Of a stretch of 64,000 nt of DNA, positions 1 to 64,000 are shown piece after piece (position 1 is the first letter of the stretch; each line of letters starts with the position of its first letter). A program made the translations under genes and the position numbers. The stretch is taken from positions 3,149,501 to 3,213,500 of the forward strand of contig NZ_CP019437.1 in NCBI RefSeq assembly GCF_001940525.2, read 5' to 3'. The DNA comes from Thioclava nitratireducens. GTDB taxonomy: Bacteria > Pseudomonadota > Alphaproteobacteria > Rhodobacterales > Rhodobacteraceae. Below the pieces are notes generated by a model that made no database searches, was not told the DNA's origin, and was given only the letters and a program-made list of their open reading frames with translations.

Positions 1-1
1 G

Positions 2-415
2 AAGGGCAAATTCGGCTCGCGCCCGGACGACATGGCGAAGATCGACGCGGCGCATCAGGCGCCTGCCGGTCAGGCGCTGCAGGACATGGGTGGCGCGCAG
101 GCGGGGCAAAGCGCCCCGCAAGCGGCCCCCGCCCTGCCCGGTCCGAGCGCGCAGCAGATGAAGGACGCGGCCTCGATGACGCCCGAGGAGCGCCAGCAGA
201 TGATCCAGGGCATGGTCGATGGTCTCTTTGACCGCCTGACCACCGAGGGTGGCACGCCGCAGGAATGGGCGCGGGTGATCTCGTCCCTCGCCACGTTGGG
301 CCAAACCGACCGCGCCAAGGAAGCCTGGGGCGAGGCGCAGAAGGCGTTGGCCGACAAACCGGATGCGCTGGCTCAGGTCGAGGCGGCGGCGAAATCGGCA
401 GGTGTGGCGCAATGA
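2..415 (+). CDS. ccmI: C-terminal part of CcmI, cytochrome c biogenesis protein (partial, 5' end outside window)
   Basis: The frame is open from the first bases and ends at the TGA at 413-415. CcmI is a membrane protein that presents apocytochrome c to the periplasmic haem ligation complex. The visible part has an Ala/Gln/Pro-rich linker followed by a helical TPR-like tail (EEWAR-type and TDRAKEAW-type helices). The call rests on this tail and on the order ccmI-ruvX-DUF1289, which is common in Rhodobacteraceae. The stop overlaps the ruvX start (ATGA), so the genes are translationally coupled. The N-terminal membrane segments are not visible, so the identification is probable rather than certain. 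Confidence 0.72.
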   Translation, partial: KGKFGSRPDDMAKIDAAHQAPAGQALQDMGGAQAGQSAPQAAPALPGPSAQQMKDAASMTPEERQQMIQGMVDGLFDRLTTEGGTPQEWARVISSLATLGQTDRAKEAWGEAQKALADKPDALAQVEAAAKSAGVAQ

Positions 416-885
416 TCTGCGAGACGATCGAAGAATTCGCCGATGCGATCCCGCGCATGGGCGGCGTCGCAGGGCTCGATCTGGGCACCAAGACCATCGG
501 CGTCGCGGTGTCCGACGGGCTGCGCTCGGTCGCGACGCCGCTATCGACGATCAAGCGCAGGAAGTTCGGCCTAGATGCCGAGGCGCTTCTCAAGATCGTG
601 GCGGAGCGTGATTTGAAGGGGCTGATCCTCGGCCTGCCGAAGAACATGGACGGGACCGAAGGAGCGCGCTGCCAATCGACCCGCGCCTTCGCTCGCAACC
701 TCAGCCGCCTCACCGATCTGCCGATCAGCTACTGGGACGAGCGGCTGAGCACGGTCGCCGCCGAACGCGCGATGCTGGAGGCCGATATGTCGCGCGCCAA
801 ACGCGCAGAGGCGATCGACCACGTCGCGGCAAGCTTCATTCTGCAAGGCGCGCTGGATCGGCTGCGCTATCTGGGGACGGCATGA
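412..885 (+). CDS. ruvX: Putative pre-16S rRNA nuclease / Holliday junction resolvase-like RuvX (YqgF)
   Basis: The protein has 157 residues, the usual length for YqgF/RuvX, an RNase H-fold nuclease that trims the 5' end of 16S rRNA. The first catalytic Asp lies in the GLDLGTKTIG motif (about residue 23). A GLPKNMDGTEG loop, a DERLST motif and a C-terminal AIDHVAA segment complete the family pattern. I chose the ATG at 412 because it overlaps the ccmI stop and gives the standard N-terminus; an upstream in-frame start would add an unrelated stretch overlapping ccmI. Its stop overlaps the next gene by ATGA. Confidence 0.93.
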   Translation: MICETIEEFADAIPRMGGVAGLDLGTKTIGVAVSDGLRSVATPLSTIKRRKFGLDAEALLKIVAERDLKGLILGLPKNMDGTEGARCQSTRAFARNLSRLTDLPISYWDERLSTVAAERAMLEADMSRAKRAEAIDHVAASFILQGALDRLRYLGTA

Positions 886-1127
886 ACGATCCGCAAAACA
901 CCGACGAAATCTGGAAACGCGCCGAGATCGAGAGCCCCTGCGTCAAGCTCTGCCAGATTCACCCCGAGGCGCGGATCTGCATCGGCTGCTACCGCACGAT
1001 GGAAGAAATCGGCGCGTGGTCGCGGATGACGCCCGAGGCGCGCCGCGAAGTGATGGCGGAACTGCCCGAGCGAGCGCCGCAACTGCGCAAGCGCCGCGGC
1101 GGACGCGCAGGCCGACAGGACCGCTGA
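882..1127 (+). CDS. DUF1289 family protein
   Basis: This is an 81-residue protein with the DUF1289 signature: four Cys (about residues 20, 24, 33, 36) in a C-x3-C-x8-C-x2-C arrangement followed by R-x-MEEIGAW. The Cys set suggests a small metal site, but the family has no firm function. The tail is Arg-rich and basic. It is the third gene of the ccmI-ruvX operon, with its ATG overlapping the ruvX stop. Confidence 0.88.
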   Translation: MNDPQNTDEIWKRAEIESPCVKLCQIHPEARICIGCYRTMEEIGAWSRMTPEARREVMAELPERAPQLRKRRGGRAGRQDR

Positions 1128-1131
1128 GCGG

Positions 1132-2232
1132 TTAGGCGTCGGCCCCTTTCGCCGGGAAGACAAAGCAGCGATCGCGACGGATCATCAGCCACATCGGCGT
1201 GCCGGGCTTCGGCAGGAATACGTTCGGGACGCTGGCGCGCAGGATCGTGCCGTCGAAATCCATCCGGAACTCGACGAGGCTCTCGCGGCCCAAGAAGCGT
1301 GCGCGTTCGACCACCCCACGCGCGGGCGTGCCGTCCTGCGGCGTCGGGGACGGGCCGCGCCCTGCCCGGTCGAAATCGATCTTTAGATGCTGCGGGCGGA
1401 TCACGATGTCGATCTCGGTCCCGTCCGCATGGCCCGGCGTCAGGAAATCGCCGAACGGCGTCACGGTCAGCGCGTCCTTCACACGGCCCTTGAGCACATT
1501 CACATCCGAGAAGAACGCCGCCGCCGCCCGGTCCACAGGCGCGTTATAGAGGTTATAGGGCGCGCCGCGCTGCACGATCTTCCCGCCGCGCATCAGCAGG
1601 ATCTCGTCGGCCATCCGCATCGCCTCATGCGGCTCATGCGTGACCAGCAGAACGGCTGTGTTTTCCTCTTTCAGAAGCGCCAGAGTCTCGTCGCGGATAT
1701 CGTCGCGCAGACGCTCGTCCAGTCCCGAGAAAGGCTCGTCCATCAGGAGGATACGCGGTCGGGGTGCAAGCGCACGTGCCAGCGCCACGCGCTGCTGCTC
1801 GCCGCCCGAAAGCCCGTGCGGATAGCTGTCGCGATGGCGCAGCAGGCGGACCTTCTCGAGCAATTCCGTCACGCGGGCGCGCTTTGCCGCCGCATCGCCC
1901 TTGAGGCCGAAGGCGATATTTTCGGCAACCGTCAGATGCGGAAACAGCGCAAAGTCCTGAAACATCAGCCCGATCGCGCGTTGCTCGGGCGGGACGTGAA
2001 CGGAGCCGTCGCTGATCGCGGCTCCGTCGACGTAGATCTCGCCCGCATCCTGCGTATCGACTCCCGCGATCAGCCGGAGCGTCGTCGATTTGCCGCAACC
2101 CGAGGGGCCCAACAGACAGGTCACCTGCCCCGCTGGGATCGCAAAGGACACGTCGTCGACCACGGCCAACCCGTCGAACACGCGGCCAAGCGCGCGAACT
2201 TCGAGGCGCGGAGGGGGTAATTGTGCGCTCAT
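1132..2232 (-). CDS. ABC transporter ATP-binding protein, FbpC/PotA-like with TOBE domain
   Basis: The protein has 366 residues. Walker [10 protein letters not shown] lies at about 42-50, then a Q-loop (MFQDFALFPH), the LSGGEQQ signature, Walker B (ILLMDEP) and the switch His (VTHEP). A C-terminal stretch after about residue 240 looks like the TOBE regulatory domain of ferric iron, spermidine and sulfate importers. It would power an inner-membrane importer, but no permease or binding-protein gene adjoins it, so the substrate is unknown. It converges on the DUF1289 gene with a gap of only 4 bases. Confidence 0.85.
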   Translation of the reverse strand: MSAQLPPPRLEVRALGRVFDGLAVVDDVSFAIPAGQVTCLLGPSGCGKSTTLRLIAGVDTQDAGEIYVDGAAISDGSVHVPPEQRAIGLMFQDFALFPHLTVAENIAFGLKGDAAAKRARVTELLEKVRLLRHRDSYPHGLSGGEQQRVALARALAPRPRILLMDEPFSGLDERLRDDIRDETLALLKEENTAVLLVTHEPHEAMRMADEILLMRGGKIVQRGAPYNLYNAPVDRAAAAFFSDVNVLKGRVKDALTVTPFGDFLTPGHADGTEIDIVIRPQHLKIDFDRAGRGPSPTPQDGTPARGVVERARFLGRESLVEFRMDFDGTILRASVPNVFLPKPGTPMWLMIRRDRCFVFPAKGADA

Positions 2233-2331
2233 GCAGCGAAATCTCGACTGAAAGTGTCAGGCAATGCAGGGCGGGAGATAACAGCCCCCCGCCCCCCAAG
2301 CAAGCCCGGTAGGTCGTCCGGCAGACCCGGC

Positions 2332-3111
2332 TCAGATCGAGATGTTGTTCAGCCCGCCGTCGAGCATCACGTTCTGCCCGACCATGAACCCGGCGTGAAC
2401 CGAACACATGAAGGCACAGGTCGCACCGAACTCCTCGGGCGTGCCGTAGCGACGCACCGGGATCGATGCCTCGCGCTGCGCTTTGGCTTCCTCGACCGAG
2501 ATGCCCTTCGCCTTCGCCGCCGCCGTATCGAGCGACACCGCGCGGTCGGTCGCATGCAGGCCCGGCAACAGGTTGTTAATGTTCACGCCATATTCCGCGA
2601 CCTGCCGCGAAGTGCCGGCGACGAAGCCGGTCAGGCCGGAACGTGCAGAGTTCGACAGGCCGAGCTGCGCGATCGGCGCGCGCACGGATTGCGAGGTGAT
2701 ATTGACCACCCGCCCCCAGCGCTGCTCGATCATGGCCGGCAGCACCGCCTGCATCATCGCGATCGGGGCCAGCATGTTCGCATCGAGCGCCGCGATGAAA
2801 TCGTCGCGCGACCAGTCGCGCCAGTTGCCCGGAGGCGGCCCGCCCGCATTGGTTACCAGAATGTCGACCTCGCCCGCTTCGCCCAGCACCGCCGCGCGTC
2901 CCTCGGGCGTGGTGATGTCGGCGGCCACGGGCGTCACGGTGACCCCGGTGGCGGCCATGATCTCGTTCGCCGTCGCGGCCAGCGTGTCGGCGCCGCGCGC
3001 ATTCAGCACGATGTCGACACCTGCCTGCGCGAGCGCCATCGCGCAGCCCCGTCCTAGCCCTTTCGAGCCCGCACATACGATCGCCTTGCGGCCCCTGATA
3101 CCAAGATCCAT
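2332..3111 (-). CDS. SDR-family oxidoreductase, atypical active site
   Basis: The protein has 259 residues from the ATG at 3111, which has a GGAGAGGG ribosome site; longer frames upstream lack one. The Rossmann motif is AGSKGLGRG (residues 14-22), with NAG at about 88-90 and the catalytic-region Ser at about 140. The segment that should hold YxxxK reads LGLSNSAR, so neither Tyr nor Lys is present. This fits the BKR-like SDR subgroup known to deviate from the catalytic tetrad. It may bind a dinucleotide without classic reductase chemistry. It is monocistronic; the substrate is unknown. Confidence 0.82.
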   Translation of the reverse strand: MDLGIRGRKAIVCAGSKGLGRGCAMALAQAGVDIVLNARGADTLAATANEIMAATGVTVTPVAADITTPEGRAAVLGEAGEVDILVTNAGGPPPGNWRDWSRDDFIAALDANMLAPIAMMQAVLPAMIEQRWGRVVNITSQSVRAPIAQLGLSNSARSGLTGFVAGTSRQVAEYGVNINNLLPGLHATDRAVSLDTAAAKAKGISVEEAKAQREASIPVRRYGTPEEFGATCAFMCSVHAGFMVGQNVMLDGGLNNISI

Positions 3112-3322
3112 CGCGCCCTCTCCTTTGCTTTCATTCTCCGGCGTGATCCGGCGAGCCCATCGCGCGAAACATCGCGCGCGGCCCTGCCAGCTACGCCTCG
3201 CACAGTAGCTTGCCCGAATGGGAGGACAAGCGCGCTGTGGCCGCTTGACCATCACGAGCGGCCCGCGGTAAGCCGATGCGATACAGCAGTTTCAGACGGC
3301 CCGACAGGGCGAGGGAGAGCGC

Positions 3323-4306
3323 GTGTCAAACCCGAGCCAGATCGTTCACGTCTTCGAGGCAGAGGATATCTGGGTCACCTCCGGGGCCAATCAGGGCGAC
3401 GCGCTCGGCCTTGCCGAAGATTGCGAACCCGGCGACATTTATCAGCTCCATCGCGCCGCCAAACCGCGCCGCCTCGTGCTGGCCCAGCAAGGCGCCTCGC
3501 CGACCGTTGCTGAAGGCTCCGAGATCGGCGCGCCGGGGGATGCGCTCGAGCTGATCGCGCGGCACCTGCTGATCACGCCCGAGGGCGACACGGTCGACAT
3601 CCTGATGATCTGCCACGTGGCCACGGGCGCGCATTACGCGTTGCCGCTCTCACCGATGGCAGCGCGCTTCGACTACACGTTACTGGAGGCGCGCGACGAT
3701 CCCGGCGAGGTGCGGCTGTCGGACCTCGTCTGCGTGGCCTTCACCACCGGCACGATGATCACGCTGGCCGGCGGCGCGCAGATGCCGATCGAGCAACTCA
3801 CCCCCGGCGCGCGGGTGCTGACCCGCGACAATGGCCCGCAGCCGGTGAAGCTGGTGGCGAAGGCGACGATGCGCGCGCTGGGGTCTTTCGCGCCGGTCGT
3901 GATTTCGGCGGGCGTACTGGGCAATGAAGGCGACCTGGTGATCTCGCCCCATCACCGCGTGTTCCTCTATCGCCGCGGCGCGCAGAAGTTGGGCGACACG
4001 TCGGAAATCCTCGTGCAGGCGAAGCATCTCGTCGATGGCGAGAATGTCTGGCAGCGCGAGGGCGGGTTCGTCGATTACTTCGCGCTGGTCTTCGACCGGC
4101 ATGAGATCATCTATGCCGAAGGCGTTCCGGTCGAGAGCCTGATGGTGTCCGAGGCGACGCTGTCACTTCTACCCGAAGAATTGGGCCGCGAGATATCCGA
4201 GCGCTTGCCCGACCTCGCCCACCGCCAGCATTTCGGCACCGAGGCGACGCGCGATCTTCTCGATCGGATCGGGCGCGAGAAACTGTTCCGCAAGCGCAAG
4301 GATTGA
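3323..4306 (+). CDS. Hint-domain protein (Hedgehog/intein-type, Hint_2)
   Basis: The protein has 327 residues and probably starts at GTG 3323 after GAGGGAGAG. Residues about 130-270 show the Hint pattern: an opening strand with Cys (LVCVAFTTGT), the MPIEQLTPGARVLT strand, and the SPHHRVF motif late in the domain. Such proteins are common in Rhodobacteraceae. Inteins self-splice, but the role of free-standing Hint_2 proteins is not established. The Cys is followed by Val-Ala-Phe rather than the usual Phe-xx-Gly-Thr, so self-cleavage cannot be assumed. The N-terminal 120 residues are not recognised. Confidence 0.8.
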   Translation: MSNPSQIVHVFEAEDIWVTSGANQGDALGLAEDCEPGDIYQLHRAAKPRRLVLAQQGASPTVAEGSEIGAPGDALELIARHLLITPEGDTVDILMICHVATGAHYALPLSPMAARFDYTLLEARDDPGEVRLSDLVCVAFTTGTMITLAGGAQMPIEQLTPGARVLTRDNGPQPVKLVAKATMRALGSFAPVVISAGVLGNEGDLVISPHHRVFLYRRGAQKLGDTSEILVQAKHLVDGENVWQREGGFVDYFALVFDRHEIIYAEGVPVESLMVSEATLSLLPEELGREISERLPDLAHRQHFGTEATRDLLDRIGREKLFRKRKD

Positions 4307-4313
4307 AGCACGA

Positions 4314-4335
4314 GGGGGCGCGGCCCCCGCTCTTT
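4314..4335 (+). terminator. Hairpin terminator after the Hint-domain gene
   Basis: GGGGGC at 4314-4319 pairs with GCCCCC at 4323-4328 across a three-base loop, followed by GCTCTTTT. The position, 8 bases after the stop, fits a rho-independent terminator. Confidence 0.6.
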
Positions 4336-4438
4336 TCTGCCCTCCGCTTGCGCTTCGGGCGTTCCGCGGGGCGTCCTTCCACTGAAAGGCCGCTGATCTC
4401 GCCTCATCCGGCGGGATCTTTTCAAAAAGAGGAAGAGA

Positions 4439-5257
4439 TTAGCCGTTCAGCGCTTCGAGCGCGGCGGCATGAATCTCCGGCGAGGCGGCGGCGAGCACCT
4501 GCCCGCCGCGATGGGCCGGACCACCCTGCCAGTTGGTGACAAGGCCTCCCGCCGCTTCGATCACCGCGATCGGAGCCGCCACGTCATAGGGCTGCAGGCC
4601 GGCCTCGACCACCAGATCGATCTGGCCGGCGGCAAGCAGCGCATAGGCGTAGCAATCCATGCCGTAACGCGTCAGCCGCACCTGCTTCGACAGCCGAGCG
4701 AAGGCCGCGCCCTCTTCCGCCGTGCCGACTTCGGGGAAGGTGGTGAAAAGCGTCGCGTTGTCGAGCCCGCGCCCGGTCCGCACGCCAAGCTGGCGCGCGC
4801 CATGCGGACCGTCGAGCGTCGCGCGTCCGAAGCCGCCGGTAAAACGTTCGCCGATATAAGGTTGGTCGATCACGCCCATGAGCGGCGCGCCGGGGCCGTC
4901 CGGTTCCTCGGCGCACAAGGCGATCAGCACGCCCCAGGTCGGCGTTCCCGACAGGTAGCCGCGGGTGCCGTCGATCGGGTCGAGTACCCAGGTCAGTCCG
5001 CTTTGCCCGCGGGTGACGCCATGCTCTTCGCCGTAGATGCCGTCTTGCGGGCGACGCTCCGCAATCAGGGCACGCATCGCGGCCTCGGCGGCACGGTCGG
5101 CCTCGGTCACCGGATCGAACCCATCTTCGAGCTTGTTATCCGCGCCGATCCCGCCCACGGGACGGAACTGCGCCAAGGTCTCACGCCGCGCGCAATCGGC
5201 AAGCTCAGCGGCCAAGGCCGAAAGCTCCGCGCGGGTATCGGTGTCGAGATCAAGCAT
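4439..5257 (-). CDS. hisN: Inositol monophosphatase family protein, probable histidinol-phosphatase
   Basis: The protein has 272 residues and belongs to the Mg-dependent IMPase superfamily. Visible metal-binding motifs are GEEHG, LDPIDGTRGY and, near the C-terminus, a YDVAAPIAVIEAAGG segment. In alphaproteobacteria this subgroup (HisN) supplies the histidinol-phosphate phosphatase step of histidine synthesis. Other IMPase substrates cannot be excluded from motifs alone. The ATG at 5257 follows GGGGAGGA. It is not next to other his genes, as is common for hisN. Confidence 0.82.
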   Translation of the reverse strand: MLDLDTDTRAELSALAAELADCARRETLAQFRPVGGIGADNKLEDGFDPVTEADRAAEAAMRALIAERRPQDGIYGEEHGVTRGQSGLTWVLDPIDGTRGYLSGTPTWGVLIALCAEEPDGPGAPLMGVIDQPYIGERFTGGFGRATLDGPHGARQLGVRTGRGLDNATLFTTFPEVGTAEEGAAFARLSKQVRLTRYGMDCYAYALLAAGQIDLVVEAGLQPYDVAAPIAVIEAAGGLVTNWQGGPAHRGGQVLAAASPEIHAAALEALNG

Positions 5258-5403
5258 CGGTGTCCTCCCCGGGCCGCGCCGTCACCGCAACCGACCCCCA
5301 GAAATGAGATAAGGGGAGCGGTAACCGCCCCCCTTCTCCGGGTCAAGCTGCCGACCGCCCCACATTCGGTCGCCAGTTGCGCCTAAAGGCGTCCGCGTGG
5401 CGC

Positions 5404-5766
5404 TCAGGCCGCGTCGGAGAGCACCTTGGCCAGTTCGAACAGCCGGCGGCGCTGCGCCTCTGGGATCGAGTAATAGGAGCGCACGAGCGCGAGCGCCTCC
5501 TTGTCGGACAGAATATCTCCCGCCACTTCCGGTTGCATCCCGCTATCTTCCGCGAGCCCTTCGAAGAAGAAGGAGATCGGAACTTCGAGCGCATCCGCGA
5601 TATCCCAGAGTCGAGATGCCGAAACCCGGTTCATCCCGGTTTCGTATTTCTGGATCTGCTGGAATTTGATCCCAACTTTGTCCGCGAGCTGTTGTTGGGT
5701 CATCCCAATCATCCAGCGGCGATGCCGGATCCGCTTGCCTACATGGACATCAACCGGATGCTTCAT
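5404..5766 (-). CDS. XRE-family helix-turn-helix transcriptional regulator
   Basis: The protein has 120 residues. An N-terminal HTH of XRE/SinR type occupies about residues 10-65 (RIRHRRWMIGMTQQQLADKV, then QIQKYETG in the recognition helix). The C-terminal half is an acidic helical extension with SDKEALALVRSYY. This two-part layout is widespread in Rhodobacteraceae as a single-copy regulator. The ATG at 5766 follows GGGGAAAG. The upstream non-coding DNA holds several dyads (5843-5969) that could be its own operators. Confidence 0.85.
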   Translation of the reverse strand: MKHPVDVHVGKRIRHRRWMIGMTQQQLADKVGIKFQQIQKYETGMNRVSASRLWDIADALEVPISFFFEGLAEDSGMQPEVAGDILSDKEALALVRSYYSIPEAQRRRLFELAKVLSDAA

Positions 5767-5842
5767 ACTCTTTCCCCTTCAAGCCAATTTCACCCACAAA
5801 CTACCGTGCGCTGAGTGTGGCCTGCGCGGGTAAAATCGCAAA

Positions 5843-5969
5843 CCTGTCTAAAAAGACAGGGAAATTGCAGCTTTCCGCAGCACACCTAACCTAAAGGATA
5901 GGTGCCCCCCTATTCGCCTTCCGCGTGTTTTGCGATTTGCAACTCGAAGAGTTGGGTTCCGTTACGGAA
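5843..5969. promoter_or_regulatory. Cluster of four inverted repeats upstream of the XRE regulator
   Basis: Four dyads lie in about 130 bases. CCTGTCT/AGACAGG is at 5843-5860 with a 4-base loop. CACCTA/TAGGTG is at 5883-5904. CAACTC/GAGTTG is at 5940-5954. TTCCGT/ACGGAA is at 5957-5969. They sit between the divergent XRE and quinone oxidoreductase genes and do not overlap a convincing coding frame. Operators or leader hairpins are both possible. The rest of the gap (5970-6162) shows nothing I can name. Confidence 0.45.
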
Positions 5970-6162
5970 GCCTATGATGCCAACCGCCCTCTCACGGAGG
6001 ATTGATTCGCTGGTCAATACCCGGCGGCGACCCTGCCGCGACGTCCCGCTCCGGGCTCTGGCAGGCGGGCTGGCCCTGATCGGCTGCGCGGTCTATCACG
6101 GGCGACGTAGGGTCCGCTTTGCTGACCAACCAACCCCGCGACACAACTTGCCGGAGCATTCG

Positions 6163-7131
6163 ATGCGCGCCTATGTTCAAGCCGCCCCCGGGCAAAACCC
6201 CGAGCTGACCGAAATCCCCCTTCCCGCCCCGGCACCGGGCGAGGTGCAGGTGGCCATCCGGGCCTGCGGTCTGAACTTTGCCGACCTGCTGATGATCGAG
6301 GGGAAATATCAGGACACCCCCTCCCCGCCCTTCACCCTCGGCATGGAGCTCGCGGGAAAGGTCATCGCGGCAGGCGAGGGCTGCACCCTCGCCACGGGCA
6401 CCCGCGTCGCGGTCTTCTCAGGGCAAGGCGGGCTGGCCGAGGCGGGCAATTTCCCCGAAAGCCGCTGCACGCCGATGCCGGACGCGATGAGCTACGCGCA
6501 GGCGGCGGCCTTCCAGATCGCCTATGGCACCAGCCATGTGGCCTTGGAGACGCGTGCTGGCCTCGCCGAGGGCGAGACGCTGGTGGTTCTGGGCGCGGCC
6601 GGTGGAGTCGGCCTCACGGCGGTCGAGATCGGCAAGAAGTTGGGCGCACGGGTGATTGCCTGTGCGCGCGGCGAGGCGAAGCAGCAGATCGCGCGCGCCG
6701 CCGGGGCCGATGAGACGCTCGATAGCGAGAGCGACGATCTGAAAAGCGCGATCAAGGCCCTTGGCGGTTGCGACGTGGTTTACGACGCAATCGGCGGCCC
6801 CGCAGGCGAAGCCGCCTTCCGCGCCCTGAAACCCGGCGGGCGCTATCTGATGATCGGGTTCGCCAGCGGCAGCCAGCCGAAGTTGCCCCTCAACCACGCG
6901 TTGGTGAAGAATATCGCGATCCACGGGCTTTACTGGGGTGGCTATCTCAAGCTCGACCCGCAGGTTCTGACCGGGTCGATGGCGCGGCTCTTCGACTGGT
7001 TCGCGCAGGGCGGCCTCAGCCCCCATATCGGCGCGACCTATCCGATGGAGCAGATCCCGGACGCGCTGGAAGATCTGCGCGCGCGCCGCTCCACGGGCAA
7101 GCTGGTCATCGAGATCGACGCTCAGGCATAG
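6163..7131 (+). CDS. NADPH:quinone oxidoreductase family protein (zinc-independent MDR)
   Basis: The protein has 322 residues from the ATG at 6163, where the family-typical MRAYVQ start occurs; the frame is open further upstream but that part has no homologous look. It has the MDR GroES-like N-terminal domain (GLNFADLLMIEGKYQ) and a Rossmann domain with the GAAGGVGLTAVEIGK dinucleotide motif. Zinc ligands of alcohol dehydrogenases are absent, as in quinone oxidoreductases. It likely reduces quinones or enones with NADPH in the cytoplasm. Its end overlaps the convergent LysR gene by 10 bases. Confidence 0.88.
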   Translation: MRAYVQAAPGQNPELTEIPLPAPAPGEVQVAIRACGLNFADLLMIEGKYQDTPSPPFTLGMELAGKVIAAGEGCTLATGTRVAVFSGQGGLAEAGNFPESRCTPMPDAMSYAQAAAFQIAYGTSHVALETRAGLAEGETLVVLGAAGGVGLTAVEIGKKLGARVIACARGEAKQQIARAAGADETLDSESDDLKSAIKALGGCDVVYDAIGGPAGEAAFRALKPGGRYLMIGFASGSQPKLPLNHALVKNIAIHGLYWGGYLKLDPQVLTGSMARLFDWFAQGGLSPHIGATYPMEQIPDALEDLRARRSTGKLVIEIDAQA

Positions 7132-7970
7132 GCCTCCCGGATCAGCGCACGCAGCCCCTCGACCGGATCGCCGGTCAGCCGGCCCGTGTCGTAGAAGCAA
7201 ATCCGCGAGCGACCGAGCGGCGGCAGACCGCTTTCCGGTCCCAGCGCCACGCAGCCCGGCGGGATGTCACGCGACAGCCGCACCGCGACGCCCATATCGG
7301 CGGCCACCGCCGCGCTCGCCATTTCGTCTGATTGCCCGTCGAAAGCCGGTTTGGACTCGATCCCGACCGCCTCGAGCGCCGCCAAGGCCGCGCCGTAGAA
7401 CGCGCATCCTTCCTCGATCGACAGCATCAGAGGGCGCGCGCAAAAGGCGCGCCCGAGCTGCGCGCCGATCCAAACCAGTTGATCGGCAGAGAGCACCTCG
7501 GCCTCCGGACCGGGCGTCTCCTCCGTTGTCAGGATCATGTCCAGCTCGCCCGCATCCAGCATTCGCCGCAGGGTCTGCGAGCGGCGCGAGGCGAGTTGCA
7601 GCCGGACCATCGGCCATTGCTCTGAGAGCGCGCGCAACAGATGCGGCATCTGCGGGCTGACCAGATCATGCGGCAGGCCGAAGCGCACGGTCACCTCGGC
7701 ATCCGCCGCGCGCAGCCGCGCCAGAGCCGCGTCATTCTCGGCGCAGATCCGGCGCGCATGGTCCAGAAGAGAGCGCCCCGCACGGGTCAGCGCCATCCTC
7801 CGGTTCGACCGATCGAAGAGCACCTTGTCGAGCGCCTCCTCTAAGCGGCGGATCTGCATCGAGACCGCCGATTGGGTCAGGTTCAGAAGCCGCGCCGCCT
7901 GCGTCACCGAGCCGGTTTCCGAAACGGTCAGAAGCGCACGCAGCGCTGCGATATCGAGGTTTTGTGCCAT
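7122..7970 (-). CDS. LysR-family transcriptional regulator
   Basis: The protein has 282 residues. An N-terminal winged HTH (ALLTVSETGSVTQAARLLNL, then TQSAVSMQIRRLEE) is followed by the LysR substrate-binding fold. The Ser/Thr pattern and length are typical. It is transcribed divergently from the small DUF1127 gene, and a perfect palindrome lies just upstream of its start. Auto-repression and control of the DUF1127 gene is a reasonable inference; the effector is unknown. Confidence 0.9.
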   Translation of the reverse strand: MAQNLDIAALRALLTVSETGSVTQAARLLNLTQSAVSMQIRRLEEALDKVLFDRSNRRMALTRAGRSLLDHARRICAENDAALARLRAADAEVTVRFGLPHDLVSPQMPHLLRALSEQWPMVRLQLASRRSQTLRRMLDAGELDMILTTEETPGPEAEVLSADQLVWIGAQLGRAFCARPLMLSIEEGCAFYGAALAALEAVGIESKPAFDGQSDEMASAAVAADMGVAVRLSRDIPPGCVALGPESGLPPLGRSRICFYDTGRLTGDPVEGLRALIREAYA

Positions 7971-7982
7971 GTCGGCCTATCC

Positions 7983-7997
7983 ATCACGTTTCGTGAT
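7983..7997. promoter_or_regulatory. Probable LysR operator between the LysR and DUF1127 genes
   Basis: ATCACG and CGTGAT form a perfect 6-bp dyad around TTT, 13 bases upstream of the LysR start. Its position within a divergent intergenic region and the T-rich/A-rich surroundings fit a LysR binding site. Confidence 0.5.
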
Positions 7998-8081
7998 ACT
8001 TAATAGCACAATCATTCGTTTTCATCATTAAAAAACTTGCGTCATCCTTCCGGGCAGAAACGAGCACCCTCGGAGGATAAG

Positions 8082-8315
8082 ATGATGACCTTCCTGACCC
8101 AGCGCAACGCCGCCTGTTGCGCCCCTGACCGCCCCGCCCGGCGGAGCGTCCTTGCCACGTTCGCCGCGATTGTCACCCATTACCGCTCGCGCCGGGCGTT
8201 GGCGCGGCTCGATGCAAGGCTTCTCGAGGATATCGGGCTGACCGAGTCCGAAGCCTCGTTCGAAGTCCGGCGCCGGATTTGGGACGCCCCCGACCACTGG
8301 CGCGCGGGTCGCTGA
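8082..8315 (+). CDS. DUF1127 domain small protein
   Basis: The protein has 77 residues from the ATG at 8082, preceded by CGGAGGATAAG; a second ATG follows directly. The DUF1127 motif occupies the second half: RSRRALARLDARLLEDIGLT. Some DUF1127 proteins act in phosphate or carbon metabolism or RNA turnover in alphaproteobacteria, but no general function is fixed. It is divergent from the LysR gene. Confidence 0.82.
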   Translation: MMTFLTQRNAACCAPDRPARRSVLATFAAIVTHYRSRRALARLDARLLEDIGLTESEASFEVRRRIWDAPDHWRAGR

Positions 8316-8356
8316 GGCACAACCTGTGAAAACCATGTGAAACGACGCATTTTCCG

Positions 8357-8386
8357 GCAGCCCCAAATCTTGAATTCCGGGGCTGC
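8357..8386 (+). terminator. Stem-loop after the DUF1127 gene
   Basis: GCAGCCCC (8357-8364) pairs perfectly with GGGGCTGC (8379-8386). No T-run follows, so it may be a weak terminator or an RNA 3' end protector. Confidence 0.4.
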
Positions 8387-8449
8387 TCTGCCAATATCGG
8401 TCGGGAAACCGGTCCGAGGGACGACCGGACGACATAGTTGGAGGTGCTG

Positions 8450-9169
8450 ATGGCTGATTTCGAAACGATGCGGACCCCTCGCGCGGGCACGCGTCAGGCT
8501 GCGATTGACGAGGGTCTTCGCGCACATATGAACAAGGTCTACGGGCTTATGTCGCTGGCGATGCTGGTGACCGGGGCCGTAGCGTTTGGTGTGGGTACGA
8601 ACCCGGCGCTCGTTGCCGCGATCTTCGGTTCGGGCCTCAAATGGGTTGTGATGCTGGCCCCGCTGGCGATCGTCTTCGCCTTCGGCGCGATGATCAACAA
8701 GATGTCGACCAGCACGGCGCAGATCGTGTTCTTCGTCTATGCCGCACTGATGGGCCTGTCGATCAGCTTCATCTTCGCCGCCTATACCGGCATCTCGATC
8801 GCGCAGACCTTCCTCGTGACGGCGATCTCCTTCGCGGGTCTCTCGCTTTACGGCTACACCACGAAGCGTAACCTTTCCGCGATGGGCTCGTTCCTGATGA
8901 TGGGTCTGATCGGCCTGATCGTCGCCTCGATCGTGAACATCTTCCTCGCCTCCTCGGCGATGGCCTTCGCGATCTCGGTGATCGGCGTTCTGATCTTCGC
9001 GGGCCTCACGGCTTACGACACGCAGAACATCAAGAACACCTACCTGCAGCTCGCTGCCAGCGACTCGGAGTTCATGGGCAAGGCCGCCATCATCGGCGCG
9101 CTGCAGCTCTACCTGGACTTCCTGAACCTGTTCATGTTCCTGCTGCAATTCATGGGCAACCGCCAGTAA
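8450..9169 (+). CDS. Bax inhibitor-1 / YccA family membrane protein
   Basis: The protein has 239 residues and about seven hydrophobic segments. The family pattern is visible: an N-terminal soluble stretch, then LMSLAMLVTGAVAF, a central TLGYTTK-like segment (YGYTTKRNLS) and the C-terminal AYDTQNIKNTY and ALQLYLDFLNLFMFLLQ. The ATG at 8450 has a GGAGGTGCTG ribosome site. BI-1/YccA proteins bind and modulate FtsH or leak calcium in some species; the role here is inferred from the family only. Confidence 0.92.
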   Translation: MADFETMRTPRAGTRQAAIDEGLRAHMNKVYGLMSLAMLVTGAVAFGVGTNPALVAAIFGSGLKWVVMLAPLAIVFAFGAMINKMSTSTAQIVFFVYAALMGLSISFIFAAYTGISIAQTFLVTAISFAGLSLYGYTTKRNLSAMGSFLMMGLIGLIVASIVNIFLASSAMAFAISVIGVLIFAGLTAYDTQNIKNTYLQLAASDSEFMGKAAIIGALQLYLDFLNLFMFLLQFMGNRQ

Positions 9170-9192
9170 TCGGCACGCTCACGAGACATTCG

Positions 9193-9221
9193 AAAGCCCC
9201 GCCCTTCCGGCGGGGCTTTTT
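9193..9221 (+). terminator. Rho-independent terminator after the BI-1 gene
   Basis: An 11-bp stem (AAAGCCCCGCC paired with GGCGGGGCTTT) with a short loop ends in a T run. It lies between two convergent genes and can serve both. Confidence 0.88.
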
Positions 9222-9225
9222 CATG

Positions 9226-10200
9226 TCAGCCCATCCGTAGTGCCATATCCAGCATCCGGTTGGAGAAGCCCCACTCATTGTCATACCAGCCGAAGACCCG
9301 GATCAGCCCGTGCGCGGTCGCCCGCGTCTCGGGCAGCGCCATGACGACGCTCTCGGGGCGCGCGCGCAGATCGGTGGAGACGAGCGGCTTCCCGGTCGTG
9401 CCGATCACCCCGCCTGCGTCCCGCAGCATCGCGTTGACCTGTTCGACCGTGGCGGGATTTTTCACCGTCACCGCCAGATCGACCGCCGAGACGGAGGCCG
9501 TGGGCACCCGCACCGCCTGCGCGATCAGGCGACCGGCGAGATCGGGCAGCACCTCTTCCATCAGCTTGCCCGCAGAGGTCGTCGTCGGCACCATCGAGAG
9601 CGCCGCCGCGCGCGAGCGTTCCATCGGGCCGCGCGGCTTGTCGACCGTGGGCTGCGAGCCGGTATAGCAATGCACCGTCGTCATCGAGCCGGTGACGATC
9701 CCGAATTCCGCATCGATCAGCCGCGCGAGCGGCGCCAGCGCATTCGTCGTGCAGCTTGCATTGGAGACGATCTTCTGCCCGTTCAGCGCCGCGTCATTCG
9801 CGCCCAGAACCACCGTGATCTCCGCCGCTTTCGCAGGTCCCGAGATCAGCACGCGAGACGCGCCGCCCGCGATCCCCTGCCCCGCAATCTGCGGGCTGTC
9901 GGCCCGACCGGTGCATTCCATCACCAGATCGACATCCGACAGATCGAGCGTGGAGATATCATCCGCGCGGTGCAGCGCGATCCGGGTGCCGTTGATCACC
10001 AGCGCGCCCTCTTCCAGCGTGACACTCCCGCGCCACGGGCCGAAGACGCTGTCATATTCGAAGAGGTAAGCCAGCATCTCGGGCGCTTCGATATCGTTCA
10101 CGCCCACGATCTCCAGCCCCGGCCAGCTCGCAGGCGCCTCCGCCCAGGCGCGCAGCACCGAGCGACCGATCCGTCCGAACCCGTTTATGAAAACACGCAT
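9226..10200 (-). CDS. gap: Type I glyceraldehyde-3-phosphate dehydrogenase
   Basis: The protein has 324 residues from the ATG at 10200. The NAD motif NGFGRIGR is at 6-13, and VNDIE carries the Asp typical of NAD preference. The catalytic Cys is at about 150 (SNASCTTNALAPL) and the His at about 177 (TTVHCYTGSQ). Most GAPDHs read TTVHAYTNDQ here, so this is a divergent paralogue. Erythrose-4-phosphate dehydrogenase is a possible alternative. It stands alone, without pgk or tkt, which suggests an accessory copy. Confidence 0.88.
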   Translation of the reverse strand: MRVFINGFGRIGRSVLRAWAEAPASWPGLEIVGVNDIEAPEMLAYLFEYDSVFGPWRGSVTLEEGALVINGTRIALHRADDISTLDLSDVDLVMECTGRADSPQIAGQGIAGGASRVLISGPAKAAEITVVLGANDAALNGQKIVSNASCTTNALAPLARLIDAEFGIVTGSMTTVHCYTGSQPTVDKPRGPMERSRAAALSMVPTTTSAGKLMEEVLPDLAGRLIAQAVRVPTASVSAVDLAVTVKNPATVEQVNAMLRDAGGVIGTTGKPLVSTDLRARPESVVMALPETRATAHGLIRVFGWYDNEWGFSNRMLDMALRMG

Positions 10201-10284
10201 CTGGCGCACCTCCTGCAACCGCCCTTAGCGCCGCAAGGCGCCAAGGGAAAGCGCGCGATTGTCACCGATACGGCAGAGACCGCC

Positions 10285-11382
10285 TCAAGCGGACAATTCG
10301 CGCGCGGTGATCTGGTAGGTGAAGTCCTTGGCGTCGAGATAGTCGCGGCGTTTGCCGTCGATCTCGGCCTGCGGATACATAAGATAGGGCAGCTCCGGCC
10401 CGTCCGAACCCGGCAGATCCACGTCATGCGCGTAGTTATAGGCGACCCAGTTGCCTTCCCACGCGCCGAAGAGCTTCGCACGCACATCGACCACTTTGGG
10501 GTCTTTGAGGCCCAGATGCCCCTCGCCTTCCTGCAGCATCACCTTGCGCACATCGGCGGCATCGGCAGGCACCCAGCCGAAGCCGCTCAGCCAAACCTCC
10601 GAGCGGCAATGCTGCGCGCCGGTGGCGTCGTCGGATTTCAGACCGAGGCTCTTGTAGCCGAAACGCGAGGGCGCGACGCGGATGCCATAGACATCGCGCG
10701 CAGGGAGCCCGGCGGCGCGCGCCAGACCCACGAAGAGCGCGTTGAGGTCGGCGCATTTGCCCGACAGATCGCCCGAGGTCAGCATGAAGGCGATATCGCC
10801 CAAGCCGCAGCCCGGCGTCTTCGGGTTGCGCACGGTGTTCTCGACGATCCATTCGTAGATCGCGCGGGCTTTCTCCAGATCGCCGGTCTTTCCACGGGTG
10901 ATCGAGTCGGCGGTCTGCTTCACGATCCCGTCGGTCGGCAGCAGCTTGGTCGCGGCGGTGAAACGCGCACGCTCGACCTCGTCCAGCGGCTCGACATCGC
11001 CCGGCTTGCTCAGATCGACCACGAAGTCCTGCGTCTGGGCCTGTGCGGTCACGGTCAGCTTGCGCGGGCCCTGGGAAGCGCCCCAGACCGCGTGCACCAT
11101 CGGAGTGCCGCTATCGGGCGCGTTCACGATCTGCACCTCGTCCGCATCGCTCTCCCAGTTCACCGCGCCGGGCTTCATCCAGCCGTCGCCATGCACGGAG
11201 GGTACCGGCACCCAGAGCTGCGCCGTCTCGCCGCCGCCGGGCAGGCTGACTTTGGTGACCAGCTCGAAGTTGCGCCAGCCCGTGGGCTTGGGATCGAACG
11301 CCGCCATCGCGCCGCGCGGGCTGGCCGCCAGCGCCACCGAAGCCGCGCCGAGTTGCAGAAGACGCCGTCTGTTCAAAGCCAT
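10285..11382 (-). CDS. Exported transglutaminase-like domain protein
   Basis: The protein has 365 residues. The N-terminus NRRRLLQLGAASVALAA resembles a signal peptide with a loose Tat-like twin Arg. The transglutaminase-like triad is visible: Cys at about 210 (SGKCADLNALF), His at about 258 (AQHCRSEVW) and Asp at about 274 (VPADAAD). It is probably a periplasmic peptidase or ligase. It lies 69 bases beyond pstB in the same direction, where phoU is found in many genomes, but nothing in it suggests a phosphate role. Confidence 0.83.
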   Translation of the reverse strand: MALNRRRLLQLGAASVALAASPRGAMAAFDPKPTGWRNFELVTKVSLPGGGETAQLWVPVPSVHGDGWMKPGAVNWESDADEVQIVNAPDSGTPMVHAVWGASQGPRKLTVTAQAQTQDFVVDLSKPGDVEPLDEVERARFTAATKLLPTDGIVKQTADSITRGKTGDLEKARAIYEWIVENTVRNPKTPGCGLGDIAFMLTSGDLSGKCADLNALFVGLARAAGLPARDVYGIRVAPSRFGYKSLGLKSDDATGAQHCRSEVWLSGFGWVPADAADVRKVMLQEGEGHLGLKDPKVVDVRAKLFGAWEGNWVAYNYAHDVDLPGSDGPELPYLMYPQAEIDGKRRDYLDAKDFTYQITARELSA

Positions 11383-11451
11383 GTCACCACTCCGCTGGAT
11401 TCTGGCCGCGTTCTACGCCCGCGTCCCTGCAAGAACAAGGCATCCGTGCGC

Positions 11452-12261
11452 TCAGCCGAAACGGCCAGTGATGTAATCCGACGTGCGCTCGACCCGCGGG
11501 CGGGTGAAAATCTGAGCGGTCTCGCCCTCTTCGATCAGCTCGCCCAGATACATGAAGGCGGTGCGGTCGCTGACGCGGCTCGCCTGCTGCATGTTGTGGG
11601 TGACGATGGCGATGGTGAACTGCTCCTTGAGCTGGTGGATCGTCTCCTCCAGCTTGCCGGTCGAGATCGGGTCGAGCGCGGAAGCCGGTTCGTCGAGCAG
11701 GATCACCTCCGGTTCCACCGCGATGGTACGCGCGACGCACAGGCGCTGCTGCTGACCACCCGAGAGCGACTGGCCCGAGCTTTGCAGCTTGTCCTTCACC
11801 TCGTCCCAGAGCGCCGCGCCTTTCAGCGCCGCCTGCACCCGGTCGTCGATCTCGGATTTCGCGTAATTCGCGAGGCGGAGACCGAAAGCGATATTCTCGT
11901 GGATCGTCATCGGGAAGGGCGTGGGTTTCTGGAACACCATGCCCACCTTCGCGCGCAGCCGGTTCAGATCGACCTTCTTACCAAGGATATTCTCGCCATC
12001 GAGCAGCACTTCCCCCGTCGCGGTCTGCTTCGGATAGAGGTCATACATCCGGTTGAGCACGCGCAGGAGCGTGGACTTGCCGCAACCCGACGGGCCGATG
12101 AAGGCGGTTACGCGGTTCTCGGGCAGGTCCAGATTGATCGATTTCAGGGCTTTGAAATCACCGTAGAAGAAATCGAGATTCTTGATCGAGATGCGCGGTT
12201 TCGGCGCGGGATCGACCCCGTCGAAGGTCATCGGCGAGCGTTCTCGGGTGAGGGTATCCAT
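11452..12261 (-). CDS. pstB: Phosphate ABC transporter ATP-binding protein PstB
   Basis: The protein has 269 residues. It shows Walker A (GPSGCGKST), [20 protein letters not shown], the signature [17 protein letters not shown], Walker B ([13 protein letters not shown]) and the PstB-typical [12 protein letters not shown]. It energises high-affinity phosphate import with PstC and PstA. The start overlaps the pstA stop, and it closes the pstSCAB order. Confidence 0.97.
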
Positions 12262-13100
12262 CAGTGTTTCTCCTTCTTGGAGGTAACGAGGCGGGCGACA
12301 ATCGACAGCGCCAGCACCGCGACGGTGATGAGAAGCGCGCCTGCCCAGGCAAGGGCCTGCCAGTTATCGTAGGGCGAGAGCGCGAATTGAAAGATGGTGA
12401 TCGGTAGCGAGGCCATCGGCTGCGTCAGATCGAGGCTGAAGAAATTGTTGCTGAGCGCCGTGAACAGAAGCGGCGCAGTCTCGCCCGAAATCCGGGCGAT
12501 GGCCAGCAGCACGCCGGTCACGATCCCCGCCATCGCCGCCTTGTAAGCGACCGTGCGGATCACGATCCAGCGCGGCCAGCCCATCGCAAGCCCCGCTTCG
12601 CGCAGCTGATCGGGCACGAGGCGCAGCATGTCCTCTGTGGTGCGCACGACGATCGGGATCACGAGGATCGCCAGCGCGACCGAGCCCGCAAGCGCGGAGA
12701 AATGCCCAAGGCTGACGACGAGCACCTGATAGACGAAGAGGCCGACGATGATCGACGGCGCCGACAGCAGGATGTCGTTCACGAAACGGATCACTTTGGA
12801 CAGCTTCGCATAGCGCCCGTATTCCGCCATGTAGGTCCCGGCGAGGATGCCAATCGGCGTCCCGATCGCCACCGCGATCACCGACATGATCACCGAGCCG
12901 AGGATCGCGTTGCGCAAGCCGCCCGGCTCCATCGGCGAGGGCGTGTCTTGCGTGAAGACGGCTAGGTTCAGCGCGCTCGCCCCCTTGTAGAGCAGGTAGA
13001 GCAGGATCACGGCCAGCACGAAGAGGCCGAGCGCCGCCGCCCCCGTGGACAGCGTCATCATCACCGCGTTGACGGTCTTTCTGCGGGTCATCGAAGCCAT
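12261..13100 (-). CDS. pstA: Phosphate ABC transporter permease PstA
   Basis: The protein has 279 residues with six predicted membrane segments. The permease coupling motif is [17 protein letters not shown], and PstA features such as GTYMAEYGR and the C-terminal [13 protein letters not shown] are present. It overlaps pstB and lies 3 bases after pstC. Confidence 0.95.
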
Positions 13101-13103
13101 GCG

Positions 13104-14072
13104 TTACGCTCCCGACTTTTGCTTCATGCGCTTTAGCATCCACTGGGCAGCGGCGAGCACGATGAAGGTGAGGATGAACAGAACGAGGCCCAGCGCGATA
13201 AGCGACGAGGTGTAGATCGGCGTCGTGGCCTCGGTGAATTCGTTGGCGATAGCCGCCGAGATTGTCGTGCCCGGCGCGAGGATCGAGCCCGAGATGCGAT
13301 GCGCGTTGCCGATCACGAAGGTCACGGCCATCGTCTCGCCCAGCGCGCGGCCGAGCGACAGCATGATACCGCCCACCAGCGCGGTGCGCACATGCGGGAT
13401 CACGATGTGGCGGTTCACCTCCCAACGGGTCATGCCCATGCCATAGGCGCTTTCACGCAGCATCGGCGGCACCGTCTGGAAGATGTCGCGCGCGAGCGAG
13501 GCGATGAAGGGCAGGATCATCATCGCGAGGATCAGCCCCGCCGTCAGCATCCCGATCCCGTAGGGCGGGCCCGCGAAGAGGCCACCGATCACCGGGACAT
13601 TGCCCAGCGTGTCGATCAGGAAGGGCTGGATATAGCTCTGCATGAAGGGCGCGAAGACGAAGAGGCCCCAGATGCCGTAAATGATAGAGGGGATGCCCGC
13701 GAGCAGCTCGATCGCGATCCCCAACGGGCGACGCAACATGCGCGGGCAGGTCTCCGTCAGGAAGATCGCGATGCCAAGGCCCACCGGCACCGCTATGACC
13801 ATCGCGATGATCGAGGTGACGACCGTGCCGTAGAGCGGTGCCAGCGCGCCGAACTTTTCGGTCACCGGGTTCCATTTCTCGGTCCACAGGAACGGCAGCC
13901 CGTATTCCTTGAGTGCCGGCCACGCCCCCATGACGAGCGAGACGAACACGCCCAGAAGGACCAGCAGCACCACCACCGCGGCGGCCAGCGTCAAGGTTCC
14001 GAAAATCCGGTCGGACTGGGCTACCGGGCGCGCGCTATTCACGCCTCTCTCGTAATCGCTTGTCGCCGTCAT
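13104..14072 (-). CDS. pstC: Phosphate ABC transporter permease PstC
   Basis: The protein has 322 residues from the ATG at 14072 (ribosome site GGAG 8 bases before); a GTG 12 bases upstream is an alternative. It has about six membrane segments and PstC motifs: AIFLTETCPRMLRRPLG, ELLAGIPSIIYGIWGLFV and MTRWEVNRHIVIPHV. It pairs with PstA in the inner membrane. Confidence 0.95.
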   Translation of the reverse strand: MTATSDYERGVNSARPVAQSDRIFGTLTLAAAVVVLLVLLGVFVSLVMGAWPALKEYGLPFLWTEKWNPVTEKFGALAPLYGTVVTSIIAMVIAVPVGLGIAIFLTETCPRMLRRPLGIAIELLAGIPSIIYGIWGLFVFAPFMQSYIQPFLIDTLGNVPVIGGLFAGPPYGIGMLTAGLILAMMILPFIASLARDIFQTVPPMLRESAYGMGMTRWEVNRHIVIPHVRTALVGGIMLSLGRALGETMAVTFVIGNAHRISGSILAPGTTISAAIANEFTEATTPIYTSSLIALGLVLFILTFIVLAAAQWMLKRMKQKSGA

Positions 14073-14149
14073 CGCGCACTCCACTCAAAATCGCAGAAAG
14101 GGAGGGCCGCAGTCACGGCCCTCCCCCGAAGGTGTTTATGAAGGAAGGA

Positions 14150-15202
14150 TCAGTTGTTCATGGCCCAGACGGGGTTGCCATCCTTGCCCTTGATCTGGCC
14201 CCATTCCTTCTTGATCTGGGCCACGACATTGTCGGGCATCGGGATGTAGTCCAGCTTCGCCGCGGCGTCGTCGCCGTTGGCGTAGGCCCAGTCGAAGAAC
14301 TTCAGCGCCTCTTTCGACGCTGCGCCGTCCTTGGCATCCTTGTGCATCAGGATGAAGGTCGCCGCGGTCATCGGCCAGGTCTTGTCGCCCGGCTGGTTGG
14401 CGAGGATCACGCCGAAGCCCGGCTGGCTCGACCAGTCGGCATTGGCGGCGGCAGCGGCGAAGGCTTCGGACTTCGGCGCGACTTTCTTGCCTGCTTTGTT
14501 GATCATGTCCGTGTAGGTCATGTTGTTCTGCAGCGCGTAGGCATATTCGACATAGCCGATCGAGTTCTTCGTCTGATCGACATTCGCGGCCACGCCCTGG
14601 TTACCCTTGGCGCCAAGACCCACCGGCCATTCGACCGAGGTCGAGACGCCGATATCGTTCTTCCAGGTCTCGTCGACCGAGGCGAGATAATAGGTGTAGT
14701 TGAAGGTGGTGCCCGAACCGTCCGAACGGTGGACAACGGCGATCGCCGCGTCGGGGAGCTTCACGCCGTCATTGAGCTTCGCGATGGCCGGATCGTTCCA
14801 CTTGGTGATCTTGCCTTCGTAGATTTTCGCCAGCGTCTCGCCGTCGAGAACCAGCTCGCCCGGCTTGATGCCTTCGACGTTCACGACCGGAACGATGCCG
14901 CCCATGACGGTCGGGAACTGAACCAGCGTGTTCTTCTCCAGCTCATCGCCGCCCAGCGGCTTGTCGGACGCGCCGAAGGTCACGGTGCGGGACTCGATCT
15001 GCTTGATGCCACCGCCCGAGCCGATGGCCTGGTAGTTGAGACCGGTACCGGTCTTCTCTTTGTAGGTTTTCGCCCAGTCCGAGTAGATCGGGTAGGGGAA
15101 GGTCGCGCCGGCGCCGGAGATATCGGCGGCCTGCACGGCGGCGGCCGAAGCCAGCGTCGCACCGGCGATCGCGGCGGAGAGGGTGAGGCGGGTGATGAAC
15201 AT
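14150..15202 (-). CDS. pstS: Periplasmic phosphate-binding protein PstS
   Basis: The protein has 350 residues with a Sec signal peptide ending near AAAVQAADISG. Mature-protein motifs are ISGAGATFPYPIY, GSGGGIKQIESRTVTFGASDKPL and HRSDGSGTTFNYTYYL, which contact phosphate. It is the first gene of the operon, and a Pho box lies about 90 bases upstream. Confidence 0.96.
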   Translation of the reverse strand: MFITRLTLSAAIAGATLASAAAVQAADISGAGATFPYPIYSDWAKTYKEKTGTGLNYQAIGSGGGIKQIESRTVTFGASDKPLGGDELEKNTLVQFPTVMGGIVPVVNVEGIKPGELVLDGETLAKIYEGKITKWNDPAIAKLNDGVKLPDAAIAVVHRSDGSGTTFNYTYYLASVDETWKNDIGVSTSVEWPVGLGAKGNQGVAANVDQTKNSIGYVEYAYALQNNMTYTDMINKAGKKVAPKSEAFAAAAANADWSSQPGFGVILANQPGDKTWPMTAATFILMHKDAKDGAASKEALKFFDWAYANGDDAAAKLDYIPMPDNVVAQIKKEWGQIKGKDGNPVWAMNN

Positions 15203-15290
15203 TGAACAGTCCTCGCTGTCAGAATTCGGATACTGTGAACGCGGTAACGAAACTCGTCCCGTCCGCTGGGGGGACTAATGACGGGGCTTC

Positions 15291-15308
15291 TTGACAGCTA
15301 TGTAACAG
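15291..15308 (-). promoter_or_regulatory. Pho box upstream of pstS
   Basis: Read on the minus strand the site is CTGTTACATAGCTGTCAA, two CTGT(C/T) half-sites 11 bases apart, close to the PhoB consensus of two 11-bp repeats. It predicts induction of pstSCAB at low phosphate. The remaining gap to 15669 shows no gene I can support. Confidence 0.72.
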
Positions 15309-15669
15309 TCGCGACTGCGTGAAAGGCCGTGATATCCGGACGTTTTCGCGGACTTCGGGATCACGAGGCGCGGCGCACGGACGCCCCGAAAATGACGACC
15401 TGCAAGACGCTTTCGCGCACCGCTATCGATCACGACAAAATCGCAAGGTCGCGAGGCACGAGCGTTTTGGGCCACCCCTCGTGTAAATTTCCCCGAGAAA
15501 ATGACAGGTGGCAGGCGTTTTTTGTGACGGTTTCTCTCTCAGGCAGCGTCCGTGAGGGCCGGATTGTTCATCCCCAGCGACCCCGAGTCGCGGCGCCACA
15601 GCCCTCCGGCGACCGGCTGAATCGCCATGCCCGGCCTCCGCAGGCCAACTACGCGACCTGCCGGGCCGC

Positions 15670-16512
15670 TCACAAGATCACGCACGGCTCGGGAATGCCC
15701 ACGAACGGCGCGCGCAGAAGATAGGTCAGCCCTTGCGCCGCATCCGGGTCGGTCATGCCCTCCAGCGCGCTCGTAACCAGCAGGTCGCGCATATCCGCGC
15801 CGCCGAAGGCCGGACAGGTGCTGTTCTTCCCGGGCAGATCGAGATGGTGGGTCATACGACCTTCCGCATCGAAGCGGGCCACGCGCCCGGAACTCCACAG
15901 CGCGCACCAGAGGCCACCCTCGGCATCGACCACCGCGCCGTCGGGATAGAGGCCCTCGGCCGAGAGGTCGAGAAAAGGTCTCCGCTCCCCCTCGGGCCAG
16001 CCATCCGCATCCAGCGGCTGACGCCAGACCTTGTGGCTGGGCGTATCTGCGAAATAGGCAGTCCGCCCATCCGGCGTGAAGCAAATCGCGTTGGGGATCG
16101 AAATCTCCGTGACCAGACGACGTAGCTCGCCGCGGTAATAGCGGTAGATCGCACCGCGCCGTCGCTCGGCCTTTTTGCCCATCGTGCCGAACCAGAAGCC
16201 GCCCTGCCGATCCGCGCGCCCGTCATTCGAGCGGGTGCCGGGATCGTCGCCTTCCACCTCGATGAGCGGCTCGAGCGTCCCCTCGGCAATGTTGAACAGA
16301 GACAGCCCGATCTCGGTCGCGAGGATCATCCGCTCGCGGTCCACCCAGCCCGCGGCCGAGGCCATGCCCTCGAACTGCCATTCGCTCGGACCGTTGGCAT
16401 CGCGCGTCAGCAGCCTGCGGTTCAGGATGTCGAACCAGAAGAACTGGCTACGCTCGGGATGCCAGAACGGCCCTTCGCCCAGTTCGCAAACCCTGTCGTC
16501 AAACACGCTCAT
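15670..16512 (-). CDS. SMP-30/gluconolactonase/LRE family protein
   Basis: The protein has 280 residues, the length of the six-bladed propeller lactonases. Family motifs are LGEGPFWHPERSQFFWFDI (metal-ligand Glu), SNDGRADRQGGFWFGTM (Asn/Asp ligands) and LYPDGAVVDAEGGLWCALW (Asp ligand). It probably opens a sugar lactone such as gluconolactone or arabinolactone. There is no sugar pathway gene beside it to fix the substrate. Confidence 0.88.
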   Translation of the reverse strand: MSVFDDRVCELGEGPFWHPERSQFFWFDILNRRLLTRDANGPSEWQFEGMASAAGWVDRERMILATEIGLSLFNIAEGTLEPLIEVEGDDPGTRSNDGRADRQGGFWFGTMGKKAERRRGAIYRYYRGELRRLVTEISIPNAICFTPDGRTAYFADTPSHKVWRQPLDADGWPEGERRPFLDLSAEGLYPDGAVVDAEGGLWCALWSSGRVARFDAEGRMTHHLDLPGKNSTCPAFGGADMRDLLVTSALEGMTDPDAAQGLTYLLRAPFVGIPEPCVIL

Positions 16513-16635
16513 CTATTTCCTCCCGCAATTTGCGGAACCCTCTCACTCCTGCAAGTCCTCGGGCAAGAGGGTCCAGGACTTGTTCCGGCAATCGACCCTC
16601 CGCAAGGCGCGACGGGTCTCCAGGCTGCGCTAGGC

Positions 16636-18273
16636 TCACCCGGTCAGCCGCGTCGCCCGCAGATCGCCCGCCTGTTCGAGGATCGGGTAGGCGACATAGG
16701 TCATGTCCGTGTTGATCTGCTTCAGCGCGCGCACGGTTTCCTGATGGATATTCGTGGTCTCGATGGAGGCGCTGTTATTCGCACGCAGCCGGGCGAGGTG
16801 TGCGGCCTGCAATTCGGCCTCGGCGGCGCGGGTGCGGTCTTTTTCCTCCACGAGCTGTCGCGCGTCGTCGATCTCGCCCGACATCAGGACGTTCAGCGCA
16901 ACCCGCGCATTCGACGCGACTCGGTCGTGGAAATCGGTCAGCTCACGCAGCCCCTCTTCGGAGAAGGTCAGGCCGCGTTCGTGGATACGCTGCGCGAGAT
17001 CCACGAGATTGGTCGAGATCTGGTCGCCCGCATCCTCGAGATGGTTCGCGACCATCGCGATCTCCATCGCGCGCCGGGATTGCTCGGTGCTCAGCCGTGT
17101 CTCGTTGAGCCGCGCGACATAGAGCTTGATCTCGTAATGCATCCGGTCGACTTCGTTCTCGGTGCGCTTGATGCGGGCGGCGATTTCCGGATCCCAATGC
17201 ACGAAGAGCCCCAAGGCGGGTTGCAGCATCTCGAAGACCGACTCGCCCATGCGCAACAGCTCGCGTGCCGCATTGCCGAGCGCATGCCCCGGATCGCCGA
17301 GCCCCTTTTGATCGAGGGCGCTGATCCGAGTGGGCGACATCTCCTTGCGGTCCGCCACGACCGCTCCGGCAAGGCGCAGCACCGACGGGATCAGCGGAAG
17401 CGAGAGGATTGCGACGCCGAGGTTGAAGACGAGGTGCAGATTGATCACCCGCCGCGCCATCGTGCCACCCAAGAAGTCGAGCGCTTGCGGATAGAAAATC
17501 AGGCCGAGCAGCACAAGCATGGCCCCGCCCCCGCGCAGGACGAAATTCGACACCATGATCCGGCGCGGGATCGGATCGGCCGAGAGGGTCAGCATCACCG
17601 GGATGATCGCCCCGCCGAGATTGGCGCCGAGCACCATCGCCGCAGCGCCCGGCCCCGGCAGCAGGCCCTGCCCGGCGAAGGTCACGAACATCAGCACCGC
17701 CGCAATCGAGGAATGCATCGCCCAGGTCAGCAGCGCCCCGAGGACGAAGGCCGAGACCAGATCGCTGCCCAACCGCGTCAGCACCGCATTGACGAGCGCG
17801 CTTTCGCGCAGTGGAGCCGTCGCCTCGCCGATCAGACCGAGCGAGAGCAGCACCAGCGCCAGCCCCACCAAGATACGCCCCGCCTGCCGCGGCCGCCGGG
17901 CTTTCGATTTGAGAAACAGCGTCACCCCGATCACCAGCAGCGCGGGCACCAGCACATGGATCGGCGAGAGCAGGATCTGGGCCACGATCGACGAGCCCAG
18001 ATCGGCGCCCAGCACGAGCGCCACGCCAGAGATCGCCGCCAATGTTCCGCTCGCGGCAAAACCTGCAGTCAGGATCGCGACGGCGGTCGAACTTTGCAGC
18101 AGCATCGCTGCCCCCGTCCCCGCCGCCATCGCGCTGATCCGCGTCCCGGCCGTGCGGCGCAGGAACTGTCGCAGCGACGCCATGAAAGCGCGCTCGACCC
18201 CGGTGCGGATCAGCCGAACCGCCCAGAGAAGCAGCGCCACGGCGCCCGCCAGATCGATCAGGAAATAGATCAT
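16636..18273 (-). CDS. Na/Pi cotransporter family protein with PhoU-like C-terminal domain
   Basis: The protein has 545 residues from the ATG at 18273 (GGGAGAG ribosome site). The N-terminal half carries two related membrane repeats with the QSSTA motif (AMLLQSSTAVAILTAGF) typical of NptA/YjbB sodium-phosphate transporters. Residues after about 350 form long charged helices of PhoU type. Bacterial members import or export phosphate. It lies 1.4 kb from pstS, but no Pho box of similar quality is seen in front of it. Confidence 0.88.
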   Translation of the reverse strand: MIYFLIDLAGAVALLLWAVRLIRTGVERAFMASLRQFLRRTAGTRISAMAAGTGAAMLLQSSTAVAILTAGFAASGTLAAISGVALVLGADLGSSIVAQILLSPIHVLVPALLVIGVTLFLKSKARRPRQAGRILVGLALVLLSLGLIGEATAPLRESALVNAVLTRLGSDLVSAFVLGALLTWAMHSSIAAVLMFVTFAGQGLLPGPGAAAMVLGANLGGAIIPVMLTLSADPIPRRIMVSNFVLRGGGAMLVLLGLIFYPQALDFLGGTMARRVINLHLVFNLGVAILSLPLIPSVLRLAGAVVADRKEMSPTRISALDQKGLGDPGHALGNAARELLRMGESVFEMLQPALGLFVHWDPEIAARIKRTENEVDRMHYEIKLYVARLNETRLSTEQSRRAMEIAMVANHLEDAGDQISTNLVDLAQRIHERGLTFSEEGLRELTDFHDRVASNARVALNVLMSGEIDDARQLVEEKDRTRAAEAELQAAHLARLRANNSASIETTNIHQETVRALKQINTDMTYVAYPILEQAGDLRATRLTG

Positions 18274-18347
18274 GCGCTCTCCCAAATCCCGCGCTCCGCC
18301 CGGGTTACCTCCGACGGCGCGCGGTCCTTTTCAGGTTAAACTGCATC

Positions 18348-18371
18348 AAAATGTGGCATTAGCAACATTTT
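18348..18371. promoter_or_regulatory. Inverted repeat between Na/Pi gene and DeoR regulator
   Basis: AAAATGT (18348-18354) and ACATTTT (18365-18371) form a perfect 7-bp dyad with a 10-base spacer in an AT-rich divergent promoter region. It could be the DeoR-family operator or a promoter element; nothing decides between them. Confidence 0.35.
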
Positions 18372-18444
18372 TCTTGAAATTACGAGGCATAGCCCACATC
18401 AATTTTTAGGAACGCGGTGAAAGGATCACCTTTCGGGAGAGGCA

Positions 18445-19239
18445 ATGGACGCGAGCGCGAAACAAGAGGGAACGCGGCTCCGCAAACGCGACCGGCGGGA
18501 ACAGATCCTGTTCGAGTTGAAGCTGCGCCCGCACTTGCGCATCTCGGAACTCGCGGCGCGGTTCGGGGTCTCGACAGAGACGATCCGGCGAGATTTCGAT
18601 GCGCTCGAAGAAAAGGGGCTGATCGACCGCGCGCATGGCGGCGCGTCGCGGCCCCATCCTGGCCACTATCCCACGCTGGACGAACGCGAACGCCACCAGT
18701 TTCAGGAGCGCGAGCGGATCGGCCGCATGGCCGCCGCGCAGGTCGTCGCTGGCGAGACGCTGATGATCGACTCCGGCTCGACCACGCAGCAGATGGCCAG
18801 ATTTCTTGCCATGGCAGGAACGCCCTGTCGTGTGATCACCAATTCCCTGCCCATCGCCATGCTTCTCGGTGGTAGCGAGGGGGCGGACGTGATCCTCGCG
18901 CCGGGGAATTACCTGCCCACGGAGTCGGCGGTCGTGGGCGAAGAAACGCTCGACTTCCTGTCACGCCATCACGTCGACCGGGCGGTGATCGGCGCCACGG
19001 CGCTTTCGCTCGAGGGCGTGTCCGAGTCCATTCCGGGCTTCGCTGCGGTCAAACGCGCGATGCTCGCGCAGGCGCAGGCGGGGATGCTGCTGATCCTCGG
19101 CTCGAAATTCGGCATTCATGGTTTCACGCGCGCCGCGACGCTCGGGGCGCTGGCCTCGGTGGTGGTGGACCGCGCACCGCCCGCCGATCTGGAAGAGGCG
19201 CTGCGAAAGAACGGCGTGGACGTGCTGCTCGCGAAGTGA
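18445..19239 (+). CDS. DeoR/GlpR-family transcriptional repressor
   Basis: The protein has 264 residues. The DeoR HTH is at about residues 18-75 (RREQILFELK, then RISELAARFGVSTETIRRD). The C-terminal DeoRC sensor domain has the MIDSGSTTQQMA phosphosugar-binding motif. GlpR-like repressors of this type sense sugar or glycerol phosphates. The HAD hydrolase gene follows in the same direction and may be co-transcribed. Confidence 0.9.
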   Translation: MDASAKQEGTRLRKRDRREQILFELKLRPHLRISELAARFGVSTETIRRDFDALEEKGLIDRAHGGASRPHPGHYPTLDERERHQFQERERIGRMAAAQVVAGETLMIDSGSTTQQMARFLAMAGTPCRVITNSLPIAMLLGGSEGADVILAPGNYLPTESAVVGEETLDFLSRHHVDRAVIGATALSLEGVSESIPGFAAVKRAMLAQAQAGMLLILGSKFGIHGFTRAATLGALASVVVDRAPPADLEEALRKNGVDVLLAK

Positions 19240-19337
19240 CGGCAAGGTCACAGGCGCGCCCGAACCGGCTGGTGATCGCGACCGCAGTGGTGATAAGCGC
19301 ATGGCCATCGACGAAAGTGCTTAGGGACGACCTTCTG

Positions 19338-20237
19338 ATGACAATGACAGCGCAGGAAGCGCTTGTGGCCTATGAGCGCGCGCGCCACAGACTGCCCTCC
19401 CCCGGGCTGGCCAAGACGAGCCGGATGGCCCGCGACCTCTCGGAGCTTGCCGATCTGTTCGACGTCTTTCTGCTCGATGCGTTCGGCGTTCTCAATATCG
19501 GCGAGACCGCCATCGAGGGCACGCCCGAGCGCGTCGCGGCGCTGCAAGCGGCGGGCAAGCGGGTAATGGTCGTGTCGAATGCGGCGGGCTTCCCGCACGA
19601 CACCCTGATGCAAAAATACACAAGGCTCGGCTACAGCTTCGCACCCGAGGACGTCGTCACCAGCCGTGCCGCCCTCGTCTCCGCCCTGCGCACCGCCTCT
19701 CCTCGCGCCTGGGGTCTGATGGCGAGCCGCGCGGCCGGGATCGGCGAGTTGGACGCGTTCGATGTCACATGGCTCGCCGAAGACCGTGCCGCCTACGACG
19801 CGGTCGAGGGCTTCCTGCTGATCGGCGCGGCGGAATGGACCGAGGAGCGGCACGCCCTGCTCGAAGCCTCTCTGCGCGACAACCCGCGCCCGGTCTGGGT
19901 CGGCAATCCCGACATCGTCGCCCCGCGCGAGATCGGTTTCACGCAGGAACCGGGGCACTTTGCCCACCGGCTCGCCGATGCGACGGGCATCGCGCCGGAG
20001 TTCTTCGGCAAGCCCTTCACCAATATCTACGATCTCGCCTTCGCGCGTCTCGGCCCGGTCGACCCCGCGCGCGTGCTGATGGTCGGCGACAGCCTGCACA
20101 CCGACATTCTCGGCGCACAGGCCGCCGGTGTTCGCTCTGCCCTGATCGCGGGATACGGGTTCTTCGGCGGCGAGGACGCGCAAGCGGCAATCGCGACCTG
20201 CGGCATCTGTCCGGACTTCGTGCTGCAACGCCCGTGA
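19338..20237 (+). CDS. HAD-superfamily class IIA hydrolase (TIGR01459-like)
   Basis: The protein has 299 residues from the ATG at 19338; the frame is open upstream to the DeoR stop. Motif I is LLDAFGVLNIG with nucleophile Asp about 47; the second Asp of the usual DxD is Phe, as in a subgroup where it is Trp or Phe. The late motif is MVGDSLHTDILGAQAAG. It probably removes phosphate from a small sugar or glycerol phosphate, which would fit the preceding DeoR regulator. Confidence 0.83.
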   Translation: MTMTAQEALVAYERARHRLPSPGLAKTSRMARDLSELADLFDVFLLDAFGVLNIGETAIEGTPERVAALQAAGKRVMVVSNAAGFPHDTLMQKYTRLGYSFAPEDVVTSRAALVSALRTASPRAWGLMASRAAGIGELDAFDVTWLAEDRAAYDAVEGFLLIGAAEWTEERHALLEASLRDNPRPVWVGNPDIVAPREIGFTQEPGHFAHRLADATGIAPEFFGKPFTNIYDLAFARLGPVDPARVLMVGDSLHTDILGAQAAGVRSALIAGYGFFGGEDAQAAIATCGICPDFVLQRP

Positions 20238-20435
20238 GCCAGCGGCGACCAGTGTAGTTCGACGCCCTCAGCGCGAGACTTGATCCGTGCGCCGCGTCCT
20301 TGCTGCCATGCGGCATGCGGCGTCACGCCGTCTCGTCGACAACGCATGGCCGGACAATGCCCTCGGGCAGCCTTACGCCGCCGGGCTAAAGGGTATACTT
20401 CATATGCATCTTTTAGTATCTGTTGCCGGAAAAGC

Positions 20436-21443
20436 ATGGAGACCAGACCTGTCATGGACTCACCAGAGAGCATCCAACAGCATTTGGCTGCTATCGTTGA
20501 AAGCTCGGAAGATGCGATCGTCACCAAGGACCTCAACAGCATCATCCTGAGCTGGAACCGCGGCGCGGAGAACCTGTTTGGCTACACTGCGGAAGAAGCC
20601 ATTGGCCGGCCGATCACGATCATCTTTCCCGGCGACCGGATGGACGAGGAGGTCGACTTCATCGCCCGCCTGCGGCGCGGCGAGCGGATCGCGAATTACG
20701 AAACGGTCCGTCAACGCAAAGACGGAAGCCCTGTCCCGGTGTCGCTGACCGTCTCGCCCGTGCGCGATGCCGAGGGACATGTCGTCGGCGCATCTAAGAT
20801 CGCGCGCGACATCACCTTGCAGCACCAACTGGCAGAGCAGCAGCGGCTGCTCCTGTCAGAGATGCGCCACAGGGTCGGGAACGCCTTCGCCGTCGCGGCC
20901 TCCCTGATTGCCGTGGCCGCGCGACAGGCGGAAAGCGTCGAGCAGCTCAGTTCCGAAATGCGCTGCCGTCTCCACGCCATCGCGTCGCTCAACTCGATGA
21001 CGGTGAACGACCCATCCGGCGACGAAGCGGAAGGCATGCCGCTCTCCTATCTCGTGAGCACCATCCTGAAACCTTTCAGCGAAGGGGCGACGGTCCATAC
21101 CTCGCTTCCCGATATTCAGGTGCGACCCGCCGCGATCACGCCACTGACGCTCGTTCTGTTCGAACTCGCGACGAACTCGGTGAAGTACGGTGGCCTTTCG
21201 CGGGACGGCCACGGCCTCGAGATAAACGCCGAGATAGAAGACGGGCGCTTCGGGCTCACGTGGAAAGAACCCGGCATCACCGAAGCGGGGTCGGGCCAAG
21301 TAGAAAGCAAGGGGTTTGGCACGTCCCTGTGCCGGCTCACCGTATCAACCTCGCTCGGAGGTAGCTTCTCGCGCGAATTCACGCCAGAGGGTCTGGTCGC
21401 GACCTTGGACCTCGATCTGGCCGCCGTATCGGAAATGTGGTGA
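20436..21443 (+). CDS. PAS-domain sensor histidine kinase of HWE/HisKA_2 type
   Basis: The protein has 335 residues from the ATG at 20436; a second ATG at 20454 is possible. One PAS domain is at about 15-130 (LAAIVESSEDAIVTKDLNSI, WNRGAENLFGYTAEEAIG, KDGSPVPVSLTVSPV). The phospho-acceptor region SEMRHRVGNAF has His about 145, and the ATP domain has the N-box ELATNSVKYGGLS and a short GFGTSL G-box, a HisKA_2/HWE layout. It is cytoplasmic, with no membrane segments. PAS kinases of this class often bind flavin, but the photoactive NCRFLQ motif is absent. No response regulator adjoins. Confidence 0.87.
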   Translation: METRPVMDSPESIQQHLAAIVESSEDAIVTKDLNSIILSWNRGAENLFGYTAEEAIGRPITIIFPGDRMDEEVDFIARLRRGERIANYETVRQRKDGSPVPVSLTVSPVRDAEGHVVGASKIARDITLQHQLAEQQRLLLSEMRHRVGNAFAVAASLIAVAARQAESVEQLSSEMRCRLHAIASLNSMTVNDPSGDEAEGMPLSYLVSTILKPFSEGATVHTSLPDIQVRPAAITPLTLVLFELATNSVKYGGLSRDGHGLEINAEIEDGRFGLTWKEPGITEAGSGQVESKGFGTSLCRLTVSTSLGGSFSREFTPEGLVATLDLDLAAVSEMW

Positions 21444-21559
21444 GAGCGACCGGCATCGAGATGCCTGCGACCTGACGGTCTGGCCCGCCGATTTGCGTCC
21501 GGGCCGGAGTAAGGGCTACGTATAGCCCAAAGAGGGCGGCAAAATCACGAGGCTCGGCA

Positions 21560-22855
21560 ATGACGCGGGACGACAGCGCATCCAAACCGGCAGAGCTTCG
21601 GCACCGGATCATGGCGGGCTTCATCGGCAACGTGGTCGAATGGTATGACTTCGCGCTCTATGGCTATCTGGCGGGCGTCATCGCCCCGGTCTTCTTCCCC
21701 TCGAACGACCCGACCGCGGGCCTGATTGCAACCTACGGGATTTTCGCGGCCGGGTTCCTGATGCGTCCGCTAGGCGCGGCGGTGTTCGGGTGGTTCGGCG
21801 ACCGCTACGGGCGCGCCCGAACGATGCAGATCTCGGTCGTGATGATGGCGATGCCGACGCTGTTTCTGGGCATATTACCGACCTATGCGCAGGTCGGCGT
21901 GCTGGCGCCGGCACTTCTGGTTCTGGTGCGGCTGCTGCAGGGCCTGTCGGTCGGTGGGGAGTTCTCGTCCTCGGCGACTTATCTTGTCGAAACCGCGCCC
22001 CTGAAGAAACGCGGCCTGACGGGGAGCTGGGCCAATATCGGCTCCATGTCGGGATCACTTCTCGGGGTCGGGGCGGCGGCGCTGGTGACGAACCTGTTCG
22101 ACGCGCAGACGCTCGCCGATTGGGCGTGGCGCCTGCCCTTCCTTGGGGGCGCACTCCTCGGGACGGTGGCGATCCTGATCCGCCGCAACCTGCACATGTC
22201 CGAGCATTTCCGGCAGCATCAGGAGGGGCGCGACGAGACGTCTCCCCTTCTCGAAGCCTTCACGACGAACCGTAAAGAGACGCTTCTGGCTGTGGCCTTC
22301 GCGGCCAGTTACGGCACCTGCTACTACATCGCCTTTGTCTATCTTCCGGAATGGCTGTCCGGCCAGGGCTTGATGGCGCGAGACACGGCGCTTCTGATCA
22401 ACACCGCGATGACGGTCCTCGTGATCCCCGCGATGCCACTGGCGGCGATCGTGGGCGACCGGTGGCTGCCGCGCAGGGTCTGGATCGCTCTGGCGATCGG
22501 GTCGTTGGCGCTGGCCGCGTGGCCCTTGCACGAATGGATGCTCGCGTCAGGCGGCGCGATTCTGCCCGTGGTGGTGGCGCATGCGGTGAGCTTCCTGCTC
22601 CTGGCCGTACCGCTGGGATCGGGGCCCGCCCTGTTCGCGGAGATGTTCCCCGAGCGGGACCGGCTCTCGGGCTATTCCGTGGCCTTCAACATCGGCCTCG
22701 GCATCTTCGGAGGTCTCACCCCGATGATCGCCACGAGCCTCATCGCCGCGACGGGCCTCGTCACCGCCCCCGCGCTCTACATGCTCGTGGCGGGCTTGAT
22801 CGCTGTGGTCGCACTCGTCTTCACCCCGGATCGCAGCCGCGCGCCCTTGCGCTGA
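21560..22855 (+). CDS. MFS transporter, metabolite:H+ symporter (ProP/KgtP-like)
   Basis: The protein has 431 residues and about twelve membrane segments. It opens with the family motif GFIGNVVEWYDFALYGYL. The loop 2-3 signature GWFGDRYGRAR and the later LLQGLSVGGEFSSSATYLVE are both present. Relatives take up proline, betaine, citrate, oxoglutarate or shikimate; the substrate here cannot be assigned. It lies 129 bases before the P-type ATPase, which may be separate. Confidence 0.9.
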   Translation: MTRDDSASKPAELRHRIMAGFIGNVVEWYDFALYGYLAGVIAPVFFPSNDPTAGLIATYGIFAAGFLMRPLGAAVFGWFGDRYGRARTMQISVVMMAMPTLFLGILPTYAQVGVLAPALLVLVRLLQGLSVGGEFSSSATYLVETAPLKKRGLTGSWANIGSMSGSLLGVGAAALVTNLFDAQTLADWAWRLPFLGGALLGTVAILIRRNLHMSEHFRQHQEGRDETSPLLEAFTTNRKETLLAVAFAASYGTCYYIAFVYLPEWLSGQGLMARDTALLINTAMTVLVIPAMPLAAIVGDRWLPRRVWIALAIGSLALAAWPLHEWMLASGGAILPVVVAHAVSFLLLAVPLGSGPALFAEMFPERDRLSGYSVAFNIGLGIFGGLTPMIATSLIAATGLVTAPALYMLVAGLIAVVALVFTPDRSRAPLR

Positions 22856-22984
22856 CCGGATCGCCTGGCGAAACCCCATTGAAGGCTGGACCGATCGCCG
22901 GGATGCGCTATCACGGTATCGGCGCGATCCTCTGCGGACTGACGCGCGATCGACCGTGAACCGTGCAGAAGGAACGCAGACCGG

Positions 22985-24823
22985 ATGGAACAGCGCGGAA
23001 CCGACCGTTTCAAGCTCGCTCTTCTCGCGCTCGCCGCAGCGGCCCTGATCGTGGGGCTCGCCTTCTGGTTCGCGGGCGCCGAGGCCATGGCAAAAGCGAG
23101 CTGGGTCGTCGGCGTTGTGCCCACCCTCGCCGCGCTGGTTTACGAAATCTCGCGCAGCCTGAGGCGCGGCGAAGTCGGTCTGGATATCGTGGCCGCGCTC
23201 TCGATGACCGCCGCGCTTGTCTTTGACGAAACACTCGCGGCCGCGGTCGTGGCGGTGATGTATTCCGGCGGCACGTTCCTCGAAAGCTTCGCCGAAGGCC
23301 GCGCCCGGCGGGAGATGCACGACCTGCTTTCCCGCGTCCCTCGGACCGCGACGCGTCACCGCGACGGCGAGCTGGAAGATATCTCCCTCGACGAGATCGC
23401 CCCCGGGGACCGCCTGCTGATCCATCAGGGCAACGTGGTGCCCGTGGACGGGACCTTGGCGTCCGAGACGGCTTTTCTGGACACATCGGCGCTGACCGGA
23501 GAGTCCTTGCCAGTGCGTCTTGCGCACGGGGGCGACATCATGAGCGGCTCGACCAACGCGGGCGAAGCCTTCGACCTTATCGCGGTGCGGCCCGCGAAGG
23601 ACAGCACCTATGCCGGGATCGTCCGGCTGGTCGAGGAAGCGCAGGCCTCGAAGGCGCCGATGTCGCGGCTGGCGGATCGCTGGTCTCTGGGCTTTCTCGT
23701 GGTCACCGTCGCCATCGCCTTCGCCGCGTGGTGGTTCACCGGAGACCCGATCCGGGCCGTCGCCGTTCTGGTGGTCGCGACGCCCTGCCCGCTCATCCTC
23801 GCCGTACCGGTCGCGCTGGTCGCGGGCCTCTCGCGCGCGGCGCATTACGGCGTGCTCATCAAGGGTGCGGGCCCGCTTGAGACGATGGCGCGTATACGCA
23901 CGCTGATCCTCGACAAGACCGGGACTCTGACCGACGGCCGCCCGCAGATCGTGTCCATCGACAGCCATGACGGGATGGAGGAGGACGAGATCCTGCGCCT
24001 CGCCGCAGCGCTCGATCAGGCGTCGAAACACCCCGTAGCACAGGCGATCGTCGCTGAGGCAAAAGAGCGCGGCTTCACCCTGCCCGTCCCCTCGGATGTG
24101 GCTGAAATCGCCGGCGAGGGAGTCGTCGGCCATGTCGAGGGGCGCAAGGTCTTCGTCGGCGGTGACGATTTCGTAGCGGCGCGGGTCGGGCGCAAACCGG
24201 GCGATCACCCAGCGATGGCCGCCGGGGCGGTTCTCGTCGCCGTCGCAGTGGATGGCCGGATGGCCGGGCATCTGGTAATGGCCGATCCGCTGCGCGAAGG
24301 TGCGGGCGCGATGCTCGACGGGCTGCGTCAAGAGGGGATCGCCCGCATCCTGCTCGCGACCGGCGACCGGACGGACGTCGCCGAGCGTGTGACCGAGGGC
24401 CTCGGCCTCGACGGGTTGCGCGCGGGCCTCACACCGGACCAGAAAGTTCTCCTCGTGCTCTCCGAGCGCAAGAACGGGCCGGTCATGATGGTGGGCGACG
24501 GCGTGAACGACGCGCCCGCCCTCGCCGCGGCAGATGTCGGCGTCGCCATGGGCGCACGCGGGGCCGCCGCCTCGGCCGAAGCGGCGGATGTGGTGCTTCT
24601 CGTCGACCGGATCGATCAACTCCGCGCGGGCATCGAAATCGCCGCTTCCTCGCGGCGGATCGCCTTCGAGAGCGTCGCCGCCGGGATCGGGCTCTCCGTG
24701 CTCGGTATGATCGCGGCCGCCTACGGCTACCTGACCCCGGTCGAGGGGGCGATTTTGCAGGAGGTGATCGACGTCGCCGTCATCCTCAACGCCTTGCGCG
24801 CCCTCCGGATCAGGCCCGAGTGA
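22985..24823 (+). CDS. Heavy-metal P1B-type ATPase without N-terminal metal-binding domain
   Basis: The protein has 612 residues. TGES is at about 171-174 (actuator), the metal-site motif TPCPL at about 266-270, the phosphorylated Asp at 310 in DKTGT, and a MVGDGVNDAPALAAADVGVAMG hinge. No CxxC or His-rich N-terminal domain is present; the protein begins almost directly with membrane helices. TPCP replaces the CPC or SPC of copper and zinc pumps, so the metal is uncertain. The annotated start is the first ATG after the MFS gene. Confidence 0.9.
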   Translation: MEQRGTDRFKLALLALAAAALIVGLAFWFAGAEAMAKASWVVGVVPTLAALVYEISRSLRRGEVGLDIVAALSMTAALVFDETLAAAVVAVMYSGGTFLESFAEGRARREMHDLLSRVPRTATRHRDGELEDISLDEIAPGDRLLIHQGNVVPVDGTLASETAFLDTSALTGESLPVRLAHGGDIMSGSTNAGEAFDLIAVRPAKDSTYAGIVRLVEEAQASKAPMSRLADRWSLGFLVVTVAIAFAAWWFTGDPIRAVAVLVVATPCPLILAVPVALVAGLSRAAHYGVLIKGAGPLETMARIRTLILDKTGTLTDGRPQIVSIDSHDGMEEDEILRLAAALDQASKHPVAQAIVAEAKERGFTLPVPSDVAEIAGEGVVGHVEGRKVFVGGDDFVAARVGRKPGDHPAMAAGAVLVAVAVDGRMAGHLVMADPLREGAGAMLDGLRQEGIARILLATGDRTDVAERVTEGLGLDGLRAGLTPDQKVLLVLSERKNGPVMMVGDGVNDAPALAAADVGVAMGARGAAASAEAADVVLLVDRIDQLRAGIEIAASSRRIAFESVAAGIGLSVLGMIAAAYGYLTPVEGAILQEVIDVAVILNALRALRIRPE

Positions 24824-24871
24824 GACCGCATCGCAATCGCGCGCCCTCACCCGGCCCTGCGCCGAACGATG

Positions 24872-25345
24872 CTATCGCAGGTAGACCTGGTTGCCGCTGC
24901 GCACGACGCTCACCCTGTCGCCGACGCGGAACTGGTTCGACATCTGGATCACGGTGATCGAGCCGCCATTGTCGAGCCGCACGGTCCACGCATAGGAGGT
25001 GTAGGTGCCGCCCTGGCTGGCGATGTTGCTGCCGACGATCGTGCCCGCGATCGCGCCGACGCCGGTCATCACGTCCTTGCCTTTCCCTGAGCCGAGCTGA
25101 TGGCCAATCACGGCACCGACGAGACCGCCCGTGACCGCGCCGACGATCTGGTCGCCGTCACTGGTCCGGCGCATCGTGACCGGCTGCATCGCGACGATGC
25201 GGCCGTATTCCACACTCTCGTAATTGTAGGTGGTGCGCGTACCGGGGGCCGGGCCGTTATAGGGCCCGGTCGCATAGGGACCGGGCGTCGGGTTGCACGC
25301 AGCGACGCTCAGCGCCGCCGGCAGGACAAGAAGAAAGAAACGCAT
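24872..25345 (-). CDS. Glycine-zipper 2TM-domain lipoprotein (SlyB-like)
   Basis: The protein has 157 residues from the ATG at 25345 (GGAGG ribosome site); an ATG 12 bases upstream is possible. A lipobox LSVAAC gives lipidation at Cys about 17. The glycine-zipper segment (IVGAVTGGLVGAVIGHQLGSGKGKD, about residues 68-92, and VGAIAGTIVGSN) matches outer-membrane Rickettsia-17kDa/SlyB-type lipoproteins. The C-terminus is a small beta-rich domain. Envelope stress function is inferred. Confidence 0.85.
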   Translation of the reverse strand: MRFFLLVLPAALSVAACNPTPGPYATGPYNGPAPGTRTTYNYESVEYGRIVAMQPVTMRRTSDGDQIVGAVTGGLVGAVIGHQLGSGKGKDVMTGVGAIAGTIVGSNIASQGGTYTSYAWTVRLDNGGSITVIQMSNQFRVGDRVSVVRSGNQVYLR

Positions 25346-25492
25346 TTGAACCTCCATGGTAGCTCCGCCGCATGTCGTCGACATCGGGGCGTAGGAAGAG
25401 CTTGCCGCGACTCAGAGAGCGTTTCCTTGTTTTCGGACAATACGCGCGAAGAAGTCGCAGGCGGAGACCTGCGTGGAGGGAAGAAAGTTTCT

Positions 25493-25510
25493 TGGCGATC
25501 CCTGAAGGAC
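25493..25510. repeat. Left attachment-site repeat (att)
   Basis: This 18-bp sequence is identical to 28341-28358, the CCA end, acceptor strand and part of the T arm of tRNA-Arg. It marks the far end of the island created by integration into the tRNA gene. Flanking bases differ on both sides. Confidence 0.82.
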
Positions 25511-25549
25511 AGCCATTTTCCGCACGAAATCAACGCGCTGCGCGCAGAA

Positions 25550-25604
25550 TGTCCAACTGGACCGCGCATAATGAATCAATGGGTTGGACGGTGAATGTCC
25601 AACT
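25550..25604. repeat. TGTCCAACT repeats near the left island end, with an inverted half
   Basis: TGTCCAACT occurs at 25550-25558 and 25596-25604. GTTGGAC at 25583-25589 forms a perfect 7-bp dyad with GTCCAAC at 25597-25603. The same 9-mer recurs twice at the right end (28269-28277, 28288-28296). The sites may be integrase arm sites or an operator for the gene starting at 25620. Confidence 0.6.
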
Positions 25605-25619
25605 CGAAAGGAGAGAGAT

Positions 25620-25811
25620 ATGGCAGAGAAAGACCCACTGATAATCGAGGTATTGATGGGAATCGGAACGCGTGAGGGGCAATGGCTGACCCAGCCAGAC
25701 GACCGGGACCATGAGATGTGGCACCAATCGCGCGCACAAGCCATGGCAGATGCGGCCCAATATGCCGCCGATCACGGTGGCCCTGTCATCATCCAAGCCG
25801 ACCAGCCATAA
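25620..25811 (+). CDS. Small hypothetical protein, possibly DUF2188-like
   Basis: The protein has 63 residues with a good ribosome site (AAAGGAGAGAG) before the ATG at 25620. The sequence is polar, with a MWHQSRAQAMADAAQYAADH helix and a C-terminal strand (PVIIQ), resembling the short DUF2188 pattern, though the match is loose. It lies inside the island just after two TGTCCAACT sites, so it may be an accessory gene of the element. No function can be assigned. Confidence 0.6.
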   Translation: MAEKDPLIIEVLMGIGTREGQWLTQPDDRDHEMWHQSRAQAMADAAQYAADHGGPVIIQADQP

Positions 25812-25915
25812 CCACCTGCGCGACGAGTTCAGCCGCAATCACCGCCTAGACGCAACTTTGCACCGATGCTATCAGGCAAAAATTTAACGGCCCAATACAG
25901 CAACAGGAATGCGGA

Positions 25916-26578
25916 ATGTTGATCCGAAAACATAAGCTGGTCTTTGTTCATATCCCGAAGACTGGTGGATCGAGTATTGTGAGGTCACTAAAGCCACATC
26001 GCGACCTTCGCAGCATTGCGTCTAGGCGACTCAACAAAACCTTGAACAGCCTACACATCCCATACAGGCTCAACGGGATTGACACGCAGGTCCATGCGTC
26101 GGCTCAAGATTATGCCGATGTTTTGGGGAGAGGCTTTGAGCGGTATTTCTCTTTCGCGATAGTCAGGAACCCCTTTGACTGGATGGTTTCGCTCTATCAT
26201 TTCAGCTTGAAGCGCCGAAAGACAGACGTCAGCTTTCGCGACTTCGTGCATACTTGCTCTGCGAAAGCACAGGCGGATTACATCACCGATGACAATGGAG
26301 AGGTCATTGTGTCTTTTGTAGGACGCTTTGAACGCTTGGCGAAGGACTTTCAAGCCGCTTCAGAGAAGATTGGCCTTGATCTGCATTTACCGCACCTTAA
26401 CGCGACGGATCACGAGCATTTCAGCCGATATTATGATGACGAAACCAGAGAAATAGTCGCGAGACGCTACAAGCGAGACTTCGATATTTTCGGCTATTGT
26501 GACCTGCCACGGGATTTTTCCTCCACCCGACCTGCCCCCCTTGGGGCCCTCGTTCATAACGAGAGTCTGCAGGTTTGA
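25916..26578 (+). CDS. Sulfotransferase family protein, 3' end overwritten by IS sequence
   Basis: The frame has 220 residues. The 5'-phosphosulfate-binding loop is [11 protein letters not shown] (residues 12-22) and the 3'-phosphate site is [16 protein letters not shown]. These proteins transfer sulfate from PAPS to carbohydrates or other acceptors, often in surface polysaccharide or LCO loci. The gene is visibly AT-richer than its neighbours, which indicates transfer. From about base 26528 the frame runs into the IS end, so the last 17 or so residues are not native; the catalytic part remains. Confidence 0.82.
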
Positions 26579-27462
26579 GATTGGTAGTCGGATCGGTTGT
26601 TGTGGGCAAGCGCGCCGGGCGCGGAGCCCTCAAATTGCTCAAGCGTCCGGCGCGCTTCGAGCGGCGTCTGGTTTCCCAGAGACGAGTGCGGTCTGACGGC
26701 GTTGTAGTCGTAGCGCCAGAGCGCCAACTTGCGCCGGGCATCGTCCAGTGTGTCGAAGATCTCCTCGTTTAATAATTCGTCGCGCAGGCTTCCGTTGAAG
26801 GACTCGATGAACGCGTTCTGCTGCGGCTTGCCGGGGTCGATGTAGTGCCAGGGAATGGCGTTCTGGTCGGCCCATCTCAGGATGGCCCGGCTGGTGAACT
26901 CCGTCCCGTTGTCGCTGACAATGCAAGCAGGCTTTCCGTAGATCCGCACCAGCGCATCGAGTTCACGGGCAACACGCTTGCCCGATATACTGGTATCGGC
27001 GACCAGGCACAGGTTCTCTCTGCAACAATCGTCGATCACGGCCAAAATACGGAACTTGCGCGAGGCGCCGAAGCTGTCCGCCAGGAAGTCGAGCGACCAG
27101 CGCGCATTGGGATGCGCCGCCGCAGGCATCGGCGTGCGTGACCCGCGAGCCCGCTTGCGTCCACGCCGTCGCTTCACCGATAGCCCTTCCTCGCGATAGA
27201 GCCGATACAGCTTCTTGTGGTTCATGGTCATGCCCTTGCGCTCAAGCAGGATGCCGATCCGGCGATAGCCAAACCGGCGCCGCTTCCCGGCGATCTCCTT
27301 CATCTCCTCGCGGATCTCGGGGCAGTCCGGCGGGCGTGTGCGCCGGACCGTCTTGGGGTCGACACCGACAAGCTGGCAGGCCCGACGCTGCGAGATGTCA
27401 TGATCCCGCATCGCCCTGAGCGCCGCCTCTCGCCGCCTGGTCAATGTCGTCAGTTCTTTCCC
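26554..27462 (-). CDS. IS3-family transposase OrfB (DDE integrase)
   Basis: The catalytic part has about 300 residues. DDE residues are seen in VIDDCCRE (Asp), [10 protein letters not shown] (Asp) and [13 protein letters not shown] (Glu), with the IS3-typical ending [15 protein letters not shown]. An N-terminal HTH segment reads [18 protein letters not shown]. The 5' limit is approximate because OrfB is normally made by a -1 frameshift from orfA near GGGAAAGAAC. The frame has no stop, so it may be active. Confidence 0.88.
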
Positions 27463-27713
27463 AGCAGATCCTTCAGAACCACGTTGTCGAGCATGGTGTC
27501 GGCCAACAGACGTTTGAGCTTGGCGTTTTCGTCTTCGAGCGCCTTCAGCCTGGCTGCCTCGGAGAGCTCCATGCCACCATACTTGGCCTTGAACTTGTAA
27601 AAGGTCGCCGGGCTGAGGCCATGCCTGCGGCACACATCAGCTGTCGGCATGCCTGCCTCCTGCTCCTTGATCATCCCAATAATCTGCGCCTCGGTGAAAC
27701 GGCTTTTTCGCAT
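27450..27713 (-). CDS. IS3-family transposase OrfA
   Basis: The protein has 87 residues with an HTH_Tnp_1 domain ([17 protein letters not shown], then [20 protein letters not shown]) and a Leu-zipper-like tail ([17 protein letters not shown]). It overlaps OrfB in another frame at its 3' end. Confidence 0.9.
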
Positions 27714-27780
27714 TCGTCTGCTCCTTCAGAGTTGGCGCAGACTCTACACTACGTTGAGGGATCCCGCGGGGGGCAGGTCA

Positions 27781-28267
27781 CTGGCCACACGACACGCCGC
27801 AGCGCCTCATGGAGCTGCTGTATCGCTCCTGCGCCGCCGTGGTCGACGCCCGCGCCATGACGCGGGGCAATATCAAGGATGGAGGGCTGGTCTACACCAG
27901 GTCGAAGTCGCGCAGCATGGCGACTGTGCCGTGGACATCGAATGTGGCGCCCGTGTGGTTCGAATGGACCGGTTATCTGGAGCAGTGCCTGAGCGCCGCG
28001 CCCGCGCACCTGTCTTTCATCGTGACCGCACGCGGACAGCCGCGCTCGCACAAGACCGTGTAGCAGTGGTTCTCGAAAGCCTGCACTGAGGCAGGCATGG
28101 AACCGCGCAAGAGCGCCCACGGGCTGCGCAAGCTGCGGGCAGCAATATTCCGCGAAAATGGGGCGACGAAAGATCAGCGGATGGCTATTCTGGGCCACGA
28201 GACAGCAGCCGAGGCCGAGCATTACGACAAGTCGGCAGACCTCAAGCGCGTGGTGAAGGGGGCTTAA
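27781..28267 (+). pseudogene. Tyrosine integrase remnant (C-terminal catalytic part)
   Basis: Reading from the IS edge the frame encodes an integrase catalytic domain lacking its N-terminus. It includes the segment LVYTRSKSRSMATVPW and, after an in-frame TAG at 28061-28063, HGLRKLRAA (box II His and Arg), LGHETAAEAEHY (final His and the nucleophile Tyr) and a stop at 28265-28267. The IS, the missing 5' part and the amber codon make it inactive. It lies directly before tRNA-Arg, as island integrases do. Confidence 0.82.
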
Positions 28268-28268
28268 G

Positions 28269-28296
28269 TGTCCAACTTGAATCAAAATGTCCAACT
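28269..28296. repeat. TGTCCAACT repeats near the right island end
   Basis: Copies lie at 28269-28277 and 28288-28296, about 45 and 63 bases from the att core. The left-end copies are about 40 and 86 bases from theirs. The similar distances suggest integrase or excisionase arm sites. Confidence 0.55.
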
Positions 28297-28340
28297 TTAT
28301 GCCAATCAACAGCATGAATTGCTTGGCAAAATTTTAGTGC

Positions 28341-28358
28341 TGGCGATCCCTGAAGGAC
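28341..28358. repeat. Right attachment-site repeat within tRNA-Arg
   Basis: This is the tRNA-borne copy of the 18-bp att repeat, spanning CCA, the discriminator base, the 3' acceptor strand and the edge of the T arm. Integration at this point restores the tRNA. Confidence 0.82.
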
Positions 28359-28417
28359 TCGAACCCTCAACCTGCTGATTAGAAGTCAGCTGCTCTATCC
28401 AGTTGAGCTAAGGGACC
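28341..28417 (-). tRNA. tRNA-Arg (anticodon TCT)
   Basis: On the minus strand the 77-nt gene opens with GGTCCCTTAGCTCA. The acceptor stem GGTCCCT pairs with AGGGATC (one G-T). The anticodon loop CTTCTAA has TCT (28381-28383 on the plus strand). The T loop GGTTCGAGTC is standard, and CCA is encoded. The CCA-proximal 18 bases are repeated at 25493-25510. Confidence 0.96.
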
Positions 28418-28458
28418 GCGTGGCCCCTAAATGCGCGATCGGGGCGCGCGGCGCAAGT

Positions 28459-28926
28459 TCAGATCGCGCGCATCAGGAAGACGGAATTCGGATCGGGCTG
28501 GTAGCCGACATAGGGCCCGCATTCCGTAAAGCCCGCGCGCAGGTAAAGCTGGCGCGCCGGGGCGAAGGAGTCCTGCGATCCGGTCTCGAGATAGAGGCGC
28601 GCCATGCCCTCGGCGCGGGCGGCTTCGACCAACTGCTCGAGCATCCGCTGCGCCAGCCCCTGCCCGCGCATTTCGGAAAGGATGTGCATCGACTTGATCT
28701 CGCCCTCATCGGGCGCGATGCGCTTCAGCGCCCCCATGCCGACCGGGCGTCCCGCCTGCCGCATAACGAAAAACGAGATGCCGGGAGCGGCGAGCGCATC
28801 GGGCGGCAGCATGTGGATCGACTCCGGCGGCGTATCGGCGTGCATCGCCGCCGCGTGGCGGGCGTGAAGCTCTGCGAGATCGCCCCCCAGCGGGGTCTCG
28901 CGCGCGATTTCGATCGTGTCTTGCAT
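28459..28926 (-). CDS. GNAT-family N-acetyltransferase
   Basis: The protein has 155 residues. The acetyl-CoA pyrophosphate loop is in ILSEMRGQGLAQRMLEQLV (Q/R-x-x-G-x-G/A), preceded by strand KSMHI and followed by LYLETGSQDSF. The substrate is unknown; PA4866-like or general amino-group acetylation is typical. The gene is monocistronic just outside the tRNA-Arg island. Confidence 0.87.
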   Translation of the reverse strand: MQDTIEIARETPLGGDLAELHARHAAAMHADTPPESIHMLPPDALAAPGISFFVMRQAGRPVGMGALKRIAPDEGEIKSMHILSEMRGQGLAQRMLEQLVEAARAEGMARLYLETGSQDSFAPARQLYLRAGFTECGPYVGYQPDPNSVFLMRAI

Positions 28927-28994
28927 TGGGCGTCCTCATTCGTGTCGGCGGCAGATTAGGCATGGCGCGCGCCGGCCTCCAGCGCGAAAACGCA

Positions 28995-29888
28995 TCAGTT
29001 GCGAATGACTTTGCAGAAGCCGCCCCCACCGCGGATTTTCTCGCAGGTCGCCAGCGCCTCCTTGCGCGAACCCGCCGGGACCTGCGCGGTGTATTGCGCG
29101 CGTCGTCCGAAGCCCGGCATGACCGCACGTACGAAGCGCAGCTTGGCGTCGCCGATAACCCCGGAGTGGCGCGCGGCAGCCTTTTTCCCGAAAGTCTCGG
29201 CCGATCTCTGGGTGCGCCCGGCGGCCACGATGACGCCCCAGGGCGGGGCCGGATCGCGGAAGTCGCGGATCGCCTGACCCTCCGCCAATGTGGTGCAGGC
29301 GACGAGGAAAGGCGTATCGCCATCGAGCCTGTAATCCACCCTATCTGGCGGCGTGTCGCGCCAGTCTTCTGCCGAGTGGCCGGTGATCGCGCGGACATAG
29401 GCCCGGGTTTCTCCCGCGAGGCCGCCGGTCTTCGCAATGAAGCCCGCCGCGCGATCCTCGCCGCCGTTATAGCCGATCGCTGCGAGGCCGGGATTGCCGA
29501 AGCGTCTGGCCATCTCGCCGAGGTAACGCGCCGAGGCCTCGATCGCTTCCGCCGGGTTGAACGGGTCGGCAAGCGCGCGCAGCCGCGCCGTGCCCGGCAT
29601 GAATTGCGCGATACCCTGCGCGCCCGCCGGGCTGATCGCCGCCGGATCGAACCGGCTTTCGCGCCACAAAAGCCGCGCGAAGTAGCCCGGATCGAGCCCA
29701 GCCTCGTCGGCCGCGCTTTGAATGAGCCTGCAGGTGTCGGCGAAATAATCCGTCAGTCCGATACATCGCCGCCCGTCCGCGGTGCAGCGCAGATCGGGCG
29801 CGGGCGGACCGATCATCGCCCGCGCCGGCTGCGCGTTCGGCGTCCCCGCGAGGGCACAGAGGATCAGGGCGGAAAGGACGGCTCGCAT
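28995..29888 (-). CDS. Lytic transglycosylase (SLT domain) with SPOR-like C-terminus
   Basis: The protein has 297 residues with an N-terminal signal peptide (LSALILCALAGTPNAQ). The SLT catalytic Glu is at about 77 in LLWRESRFD, followed by SPAGAQGIAQFMPGTA and the Tyr-rich IGYNGGEDR segment. The last 60 residues (RRAQYTAQVPAGSRKEA, FCKVIRN) look like a SPOR-type peptidoglycan-binding domain. It cleaves peptidoglycan glycan strands in the periplasm. Confidence 0.87.
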   Translation of the reverse strand: MRAVLSALILCALAGTPNAQPARAMIGPPAPDLRCTADGRRCIGLTDYFADTCRLIQSAADEAGLDPGYFARLLWRESRFDPAAISPAGAQGIAQFMPGTARLRALADPFNPAEAIEASARYLGEMARRFGNPGLAAIGYNGGEDRAAGFIAKTGGLAGETRAYVRAITGHSAEDWRDTPPDRVDYRLDGDTPFLVACTTLAEGQAIRDFRDPAPPWGVIVAAGRTQRSAETFGKKAAARHSGVIGDAKLRFVRAVMPGFGRRAQYTAQVPAGSRKEALATCEKIRGGGGFCKVIRN

Positions 29889-30019
29889 TGCGGAAAATTA
29901 CCGGGATTCCCGGCGTGGGGCCAGCGCGAGTTCAAGGACGAAGTCACCAGACATCGTGCGGCTGCATGGACGAATGGGCTGGCTTCAAGCAGCGGTCGCT
30001 CAGCCCCAGTCGCGCAGCC

Positions 30020-30868
30020 CTAGTCGCGCAGCACCCCGGCGGCGGTCAGCGCGTGGCGGTCAGGCCGCCAGATATCGGTATGCGGTGTCGCGAAGACCCG
30101 CGCGGCGAAGCGCGCCGTCACGCCACGCTCGCGCAGGAAAGCGCGGTCGATCTCCTCCTCTTTTCCGATGTCGATCGGCAACGGGTAAGCTTCCAGGCTG
30201 TAGCCGTGAAAACCCAGCTTCCCTTCGGGGCCAAGATCGCGATGCGCGCCTGCCATGAAAATCAGCGTGCAGGCCGAGTAGCATCGCTTCGTCACCCGCG
30301 TCTTCAGCCCCCGCCTCATCACGCGCTGCGCCAGCGCGCGGGCGGCAAAGACGTGCCCACCGGCGCTGTCGAGATCGATCGCCGAGACGCCCTGCGTCGG
30401 GGTCGCCTCGAACCGAGCCAGAAGATCGTAGCTGATATCGCCGGTGAGATAGGCGATGCCGTTTCGCACCTCCAGCGGCATCGGCCCGGCATGAGCGATC
30501 GGCGCCAAGGCCATTGTTTGCCGTGCCGATTGGTCGAGCGCATGCGTCGCGCTCACCACCGCGACGGCCCCGATCGCCACACGCGCGGCGAACAGCACAT
30601 CGCCCCGTGCCCGCGCATCGACCCAATGTGAGACGCTGCGCCACGCCCCCACCACCTGCCATACCGCCAGCGCGATGTCCGCGAGGATGAGCATTGAGAA
30701 GAGTGGCATTGGCACCGGCGGCGACACGACCTGCCAAAGCCGAGCCACGGCGAACCGCCCGCCGATCAGCACGACTATAAGCGCGATCCACGGCGGGTAC
30801 GCGCCGCGCCAATATGCGCCGATGCCCCAGAGCGGGGCTGGTTGCGATGTCCGGGTGGCTCGGGCCAT
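30020..30868 (-). CDS. Membrane-anchored ClpP/crotonase-fold protein (COG3904-like)
   Basis: The protein has 282 residues. Three hydrophobic segments lie in the first 110 residues. A ClpP-like soluble domain follows, with LDSAGGHVFAARALA (about 166-180), the probable nucleophile Ser about 198 in KRCYSACTLIFMAG and His about 221 in LGFHGYS. The pattern fits COG3904 predicted periplasmic proteases. The third residue of the triad is not obvious. The gene ends at the edge of the hydrogenase region and is divergent from it. Confidence 0.78.
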   Translation of the reverse strand: MARATRTSQPAPLWGIGAYWRGAYPPWIALIVVLIGGRFAVARLWQVVSPPVPMPLFSMLILADIALAVWQVVGAWRSVSHWVDARARGDVLFAARVAIGAVAVVSATHALDQSARQTMALAPIAHAGPMPLEVRNGIAYLTGDISYDLLARFEATPTQGVSAIDLDSAGGHVFAARALAQRVMRRGLKTRVTKRCYSACTLIFMAGAHRDLGPEGKLGFHGYSLEAYPLPIDIGKEEEIDRAFLRERGVTARFAARVFATPHTDIWRPDRHALTAAGVLRD

Positions 30869-31028
30869 TCACGCCGTCCTTTCGAACACTATCAAGCGTC
30901 AGTGTAGCACGACCGAGCCGAAAACCGGGAATCCGCCTCGCCGACCGGGCTGCGAGGCAGTCCGAAGGTGGACCTTCTGCGACGACGGGAGCCTCTGTTA
31001 TACTTTTCGGATAGGGAGGTTTCTTCGC

Positions 31029-33101
31029 ATGATCACGCTGACGATCAATGGGCGACATATCGACGTCGAGGACGGCACCAGCTTGCTGGAGGCGGCGAAG
31101 ACAGCCGGCATCCACATCCCGACCTTGTGCCATTATCCCGGCCTGCCCGCCCATGCCGTGTGCCGCATGTGCCTCGTGGAGATCGAGGGCACGCAGAACC
31201 CGCAACCGGCCTGTCGCACTCTGGCGAAGGATGGGGACGTGGTGACGACGGACAGCGAAGCGCTGACTGCCTTTCGGAAAGCCGATGCGGAATGGCTGCT
31301 CGCGCGGCATCCGAACGACTGCATGCGCTGCGAAGTGAACGGGGCGTGCCAGCTCCAGCGTCTCGTCCATGAGAACCAGTGGGAAGAGCGTTGGCCGAAG
31401 ACGCCGGCCGGGGCCGTCACCGCGTCGGAAGAACTCTCCTGCGATCACACCTCCCCCAGCATCTGGCGGGACTTGTCGAAGTGTATCGAATGCGGGCTTT
31501 GCGCGGAGGTCTGCGGCGACAGCGTGCAGAACCAGAACGTGATCGGCTTCGCCAATCGGGGCTTCGACCGGCGCCCCGTCACCGTCTTCGACGTGCCGCT
31601 GTCGCAGACCAACTGCATTTCCTGCGGCCAGTGCACACTTGTCTGCCCGGTTGGCGCGCTGATCGAGGCCCCGCATTGGCACGAGGTGCTGCGCACGCTC
31701 GATGCCCATCGGCGGGTCTCCGTGGTTCAGGTCGCCCCGGCGACCCGCATCGCCATCAGCGAGGAATTCGGTCTGGAGTCGGGAACTGTCAGCACAGGGC
31801 GCCTGATCAATGCGCTGCGGCTCTTGGGGTTCGATTATGTGTTCGACACGAATTTCGCTGCCGATCTCACGATCATGGAGGAAGGCACTGAATTGCTGTC
31901 GCGCCTCGAGGCGGGCACGGAGCTGCCGCTGTTCACCTCCTGCTGTCCGGGCTGGGTGAACTGGGTCGAGTTGAACCGGCCCGATCTTCTGCCGCATCTG
32001 AGCACGACCAAATCGCCACAGCAGATGCATGGCGCGATCGCCAAACGGGGTCGCTTCGCGCGGTCTCTGGGCCCTGATTTCGCAGACGGCAAGGCCGAAC
32101 CCTACGTGGTGAGCGTGATGCCCTGCACCGCCAAGAAGGACGAGGCTCAGCGGCCCGGCGTCTCGGGCGACGTGGATCATGTGCTCACCACCCGAGAGCT
32201 GGCGCGGATGATCCGGTCGCGCGGGATCCCGTTCGGGGCGCTCTCCGAGGACGGGCAATTCGACAGCCCGCTGGGCGAGAGCACCGGGGCCGCCCAGATA
32301 TTCGGCGCCTCGGGCGGCGTCATGGAGGCGATGGTCCGCACGGCTGCGCATTTCAAAGGGGTCGAGCACGATCTGCCGCTGGAATGGGAGGCACTGCGCG
32401 GTGTGCGCGAGGGCGTGAAGACCGCGACCATTCCCGGCGTCGGCACGGTGGCCGTGTGCAACGGGATCGCGTCCGCCCAGCGCATGCTGGAGGATGAGAC
32501 GTGGCGCGAGGACTATGTCGCGATCGAGGTCATGGCCTGCGTCGGTGGCTGCCTCGGCGGCGGCGGCGAGCCGAAATCCATGGACCCGCAAATTCTGCAA
32601 AAACGGGCCAAGGCGATCTACAGCGTCGATGCAAAGGCACCGCGCCGCCGTTCCTATGAGAATGCGGATGTGCAGGCGCTCTATGCCTCGGAACTGGGCG
32701 CGCCGAACTCCCCGACCGCGCACCATCTGCTCCACACCCATTACGCCGCCAGACATTCCAAGCGTTCGCTGCTGATGCGCTTTCTGGATTGCGTGGACCG
32801 GCGCGACGGTGCAGCGGCTGCAAAGCTGTTTCATCCCGACGGGGTCTGGTCGACCGCCTCTCCCTTCGGCGTGCTGACCGGCGCGGACGAGATCGCGGGG
32901 TTCATCAACGCGAAGCTTCCGCCGAACCTGCGCGGCGCGAAATATGCGCGCCACCAGATGGAAACCGCGGCCGATACAGACGATCTCACGGTCCTCGCCC
33001 CCGACGGAAGCCGCAGCCGCTTCGATCTGGAGCTGAGCACCGTGGAGGAGGACGGATATTCGCAGATGGCGATCAAGACCCTCACGCGCACGGTCCTTTG
33101 A
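31029..33101 (+). CDS. hydA: [FeFe]-hydrogenase, M3-type, with extra C-terminal NTF2/SnoaL-like domain
   Basis: The protein has 690 residues; ATG 31029 follows GGGAGG. Domains in order: a [2Fe-2S] ferredoxin domain (Cys 34, 45, 48, 62); the His-Cys cluster (His 94, Cys 98, 101, 107); two [4Fe-4S] sites (Cys 152, 155, 158, 162 and 196, 199, 202, 206); and the H-cluster domain. The latter has TSCCPGW (Cys 305, 306), MPCTAKKDE (Cys 366) and EVMACVGGCLGGGGEP (Cys 504, 508), so every H-cluster ligand and the proton-relay Cys are kept. A small-subunit-like segment runs to about 572. Residues about 575-690 are extra compared with CpI of Clostridium pasteurianum (574 residues) and look like an NTF2/SnoaL fold. 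Catalysis of H2/H+ exchange or H2 sensing is inferred. Such enzymes are rare in Rhodobacterales. Confidence 0.9.
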   Translation: MITLTINGRHIDVEDGTSLLEAAKTAGIHIPTLCHYPGLPAHAVCRMCLVEIEGTQNPQPACRTLAKDGDVVTTDSEALTAFRKADAEWLLARHPNDCMRCEVNGACQLQRLVHENQWEERWPKTPAGAVTASEELSCDHTSPSIWRDLSKCIECGLCAEVCGDSVQNQNVIGFANRGFDRRPVTVFDVPLSQTNCISCGQCTLVCPVGALIEAPHWHEVLRTLDAHRRVSVVQVAPATRIAISEEFGLESGTVSTGRLINALRLLGFDYVFDTNFAADLTIMEEGTELLSRLEAGTELPLFTSCCPGWVNWVELNRPDLLPHLSTTKSPQQMHGAIAKRGRFARSLGPDFADGKAEPYVVSVMPCTAKKDEAQRPGVSGDVDHVLTTRELARMIRSRGIPFGALSEDGQFDSPLGESTGAAQIFGASGGVMEAMVRTAAHFKGVEHDLPLEWEALRGVREGVKTATIPGVGTVAVCNGIASAQRMLEDETWREDYVAIEVMACVGGCLGGGGEPKSMDPQILQKRAKAIYSVDAKAPRRRSYENADVQALYASELGAPNSPTAHHLLHTHYAARHSKRSLLMRFLDCVDRRDGAAAAKLFHPDGVWSTASPFGVLTGADEIAGFINAKLPPNLRGAKYARHQMETAADTDDLTVLAPDGSRSRFDLELSTVEEDGYSQMAIKTLTRTVL

Positions 33102-33290
33102 TGCGGTGATGTGCAAGCATTGCCCGCAGCGGCCGACGACAGATCGCGAATTGATCAACTCGCCGACCCCACGCGCGTTTCTTCTTCCCTTCTTGTTCTA
33201 GAGCAAAGCCATAGCGGGCGACGGGGTTCATCCTTTGCGACGTATCACACCTGCCCTCCCTGCGGGACGAGAAACCGGAACGGATTCATC

Positions 33291-34541
33291 ATGCCGAGTC
33301 AGAGCCGCGACGAGATCGAACACGTATTGTCCAGCGCGAAAAGCCGCCGACCTTGGCGGCTCTGGGCCCTCGGCGCGGGGGCCCTCGTGATCGCGGTCGG
33401 CGCTTGGGTCTGGTTGGCGCCGTCCCGCGACAGCACCGGCACGAGCTACATCACGCAAGCCGTCACGCGCGGCGATTTGACCGTCACGGTCACCGCGACC
33501 GGCACGGTGCAGCCCACGACGGAAGTCGAGGTCTCCTCGGAGCTGTCGGGTACGCTGGCAAGCATCGACGTCGACTATAACGACGAGGTCACGGTGGGTG
33601 AGGTGCTCGCGCGGCTCGACGATACGAAATTCAAGGCGCAGGTCGCCAATGCCGAGGCCGCGCTCGCGGCCGCCAAGGCGCAGCTCGCACAGGCCGAAGC
33701 CACCCAGAAGGAAGCGACGGCACTCTATGAGACACAGGCGGAACTGGACCGGCGTGGCGTCTCGACCCATAGCACCTTCGTCACCTATATCGCGCAGCGC
33801 GATCGCGCGGTGGCGGCCGTTCAGGCCGCGAAAGCGTCGCTGACTTTGGCCGAGGCGAACCTTGCTTTGGAGAAGGACGATCTGGAGAAATCGGTCATCC
33901 GGTCCCCGATCAACGGCGTCGTTCTGGACCGCAATGTCTCGGCCGGTCAGATCGTGGCCGCCTCGCTATCCGCGCCCACCTTGTTCACGCTCGCCGAAGA
34001 CCTACGCCGCATGCAGTTACTCGTCGATATCGACGAGGCGGATATCGGTCAGGTCGCGGTCGGCAATGACGCGACATTCACCGTCGACGCCTATTCCGGT
34101 CGCTCTTTCCCGGCGACGATCACGCAGGTGCGCTACGCCCCCGAGACAACCGACGATGTCGTGACCTACAAGGGTGTGCTGGCGGTCGACAATGCCGACC
34201 TGCTGTTGCGCCCCGGCATGACCGCGACGGCGACGATCACCGTGGACGAGGCCAAGGACGCGCTCCTGATCCCGAATGCGGCGCTGCGCTATGCGCCCCC
34301 GCAAGAGGTCGAAGACGCAGGCAATGGCGCGAGCGGGCTCATCGGCCTCGTGATACCGAGCCGACCGGGTTCGGAGAGCGGTACCGCGAGCGGGAAATCC
34401 GTCTGGGTCCTTCGCGATGGCACCCCCGTCGAAGTGGCGGTCACGCCGGGCGCGACGAATGGCAAGTTCACGATCGTCACCGCGGGCGATCTGGCCGTCG
34501 GCGATCAGGTCATCACCGATCAGCGGGATACGTCGCGATGA
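33291..34541 (+). CDS. macA: Periplasmic adaptor (membrane fusion protein) of a MacAB-type exporter
   Basis: The protein has 416 residues from ATG 33291. One N-terminal membrane anchor (about residues 23-42) is followed by a biotinyl-lipoyl half (VTVTATGTVQPTTEVEVSSE), a long Ala/Gln/Glu coiled-coil hairpin (about 110-200), the second lipoyl half (IRSPINGVVLDRNVSAGQIV) and beta-barrel domains. It bridges the inner-membrane exporter and an outer-membrane channel. The next ATG overlaps its stop. The symbol is by family similarity only; the cargo is unknown. Confidence 0.88.
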   Translation: MPSQSRDEIEHVLSSAKSRRPWRLWALGAGALVIAVGAWVWLAPSRDSTGTSYITQAVTRGDLTVTVTATGTVQPTTEVEVSSELSGTLASIDVDYNDEVTVGEVLARLDDTKFKAQVANAEAALAAAKAQLAQAEATQKEATALYETQAELDRRGVSTHSTFVTYIAQRDRAVAAVQAAKASLTLAEANLALEKDDLEKSVIRSPINGVVLDRNVSAGQIVAASLSAPTLFTLAEDLRRMQLLVDIDEADIGQVAVGNDATFTVDAYSGRSFPATITQVRYAPETTDDVVTYKGVLAVDNADLLLRPGMTATATITVDEAKDALLIPNAALRYAPPQEVEDAGNGASGLIGLVIPSRPGSESGTASGKSVWVLRDGTPVEVAVTPGATNGKFTIVTAGDLAVGDQVITDQRDTSR

Positions 34542-35242
34542 GTGAGCCACTCCTCGAGTTACGCGGGATCGAGCGCCACTATGGCCATGACGAAACCCTC
34601 GTGCGCGCCCTCGATGGCGTCGACCTTCGCGTCGAACCGGGGGAATTCCTTGCGATCATGGGGCCCTCGGGGTCGGGAAAATCGACCGCGATGAACATCA
34701 TCGGCTGTCTCGACCGGCCGACTGCGGGGAATTACCTGTTCAACGGCGTCGAGGTCGCGACCCTGAACCGCGATCAACGGGCCCTGCTGCGCAGGCATTA
34801 CCTCGGCTTCGTCTTTCAGGGCTACAACCTTCTGCCCCGCACCACCGCGCTGGAGAACGTCGAACTTCCGCTGATCTATAAAGGGATGCGGAAGGCCGAA
34901 CGCGTGGCGCGCGCCCAGCTGGCTCTGGCACGGGTCGGGCTTGAGGGGCGCGAGGATCACACGCCGTCGCAGCTCTCGGGCGGTCAGCAGCAACGGGTCG
35001 CGATCGCGCGGGCGCTTGCGGGAGAACCGATGGTTATGCTCGCCGACGAGCCCACGGGCAATCTCGACACCAAACGCAGCGTCGAGATCATGGACCTGAT
35101 GCAGGATCTCAACCGCGAGTCCGGCCTGACCATCGTCATGGTCACGCATGAGGAGGATATGGCCGCCTACGCTTCGCGCCTCGTCGTCTTCACCGACGGC
35201 CGGGTCGTGCGCGACGAGAAGATGCGCGAGGGGGCCCTGTGA
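34538..35242 (+). CDS. ABC transporter ATP-binding protein, MacB/LolD type
   Basis: The protein has 234 residues. It shows Walker A (GPSGSGKST), [13 protein letters not shown], the Q-loop [22 protein letters not shown], the signature [15 protein letters not shown] and Walker [13 protein letters not shown], the LolD/MacB-type ending. In this operon ATPase and permease are separate genes, whereas E. coli MacB is a fusion. It starts inside the adaptor gene and its stop overlaps the permease start. Confidence 0.92.
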
Positions 35243-36447
35243 TGCTCTGGGAAACCATCCGGCTCGCACTCACCGCGATCACCCGAAACGCGCTTCGCTC
35301 CTTTCTCACCGTGCTGGGCGTCGTGATCGGGGTGGCGGCCGTCATCGCGATGATGACCGTCGGGCAAGGTTCCTCGGAACAGGTCTCGGCGAATGTCGCC
35401 GCGCTCGGCACCAATGTTCTCGTCCTGCGATCCGGTGCGCGGATGATGGGGCCCGGATCGCGCGAGGCCGCCCCGCCCTTCAAGCTGTCGGACGCCGAGG
35501 CGCTGAAAGACCTGAGCAGCCTCTCCGCCGTCGCGCCGGTCGTCTCGACCGCGGCCACGGCCGTGTTCGGCAATAACAACCGCATGACTTCGATCACCGG
35601 GACGACCTCCGCCTATCTCGATATCGGTGGCTGGTCTCTCGCACTCGGGCGCAGCTTCACCCCGGCCGAGGATCGCAGCGGCGCCAATCTTTGCATCATC
35701 GGCGAGACCGTGCGGACGACCCTGTTCGGCGCGACCGATCCGACCGGCGATAAGGTCCGCATCAAGTCGATTTCCTGCGAGGTGATCGGCTTGCTGAAGG
35801 CGAAAGGCGCAGGCTCGTTCGGGCAGGATCAGGACGATCTCGTCATCATGCCCATCCGAACGGTGCAAAGACGGCTGATGGGCAGTCAGGACGTTTCCAC
35901 GATCTCGGTTCAGGTCGCGCCGAACGTGTCGACGGCCCGGGCGACCTCCGACATTGAGACCCTGATGCGCGAGCGGCGTCGCATCGCCATCGGCGAAGAG
36001 GACGATTTCTCGGTCTTCGACATGGCCGAGCTGAGTTCGATGCTCAATTCGGTCAACTCGGTGCTCACCGGCCTGCTCTCCTCCGTCGCGGCGGTCAGCC
36101 TGCTGGTGGGCGGCATCGGCATCATGAACATCATGCTCGTCTCGGTGACCGAGCGTACCCGCGAGATCGGCATCCGCCTCTCGGTCGGCGCGCAGGCGCA
36201 TCAGGTGCTGATGCAGTTTCTGGTCGAGGCGGTGGTGCTCTCGGTTCTGGGCGGGATCATCGGCATCCTCTTCGGCCTCGGCCTCGCCTATGTCGCGTCG
36301 CGGATCATGGCGATCCCCTTCTCGCCACGCCCGGATATCATTCTTCTCGCCTTCGGCTTCTCGGCGGTAGTGGGAATGGTCTTCGGCTACTTCCCGGCGC
36401 GACGCGCGGCGCGGCTCGACCCGATCGATGCGCTTCATTACCAGTAG
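35242..36447 (+). CDS. ABC transporter permease, MacB/FtsX type
   Basis: The protein has 401 residues. An N-terminal membrane segment (RSFLTVLGVVIGVAAVIAMMTVG) is followed by a large periplasmic MacB_PCD domain of about 230 residues and three C-terminal membrane segments (VGGIGIMNIMLVSVTERTREIGIR motif). It completes an adaptor-ATPase-permease exporter. The ATG overlaps the preceding TGA by one base. Confidence 0.92.
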   Translation: MLWETIRLALTAITRNALRSFLTVLGVVIGVAAVIAMMTVGQGSSEQVSANVAALGTNVLVLRSGARMMGPGSREAAPPFKLSDAEALKDLSSLSAVAPVVSTAATAVFGNNNRMTSITGTTSAYLDIGGWSLALGRSFTPAEDRSGANLCIIGETVRTTLFGATDPTGDKVRIKSISCEVIGLLKAKGAGSFGQDQDDLVIMPIRTVQRRLMGSQDVSTISVQVAPNVSTARATSDIETLMRERRRIAIGEEDDFSVFDMAELSSMLNSVNSVLTGLLSSVAAVSLLVGGIGIMNIMLVSVTERTREIGIRLSVGAQAHQVLMQFLVEAVVLSVLGGIIGILFGLGLAYVASRIMAIPFSPRPDIILLAFGFSAVVGMVFGYFPARRAARLDPIDALHYQ

Positions 36448-36478
36448 AGGCGGTGGCCGGGTGGCCCCTGAAACGCAA

Positions 36479-36504
36479 AACGGCGCTGCCACCGCAACGC
36501 CGTT
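36479..36504 (+). terminator. Hairpin between the MacB-type operon and the NDUFS4-like gene
   Basis: AACGGCG (36479-36485) pairs with CGCCGTT (36498-36504), with A's before and a TCTC after. It sits between convergent genes and may act in both directions. Confidence 0.55.
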
Positions 36505-36534
36505 CTCGTCATTCGTTGGTGATGACCTGGCCCC

Positions 36535-36846
36535 TCAATGCGTCCAGTTCGCGCGGCGGTCGGTGGCGAAGTTCTCGCCGTAGCCGCGAGCGCGCACATT
36601 CGGGGCGCGCTTATGCGGCTCGGTCACGACGTAATCGATGCCCTTTTCCTTGGCATAGGCTTCCGCCGCTTCGCGTGTCTCGAAGCGCAGCCGTACCTGC
36701 GCCTGCGTGTCGTTCGAGCTGGTCCAGCCCATCAGCGGGTCGATTTCGCGAGCGTCGGCAGCGACGTAGTCGAGATACCAGAACCGCGTCTTCGCGTTGC
36801 CCGATTGCATGGCGTTGCGGGCGGGTTGGTAGATGCGCGCGCGCAT
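36535..36846 (-). CDS. NADH dehydrogenase complex I accessory subunit (NDUFS4 homologue)
   Basis: The protein has 103 residues from ATG 36846 (GGAG upstream). The ETC complex I family pattern is visible: [20 protein letters not shown], then [29 protein letters not shown] and [12 protein letters not shown]. In mitochondria and alphaproteobacteria this 18-kDa-type subunit stabilises the NADH-oxidising arm of complex I. The gene stands apart from the nuo operon, as usual. Confidence 0.92.
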
Positions 36847-37259
36847 GGGCAAACTCCTCTGCGATACCTCTGGCTTTTCTTAGTGCATCTGCAACAAATC
36901 GCAAGCCCCGGAGCGCAATGGCAACGGATGCGCGGCGATTATGCAGGGTGCAGCGGGAAGGAAGGAAGACCGCCCGCCGCTGTTGCCCGGGCATCGGCTT
37001 TGCACAAAGAAGGTGGCGGACCTGCGGACCGACCGGAGGGCAAGCTCAGGGTGACGCGCCGCTCGGCGGTCGGACACGCCCCAAGAGGCAAAAGACGCTC
37101 CGCCGGACCGTCGCGACCCCAGGCCGAACTCCGCCACAAGCCTCTGTTAAATATGGACAATCCGACAGCGCGCATTAAGCTTTTCTCAACCTCCCTCGCA
37201 AACCCTTGAATGCGAACGAAAAGAGGACAAATCTGGGGAGCAAGCAAAAGGTCTGCCCG
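36847..37259. other. Non-coding stretch before uvrB
   Basis: About 410 bases with no convincing gene. Short G+C-rich dyads are present. TTAAATAT at about 37146-37153 could be part of a uvrB promoter. I see no alphaproteobacterial SOS box (GAAC-N7-GAAC or GTTC-N7-GTTC). Confidence 0.4.
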
Positions 37260-39439
<2,180 letters not shown>

Positions 39440-39443
<4 letters not shown>

Positions 39444-40198
39444 GGCTTGTCCGGCGCCTCTTGCTGAGCCTCTGGCTCGGTGCGCTCGCCCTGCCCGCGC
39501 AGGCCCAGACCCTAACCTGCGCCGCACCGCCATTCGACGATCCCCCCGAGGTCGCAACCATCGTCGATCAGCTGCGTCCCGCTCTCGACCGCTGGCCGAG
39601 CCTTCATGTTGCGCTCTTTCGAGACGCTAGAGAGCTGTGTGTTGCCGACACGCTGCACGATGCGCGGGGATATTTCGAGCCGCGCTCCTCCCGGCTCGTG
39701 ATCGCCACCGATATGGCACCCGCCTTGCAAAAGGCAGTTCTGATTCACGAATTGCGCCATCTGGAGCAGAAATTCCACGGCTCCTGCCCCGAGCCGAACC
39801 TGTCGATGAAGGAAAACGCCCGCGCGATCTTCGCGATGGAGGCCGATGCCACCACCTACAGTCTCGCTGTCGCCTGGGATTTGCGCAAAGCCGGGATGCC
39901 CGACACCTGGAACGCGCTGGCGACCTGGCCAATGCAGGCCGATATCGCGACCGCGTTCGAGGCCGAAATGGGCCGCTCGGGCGATCTCATTAGTGCGGCC
40001 AGCGCCGCGTTCACCCAATGGTACGCGAAAGACGAACGACGCGAGCTATACTACCTCGCGTCGTGCAGCGATTATCTCGAGTCCCGCGACCGGGACCACA
40101 GAATGCTCAGCTATGATCGACTTTCCAGCGGCTTCTTCAACGCGCTTTGTCGGCTTCCCGATGGCGAAGCCTACCCTTGCGCAGAATCCGGAGGATGA
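39440..40198 (+). CDS. Exported zincin-like putative metallopeptidase (DUF6782-like)
   Basis: The protein has 252 residues starting at GTG 39440, overlapping the uvrB stop. A signal peptide ([17 protein letters not shown]) is followed by a domain with HELRH at about 103-107 (HExxH zinc motif), preceded by the hydrophobic helix LQKAVLI, and Glu about 134 in AMEADATTY as possible third ligand. Six Cys could form disulfides. The family match is from memory of the layout; protease activity is inferred from the zinc motif. Confidence 0.75.
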
Positions 40199-40201
40199 GG
40201 G

Positions 40202-40801
40202 TCAGCCGCCGCTGACCGTCAAGCCCAGCAGCCGCCATTGCTGCATCCCGCCGCGGTAGTAATAGATCTTTTCCGCCGGGAAACCGGCTTCGATCATCCG
40301 GCGCGCGGCTGTCGGCGACTGGCCGCACCACGGACCGTTGCAGTAAAGCGCGACCGATTTCACGTCCGGACCATCGCAGATGAAGCCCTCGAAATCCGGC
40401 TGGCAGCCAAGCTCGCCCAGACGGTCGGGTGCTTCCATGTAGGGAATGTTGATCGCGCCCGGGATCGCACCGCCCTCAAAATCGCGGGTCACACGTCCGT
40501 CGACGACCACCACGTTGGGATCCTTGAGAAACTCCATCATCTCCAGTTCACCCACCGGGGTCACACCCGGCGCCGGGATCATCGGCTGGATGCAGAAATT
40601 CGGACAGGGGCGCGAGGTCTTTGCCCACTCGCCTTCCAGCTTGTTCTCGTTATCCTGAATCCGCTTGATCTCGACCGGCCCCTTGGCAGTCTCCACGGTC
40701 ACGGACATAACGTCCGGGCGAATATTCACCGGCTCGGCGAAAGCGGGCGCGGTCAGAACAGGCGCGGCAACAAGCAGCGCGGCAAGAAACATGAAACGCA
40801 T
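40202..40801 (-). CDS. Exported rhodanese-domain protein
   Basis: The protein has 199 residues from ATG 40801 (GGAGG ribosome site) with a signal peptide ending near PAFAEP. A rhodanese domain occupies about 80-195, with the active-site loop Cys about 154 in YCNGPWCGQS. An upstream CPNFC pair (about residues 66-70) may be redox active. It probably handles sulfane sulfur in the periplasm. It converges on the zincin-like gene. Confidence 0.85.
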   Translation of the reverse strand: MRFMFLAALLVAAPVLTAPAFAEPVNIRPDVMSVTVETAKGPVEIKRIQDNENKLEGEWAKTSRPCPNFCIQPMIPAPGVTPVGELEMMEFLKDPNVVVVDGRVTRDFEGGAIPGAINIPYMEAPDRLGELGCQPDFEGFICDGPDVKSVALYCNGPWCGQSPTAARRMIEAGFPAEKIYYYRGGMQQWRLLGLTVSGG

Positions 40802-40877
40802 GATAACCTCCCTTTTTCGTGATCTTAACATAACTCCCGGCCTTGTCGCCGGACGTGCGGATCTTTAGCTCAACGAA

Positions 40878-41342
40878 ATGAGAGCGATTTTGATCCTCGG
40901 CGCGGCGGTCTGGGCGGAGGGCGCCCCGTCCCCCACCTTGCTACGGCGCACGCGGCACGCGGCTACGCTATGGCACGCGGGCGCGGCGGAGCGGGTGATC
41001 TGCTGCGGGGGTGTCGGGCGGTATCCACCGAGCGAGGCGGAAGTGATGGCCCGGATATTGCGCGCGGAAGGTGTGGATTCTGAGGCGATCCTTCTCGAAG
41101 ATCGCTCGACCAGCACTTACGAGAATATCGGCTTCGCGCAGGCGCATCTGGATGGCGACGAGGTAACCATCGTCACCGATCCCTACCACGCACCGCGCGC
41201 GGTGATGATCGCGCGCCGGATGGGGCTGCGGGCACGCGCGGATTGCCCCACGCACCGCGCAAGCGCGAAGGCCCGCGCCCGCGAAGGCTTCGCCTACCTG
41301 AAGCTGGGATGGTGGATGGCGCGGGGCGGGCCCTTGCCCTGA
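40878..41342 (+). CDS. YdcF/DUF218 family protein
   Basis: The protein has 154 residues. The DUF218 pattern is present: an opening strand ILILGAAVW, a conserved R-x-x-x-A helix, CCGGVG, SEAEVMARILRAEGV, LEDRSTSTYENI and the late TDPYHAPRA. Members bind S-adenosylmethionine (YdcF) or act in envelope polysaccharide metabolism (ElyC, SanA). It is divergent from the rhodanese gene. Confidence 0.88.
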   Translation: MRAILILGAAVWAEGAPSPTLLRRTRHAATLWHAGAAERVICCGGVGRYPPSEAEVMARILRAEGVDSEAILLEDRSTSTYENIGFAQAHLDGDEVTIVTDPYHAPRAVMIARRMGLRARADCPTHRASAKARAREGFAYLKLGWWMARGGPLP

Positions 41343-41357
41343 CCCGCGCCGCATGCG

Positions 41358-41630
41358 TCAGTCGAGGATCATCTTGCCGATGATCAGCACGATCACCGCC
41401 CCGACAAGCGCGATGGCGATTATCGCAAGCAGGCCGCCCGCCGCAAGCACCGCTCCGCCCAGAAGGGCCACGATGAACGGGGTGATGAGGGCGCCGACGA
41501 CGCCGATCGCCAGATAGGCGGCTTTGTGACGTCCGCCCGAGACGACGCTCGCGATCCAGCCCGCCAGAAGACCTGCGAGCACGAGAAGGATCAGGCCGAC
41601 CGTGCCGATTGCTTGCAGAACGCTTTCCAT
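41358..41630 (-). CDS. Small integral membrane protein, GlsB/YeaQ/YmgE-like
   Basis: The protein has 90 residues with three hydrophobic helices and the GLLAGWIASVVSGG start typical of the transglycosylase-associated GlsB/YeaQ/YmgE family. Members are stress-linked but of unclear function. It follows the monooxygenase gene in the same direction after about 100 bases. Confidence 0.7.
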   Translation of the reverse strand: MESVLQAIGTVGLILLVLAGLLAGWIASVVSGGRHKAAYLAIGVVGALITPFIVALLGGAVLAAGGLLAIIAIALVGAVIVLIIGKMILD

Positions 41631-41730
41631 GATTTCACTCCGATATGTCTTTTCACATCAACGCGAGGCGCGTTCTGAAGTTCCCTCTTCGCGCGCCTAT
41701 TTCGGCAGCGCAGCGCCCCCTGCGCGCCAG

Positions 41731-42048
41731 TCAGAAATCGGCGGAAACTTCGTACATCACCGGCTCGAAATTGCGGCAGAGCGTGTAGATGACCCGGTTG
41801 CGCTCGATCATCTCGGGGCTGCGCAGCATCGCCTGATAGTCGCCGCGCTCGTGCCATTTGGAATAGGTCGCGATCCGCGTGCGCGCGTCGTTCATATGCA
41901 GCCCCGCGCCGATGAAACCGGGCGCTTTCGAGATCACCTCGGCATAGGCGGCTTGCAGCTTCTCCATCAATTCGTCGGCTGTGGCGGGCGTCATCTCGAA
42001 GGTGCAGATCACGGTCTGCCCTTTGAAATCGCTGGTAATCTCGGTCAT
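41731..42048 (-). CDS. Antibiotic biosynthesis monooxygenase (ABM) domain protein
   Basis: The protein has 105 residues with the dimeric ferredoxin-like ABM fold: strand TVICTFEMTP, helix ELMEKLQAAYAEV, APGFIGAGLHMNDARTRIATYSKW. GGAGGA precedes ATG 42048. Activity on quinols or haem-like compounds is possible but not shown. It lies downstream of the TRAP transporter genes. Confidence 0.8.
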   Translation of the reverse strand: MTEITSDFKGQTVICTFEMTPATADELMEKLQAAYAEVISKAPGFIGAGLHMNDARTRIATYSKWHERGDYQAMLRSPEMIERNRVIYTLCRNFEPVMYEVSADF

Positions 42049-42117
42049 GGGCGGTCCTCCTCCGGGTTATGCTCGCACAGAAGCGCGCAGAAATCACCGC
42101 TCTTTTGTTCTCCCGTA

Positions 42118-43431
42118 TCAGAGCGGCAGAAGCGCTAGCGCCGGGATCGCTACGATCAGCGCGATCCGGATCAGATCGGCGCAGACGAACCAGCTGACCG
42201 CGCCCCAGCTCGCGCGGCCCGGCCCCTGCCCTTCGATGGCGGAAATGACGAAGAGGTTCATGCCCACGGGCGGCGTGATCAGCCCGACCTCGACCACGAT
42301 CAGCACCAGCACCCCGAACCAGATCGCGAGTGCCTGCGGGTCGAGGCCGAAATCGAGCCCCGCGACGATCGGCCAGAAGGTCGGCACAGTCAGCAGGATC
42401 ATCGAGAGGCTGTCCATGAAGCAACCGAGGACGAGATAAAGAACCAGCATCGCGATCAGCACAGCCCACGGAGACACCCCCGCGCCGGTGATCATCTGCG
42501 CGAGTTCCTGCGGGAAGCGCGCGAAGCCGAGGAACCCGTTATAGACCGCCGCGCCAAGGATGATGAAGAACACCATCCCGGTCGTCTGCGCGGTCTCCAA
42601 AAGGGCGCGCACCAGCCCGCCTCCGCGCAAGCCCCCCGAGGCCCAGGCGGCGATCCCAGTCAGCGCCGCGCCGATGGCCGCACCTTCGGTGGGCGAGACG
42701 ATGCCGCCATAGATGCCACCCACGACGAGCGCGAAGATCGCGATCACTGGCCAGATTCCAATCAGCGCCCGCACACGTTGGGCCCAATTGAGCGCAGCGC
42801 GCGGAGCGCCGGCGGCGTCAGGATGCCGGATCAGGTAGGCGCGCGTCGCGATCACGTAGCCCAGAACGGCCAGCAACCCCGGCAGCACGGCGGCGGCGAA
42901 GAGCGTCGCGATGTTCTGCTCGGTGAGGATCGCGAAGATCACCAGTACGATCGAGGGCGGGATCAGGATGCCGAGCGTGCCGCCCGCCGCGAGCGTCGCG
43001 GTGGCGAGCGCGCTCGAATAGCCCGCCGCCCGCATCTCGGGCAGTGCCACACGCCCCATCGTCGCCGCCGTCGCGAGCGAGGAGCCGCAGATCGCACCAA
43101 AGCCCGCGCAGGCTGCGATCGCTGACATCGCCAGCCCGCCCCGCCGGTGCCCGATCAGCGCGTCCGCGGCGCGAAACAGCGCGCGACTCATCCCCCCCTG
43201 GGTCGCGAATTGCCCCATCAGCAGGAACATCGGGATCACAGACAGCTCGTAATGGGCGAAGGTCGAAAACCCCTCGTTCTTCATCTTGGCGAGCCAGATC
43301 TGCGGGCTTCCGGTCAGCGCCCAGAGCCCGCCTGCGCCCAAGATCAGCATGGCCAGCCCGATCGGCGCGCGCAGCGCGATCATCAGCAGCAATAGTGGAA
43401 AAGAGGTCAATGCGAGGGCGAAATCACTCAT
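42118..43431 (-). CDS. dctM: TRAP transporter large permease (DctM)
   Basis: The protein has 437 residues from ATG 43431, which overlaps the end of the small permease gene. About twelve membrane segments are predicted. DctM features include LPEMRAAGYSSALATATLAAGGTLGILIPPSI-type repeats (about residues 120-150) and ITPPVGMNLFV. It moves the substrate captured by the DctP protein, driven by the Na+ gradient. Confidence 0.93.
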   Translation of the reverse strand: MSDFALALTSFPLLLLMIALRAPIGLAMLILGAGGLWALTGSPQIWLAKMKNEGFSTFAHYELSVIPMFLLMGQFATQGGMSRALFRAADALIGHRRGGLAMSAIAACAGFGAICGSSLATAATMGRVALPEMRAAGYSSALATATLAAGGTLGILIPPSIVLVIFAILTEQNIATLFAAAVLPGLLAVLGYVIATRAYLIRHPDAAGAPRAALNWAQRVRALIGIWPVIAIFALVVGGIYGGIVSPTEGAAIGAALTGIAAWASGGLRGGGLVRALLETAQTTGMVFFIILGAAVYNGFLGFARFPQELAQMITGAGVSPWAVLIAMLVLYLVLGCFMDSLSMILLTVPTFWPIVAGLDFGLDPQALAIWFGVLVLIVVEVGLITPPVGMNLFVISAIEGQGPGRASWGAVSWFVCADLIRIALIVAIPALALLPL

Positions 43432-43936
43432 GGTATCCCCCGCCAGCCGCAAGCCGCCAGCCGTTCCACGTGGCCACCACGGCTGAGCCCCATGCGCCGG
43501 GCAAGCAGGCCGCATAGCCCCACCAGAGCGGCAGCCCCAGCAGGAAGGTCGTGGTGCCCGAGCGCATCTTCGCCCCCATACCCAATCCGATCCGCCACGC
43601 GATCACAGCGAACAACACCGCCGCCACCAACTGCCAGAACAGGTCAAGCCAGCGCGCCGAACGGCCACGCAGGATCTCGACCCGCGCATGGGCGTGGCGC
43701 AGTTGCACCAAGGGGATCATAGCGTAGACGATGGCAGGCAGGCTCAGTTCGACGATCTCGAAACCTGCCTTGAACGGGCCTATCCCAACGCCCCCGGGGA
43801 GCCAACCGCCTTGCGCGCCCTTCAAGCCGAGCGCGCCGAGGCTGGAGAGACAGGTCATCACGACCAGCGCCAATAGCACCAGCCCGCCGAGCAGCGCGAG
43901 CCCCTGCGCCGCCCTCTCGATCGCGCCGCGAGCCAT
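43424..43936 (-). CDS. dctQ: TRAP transporter small permease (DctQ)
   Basis: The protein has 170 residues with four membrane segments and the DctQ motif RHAHARVEILRGRSARW. It couples with DctM. It starts 2 bases after the dctP stop and overlaps dctM. Confidence 0.9.
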   Translation of the reverse strand: MARGAIERAAQGLALLGGLVLLALVVMTCLSSLGALGLKGAQGGWLPGGVGIGPFKAGFEIVELSLPAIVYAMIPLVQLRHAHARVEILRGRSARWLDLFWQLVAAVLFAVIAWRIGLGMGAKMRSGTTTFLLGLPLWWGYAACLPGAWGSAVVATWNGWRLAAGGGYHE

Positions 43937-43938
43937 GC

Positions 43939-44982
43939 TCAGAACAGGTGTTTCTCGATCAGGGCGCGCGCGGTTTCCAGTAGCTCATCGCCCGGCACGC
44001 CGTTCTCTTTCATCTCGGCGACCCATGCGTCGATCACGGGCTGCGAGGCGTCTCTCCACATAGGTGTATCCTCGGCCGGGATCGTGATGATCTCGTTGCC
44101 CAGATCCATCGCGGCCTGACGCGAGGGGATATCCTCGGCCTGCTGCAAACGGCCCGCCTGCGCCGAGAAGTCGGCGCCGGAGACGCTGTCGATCGCGGCT
44201 TGCAGTTCGGGATCGAGCGCGGCGTAGCGCTCCTTGTTCATCGCGAGGATGAAGCTCGCGGTGTAGATCGACGGCCCGGCGAATTGCGTGTGATGGTGGA
44301 CCAGCTCGCCGATATGCAGCGAGGCGGACACCTCCCAAGGCAAAAGCGCCCCATCGATCGTCCCGCGGGAAAGCGCCTCGGGCACAGAAGGCACCGGCAT
44401 CCCGACTGCCGTCGCGCCGAAATGCTCCAGCAGCTTCGTCGTCACCCGCGAAGGCCCGCGCAGTTTCAGCCCCTCGAAATCGGGAATGTTCCGCACCGCC
44501 TTGTTCGCGTGGATCACGCCCGGCCCGTGCACCCAGGTGCCCAGAAGATGGAAGTCGCGAAAATCCGTGTCGATCATCTTCGCTTGCGCCAATTCCCACA
44601 GCGCTGCGGAGGCCGCCTCGGCCTCGGCGACCATGAAGGGCAGCTCCATCACCTCGGTGCGCGGGAACCGTCCCGGCGTGTAGCCCGGCAGTGTCCAGAC
44701 AATGTCGACCACCCCATCGGTGACCTGATCGACGAGATCGGTCGGTTTCCCGCCCAACTGCATGGAGGGGTAGTGCTGGATGCGAACCCGGCCCTGCGTC
44801 GCCTCCTCGACCGCCTTGATCCACGGTGTGAGGATATGGGCGGGCACGAAGCTGGTCAGCGGCAGGAACTGGTGGAGTCGCAGAGTGACCTCCGGCTCGT
44901 CGGCCAACACGGGCGGCGCGGCCAGAGCGGCGGCGCCTGCGGCAAGGGCGAAACTCTCACGGCGGGTGAATCTCTGGCTCAT
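43939..44982 (-). CDS. dctP: TRAP transporter substrate-binding protein (DctP)
   Basis: The protein has 347 residues with a signal peptide (RRESFALAAGAAALAAPPVLA) of Tat-like form. DctP features are VRIQHYPSMQLGG, DIVWTLPGYTPGRFPRTEVMELPF, the central Arg region LKLRGPSRVTTKLLEHFGA and SVPEALSRGTIDGALLPWE. The ligand is probably an organic acid bound by the conserved Arg; its identity is unknown. It leads the dctPQM operon. Confidence 0.93.
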   Translation of the reverse strand: MSQRFTRRESFALAAGAAALAAPPVLADEPEVTLRLHQFLPLTSFVPAHILTPWIKAVEEATQGRVRIQHYPSMQLGGKPTDLVDQVTDGVVDIVWTLPGYTPGRFPRTEVMELPFMVAEAEAASAALWELAQAKMIDTDFRDFHLLGTWVHGPGVIHANKAVRNIPDFEGLKLRGPSRVTTKLLEHFGATAVGMPVPSVPEALSRGTIDGALLPWEVSASLHIGELVHHHTQFAGPSIYTASFILAMNKERYAALDPELQAAIDSVSGADFSAQAGRLQQAEDIPSRQAAMDLGNEIITIPAEDTPMWRDASQPVIDAWVAEMKENGVPGDELLETARALIEKHLF

Positions 44983-45130
44983 GCGGGGCTCCCTCTCACG
45001 CAGTCCAGAGCGGATTTACCCGGCGGATGCCCCGACGTCCAGTTTTGCTTTTCCCGAGAGGACGGGATCTGTCATGCGGCGCGCGATCCGGTGCCCCGCT
45101 CGGGCGGATCCCTCCTCTTTCCGCAAAAGA

Positions 45131-45156
45131 AAAACCCGCGCCAAGCGCGGGCTTTT
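45131..45156 (-). terminator. Terminator hairpin upstream of dctP
   Basis: CCCGCGC (45135-45141) pairs with GCGCGGG (45145-45151), flanked by AAAA and TTTT. On the minus strand it gives a stem followed by TTTTTC, and it is one of two hairpins separating the small gene at 45254 from dctP. Confidence 0.65.
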
Positions 45157-45201
45157 CCTGTCCCCGGAGCGTCAGGCCCTACCCCGTATCTCCGGAAATG
45201 A

Positions 45202-45232
45202 AAGAGGCCGGAACGCTAACGTCCGGCCTCTT
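45202..45232 (-). terminator. Terminator hairpin after the small exported protein gene
   Basis: AAGAGGCCGGA (45202-45212) pairs with TCCGGCCTCTT (45222-45232) as a perfect 11-bp stem, 22 bases past the stop of the small minus-strand gene. Confidence 0.75.
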
Positions 45233-45253
45233 CCAATTCGGTGTTAACCGAAA

Positions 45254-45442
45254 TTAGTTGTTCGAGGCTGCGACAGCAACGCCGATCAGCAGCAGAACCG
45301 GGATGATGATGCCGGCGTTCGAGGACGACGACTGCTCAACCACGACGGGCTCGGGCTCGACGACCGGAGCGGTGTAGCCACCGGCGAAAGCGGTCGAACC
45401 GGTGAGGCCGAGGGCCAGGGCGATGGTAGCGATCTTTTTCAT
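45254..45442 (-). CDS. Small exported or membrane hypothetical protein
   Basis: The protein has 62 residues: a signal peptide (KKIATIALALGLTGSTAFAGG), a Pro/Val/Glu linker, an SSSS stretch and a C-terminal hydrophobic helix (AGIIIPVLLLIGVAVAA). Short proteins of this form are common in Rhodobacteraceae; no function is known. The strong double terminator suggests a highly expressed short transcript. Confidence 0.75.
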   Translation of the reverse strand: MKKIATIALALGLTGSTAFAGGYTAPVVEPEPVVVEQSSSSNAGIIIPVLLLIGVAVAASNN

Positions 45443-45753
45443 AGTAATCTCCGTCATTACCGTAGGGAGCCGCCGGGTTTTCTGGCAGCTTCCCGGCGAG
45501 ACTTACACAGCTTCCCGGGATTGCAAAGAGTGAATTACACGGCCCATTCACGCAGAGGCGAAGACTGTTGCACTTTGGCACGTTTATTGCATGAAATGCC
45601 CACAATTCGTGTCTAACGCGGCACATGGCACCATTCTGCGCTTCTTGAGCGGCGCGGATTCTGAGAAGAATTACCAGAACTTGCCGGGAAATGGCTTGCA
45701 TCTTCGCCGCCCGGGAATCAAGGCATCGACATAGCACAGGCAAGGACGAGAAT

Positions 45754-47058
45754 ATGAAAATCGCGATGATCGGCACGGGCTATGTTGGCCTGGTTTCGGG
45801 GGTGTGTTTCTCCGATTTCGGCCATGAGGTCGTTTGCGTCGACAAGAACCCCGCGAAGATCGAAATGCTCGAGGGCGGCCGCGTGCCGATCTACGAGCCG
45901 GGCCTCGACGATTTGATGGTGAAGAACGTCGAAGGCGGGCGTCTTTCCTTCACCACCGACCTGAAGAAAGCCGTTGCAGGCGCCGATGCGGTCTTCATCG
46001 CGGTGGGCACGCCGACGCGGCGCGGCGATGGCCATGCGGACCTGACCTATGTGATGGCCGCCGCCGAGGAGATCGCCAACGCGATGACCGGCTATGCGGT
46101 GATCGTGACGAAATCGACCGTGCCGGTGGGCACCAACCGTCAGGTCGCGGAGGTCGTGCGCAAGACCCGTCCCGACATCGAGTTCGACGTGGCCTCCAAC
46201 CCCGAATTCCTGCGCGAGGGCGCGGCGATCGACGATTTCATGCGGCCCGACCGGGTCGTCGTCGGCACCACCTCCGAGAAGGCCGAGGCTGTGATGGGTG
46301 AGATCTACCGCCCGCTCTTCCTGCGCGAATTCCCGATCCTCTACACCGATCTGGAAACCGCCGAGATGATCAAATACGCGGCGAACGCATTTCTCGCGAC
46401 GAAGATCACCTTCATCAACGAGATCGCGCGGCTCTGCGAGAAGACCGGCGCGGATATCAAGCAGGTCTCGCGCGGCATGGGGCTCGACGGCCGGATCGGC
46501 AACAAGTTCCTGCATGCGGGCCCGGGCTACGGCGGTTCGTGTTTCCCGAAGGACACGGCGGCGCTCGCGCGGATCGGTCAGGACTACTCCTGCCCGATGG
46601 AGATCGTCGAAACCGTCATCAAGGTGAATGACGACATCAAGCGGCGGATGATCGAGAAGGTCGTCGATCTCTGCGGCGGCTCGGTCAATGGCAAGACGAT
46701 CGCGGTCTATGGCGTGACCTTCAAGCCGAACACCGACGACATGCGCGAGGCCCCTGCCCTGACCATCGTGCCCGCACTGGTGGGCGGCGGCGCGAAGGTC
46801 CGTGTGGTCGACCCGCAGGGCAAGCGCGAGGGCGAAGCGCTGCTGCCGGGCGTGTCCTGGATGGATGACGCCTATGCGGCAGCCGAGAAGGCCGATTGCG
46901 TGGTGATCCTGACCGAGTGGAACGAGTTCCGCGCGCTCGATCTGCAGAAGATCGCGACGACGATGGAGACCGCGCGCATGGCCGACCTGCGCAACATCTA
47001 CTCCGAGAAGGACGTCAGGAAGGCGGGCTTCGCGGATTACGTTGCGGTCGGGCGGTAA
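45754..47058 (+). CDS. ugd: UDP-glucose 6-dehydrogenase
   Basis: The protein has 434 residues from ATG 45754. The NAD motif GTGYVG is at 7-12. The central region has STVPVGTN and SNPEFLREG, and the catalytic Cys lies in GPGYGGSCFPKDT. The C-terminal UDP-binding domain contains VYGVTFKPNTDDMREAP. It makes UDP-glucuronate for surface polysaccharides. No glycosyltransferases adjoin. Confidence 0.95.
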   Translation: MKIAMIGTGYVGLVSGVCFSDFGHEVVCVDKNPAKIEMLEGGRVPIYEPGLDDLMVKNVEGGRLSFTTDLKKAVAGADAVFIAVGTPTRRGDGHADLTYVMAAAEEIANAMTGYAVIVTKSTVPVGTNRQVAEVVRKTRPDIEFDVASNPEFLREGAAIDDFMRPDRVVVGTTSEKAEAVMGEIYRPLFLREFPILYTDLETAEMIKYAANAFLATKITFINEIARLCEKTGADIKQVSRGMGLDGRIGNKFLHAGPGYGGSCFPKDTAALARIGQDYSCPMEIVETVIKVNDDIKRRMIEKVVDLCGGSVNGKTIAVYGVTFKPNTDDMREAPALTIVPALVGGGAKVRVVDPQGKREGEALLPGVSWMDDAYAAAEKADCVVILTEWNEFRALDLQKIATTMETARMADLRNIYSEKDVRKAGFADYVAVGR

Positions 47059-47089
47059 GGAAGCGGCCGCGCCGGGATCGGCCCGGGGA

Positions 47090-47104
47090 GGGGGCTCTGC
47101 CCCC
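47090..47104 (+). terminator. G+C-rich hairpin after ugd
   Basis: GGGGGC (47090-47095) and GCCCCC (47099-47104) flank a TCT loop 32 bases after the stop. No T run follows. Confidence 0.4.
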
Positions 47105-47152
47105 GCCCTTCGGCCCCCCGGGATATTTCCCCCAAGAGGAAGGGGAGGCCGC

Positions 47153-48343
47153 TTAGGCCACCTGCCCCGCCGCCCAGCCGGACGCCCAGGCCCACTGGAA
47201 GTTGTAGCCACCGAGCCAGCCGGTGACATCGACCACCTCGCCGATGAAATAGAGCCCTGGCACCTGCTTGGCTTCCATCGTCTTCGCGTCGAGCGCATCG
47301 GTGGACACGCCGCCCAGCGTGACCTCCGCCGTGCGATAACCTTCCGAGCCCACGGGCCGCACCTGCCAGCGATGAATCTGATCGTCGAGCTTGGCCAGAT
47401 CCTTGTTCGATTGCTCGGCCAGCCGCCCCTTGAGCTTTGCCTCCGCCACCACAAATTGCGCGAGCTTCTCCGGCAGATGCCGCGCAAGCGCATTGTGCAG
47501 CGCCTGCCGGCCCGCCGCGTCGCGCTGCTCAGCCAGCGCCCCCGCGATGTCATCGCCTGGCGCGAGATCGACCCTGAGCGTGTCGCCCTCGCGCCAATAG
47601 CTGGATATCTGCAGGATTGCAGGGCCGGACAGCCCGCGATGGGTGAACAGCAGATCCTCGGCGAAATGCGTCTTGCCGAGCCGCAGATCGACGGGCCGCG
47701 CGAGGCCGGACAGCGGCGCGGTGCGCGCGAGATCCTGCTCGGCGAAGGTCAGGGGCACCAGAGCGGGGCGCGTCTCGACGATCTCGAGGCCGAAGCGCTG
47801 CGCGATCTCGTAGCCGAGGCTCGACGCCCCCATCTTCGGGATCGACTTGCCGCCCGTCGCCACAATCACCGAAGCCGCGCGGATCGGGCCTTGCGAGGTC
47901 GTCACCAGGAAACCTTCGCCCTCGCGCTCCACCCGGTCGATCGAGGTCTCGAGCGACAGCTCGCCCCCTGCCGCACGCAGATCGCGCAGCAGCAGGTCGA
48001 TGATCTGCGTAGCCTTCCCGTCGCAGAACAGCTGGCCGAGATGTTTCTCGTGCCACGCGATCCCTGCCGCATCCAACCGCGCGATGAAATCCGCAGGCGT
48101 ATAGCGCGACAGCGCCGAGAGAGCGAAGCGGGGATTGCGCGACAGGAAGCGTTCGGTCGCATTCTGCCGGGTCAGTAGCCGGTTGGTGAAGTTGCACCGC
48201 CCGCCGCCGGAGATTCGAATCTTCTCGCCCGGGCGCCGTGCGTGGTCGAGCACGCGCACCGACCGCCCGCGCCGCGCCGCCTCGATCCCGGCCATCAGCC
48301 CGGCAGCGCCCGCGCCGAGTATCACAACATCGCATTTTTCCAT
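47153..48343 (-). CDS. NAD(P)/FAD-dependent oxidoreductase, BaiN/HI0933 (YhiN) family
   Basis: The protein has 396 residues from ATG 48343 (GAGG upstream). The FAD dinucleotide motif is VILGAGAAGLMAG at the N-terminus. The HI0933 signature is KIRISGGGRCNFTN, and the C-terminus has TLGGVSTDALDAKTMEAK and GEVVDVTGWLGGYNFQWA. The physiological substrate is not established for this family. It converges on ugd. Confidence 0.92.
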   Translation of the reverse strand: MEKCDVVILGAGAAGLMAGIEAARRGRSVRVLDHARRPGEKIRISGGGRCNFTNRLLTRQNATERFLSRNPRFALSALSRYTPADFIARLDAAGIAWHEKHLGQLFCDGKATQIIDLLLRDLRAAGGELSLETSIDRVEREGEGFLVTTSQGPIRAASVIVATGGKSIPKMGASSLGYEIAQRFGLEIVETRPALVPLTFAEQDLARTAPLSGLARPVDLRLGKTHFAEDLLFTHRGLSGPAILQISSYWREGDTLRVDLAPGDDIAGALAEQRDAAGRQALHNALARHLPEKLAQFVVAEAKLKGRLAEQSNKDLAKLDDQIHRWQVRPVGSEGYRTAEVTLGGVSTDALDAKTMEAKQVPGLYFIGEVVDVTGWLGGYNFQWAWASGWAAGQVA

Positions 48344-48441
48344 GCCGCCTCGCTTGCCGTAGCGGCGCATGACGCGCAATCGAAATTTGTCGGATTTTCC
48401 TCTTGAAGCCCCGCGCGAGCTTGGCTAGATAGCCCCCAAGT

Positions 48442-48516
48442 TGGGGCGTAGCCAAGTGGTAAGGCACCGGTTTTTGGTACCGCGCACCGTAGGTTCGAAT
48501 CCTACCGCCCCAGCCA
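48442..48516 (+). tRNA. tRNA-Gln (anticodon TTG)
   Basis: The 75-nt gene starts TGGGGCGTAGCCAAGTGG and ends with the acceptor strand CGCCCCA-G-CCA. The acceptor stem TGGGGCG pairs fully. The anticodon loop TTTTGGT carries TTG. The T loop GGTTCGAATC is standard. A T-rich stretch follows and may terminate transcription. Confidence 0.96.
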
Positions 48517-48587
48517 CTCTCCTTTTTTTATAGCTAAACCAGCTAATTGCGGACCGGATCAGATTCGCAAAGGTAACACTTTGCGGA

Positions 48588-48783
48588 TCACGTTCCCGGA
48601 CTATCAGGGCATTCATCCTCGTCGAGTCGAAGGATCGCTTTCGCCCGCTCTATAGCCGCAAGCTCGGCCTCCATCTCCGCCATCTCTCGCTCAGCGCGCA
48701 GGAAAATCGGAAGATGGACTCGATCATGTAGAAAGAGCGCAGCATGCGCCTCAGGCCATCCAACGTTACTCGGTCGTTCATTA
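48588..48783 (-). CDS. Possible small hypothetical protein or gene remnant
   Basis: The frame ending at 48588 encodes an acidic helical stretch (LRAEREMAEMEAELAAIERA, then LRLDEDE) that looks protein-like. It has no good ATG: a ribosome site (GAGGAGAA) and ATG near 48780 lie in a neighbouring frame that gives a 43-residue peptide. A frameshifted remnant is therefore possible. The 5' limit is approximate. Confidence 0.3.
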
Positions 48784-49126
48784 GACTTCTCCTCTAACGA
48801 AAAGAGCGACGCCCTGAGGGCACGCCCTATGGATGCGGCCGCAAGGGACGGGCGATCAAGCAGAGCGCAGAACCTCACCCGCCCAAATTTCCCGGCAGCA
48901 ATCGGGCATGACGCCCGCAGCCCCCAACGACACGAGCCGAACGTGAGGGCTCTCACTTCTGTTGCCCGCGCCAAGGGCTCGGTCGTTTTTGGGCGAGAGC
49001 AGACATTCGCTGCATTGACGGTGCTCATCTCAGGTCGATACTCGCCACGAAGTCCATGGCAAGCACTCAACCGAAGCTTGTCGCACTATCCAATAATGCC
49101 GTTTGTCTAAGCGCTCACGCTTTCCC
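48784..49126. other. Gap downstream of tRNA-Gln without a clear gene
   Basis: With the preceding feature this makes a 600-base region of lower coding quality between tRNA-Gln and the aldolase gene. A minus-strand frame through it reads RALTFGSCRWGLRASCPIA and continues, with many Cys, Arg and Trp, which looks like non-coding or decayed sequence. Confidence 0.35.
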
Positions 49127-50368
49127 TCACTTCTTCAGCTTCGCCTGTTCGAGGGACCAGTATTCCATGTCGAACAGCTCGCGCTCGGAAATCGGGGCGA
49201 AGCGCCCGAACTCTTCCGCCGCGTTCACGATACGCGCCGTCTGCTCCAGCAGATCGCCTGCGATGCGCGCCGCTTTCTCGTTCGCACCGACTGCAAAAAG
49301 CCCCTCGCCTGGCACAAGCACCGCGCGCGGCGCAGGATCGAGCATGGTCTTCGGCTCGGAAGCATGGGGCGCGTTGCGCTCGAAATAGGCCTGATAGCGA
49401 TCGGCGTAACCCGCGAGCTTGCGCTCGATCGCCGCGACATCGTCCCCGACCTCCACGATCAGCGGGAAGGGTTTGATACGTATCACGTGGTCCGGGGTCG
49501 CTGTGCCACGCATTGCCAGCTCCGACAAATCCTCGCGCGAGAGATAGCGCCGGATCGCAGGTGTCGTGCGGAAGTCTACCACGGGCTCGGCGCCAAGCGC
49601 TCCCTGCGCGGCGAGGGCCCGGGTCAGCGCAGAGACCAGATCATCGGGGACCGGCGCGTCATTGGACTGCGGACCCTCCACAGTGATCCCTTGCGACGCG
49701 AGAAACGCTTCGGCGGCGCTAACGAACTCGATCGTCAGCTCATAGCTCTCGCGCGCGGTCTCGGCGAAGGTGAACAGCCCGTGCTTCTCGAGCCAGAGGC
49801 CTTCCATATGCGGGTCGCGAGCAAGCGCATCCTTGCACGCATGGCTGAGCGCGTAGCCGGGCATGACGTAGGGCACGAAGCCGACCCGACCGTCATAGAG
49901 ATCGCGCACCACCGTCTCCATGTTCTCTTGATCGGCCAGCGCGAGGATCGCCGTTGCATGGCAATGATCGACGAATGCCTGCGGCATATAGGCGTGCAGC
50001 AGCGCCTCTACCGAAGGATTCGGCGCGGTCGGGTCGAGCAGCTGGCTGCGCAGGAACGCCACCATCTCTTCGTCCGACATATACGGGATGGACCGCGTCT
50101 CCAGCAGCGGCTCCAATCGCATCGCCGGGAGGCCCGGCGCTTCGATATCGCCGAGGTCCCACCCCGACCCCTTCACATGAATGATCGCGCCGCCCGGCGC
50201 ATCGGGAATCTTGACCGATGTATTACCACCGCCATGCAGCACCAGTTCAGGGTTCTGTCCGATCAGACGCGAGCTATAGACGCGCAGCCCCAGTGCCGCG
50301 GGTTGGCCTGCCGCTTCAGCAGCCTCAGCGAATGAATGGGCGTCGGCGTCGTTCCAGCGCGATTGCAT
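49127..50368 (-). CDS. Class II aldolase of the lsr operon (RhaD-like aldolase domain)
   Basis: The protein has 413 residues from ATG 50368 (AAGGAG upstream). It matches the N-terminal half of bifunctional aldolase/short-chain dehydrogenases: VLHGGGNTSVK (45-53), VKGSGWDL, zinc ligands His 135 and 137 in VDHCHATA and His 196 in LEKHGLF. The dehydrogenase half is absent. It is the last gene of lsrACDB-aldolase, where enterics have the thiolase-like LsrF. It may cleave the product formed from phospho-AI-2 by LsrG, but this is inference. Confidence 0.85.
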   Translation of the reverse strand: MQSRWNDADAHSFAEAAEAAGQPAALGLRVYSSRLIGQNPELVLHGGGNTSVKIPDAPGGAIIHVKGSGWDLGDIEAPGLPAMRLEPLLETRSIPYMSDEEMVAFLRSQLLDPTAPNPSVEALLHAYMPQAFVDHCHATAILALADQENMETVVRDLYDGRVGFVPYVMPGYALSHACKDALARDPHMEGLWLEKHGLFTFAETARESYELTIEFVSAAEAFLASQGITVEGPQSNDAPVPDDLVSALTRALAAQGALGAEPVVDFRTTPAIRRYLSREDLSELAMRGTATPDHVIRIKPFPLIVEVGDDVAAIERKLAGYADRYQAYFERNAPHASEPKTMLDPAPRAVLVPGEGLFAVGANEKAARIAGDLLEQTARIVNAAEEFGRFAPISERELFDMEYWSLEQAKLKK

Positions 50369-50397
50369 GGGAGGCTCCTTTTTCAACGTGTTTGCGA

Positions 50398-50415
50398 GGG
50401 CGCGTCGCCGCGCCC
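50398..50415 (-). promoter_or_regulatory. Intercistronic hairpin between lsrB and the aldolase gene
   Basis: GGGCGCG (50398-50404) pairs with CGCGCCC (50409-50415) around a TCGC loop. Such hairpins after binding-protein genes often stabilise the upstream message or reduce read-through, raising binding protein over downstream enzyme. Confidence 0.5.
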
Positions 50416-50438
50416 CCGCTAGGTGCGATCACTGGGGA

Positions 50439-51458
50439 TCAGAAATCAAAGTTGTCGATATTATCCTTGGTGAACACGGTGCGTTCGGGCAGCAAAACGA
50501 TGCCGTTATCCTTGGCTTCATAATCGTAGCCTTGCACCGAGTTGGGCGAGACCTTCACTTCGCCGATGCCGGGCACATCCATCGTGTCACCGACCTGAAG
50601 CGGCCCGTTCTTGAGCACGTGATCGGCGACCGCCACCGAGATCGCACCCTGCTGGGTCACGTCCCACAGGCCGAAGCGCGCAACCGTTCCGCGCTTCACA
50701 TAGGGGCGCATCACGTTGGGTGTCGAGAAGCCCACGATCGTCACTTTGCCAGCCTTGTCCAGATTTTCGGCAGCTTGGGCTGCGGCGGGAAGCGCGTTGG
50801 CATCGGGCGCGATGATCGCGTCGAGATCGGGATAGGCGCTGAGGATGCCCTCTGCGGTCTGAAGCGATTTCTGCGCGTCGTTATAGCCGTACTGCGTGGT
50901 CACGATTTCCCAGCCGGGATGCTCCTTCGCGATCTTCTCCTTCGCGGCCGCGACCCAGGCGTTCTGGTCGGTCACGGTCGGCGAGGAATAGAAGAAGGCG
51001 ACCTTGGCCTTGTCCTTGCCGTTCAGCCCGTCGGATGCCATGTCCACCAGCATGCCGCCCAACTGCGCGGGCGTGCCCTGGTTGATGTAGTAGGAGCGGC
51101 AATCCGGGTTCACATCCGAGTCCCAGGTCATCACCAGCACGTCGCGCGCCATCGCTTGCTTGAGCGCCGGGCAAAGGCCATCGGGCGAGACCGAGGCGAG
51201 GATCACCGCCTTGTAGCCCTGATTGACGAAGTTGTTCACGAACTGAACCTGCCCTGACACGCTGGGTTCGGTCGGCCCGTCATAAGTGACGTTGTCGCCA
51301 AGCTTCTTGCCCATGTCGACAGCGCCCTTGCCGCCCGACGTGAAGTAGCCCACCCCGACAAGCTTCGGAATGAAGGCGATGTCCTCGGCCGCGGCCGAAT
51401 TGGCCATCAGCATCCCTACCGCAAGGGTGCCCATCACCCATTTGGTCGATTTACGCAT
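50439..51458 (-). CDS. lsrB: AI-2 periplasmic binding protein LsrB
   Basis: The protein has 339 residues with a signal peptide ending at SAAAED. It follows E. coli LsrB nearly word for word in key segments: [57 protein letters not shown] and [11 protein letters not shown]. These contain the AI-2 ligands (Lys, Asp, Asp, Pro, Ala positions of the known receptor). It captures the furanosyl form of AI-2 for LsrACD. Confidence 0.96.
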
Positions 51459-51491
51459 TTCAGTTCTCCTCCTCTGAACTCTCTGGACGCG

Positions 51492-52475
51492 TCATTCTGA
51501 CGGACGCGGCCGCACCGGAATGAACTCGCGCAGCAAGGACGCCCCGTGGCGCATTGCGACGACGACAACCAGCAGCGCTCCGGACAACGCGCTGGAAACC
51601 TGACTGGGAACACCGCTCATCTGCAGGCCCTGCTGCAGGTAACCGATGATGAAAGTGGCGATGATGGTGCCGATGACCGAGCCCTGACCGCCATAGATCG
51701 AGGCGCCTCCGAGAACGGCGGCGGTGATCGCGGGCAGCAGCGTTGCCTTGCCCAGATCGACCCGCGCCGAGCCGAAATAGGCCGACAGCAGCAGCCCCGC
51801 GAGCGCGGCGGCAAGCCCGGTAATGACATAGGTCAGCAGCTGCACCCGAGCGACGGGCATGCCCGCGTGGCGCGCGGCGGATTCGTTCTGGCCGATCTGG
51901 AACACCAGACGCCCGAAGCGCGTGACATGCAGCAGAACCAGCATCACCAGCGAGAAGGCGAGGAACACGAAAAGCGGCATCGGCAGGCCGAGGATCATCT
52001 GGTAGCCAAGCCCGGTGAAGGCCGCCGGGAAGCCGCCGATGCCGTCATAGCCGTTCGCGCCGACGACGCCGGAGAGCACCGTGGCCGCGCCCGAGAACAT
52101 ATAGAGCGCGCCAAGCGTCACCACGAGCGGTTGCAGCCGCGTGAGCCGGATGATCGTCGCGTTCAGCAGCCCCGCGAGCGCACCCGTCGCGAAGCCCACC
52201 GCAAGCGAAACCGGAAGCGGCATCCCGAAGAAATTGGCAATCCCGAAAGTGATCGCACAGAGCCCGACGGTGGAGGCGAAGCTCACGTCGATCCCGCCAG
52301 CGATGATGACGAGCGTCAGCGGCACCGCGACGATCCCGACATGCACGAAATCCGAGGTGCCATAGAGCAGCGAACTCAACTTGAGGAAGCGCGGATTGAT
52401 GGCGCCGAACACCACGAGCTCAAGGACCAGAAGCCCGAGCAACAGGACCTCCCAGCGCATCACGAGACGCTTCAT
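51492..52475 (-). CDS. lsrD: AI-2 ABC transporter permease LsrD
   Basis: The protein has 327 residues, a BPD_transp_2 permease with about nine membrane segments. Typical stretches are AGGIDVSFAS, NAAGLLNA-like LNATIIRLTRLQPLVVTLG and ITAAVLGGASIYGGQGSVIGT. It overlaps lsrC by 4 bases and precedes lsrB. Confidence 0.92.
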   Translation of the reverse strand: MKRLVMRWEVLLLGLLVLELVVFGAINPRFLKLSSLLYGTSDFVHVGIVAVPLTLVIIAGGIDVSFASTVGLCAITFGIANFFGMPLPVSLAVGFATGALAGLLNATIIRLTRLQPLVVTLGALYMFSGAATVLSGVVGANGYDGIGGFPAAFTGLGYQMILGLPMPLFVFLAFSLVMLVLLHVTRFGRLVFQIGQNESAARHAGMPVARVQLLTYVITGLAAALAGLLLSAYFGSARVDLGKATLLPAITAAVLGGASIYGGQGSVIGTIIATFIIGYLQQGLQMSGVPSQVSSALSGALLVVVVAMRHGASLLREFIPVRPRPSE

Positions 52476-53482
52476 GCCGCTTCCTCCAGATCACGGGTTT
52501 TGGGTGGGGGCGTTTCGCCTCGGCGGTAACGCGCCGCGCGGTCGCGCGCTTCCAGCGCGATCCGCAGTCGACCGTCGATCAGCAGCACGGCGAGCAGCAT
52601 CGCTCCGCCGATGAGGTCGTTCCAGTAGGCCGGGATCTTGAGGAAGACGAGCGCGGTGTTGATCGAGGTGAAGAAGATCACGCCGATCACAACCCCGGCA
52701 ACCGATCCGACGCCGCCCAGCAGGCTGATCCCGCCCAGCACGAGCGCCGCGATCGCGCGCAGTTCCATCCCCGAGCCAGCCTGATTGGGCACGAAGCCGA
52801 TCTGCGCCGCAAAGGCGATACCCGCGATGGCATACATCGCGCCCGCCCAGACAAAGGCGAGAAACTCGATCCGGCGCACCGGCAGGCCCAGATGGCGCGC
52901 TGCCTCGCGGTTGTCACCTACCGCGAAGATCCAGCGTCCGCGCCGGGTGCGCAGCACCAACCAGACCGCCGCGATCAGCGCGAGCGCTACGACACCCACC
53001 GCCGACAGCCCTAGGAAACCTTTGCCGGAGAGGTCCTTGACGCCTTGCGGCAGCTCCTCGATCCACTCGCCGCCGGTGGCGATCAGCATCACGCCGCGGA
53101 ACAGGCCAAGCGTGCCAAGCGTGGCCACGATGGAGGGCACGCCAAGCAGCGCCACGAGCCCTCCATTGAGCGCGCCCGCTGCCACGCCCGCGCCAAGCGC
53201 GGCCGCGATCGCCACCGGGAGCGACGCCCCTGCGTTCACCGTCAGGCCCAGCGTCACCGCCGAGAGCCCGAGCACCGAGCCGCCCGAGACGTCGATATTG
53301 CGCGTCAGGATCACTGGAAAAATCCCCAGCGCCACGAGCATCAGCACCAGGCCGTTCGACCAGATGATCGAAGCGGTGCGCGCCGAGAGGAACCCAGGCG
53401 CCGCCGCACCGACAAGCAACAGCACGATCAGCGTGACGAGGAACAAGGTCGCGACACGTTCGCGGGCGATCCGTTCAAGCAT
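52472..53482 (-). CDS. lsrC: AI-2 ABC transporter permease LsrC
   Basis: The protein has 336 residues. It aligns with enteric LsrC in [46 protein letters not shown] and [20 protein letters not shown]. It overlaps lsrA by 8 bases. The C-terminal tail is rich in Arg and Pro ([12 protein letters not shown]), as in the E. coli protein. Confidence 0.94.
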
Positions 53483-54950
53483 GGACGGCCTCCTTGGATT
53501 CGAAGGCCAGTTCGGCGATCTCGTCGGTGCTGCTTCCGCCCGGAAGCTCGCCGGCGAGGTGCCCGCCCGCCATTACCGCGATCCGGTCCGACAGGCGCAC
53601 GACCTCGTCGAAATCAGAAGAGATCAGCAACACCGCCGTGCCTGCGTCGGCCAGCTGTTCGATCAGTTCGTAAATATCGTTGCGCGCGCCCACATCGACG
53701 CCGCGCGTCGGCTCGTCGAGGATCAGAACCCGCGGCATTGCGGCGAGGCATTTCGACAGCAGAACCTTTTGCTGGTTTCCACCCGAAAGGCTGCGCACCG
53801 GTTGCTCCGCCGTCTCGCATTTGATCCCAAGCGTCTTGCGATAACCTTCGAAGCGCGCGCGCTCTGTGCCAGGCCGCAGCAGGAAGGGCAGCAGATAATG
53901 CACGAGCGAAGAGGTATTCCAGTAAAGTGGCGCATCGAGAAAGAGCCCGTATTGCTGCCGGTCTTCGGACAGCAGCACGACATTCTCACGCACCGCGTCG
54001 CGCGGTGTCCGGGCGACGAAAGCGCGGCCCTCGAGTGCGACCTTACCGCCAGCACGCGGCCGCAGTCCGACGAGGGTTTCAGCCAGTTCGGTGCGCCCTG
54101 CCCCGACGACCCCGGTCAGACCGAGAACTTCTCCGTGATGCACATCGAAAGAGATATCGACAAAGCCTTCGCCCCGTAGCCCCGCGACTTCGAGCGTCTT
54201 GCGCTCGGCGCGGGTCCTGTCGGCGCGGCGGTCGCGCAGGGCCGCGACACCGGGACTCATCGCGGCGAGAATCTCCGCATCGTTGCTTTCGGCCATCTTC
54301 GCGCTGTGCACGACATAGCCGTCGCGCAGCACCGTGATCCGGTCGCTGACCGCGCGCAACTCGTGCAGCTTGTGCGAAATGAAGACGAGCCCGTGACCTG
54401 TCGCGCGAAGCGCCCGCATTCGATCGAAGAGCGTGTCCACCTCATGCGGAGTAAGCGCCGAGGTCGGCTCGTCAAGGATCAGCACCTTCGCCTCGCGCAC
54501 GAGGCCCCGCAGGATTTCCACGATCTGTCGGTCTGCGATCTCGAGGGTCGCGGCCTTGGCATCGGGCGACAGCGCGACGCCAAGATCCGCGATCAGCTCG
54601 CCAATGCGCGCGCGATAAGCCTCTGCCCGGCGCGGCAGGCCAATGCAGATATTCTCCAGAACGCTTTGATTGGGGAAGATATGCGCCTCTTGCGGCACCA
54701 GATACAGCCCCATCGCCTGCGCCTGCGCGGGCGTCGCGGGATGCAGTGGCGCTCCACCAATGGAGACCCGCCCTGCCGTCGGCGCGACCAGACCTGCGAG
54801 GATTTTCATCAAGGTGGACTTACCCGCACCATTGCCGCCCAGAAGCGCATGGATTTCCCCGGCACGCACCGCGAAATCCACGCCCTTAAGCACGGGCACG
54901 CCGCCGTAGCTTTTAGAAACCCGGCCAAGCTCGGCGAGCACAGATGTCAT
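53475..54950 (-). CDS. lsrA: AI-2 ABC transporter ATP-binding protein LsrA
   Basis: The protein has 491 residues with two ABC modules of the sugar-importer type: Walker [10 protein letters not shown] in the N-terminal half and a degenerate GVVGAGRTE in the second. Signatures are [15 protein letters not shown] and [18 protein letters not shown], with [16 protein letters not shown] chose ATG 54950 because it has GAGGGAGG before it; the in-frame ATG at 54971 is weaker. It heads the leftward lsr operon. Confidence 0.94.
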
Positions 54951-55155
54951 AGCGCCTCCCTCGATCAACATCCCGTCTCCTCGAATGTTCATCTGTTTGT
55001 CGTGATGACATCTGTTCATCCGATATACTCGCTGTCAACAATTTTTAGCTTATTTTTTATGCTGCGATGCGGCGTTTTTGAGTTATTGACTTGTTCATAT
55101 GTTTTTGTAACGAGTTATTTGAACATTGCCCCACCACTTCGGAGGACCGATCGTC
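54951..55155. promoter_or_regulatory. lsrA-lsrR divergent regulatory region with TGTTCA half-sites
   Basis: This AT-rich spacer holds TGTTCAT at 54986-54992, 55013-55019 and 55092-55098, and the inverted TGAACA at 55120-55125. A -35 for lsrA (TTGACA on the minus strand, 55038-55033) lies just upstream of the second half-site. A -35-like TTGACT (55086-55091) for lsrR is followed by a half-site in the spacer. The layout fits LsrR repression of both operons, relieved by phospho-AI-2. Confidence 0.6.
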
Positions 55156-56094
55156 ATGGAAGAGCTAGCGCCGAACGAAACGGACGAAGCCCTGCTCGCG
55201 CGGGTCGCTTGGCTCTATTACAATGACGGGCTCACGCAGAGCGAAGTCGGGCATCAGCTCAACCTCTCGCGCATCAAGGTATCGCGGTTGCTCGATGCCG
55301 GACGCGCCTCCGGGCTGATCGAAGTGCGGATAAATTCGCGCCAGCAAGGCTGCCTCGACATCGAGACCCGTCTGCAGGAGCGATTCCGCCTCAAGGATTG
55401 CCGCGTGATCCCCGACAGCGCCGGATCAGATGTCGACGCGCGGATCGGACAGGCGGCGGCGAATTACCTCATGCAGAAACTCGCGCCCGGCGACAGTCTT
55501 GCGGTCGGCTGGGGCGCCACCGTGTCGAACGCCATCCGGGTGCTCGGCCATGTGGTGCAGGAGCGCCGGATCGAGCTGTTTTCGCTGACGGGCGGCGTGC
55601 AGACCTATGTGCAGGGGATGCGCGAGGCACATTGGGACCGCACGCCGAACATCATCCCCGCGCCGCTCGTCGTCTCGACGCCGGAACTGGCCGCCGCCCT
55701 GCTGCGAGAGCCTGCGATCTCGTCCTTGCTCAACCAGGCGATCGCGGCCGATTACAAGCTGGTCGGGATAGGCGGCATCTCGGAACAGGCGACCGTGGTT
55801 GCGCAAGGCTATATTACCGCAGGCGAAATCGAGCCACTGCGCCGCAGCGGTGCACGTGGCGATGTGCTCTGTCGGTTCTACGACCGGACCGGGCAGGACA
55901 TGGAGCTGCCGCTGCATGAGCGCGTGATCGGCGTCGATCTGGTCCAGCTCCGCGACTGCGAGCAGGTAATCGGCGCCGCCGGGGGCCCAAACAAGGTGAC
56001 CCCGATCCTCGCCGCGCTGCGCGGCCAAATTCTCGACATTCTGGTGACCGATGAGGCGACCGCGCTGTCGCTCCTCGACGCCGCGGAGGACTGA
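55156..56094 (+). CDS. lsrR: SorC/DeoR-type transcriptional regulator LsrR
   Basis: The protein has 312 residues from ATG 55156 (GGAGGA upstream). The HTH is at about residues 15-55 (LARVAWLYYNDGLTQSEVGH, LSRIKVSRLLDAGR). A sugar-binding C-terminal domain has GWGATVSNAIRVL and TGGVQTYVQGM. LsrR represses lsr genes until it binds phosphorylated AI-2. It is followed by lsrK after one base. Confidence 0.93.
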   Translation: MEELAPNETDEALLARVAWLYYNDGLTQSEVGHQLNLSRIKVSRLLDAGRASGLIEVRINSRQQGCLDIETRLQERFRLKDCRVIPDSAGSDVDARIGQAAANYLMQKLAPGDSLAVGWGATVSNAIRVLGHVVQERRIELFSLTGGVQTYVQGMREAHWDRTPNIIPAPLVVSTPELAAALLREPAISSLLNQAIAADYKLVGIGGISEQATVVAQGYITAGEIEPLRRSGARGDVLCRFYDRTGQDMELPLHERVIGVDLVQLRDCEQVIGAAGGPNKVTPILAALRGQILDILVTDEATALSLLDAAED

Positions 56095-56095
56095 C

Positions 56096-57625
56096 ATGCG
56101 CTATTTTCTCGCCTTCGACGCTGGCACCGGCAGCGGGCGGGCCGTCCTGTTCGACGAGACCGGCGCCGAGATCGCGACCGCCGGGCAGGAATGGTGGCAC
56201 GCCAGCGACCCGCGCTATCCTGGCTCGATGGATTTCGACACGGAAGGCAACTGGGCAGCGCTGGCCCGCTGCTGCCGCGAGGTGATCGCGAAGTCCGGTG
56301 TCGATCCAAAGGATATCGTCTCGGTCAGCGCCACGGCGATGCGCGAGGCCTTCGTTCTGCATGACGAGAGCGGTGCGGAAATCTGGGCCTGTGCGAATGT
56401 CGATGCGCGCGCCGATGCCGAGGTCCGCGAACTCAAGCGGGACTATCCGGGGCTGGAGGAAGACATCTATGCGCGCTCGGGGCAAACCTACGCGCTTGGA
56501 GCCCTCCCCCGGCTGATCTGGCTGCGCCGGCACATGCCCGAGGTGCTCGACCGGGCCCGGGCCCTGACGATGCTGTCGGATTGGGTGCTCTATCGGCTTT
56601 CGGGAGAACTCACTTCCGAGCCGTCAAATGCCGGGACGACCGGGCTGATCGGCCTCGCAGATCGCAAGGTGCTTGGCGACGCGATGGAGAAACTGGGGCT
56701 GCGCAGCGACATCTTCCCGCGCGGCGTCGTGACCGGAGAATGCGTGGGCACGGTAACAGGCGCGGCGGCAGAGGAGACCGGGCTCGCGCCTGGTACGCTG
56801 GTCGTGGCGGGTGGCGGCGATTGCCAAACCGGGGGACTAGGGCTCGGGATTGTCGGGAATGGCGATTGCGCGGTGCTCGGCGGCACGTTCTGGCAGCAGG
56901 TGGTCAATGTCCCGCTGACCCTGACCGACCCGAGCATGAAACTCCGGATCAACCCGCATGTGGTCTCGCATCTCAATCAGGCCGAAGCGATCAGCTTCTT
57001 CACCGGGGCAGCGATGCGTTGGTTCCGCGACGCCTTCGGGCAGGGCAAGGGGTATTCCGAGCTGGAAGCCGCCTCGAAGGAGGTGCCGCCCGGTGCGCAT
57101 GGGATCATCCCGATCCTGTCCGACGTGATGCGCTACCACGAATGGATCCACGCGGCCCCGTCGCTGCTCAACCTTTCGCTCGATCCCGAGAAATCCGGGC
57201 CCGCCGCGATCTTTCGCGCCTTGCAGGAGAATGCCGCCATCGTCGCGCATCGCAATCTCGAGGCGGTCTTCGCCCTGACCGGCGAGCGCCCCGCGCGCAT
57301 CGTCTTTGCCGGAGGCGCATCGAAATCCCAGCATTGGGCGCAAATCCTTGCGGATGTTACCGGCCTGCCGGTCGCCACTTCGAAGGTGAAGGAAGCCACC
57401 GCGCTTGGCTGTGCGGCAGCGGCCGCGACCGGGTCCGGCCAGTTCGGCTCGCTGAAGGACGCAGGCGCGGCATGGTCCTGCATCGAAGATGAATACCAAC
57501 CGAACCGCGCGCTGCGCGACCTCTACGACGAGGCAAGCGACCGCTGGCAACGCGCCTATGCCGCGCAGCGCGCGCTGGTGGCCGAGGGCGTCACCCAATC
57601 CATGTGGCGTGCCCCGGGCACGTGA
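56096..57625 (+). CDS. lsrK: Autoinducer-2 kinase LsrK
   Basis: The protein has 509 residues, an FGGY-family kinase. Motifs match LsrK rather than xylulokinase: FDAGTGSGRAVLFD, SMREAF-like ATAMREAFVLHDESG, IWACANVDARADAEV, SEPSNAGTTGLIGLAD, VLGGTFWQQVVN and VFAGGASKSQHWAQILADV. It phosphorylates imported AI-2 (DPD), trapping it and giving the LsrR inducer. Confidence 0.96.
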   Translation: MRYFLAFDAGTGSGRAVLFDETGAEIATAGQEWWHASDPRYPGSMDFDTEGNWAALARCCREVIAKSGVDPKDIVSVSATAMREAFVLHDESGAEIWACANVDARADAEVRELKRDYPGLEEDIYARSGQTYALGALPRLIWLRRHMPEVLDRARALTMLSDWVLYRLSGELTSEPSNAGTTGLIGLADRKVLGDAMEKLGLRSDIFPRGVVTGECVGTVTGAAAEETGLAPGTLVVAGGGDCQTGGLGLGIVGNGDCAVLGGTFWQQVVNVPLTLTDPSMKLRINPHVVSHLNQAEAISFFTGAAMRWFRDAFGQGKGYSELEAASKEVPPGAHGIIPILSDVMRYHEWIHAAPSLLNLSLDPEKSGPAAIFRALQENAAIVAHRNLEAVFALTGERPARIVFAGGASKSQHWAQILADVTGLPVATSKVKEATALGCAAAAATGSGQFGSLKDAGAAWSCIEDEYQPNRALRDLYDEASDRWQRAYAAQRALVAEGVTQSMWRAPGT

Positions 57626-57648
57626 GACCTGCAAGAAAGGACTTCTGA

Positions 57649-57963
57649 ATGCTGATTCAACTGGTGAATATCAAGGTGCAGCCGGGCACGCGCGAGACTT
57701 TCCTCGAAGCCTTCAAGATCAACTGCGACGGCACGCGCGAAGAACCGGGCAACCTGCGCTTCGACCTGCTGCACGACCCCGAGGACGAGAACAACTTCTT
57801 CGTCTATGAAATTTTTCAAAGCGATGATGCGTTGGAAGATCACCGAAAGACCGCGCATTACCAGAAATGCGTCTCGATGATCGACCCGATCACGATCGGC
57901 GGGCGCTCGAAGACCTATTTCGAGCCGGTACTCGTGCAGGGCGCTGCGGCAACCTCGGCATAA
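57649..57963 (+). CDS. lsrG: Phospho-AI-2 isomerase LsrG
   Basis: The protein has 104 residues with an ABM-type fold. LsrG-like segments are LVNIKVQPGTRETFLEAFK, EEPGNLRFDLLHDPEDEN, FFVYEIFQSDDA and HRKTAHYQKC. LsrG isomerises phospho-DPD before cleavage. It is the last gene of the rightward lsrRKG operon, whereas in E. coli it follows lsrF in the transporter operon. Confidence 0.92.
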   Translation: MLIQLVNIKVQPGTRETFLEAFKINCDGTREEPGNLRFDLLHDPEDENNFFVYEIFQSDDALEDHRKTAHYQKCVSMIDPITIGGRSKTYFEPVLVQGAAATSA

Positions 57964-57974
57964 CGCTCGATCCT

Positions 57975-58015
57975 ATAAACCGAAGCCATCCCGGGCACTT
58001 CAGGCTTCGGTTTAT
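57975..58015 (+). terminator. Long stem-loop after lsrG
   Basis: ATAAACCGAAGCC (57975-57987) is perfectly complementary to GGCTTCGGTTTAT (58003-58015), a 13-bp stem with a 15-base loop, 12 bases after the lsrG stop. GGAAATTCC follows instead of a T run. It probably ends or protects the lsrRKG transcript and faces the converging tcuB transcript. Confidence 0.6.
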
Positions 58016-58251
58016 GGAAATTCCGTCTTTGAGAATTGGATAACGCTTCCGTCACGCACGGCCGCCCGGGTTCATAAACTGCTTAAAGAAATTCTCGCAG
58101 AGCGACGAATTCCGAATTGAGTGGAAAGCGGTTACTAGCTGCGCTCGGGCCCAATGCCTGCTAAGCGCCCGAAGCCGCGATCCTCAACAACCAGCGCGCA
58201 TTGGTCCATCTCTCGTTCGGACGACAGCTTTGCGCGCCCGGCCACTGCCTC

Positions 58252-59325
58252 TTACCGAGCCACCTCCCTTTTCTTTTGCGCATCGGCAGTCAGCGCGGCG
58301 AGGCGATAGAAGCCGTGTGCCATCTTGGAAAACGGTGTCAGCAGGAAGAATGCGAGCACGGCCCCAAGATGCAAGGCCAACATGGCCGGCATCAGCGGGG
58401 TTTGACCGAGCCCATAAAGCGCCAATCCGCTCAAACCGACAAAGCCCAAGAGAGCGACAAAGCCGAATTCGCCGCTCGTCGCGCCCGAGGCACCGAGTTC
58501 GGGATCCGCCCGCAGCTTCAGACGGATCATCTCGATGCAACCCAGGGTCAGCAGCAAGCCACCCGACAGGCCGAGAAGCTTCGGCAGGGACCAGAGCGGG
58601 TAAGGCGCGCGCAGATCCAGCAGGTAATGCATCAACGTCGCCACACTCGTGGCGGCGAAACACAGAAGAAAGCCATACATAACGGCTTGATGCGCGAACC
58701 GGCGGCCTTGGGAAAAACGGTCCTCGTCCTCGAAATTGCAGCCATCTCCATGCCCGCCGTTGAGGTTGCGCATGTTCGCGGCGGCGGCAAAGCCTCCCCG
58801 AAGATCGGAGAAGCGAAGCGGACCGGCCCCGACCGCGCGCCAATACCGCCGCAGGCTGATCGCGAGGCTGAGCAGCGGGAACAGGAAGGCTGGCAGGAAG
58901 ATCGCGACCATCGTGTTATGCGCCAGGACCGCGTAAAAACCCTCGCCCCCTGCGCTTGCGAGCGAGAGCATGGCCCAGATCAGGAGCGCAAAGCCCAGCA
59001 CCGTCGCGAGCGCGATGCGCAGCCCGCTTTTCTGGAAGGCCTGACCCGCCGCGCGGGGAAACGCGAATTCTTCCCAGCTATCCTGCCGAACATTCGCCAG
59101 CGCCTGCGGCAGGTTGAGGGCAAACTCGTGCGGTGCCGTGTATTGGCAGGCGTAATAGCACCCGCGGCAATTGTGACAGAGATTGGCGAGCTGCGTCAGA
59201 TCGCCGTCGCTGAAGGCGCGCTCGGCATGGAGCGCTGGAAAGACCGAGCAATATCCTTCGCAATACCGGCAGGCGTTGCAGATCTCGGCCTGACGGCGCG
59301 CCTCTTCGAGAAACTCAGTTTGCAT
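58252..59325 (-). CDS. tcuB: Tricarballylate utilisation protein TcuB (4Fe-4S membrane protein)
   Basis: The protein has 357 residues from ATG 59325. Two ferredoxin-like clusters use Cys 16, 19, 22, 26 and Cys 50, 53, 56, 60. The rest has about six membrane helices with conserved His that may bind haem. TcuB re-oxidises the FADH2 of TcuA and passes electrons to the quinone pool. It overlaps tcuA by 11 bases. Confidence 0.92.
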   Translation of the reverse strand: MQTEFLEEARRQAEICNACRYCEGYCSVFPALHAERAFSDGDLTQLANLCHNCRGCYYACQYTAPHEFALNLPQALANVRQDSWEEFAFPRAAGQAFQKSGLRIALATVLGFALLIWAMLSLASAGGEGFYAVLAHNTMVAIFLPAFLFPLLSLAISLRRYWRAVGAGPLRFSDLRGGFAAAANMRNLNGGHGDGCNFEDEDRFSQGRRFAHQAVMYGFLLCFAATSVATLMHYLLDLRAPYPLWSLPKLLGLSGGLLLTLGCIEMIRLKLRADPELGASGATSGEFGFVALLGFVGLSGLALYGLGQTPLMPAMLALHLGAVLAFFLLTPFSKMAHGFYRLAALTADAQKKREVAR

Positions 59326-60709
59326 GGGCGGCGGCCTCCTTGCCTGCAATACGTCCGAAAACGGTGCCGATCGTCATGCCGAAACCGGCGAGATACCCCT
59401 GCCCGAGAATTGAACCGGCCATGGTTTCGCCGGCAGCCCAGAGGTTCGAAACGGGGCGGTTTCCGATCGAGCATTGTGCGCGCTCGTCGACCTTCAACCC
59501 GAGATAGGTGAAGGTCACCCCTGTGCGCAGCGAGTATCCGTAAAAGGGCGGCTCGGTGATCGGACGCGCCCAGTTGGTCTTCGGCGGGGTGATTCCGGTG
59601 GTGGACACCCCATCCAGTTCTGTCGGGTGAAATCCGGATGTGTCGCCGCAGGCTGCGTTGAACTCGGCCACGGTCTCGGCCAAGACTGCAGGCGGCAGTC
59701 CCATCTTGGTCGCCAGATCTTCGAGCGTATCGGCCTTGATCGGCGGAAAGACCGAAGGCATGAACAGTTCGAGCGACTTCGCGTCGATGATGACATAGCC
59801 CACCTGATCGGGCTGCGCCGCGACGAGACGGCCCCAGATCGCATAGCGCTTCGGCCATACGTCCTCCCCCTCGTCGTAAAACCGCTCGCCATTCTTGTTC
59901 ACGACGATCGAGAACGGCACGCAATCGAGCCGCGTGACGATCCCGCCATCGAATTTCGGCGCGCGCCCGTCAATCGCGACCGCGTGGCATTGCGTCGGAT
60001 CGCCGACCTGTTCGACCTTCTGCTCGAGAAGGTCCGCGAGCACGACGCCGCGATTGTAGGGCGTGCCCCGGATCAGAAAGTTCTTCGCGGCCGGCCCCCA
60101 GGCGCGGGCAAGCCAATCGGTATCGGCCTGAAAACCGCCCGACGCGACCACGACCGATTTCGGGCTGATGCGCCGCGTCTCACCATTCTGCGTATAGTCG
60201 ATATGCGTCACGCGATCGTCGTGGATCTCCAGATGGGTGACAGCCGCTTCGTATTCGACCTGAACCCCGAGCGCTTCCGCGGTGCGGTAATAGGCATTCA
60301 CGAGGCCCTTGCCGCCACCGAGGAAGAATGCGTTTGTCCGCGCCAGCGAAAGCGTGCCCGACAGCGAGGGCTGAAAGCGAACGCCATGCGCCTCCATCCA
60401 GGGCAGGCATTCCTCGGAGCTTCGAATGGCGAGCCGCGCCAGACCTTCATCGGTCTTGCCGCCGGTGACCTTCATCAAATCGGCAAGGTATTCTTCCTCG
60501 GTATAGCTGTCGGTGAGCGGACCAAGCGGCCCGCGATGCATGCAGCGGAAGTTGCGCGTATGGCGAGAATTTCCGCCCCGATAGGGTTTCGGCGCGGCTT
60601 CGAGAATCAACACGCGCGCCCCGGCCTCTGCCGCGGTGATCGCGGCACAGAGGGCCGCGTTACCGCCGCCGATGACGGCAATGTCGGGTTGGGGTGAAGC
60701 AAGGGTCAC
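59315..60709 (-). CDS. tcuA: FAD-dependent tricarballylate dehydrogenase TcuA
   Basis: The protein has 464 residues of the fumarate reductase/succinate dehydrogenase flavoprotein type: AVIGGGNAALCAAITAAEAG at the N-terminus, GGNSRHTRNFRCMH, a central AYYRTAEALGV and C-terminal GSILGQGYLAGFGMTIG for FAD binding. It oxidises tricarballylate to cis-aconitate in Salmonella; a related tricarboxylate is possible here. Its start overlaps the regulator stop (ATGA). Confidence 0.92.
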   Translation of the reverse strand: MTLASPQPDIAVIGGGNAALCAAITAAEAGARVLILEAAPKPYRGGNSRHTRNFRCMHRGPLGPLTDSYTEEEYLADLMKVTGGKTDEGLARLAIRSSEECLPWMEAHGVRFQPSLSGTLSLARTNAFFLGGGKGLVNAYYRTAEALGVQVEYEAAVTHLEIHDDRVTHIDYTQNGETRRISPKSVVVASGGFQADTDWLARAWGPAAKNFLIRGTPYNRGVVLADLLEQKVEQVGDPTQCHAVAIDGRAPKFDGGIVTRLDCVPFSIVVNKNGERFYDEGEDVWPKRYAIWGRLVAAQPDQVGYVIIDAKSLELFMPSVFPPIKADTLEDLATKMGLPPAVLAETVAEFNAACGDTSGFHPTELDGVSTTGITPPKTNWARPITEPPFYGYSLRTGVTFTYLGLKVDERAQCSIGNRPVSNLWAAGETMAGSILGQGYLAGFGMTIGTVFGRIAGKEAAAHAN

Positions 60710-61389
60710 AGCAGATCTCCGTCATAGCTGGGGGTCTGGCCGGGCTCGGAGCGCAGGGCGCGCACGCGTACTCTCTGGGCCGCCTCGATATGTGCGCGCA
60801 TCGCGCTCTCGGCGAGCGCGCCGTCGCGCGCCTTGACGGCCTCGAGCACGGCGAAATGTTCTTCTACCGCCTTCACAGCCCGGTCCGGCTCGGTCAGCGT
60901 CGTGGGTCCGAGGATCATCAGCGCCTTTTGCAGCGAGCGGATCGAGCGGGTGAGGAACCGGTTCTTCGCTGCGTCGAGCAAGGCGGCGTGGAACTGCCGG
61001 TTAAGCGTGAATGCCTCAGGGACATTGCCGATCTCGCCCAGCTGCCGGTTCATCTCGTAGAGTTCGTCGATCTCGATATCCGAAGCCGCCCGGGCCGCAA
61101 GCCGTGCCGCTGTGCCTTCGAGCACCGCGCGCATCTCGTAGAGCTCCATGACTTCGGCATAGTCGAGCCGCCGAATGCAGGCGCCCTGCCGCGCAATGTG
61201 ACTGACGATGTTATCCGCTTCGAGCTTACGGATCGCTTCCCGGACAGGGGTTCGCGACATGCCCAAGCGCTCCGCCAATTCGGTTTCCCGCAAGCGGTCG
61301 CCCGGGTTGAGCCGCCCTTCGCGCAATTCGGTCAGCAGGCGGTCGTAAGCAGCGTTTCCCTGCGGTGTGCTGCCGTCCTCATTTGCCAT
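60706..61389 (-). CDS. GntR-family regulator (FCD domain) of the tcu locus
   Basis: The protein has 227 residues from ATG 61389, chosen because GGAGGG lies 6 bases before it and an upstream ATG at 61428 falls inside an operator-like palindrome. The winged HTH reads RLRETELAERLGMSRTPVREAIRKLEAD. The FCD ligand domain has His/Asp metal-site residues (YEMRAVLEG, NRQFHAALLDAA). Salmonella TcuR is LysR-type, so this locus has a different regulator class. Confidence 0.9.
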   Translation of the reverse strand: MANEDGSTPQGNAAYDRLLTELREGRLNPGDRLRETELAERLGMSRTPVREAIRKLEADNIVSHIARQGACIRRLDYAEVMELYEMRAVLEGTAARLAARAASDIEIDELYEMNRQLGEIGNVPEAFTLNRQFHAALLDAAKNRFLTRSIRSLQKALMILGPTTLTEPDRAVKAVEEHFAVLEAVKARDGALAESAMRAHIEAAQRVRVRALRSEPGQTPSYDGDLL

Positions 61390-61418
61390 TTCGCCCTCCG
61401 CGCTCATCTTGTGTCCAG

Positions 61419-61438
61419 TTGGATACATTCGTATACAA
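61419..61438. promoter_or_regulatory. GntR-type operator between the regulator and AbrB-family gene
   Basis: TTGGATAC and GTATACAA form a near-perfect dyad around ATTC (FCD-type GntR operators are short palindromes of this kind, ATAC/GTAT core). It lies 30 bases before the regulator start and 29 before the divergent gene, so it can control both. Confidence 0.68.
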
Positions 61439-61466
61439 ATTACGTCAAGACGAACAGGAGGCCAGT

Positions 61467-62522
61467 TTGCGCAAACATATTTTCGCGGGTGCCATGCGGC
61501 GGCGCGGCCTTACATTTCTCCTTGCAGCCTGTGGCACCGCGCTCTTCTGGGCGCTGGATCTGCCGCTTCCCTTCCTCTTCGGCCCGATGGCATTTTGCCT
61601 CGCCGGCGCGCTCGCGCATTTACCGCTTCAGGGCTTCGGCCAGATCTCTGTCGGCGCGCGCACGATCCTCGGCGTGGCGGTCGGCGCCTCAATCACGCCC
61701 GAGGTTATCGCGCAATTGCCGCGCATGGCGCTCTCGGTCTCTCTCGTCCCTGTCTTCATCGCGGTGATCGCGCTGATCGGCGTGCCCTTCTTCCGGAAGT
61801 TCTGGGGCTTCGATGCGCCCACCGCCTATTACGCCGCAATGCCAGGCGGGCTTCAGGACATGGTGATCTTCGGCACGGAAGCGGGCGGCAATCCCCGCGC
61901 GCTTTCGTTGGTGCACGCGACACGGGTTCTGATCATCGTGACCGTGGCGCCGTTTTTCCTGAGCCATTTCTACGGCGCCGAACTCAGCAACCCGATCGGC
62001 GCGCCGGTCGCGGATCTGCCGTGGTATGAGCTGGCGATCATGGCCGTCGCCGCGGTGCTCGGCTGGAAAGGCGGCGAGAGGCTCGGGCTGTTCGGCGCCT
62101 CGATTCTCGGCCCGATGATCGTCACGGCGACCCTGTCGCTCTCCGGGATCATCCATTTCCGCCCGCCTGCCGAGGCAATCCTCGCGGCCCAATTCTTCAT
62201 TGGCTGCGGGATCGGCGTTCATTTCCTCGGCGTGACCTGGAAGGAACTCACCCGCATCGTGTCGGCAGGCATCGCCTACGTGCTCGTGCTGGCCGTGCTG
62301 GCCGCGGGGTTTTCCGGTCTTGTGACCGTGTTGGGTCTGGGCGAGCGGGTGCCAGCCTTTCTGGCCTTCGCGCCCGGCGGTCAGGCGGAGATGACGGTCC
62401 TCGCGATCGTGACCGGGGCGGATCTCGGCTTCGTCATCACCCATCACCTGACGCGCATCGTGCTCGTGATCGTCGGCGCGCCCGTGGTGGCGAGGATCCT
62501 CACCCGAAGGCGGACGGGTTGA
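61467..62522 (+). CDS. AbrB-family integral membrane protein (probable transporter)
   Basis: The protein has 351 residues from TTG 61467, which has AGGAGG 5 bases before it; ATG 61494 is an alternative. About ten membrane segments fall into two repeats with the AbrB motifs LFGPMAFCLAGAL...SVGARTILGVAVG (about residues 33-65) and GASILGPMIVTATLSL. Early members were misnamed ammonia monooxygenase. The shared operator with the tcu genes suggests it may import the tricarboxylate; this is inference. Confidence 0.85.
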   Translation: MRKHIFAGAMRRRGLTFLLAACGTALFWALDLPLPFLFGPMAFCLAGALAHLPLQGFGQISVGARTILGVAVGASITPEVIAQLPRMALSVSLVPVFIAVIALIGVPFFRKFWGFDAPTAYYAAMPGGLQDMVIFGTEAGGNPRALSLVHATRVLIIVTVAPFFLSHFYGAELSNPIGAPVADLPWYELAIMAVAAVLGWKGGERLGLFGASILGPMIVTATLSLSGIIHFRPPAEAILAAQFFIGCGIGVHFLGVTWKELTRIVSAGIAYVLVLAVLAAGFSGLVTVLGLGERVPAFLAFAPGGQAEMTVLAIVTGADLGFVITHHLTRIVLVIVGAPVVARILTRRRTG

Positions 62523-63471
62523 CCATGTGGATCGGGCTGCCCTCCGCATAGGCATTCACCTGCGCGAAGATGTCGGAGAACTGCTTGTCGAACTCGTCCT
62601 CGGTCACGTAGCCGGTATGGGGCGTGGCGATGAGGTTCGGATGCGCGAGCAGCGGATCTGTCGCGTCGGTCTCTGGCTCGCGGTCGAAGACATCCACCGC
62701 CGCCTGCCCGGGATGTCCGGCCTCAAGCGCCGCCAGCAAGGCACCCGGCGCAATCAGCCCTGCGCGAGACGTGTTCACCAGCACCGAGCGCGGGGACATC
62801 TGCGCGAGATCCTCGGCGGTGACGATCCCGCGGGTCTCTGGCGTCAATCGCAGATGCAGGGAGACGATGTCGCTTTGCGCGAAGAAGGCGGCACGGCTCT
62901 CGGCAACGGTCTCCCCGTCGGCCAAGACACGCGCGCGCCCCGCCTCGGAGGCCCACCAGACGACCTGCATCCCGAAGACCCGGGCATACTCCGCGACGAC
63001 CCGCCCCAAACGCCCGTATCCGTAAAGGCCCAGCACCCGTCCGCGCAGGCTGCGCCCCACGCCCATCTGCCAGTTGCCGGCTTTGACGCTGGCCATCTGC
63101 TGCGGAAGCTGGCGCATCGCGGCGAGCATCAACGCGAAGGTCAGCTCTGCTGCCGCATAGTTCGCGCCATCCCCGCCCGTATTCGAACACAGCAGAACGC
63201 CTTGGTCGGTGCAGGCCTCCACATCAACATGCGGCCACGTGCCCCGCTGCGAAATCAGGCGCAGGTTGGGAAGCCGCTCGAGCAAGCCGCGCGTGATCTT
63301 CGTGCGTTCCCGAAAGAGAACCACGCATTCGGCCTCCGCGAGGCGGCGCGCAAGCGCCTCCTCATCGGGCTCGTGATCCGTCCAGACCGTCACCTCGTGC
63401 CCATCCAGCATGCGAAAACAGGGCAAGCTGCGGAGCGTGTCGAACCAGTCGTCGAGAATATGGACCTTCAT
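62500..63471 (-). CDS. D-2-hydroxyacid dehydrogenase family protein
   Basis: The protein has 323 residues. The NAD motif is LGLYGYGRLGRVVAEY. Catalytic Arg, Glu and His appear in LVNTSRAGLI, FDREPETDATDPL and TPHTGYVT. The N-terminal substrate domain includes ISQRGTWPHVDVEAC. It reduces a 2-keto acid or oxidises a D-2-hydroxy acid. Its end overlaps the convergent AbrB-family gene by 23 bases. Confidence 0.9.
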   Translation of the reverse strand: MKVHILDDWFDTLRSLPCFRMLDGHEVTVWTDHEPDEEALARRLAEAECVVLFRERTKITRGLLERLPNLRLISQRGTWPHVDVEACTDQGVLLCSNTGGDGANYAAAELTFALMLAAMRQLPQQMASVKAGNWQMGVGRSLRGRVLGLYGYGRLGRVVAEYARVFGMQVVWWASEAGRARVLADGETVAESRAAFFAQSDIVSLHLRLTPETRGIVTAEDLAQMSPRSVLVNTSRAGLIAPGALLAALEAGHPGQAAVDVFDREPETDATDPLLAHPNLIATPHTGYVTEDEFDKQFSDIFAQVNAYAEGSPIHMVNPSAFG

Positions 63472-63485
63472 TGCCTATCCCATGG

Positions 63486-63647
63486 TTAGCCTTGACCGGA
63501 CAGCGCCTTGATCGCGCGACTGACCCGGTCGTGCAGGAGCACGTGATCGGGGGATTTGCCCTCGTCGCGGGCGATCTTCGCGACGATCTCCTTGCGAATG
63601 TCCTCGAGGTCCTGACGGACGCGGCTCAGCTTCTCGAAATGGGTCAT
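63486..63647 (-). CDS. Small hypothetical protein
   Basis: The protein has 53 residues from ATG 63647, preceded by GAGG. It is charged and helical (LSRVRQDLEDIRKEIVAKIA, then DHVLLHDRVSRAIKAL). It begins 7 bases after the universal stress protein stop and is probably co-transcribed. No family is recognised. Confidence 0.6.
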   Translation of the reverse strand: MTHFEKLSRVRQDLEDIRKEIVAKIARDEGKSPDHVLLHDRVSRAIKALSGQG

Positions 63648-63654
63648 GGCCTCC

Positions 63655-64000
63655 TCAATGCGACAACAATACGGGAATTTTCGTGCGCGCAAGCACTTCC
63701 GAGGTCACGCCTCCAAGGAAATCTTCGCGAAACTTGGAATGCTCGAAGGCTCCGAGCACGAGAAGCGACGGATCATTGCGCCCGCACCAGCCGAGGAGCG
63801 TGTCCGCCACCGGTCGCGGCGTCGGCCAATCCTCGTGAATGGCCGCCACGCCGTGCCGCGAGAGATGGGTTAGAAGGTCGTTGATAGCGCGGTCGTCATG
63901 CGGCCCAACGGTCAGAACGCTGACCCGTCCGTCATCCTCGAGCAGTCGCAGACTGTCGGAGAGCGCGCGCGCGGCGGCCCGCCCTCCATCCCATGCGAGC
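63655..64000 (-). CDS. Universal stress protein, C-terminal part (start outside window)
   Basis: Read inward from the window end the frame gives AWDGGRAAARALSDSL, VSVLTVGP, then LLVLGAFEHSKFREDFLGGVTSE and IPVLLSH at the stop. This is the UspA C-terminal nucleotide-binding module (GAFGHS-RE-x-x-GGVT pattern). The N-terminal half, perhaps with a second Usp module, lies outside. Confidence 0.85.
   Translation of the reverse strand, partial: LAWDGGRAAARALSDSLRLLEDDGRVSVLTVGPHDDRAINDLLTHLSRHGVAAIHEDWPTPRPVADTLLGWCGRNDPSLLVLGAFEHSKFREDFLGGVTSEVLARTKIPVLLSH

What the first reader, a model, noticed from the sequence alone, without database searches (positions are those of the whole stretch)
31029..33101. 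Clostridial-type [FeFe]-hydrogenase fused to an NTF2/SnoaL-like domain in a Rhodobacteraceae-like genome
The sequence shows every metal ligand of a CpI-like hydrogenase, including all H-cluster Cys and the proton-relay Cys of TSCCPGW. About 115 further residues follow the normal end of the enzyme. This tail (FLDCVDRRDGAAAAKLF, GVWSTASPFG, LTGADEIAGFI) resembles a SnoaL/NTF2 ligand-binding fold. [FeFe]-hydrogenases are rare in this bacterial group, and I know of no described enzyme with this fusion. The tail could bind a small ligand and gate or sense H2 turnover.
Basis: partly seen in the sequence, partly recalled or inferred. Interest (0 to 1): 0.85.

Follow-up and report, generated by a model that had tools for sequence, protein, structure and literature searches.

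The report
Hydrogenase clade without its maturation machinery
This gene encodes an iron hydrogenase with an extra small domain at its end, shared by a wide group of proteobacteria whose searched genomes show none of the three helper enzymes generally held necessary to build its active site, so how it works, or whether it still handles hydrogen, is an open and testable question.

Summary

The more surprising fact is genomic. In 45 tailed-clade genomes HydG (E<=0.001), HydE (over cut-off) and HydF (E<=1e-30) are found in none; four Thermotogota genomes with untailed HydA have them in 4, 4 and 3 of 4. The window's own complete genome has none over cut-off. HypE is in only 8 of 46 hosts. Yet the di-iron pocket and proton path are nearly unchanged in 183 sequences, and selection is purifying (dN/dS 0.06-0.12 in five pairs).

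Either this clade gets its di-iron site without HydEFG, or it uses an intact-looking active site for something else. Missing maturases were already reported for Rhodospirillum rubrum. I found no paper on the tail or on its link to missing maturases in ten library searches.

The parts
31029..33101 (+). CDS of the tailed [FeFe]-hydrogenase homologue, 690 aa
31029..31256 (+). N-terminal [2Fe-2S] domain (Fer2_4, residues 1-76; C34, C45, C48, C62)
31275..31379 (+). His-Cys3 [4Fe-4S] region (NADH-G_4Fe-4S_3, residues 83-117; H94, C98, C101, C107)
31461..31673 (+). two [4Fe-4S] ferredoxin motifs (about residues 145-215; C152, C155, C158, C162, C196, C199, C202, C206)
31719..32564 (+). H-domain (Fe_hyd_lg_C, residues 231-512)
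31941..31946 (+). C305 (proton-relay Cys, CpI C299) and C306 (cubane ligand, CpI C300) of TSCCPGW
   Evidence: both Cys in 183 of 183 aligned members
32124..32126 (+). C366, cubane ligand (CpI C355), in MPCTAKK with K369 (CpI K358)
   Evidence: 183 of 183
32538..32552 (+). C504 and C508 (CpI C499, C503; bridging Cys) in ACVGGC
   Evidence: 183 of 183; the residue after the first Cys is V in 166 of 183, H in CpI
32589..32753 (+). Fe_hyd_SSU, the usual HydA C-terminus (residues 521-575)
32754..33098 (+). C-terminal NTF2/SnoaL-like domain, residues 576-690

Best explanation
A redox enzyme of a proteobacterial clade derived from group A [FeFe]-hydrogenases, encoded mostly by a gene that stands alone. 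Electrons pass along the N-terminal [2Fe-2S] and three [4Fe-4S] clusters to the H-site. I think it most likely still does proton-coupled chemistry there (H2 turnover or a close relative of it) on an H-cluster or H-cluster-like di-iron site that reaches it by a route not involving HydE, HydF or HydG. The C-terminal NTF2-like domain, present in every complete member seen, most likely serves this altered assembly or protection of the site, or senses a ligand. Shown here: the complete ligand set and proton path, purifying selection, no detectable HydEFG, the predicted NTF2 fold, and a tree in which the tailed proteins lie together. Inferred: that a di-iron cofactor is present, the reaction, and the role of the tail.
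For: The four H-cluster Cys, the relay Cys and the CpI-equivalent E279, E282, K358, M353, M497, P231, P324, F417 and V423 are unchanged in 183 of 183 aligned members; S319 and R286 in 182, Q325 in 181 (named loci and database proteins overlap). CpI variants at E279, E282, S319, R286 and C299 have solved structures that align to this model (titles), so these residues are not needed merely to fold, which argues for a working proton path. Of 98 columns invariant in 17 untailed hydrogenases, 85 keep the same residue in at least 98% of 185 tailed rows. dN/dS in five pairs is 0.06-0.12 for residues 1-575 and 0.14-0.22 for the tail. In 45 tailed-clade genomes: HydG at E<=0.001 in 0, HydE over cut-off in 0, HydF at E<=1e-30 in 0, against 4, 4 and 3 of 4 Thermotogota controls. 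The window's own 100%-complete genome has none over cut-off. In 398 Pseudomonadota genomes 3 carry the tailed protein and none of these has HydG at E<=1e-60; the one other genome with a match has an apparently untailed HydA with HydG about 1.2 kb away. Tree on the columns up to residue 575: 67 tailed rows lie on one side of a branch (SH-aLRT 100), stem 2.1, crown median 0.43.
Against: I know of no established HydEFG-independent H-cluster pathway in bacteria, and cyanide/CO supply by the [NiFe] system is also missing in most hosts (HypE over cut-off in 8 of 46, not in the window's genome). Cultures of T. chilensis, T. kuenenii and T. pelophila, reported to carry group A1 [FeFe] sequences, consumed no H2 under the conditions used (PMC4744846, passages). 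No widely conserved neighbour gene points to a partner or maturation factor. The active site is not wholly frozen: CpI G418 is Ala in 12 of 183, and the residue inside ACxGGC varies; 13 of 98 otherwise invariant columns have changed or loosened. One of 67 loci (L099, a MAG) looks broken by frame changes or assembly error. The tail/maturase association is a single evolutionary event, so it is not independent evidence that the tail replaces maturases.
Confidence: 0.42

Rival explanations
1. Repurposed non-hydrogenase: the protein carries its electron-transfer clusters and only the [4Fe-4S] cubane at the H-site (like HydA made without HydEFG) and serves as an electron carrier or a redox or ligand sensor, with the NTF2 domain as the new binding part.
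For: HydEFG not found in any host searched; long stem leading to the clade (2.1 against a crown median of 0.43); fixed signature changes such as R152L beside an accessory [4Fe-4S] cluster, F493A and Q509E (CpI numbering); no H2 uptake measured in three Thiomicrospira species. [quoted passage not shown]
Against: Residues whose recalled role is in proton transfer or di-iron binding (C299, E279, E282, K358, M353, M497 in CpI numbers) are unchanged in 183 of 183 sequences.
Confidence: 0.37
2. An ordinary [FeFe]-hydrogenase whose maturases are present but too diverged to be recognised, or that is served by the [NiFe] maturation system in hosts that have it.
For: 8 of 46 hosts have HypE over cut-off; 9 of 45 hosts have weak below-cut-off HydE matches.
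Against: HydG gives no match even at E 0.001 in 45 of 45 tailed genomes and in G000. The weak HydE matches look like biotin-synthase-type radical-SAM relatives (inference, not checked). 38 of 46 hosts have no HypE over cut-off, the window's genome among them (one of the 38 has a partial 118-bit match). HydG and HydE score over cut-off in 4 of 4 and HydF in 3 of 4 Thermotogota controls.
Confidence: 0.13
3. A decaying relic of a hydrogenase kept by chance after its maturases were lost.
For: Patchy distribution: 1 of 248 genomes of the window's family and 3 of 398 Pseudomonadota genomes sampled. One of 67 loci, L099 from a MAG, matches in three pieces with a gap of about 78 residues, so it is broken or misassembled.
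Against: dN/dS 0.06-0.12 over residues 1-575 in five pairs; 62 of 67 loci encode an unbroken protein of 687-702 aa with the tail, and four more are cut only by contig ends; 65-94% identity to the query across alpha-, beta- and gammaproteobacteria and Mariprofundus.
Confidence: 0.03

Closest known systems
CpI, group A1 [FeFe]-hydrogenase of Clostridium pasteurianum
   Different: No NTF2 tail; CpI needs HydEFG (recalled); NF040762 cut-off of 900 not reached (451.7)
NADH-dependent group A6 and HydABC-type hydrogenases (NF040763; 8a6t HydA1)
   Same: Best NCBIfam score (659 bits over 2-575) and best PDB sequence match (8a6t_A, 494 bits)
   Different: NF040763 cut-off of 765 not reached; an annotated A6 gene lies beside NuoF- and NuoE-like partners (Parabacteroides), which are not seen next to this gene; no tail in the two annotated A6 proteins looked at (596 and 578 aa)
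Putative group A1 [FeFe]-hydrogenases of Thiomicrospira/Hydrogenovibrio and Roseibacterium (PMC4744846; passages)
   Same: Same family: Thiomicrorhabdus chilensis DSM 12352 is L098 (71% identity, 690 aa); Roseibacterium elongatum is P0074 (80%, 644 aa)
   Different: In the passages seen neither the tail nor missing HydEFG is mentioned; the authors leave the function open and report no H2 consumption in three species
HydA of Rhodospirillum rubrum without maturases (as told in PMC4967309)
   Same: An alphaproteobacterial HydA in a genome without the maturases, called probably inactive or of different role
   Different: Whether it carries the tail was not tested; it is not among the 79 loci
HydA proteins with other accessory domains (CbA5H, PMC13397568; HydA-rubrerythrin chimera of Clostridium perfringens, PMC11926857; listings and abstract starts only)
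   Same: A [FeFe]-hydrogenase joined to a further domain
   Different: The domain here is NTF2-like
NTF2/SnoaL/ketosteroid-isomerase-like fold (5tgn Sthe_2403)
   Different: Two searches for shorter relatives of the tail (37 and 80 hits) gave what look like C-terminal pieces of the same protein, judged by length, Pfam and names only; 5tgn is an uncharacterized protein

Membership tests
Group A [FeFe]-hydrogenase | TIGR02512 curated cut-off | tested here: met
   440.1 bits against 405.95
Group A [FeFe]-hydrogenase | four Cys of the H-cluster, relay Cys, di-iron pocket, proton path | tested here: met
Group A [FeFe]-hydrogenase | HydE, HydF and HydG in the genome (generally held necessary for activity) | tested here: not met
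   for the window's genome; for 45 others
Group A [FeFe]-hydrogenase | H2 production or uptake | not testable with these tools
   no assay; PMC4744846 reports no H2 uptake in three species with related sequences (passages)
NADH-dependent group A6 (NF040763) | curated cut-off of 765 bits | tested here: not met
   659.4 bits
NADH-dependent group A6 (NF040763) | NuoE/NuoF-like partner genes beside hydA | tested here: not met
   neighbours in the window by ORF list and Pfam; no neighbour family in more than 12 of 68 loci
Clostridial ferredoxin hydrogenase (NF040762) | curated cut-off of 900 bits | tested here: not met
   451.7 bits
NTF2/SnoaL-like superfamily (tail) | Pfam SnoaL cut-off | tested here: met
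   SnoaL_4 34.2 bits against 24; SnoaL_2 matches 62 of 63 and SnoaL_4 59 of 63 tails at E<=0.01
NTF2/SnoaL-like superfamily (tail) | cone-shaped alpha+beta NTF2 fold | tested here: met
   predicted model only:
NTF2/SnoaL-like superfamily (tail) | ligand binding or catalysis in the cavity | not testable with these tools
   invariant charged and aromatic residues exist (R579, D590, R592, W607, R641, H642) but no ligand is known

The most novel reading that the evidence does not exclude
The clade is a self-sufficient or differently matured [FeFe]-hydrogenase: a functional H-cluster (or a close di-iron analogue) is assembled in these proteobacteria without HydE, HydF and HydG, and the fused NTF2-like domain takes part, for example by holding a precursor or shielding the site in place of HydF.
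Probability: 0.18. Interest if true: 0.95.

Novelty: new variant of a known kind. Interest (0 to 1): 0.68.

Why it matters
HydEFG is generally held to be required for an active [FeFe]-hydrogenase. A widespread, conserved clade with an intact active site and no detectable maturases makes it directly testable whether another assembly route exists, or shows how a hydrogenase active site can be kept for another job. Either outcome matters for H-cluster biogenesis, for hydrogenase annotation (source records name many of these proteins '[FeFe] hydrogenase, group A' or NuoG) and for engineering hydrogenases in aerobic hosts. The hosts include cultured genera (Thioclava, Hyphomonas, Thiomicrorhabdus, Janthinobacterium).

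Tried and rejected
Uniqueness of the fusion was rejected: one search lists 120 proteins of 642-727 aa at 72-99% identity, covering 91-100% of the query (7999 candidates scored, only the best 120 seen), and one search gives 67 tailed loci.

Operon partners or neighbouring maturation genes: no neighbour family occurs in more than 12 of 68 loci (67 plus the window), and those 12-locus families sit at scattered distances (flanks up to 10 kb, shorter where contigs end). 38 of 59 loci with neighbours on both sides have no same-strand gene within 100 bp (ad hoc gene finder). Pfam on 20 chosen neighbours gave assorted genes.

Fnr-type regulation: 3 of 65 upstream regions have a site with at most one mismatch, 19 with at most two. 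No sigma-70-like site was found in 30700-33400.

Plasmid carriage: 9 plasmid records match below 60% identity, the aligned part ending at residue 562 or before; none shows the tail.

Rescue by the [NiFe] system: HypE over cut-off in 8 of 46 hosts, plus one partial match of 118 bits.

Stand-alone relatives of the tail: 37 and 80 hits, which by length, Pfam domains and names look like C-terminal pieces of the same protein; I did not check each one.

Defence role: no PADLOC match.

Dropped or missing rows: those 5 of 67 loci were left out of the 62-locus counts. 46 of the 67 tailed loci were sent to the maturase searches; one genome (L083) was not held, so 45 were searched; the other 21 were not tried after a limit of 50 loci a call. 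Tree rows were those longer than 570 aa. CpI, Collinsella and Cetobacterium were left out of the second tree as long branches; the long branches that remain leave the outgroup order unsure. Roles of CpI residues are named from recall.

A model of the whole protein exists, but no coordinates or error matrix were available to me, so the docking of the tail was not judged.

Full report
1. Observation. The ORF at 31029-33101 (+) encodes 690 residues. Pfam and NCBIfam describe a long-form group A [FeFe]-hydrogenase followed by a SnoaL-like segment. Against PDB sequences the best matches are HydA1 of the Thermoanaerobacter kivui bifurcating complex (8a6t, 494 bits over 1-576), another HydA1 (7q4v) and CpI. 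The window lies in a 4.24-Mb, 100%-complete genome in three contigs. The closest named proteins are from Thioclava (94% T. sediminum, 89% T. pacifica). The gene has the base composition of its surroundings and is the only PF02906 match of the genome.

3. A clade, not a curiosity. A scan of one genome per species kept 79 loci (the best 80 of 321 relatives); 67 are proteobacterial with 65-94% identity, and the other 12 are Thermotogota at 45-49% without the tail (581-588 aa). All 62 complete proteins of the 67 have the tail (687-702 aa); four more are cut by contig ends and one MAG copy (L099) looks broken. Hosts by record title include Thioclava, Alloyangia, Jannaschia, Hyphomonas, Brevundimonas, Phenylobacterium, Thiomicrorhabdus, Hydrogenovibrio, Gallionella, Nitrosomonas, Rhodoferax, Janthinobacterium, Paraburkholderia, Pleionea and Mariprofundus. 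The trees are quick searches, and intermediates may be unsampled, because the scan used exact peptide patterns of the query. The gene is sparse: 1 of 248 genomes of the window's family (74 of 248 have a match at E<=1e-30, but apart from the window's gene these cover stretches within residues 1-246, which I take to be formate-dehydrogenase-type proteins) and 3 of 398 Pseudomonadota genomes.

4. No maturases found. In the window's genome HydE and HydG give no match at E 0.001, and HydF gives 8 matches below cut-off (best 69.7 bits against 325.55), which I take for other GTPases. In 45 tailed-clade genomes (46 of the 67 loci were sent, one genome is not held) HydG at E<=0.001 is in 0 of 45; HydE over cut-off in 0 of 45 (9 have weak matches); HydF at E<=1e-30 in 0 of 45. 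Four Thermotogota genomes with untailed HydA, searched in the same calls, have HydG 4 of 4, HydE 4 of 4 and HydF 3 of 4. In the 398-genome sample the three tailed genomes have no HydG at E<=1e-60, while the one other genome with a match (50% identity over residues 192-516, open frame of 415 aa) has HydG about 1.2 kb away. In 248 genomes of the window's family HydG is over cut-off in 0 (6 have weak matches). HypE, marker of the [NiFe] cyanide/CO pathway, is over cut-off in 8 of 46 hosts and not in the window's genome. Completeness of the 45 is not told; 24 are isolates by their record titles, the rest MAGs or unclear, but the result is uniform.

5. Yet the active site is intact. In 183 aligned tailed proteins (62 loci, 120 database proteins, the query; the first two sets overlap) every Fe-S ligand is Cys or His, bar two gaps each at C34 and C45. 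The four H-cluster Cys, relay Cys, E279, E282, A230, P231, S323, P324, M353, P354, K358, F417, V423 and M497 (CpI numbers) are unchanged in 183 of 183; S319, R286 and T356 in 182, Q325 in 181, A498 in 179, G418 in 171 (A in 12). Family residues that differ from CpI at 232, 268, 357 and 505 also occur in Thermotogota; V504 is L in 183 (I in Thermotogota). The residue inside ACxGGC is V in 166 (H in CpI). Of 98 columns invariant in 17 untailed hydrogenases, 85 are kept in at least 98% of 185 tailed rows; 13 are not, four of them in the N-terminal [2Fe-2S] domain. Fixed changes include R152L, F493A, Q509E and T420S in CpI numbers. Solved CpI variants at E279, E282, R286, S319 and C299 align to the model, so these residues are not needed for folding. 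dN/dS against four Thioclava and one Jannaschia relative is 0.06-0.12 for residues 1-575 and 0.14-0.22 for the tail; synonymous change is near or above 1 in some of these pairs, so the values are rough.

6. Surroundings. No neighbour family occurs in more than 12 of 68 loci, and most copies stand alone (38 of 59). In the window the gene lies between a divergent 282-aa protein without Pfam match, also beside the gene in three Thioclava loci, and a MacAB-type exporter. Some loci have glutamate synthase small-subunit-like genes (5 loci; one checked), short-chain dehydrogenases, phasin or Hsp20 nearby; I draw no conclusion from these.

7. Reading. Two readings compete. If the site carried only a [4Fe-4S] cubane, residues whose recalled role is to shuttle protons to, or hold, the di-iron unit should have drifted along the long stem and across the classes; they have not. 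If the site carries a di-iron unit, it must come from somewhere other than HydEFG, and usually also not from Hyp. I give the first (repurposed, 0.37) slightly less than the second (another route, 0.42). The tail appears on the same stem on which HydEFG seems to have been lost, but this is one event and cannot by itself show that the tail replaces maturases.

8. What is known. PMC4744846 (passages) reports that Greening et al. 2015 placed proteins of T. chilensis, T. kuenenii, T. pelophila and H. marinus in group A1, with Roseibacterium elongatum and Wenzhouxiangella marina as closest annotated relatives, that it remains uncertain whether they are functional, and that the three Thiomicrospira species did not consume H2. 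T. chilensis DSM 12352 is L098 here. PMC4967309 (abstract, passages, section 5 and part of the references) says that alphaproteobacteria such as R. rubrum have [FeFe]-hydrogenases but not the maturases and that earlier authors thought them inactive or of different role; it also reports other alphaproteobacteria with full maturase sets, and lists Entamoeba invadens without maturases. PMC7460606 (passages) mentions a possible case of maturation without added maturases in cyanobacteria and cites, by title, activity of a recombinant Entamoeba enzyme. So single maturase-less HydA are known. I found no paper on the tail, or on the clade-wide link between tail and missing maturases, in ten searches of the open-licence library (only the listed titles and abstract starts were seen, except papers named here and passages of PMC4257681, PMC4284687, PMC12924338, PMC3785491 and PMC8887013). 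Greening 2015, Hug 2010, Stairs 2015 and Meyer 2007 were not read.

9. Verdict. Real feature, correctly described at sequence level, wrongly thought unique. It is a new variant of a known kind: a group A [FeFe]-hydrogenase clade with an NTF2-like domain and without detectable HydEFG in its hosts. It fails one criterion expected of a working group A hydrogenase (maturases in the genome), so I do not claim that it makes H2.

Noticed in passing
window 30023-30868 (-): 282-aa protein divergent from the hydrogenase gene, no Pfam match; also beside it in three Thioclava loci (L036, L037, L092).
   Followed up: partly
window 33294-36444 (+): HlyD-type adaptor, ABC ATPase and MacB-type permease: a MacAB-like exporter right after the hydrogenase gene.
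   Followed up: partly
window 26557-27633 (-) and 25916-26575 (+): Transposase-like protein with integrase core (IS3-type by recall) in the GC-poorest 2-kb bin of the window (0.592), next to a Sulfotransfer_2 protein.
   Followed up: no
window 36538-36852 (-): NDUS4 (complex I accessory subunit) gene near the hydrogenase homologue; no link tested.
   Followed up: no
window 50439-57625: Sugar-type ABC transporter, SorC-like regulator and FGGY kinase, with a class II aldolase-like ORF just before; looks like an lsr- or rhamnose-like cluster by reading the ORFs (recalled, no family search).
   Followed up: no
window 58252-60709 (-): FAD-dependent dehydrogenase plus a membrane Fe-S/cytochrome-like protein resembling tricarballylate utilisation (TcuA/TcuB), by reading the ORFs only (recalled).
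   Followed up: no
L048, L050, L058, L079, L098: A glutamate synthase small-subunit-like oxidoreductase within 0.2-4.3 kb of the hydrogenase homologue in 5 loci (L098 checked): a possible electron partner in Thiomicrorhabdus.
   Followed up: partly
tailed family, CpI G418 position: 12 of 183 aligned members have Ala instead of Gly at a di-iron pocket position that is Gly in the untailed set.
   Followed up: no
L099:2-1674: Copy in a Thiomicrospira MAG matches the query in three pieces with a gap of about 78 residues: a broken gene or an assembly error.
   Followed up: partly
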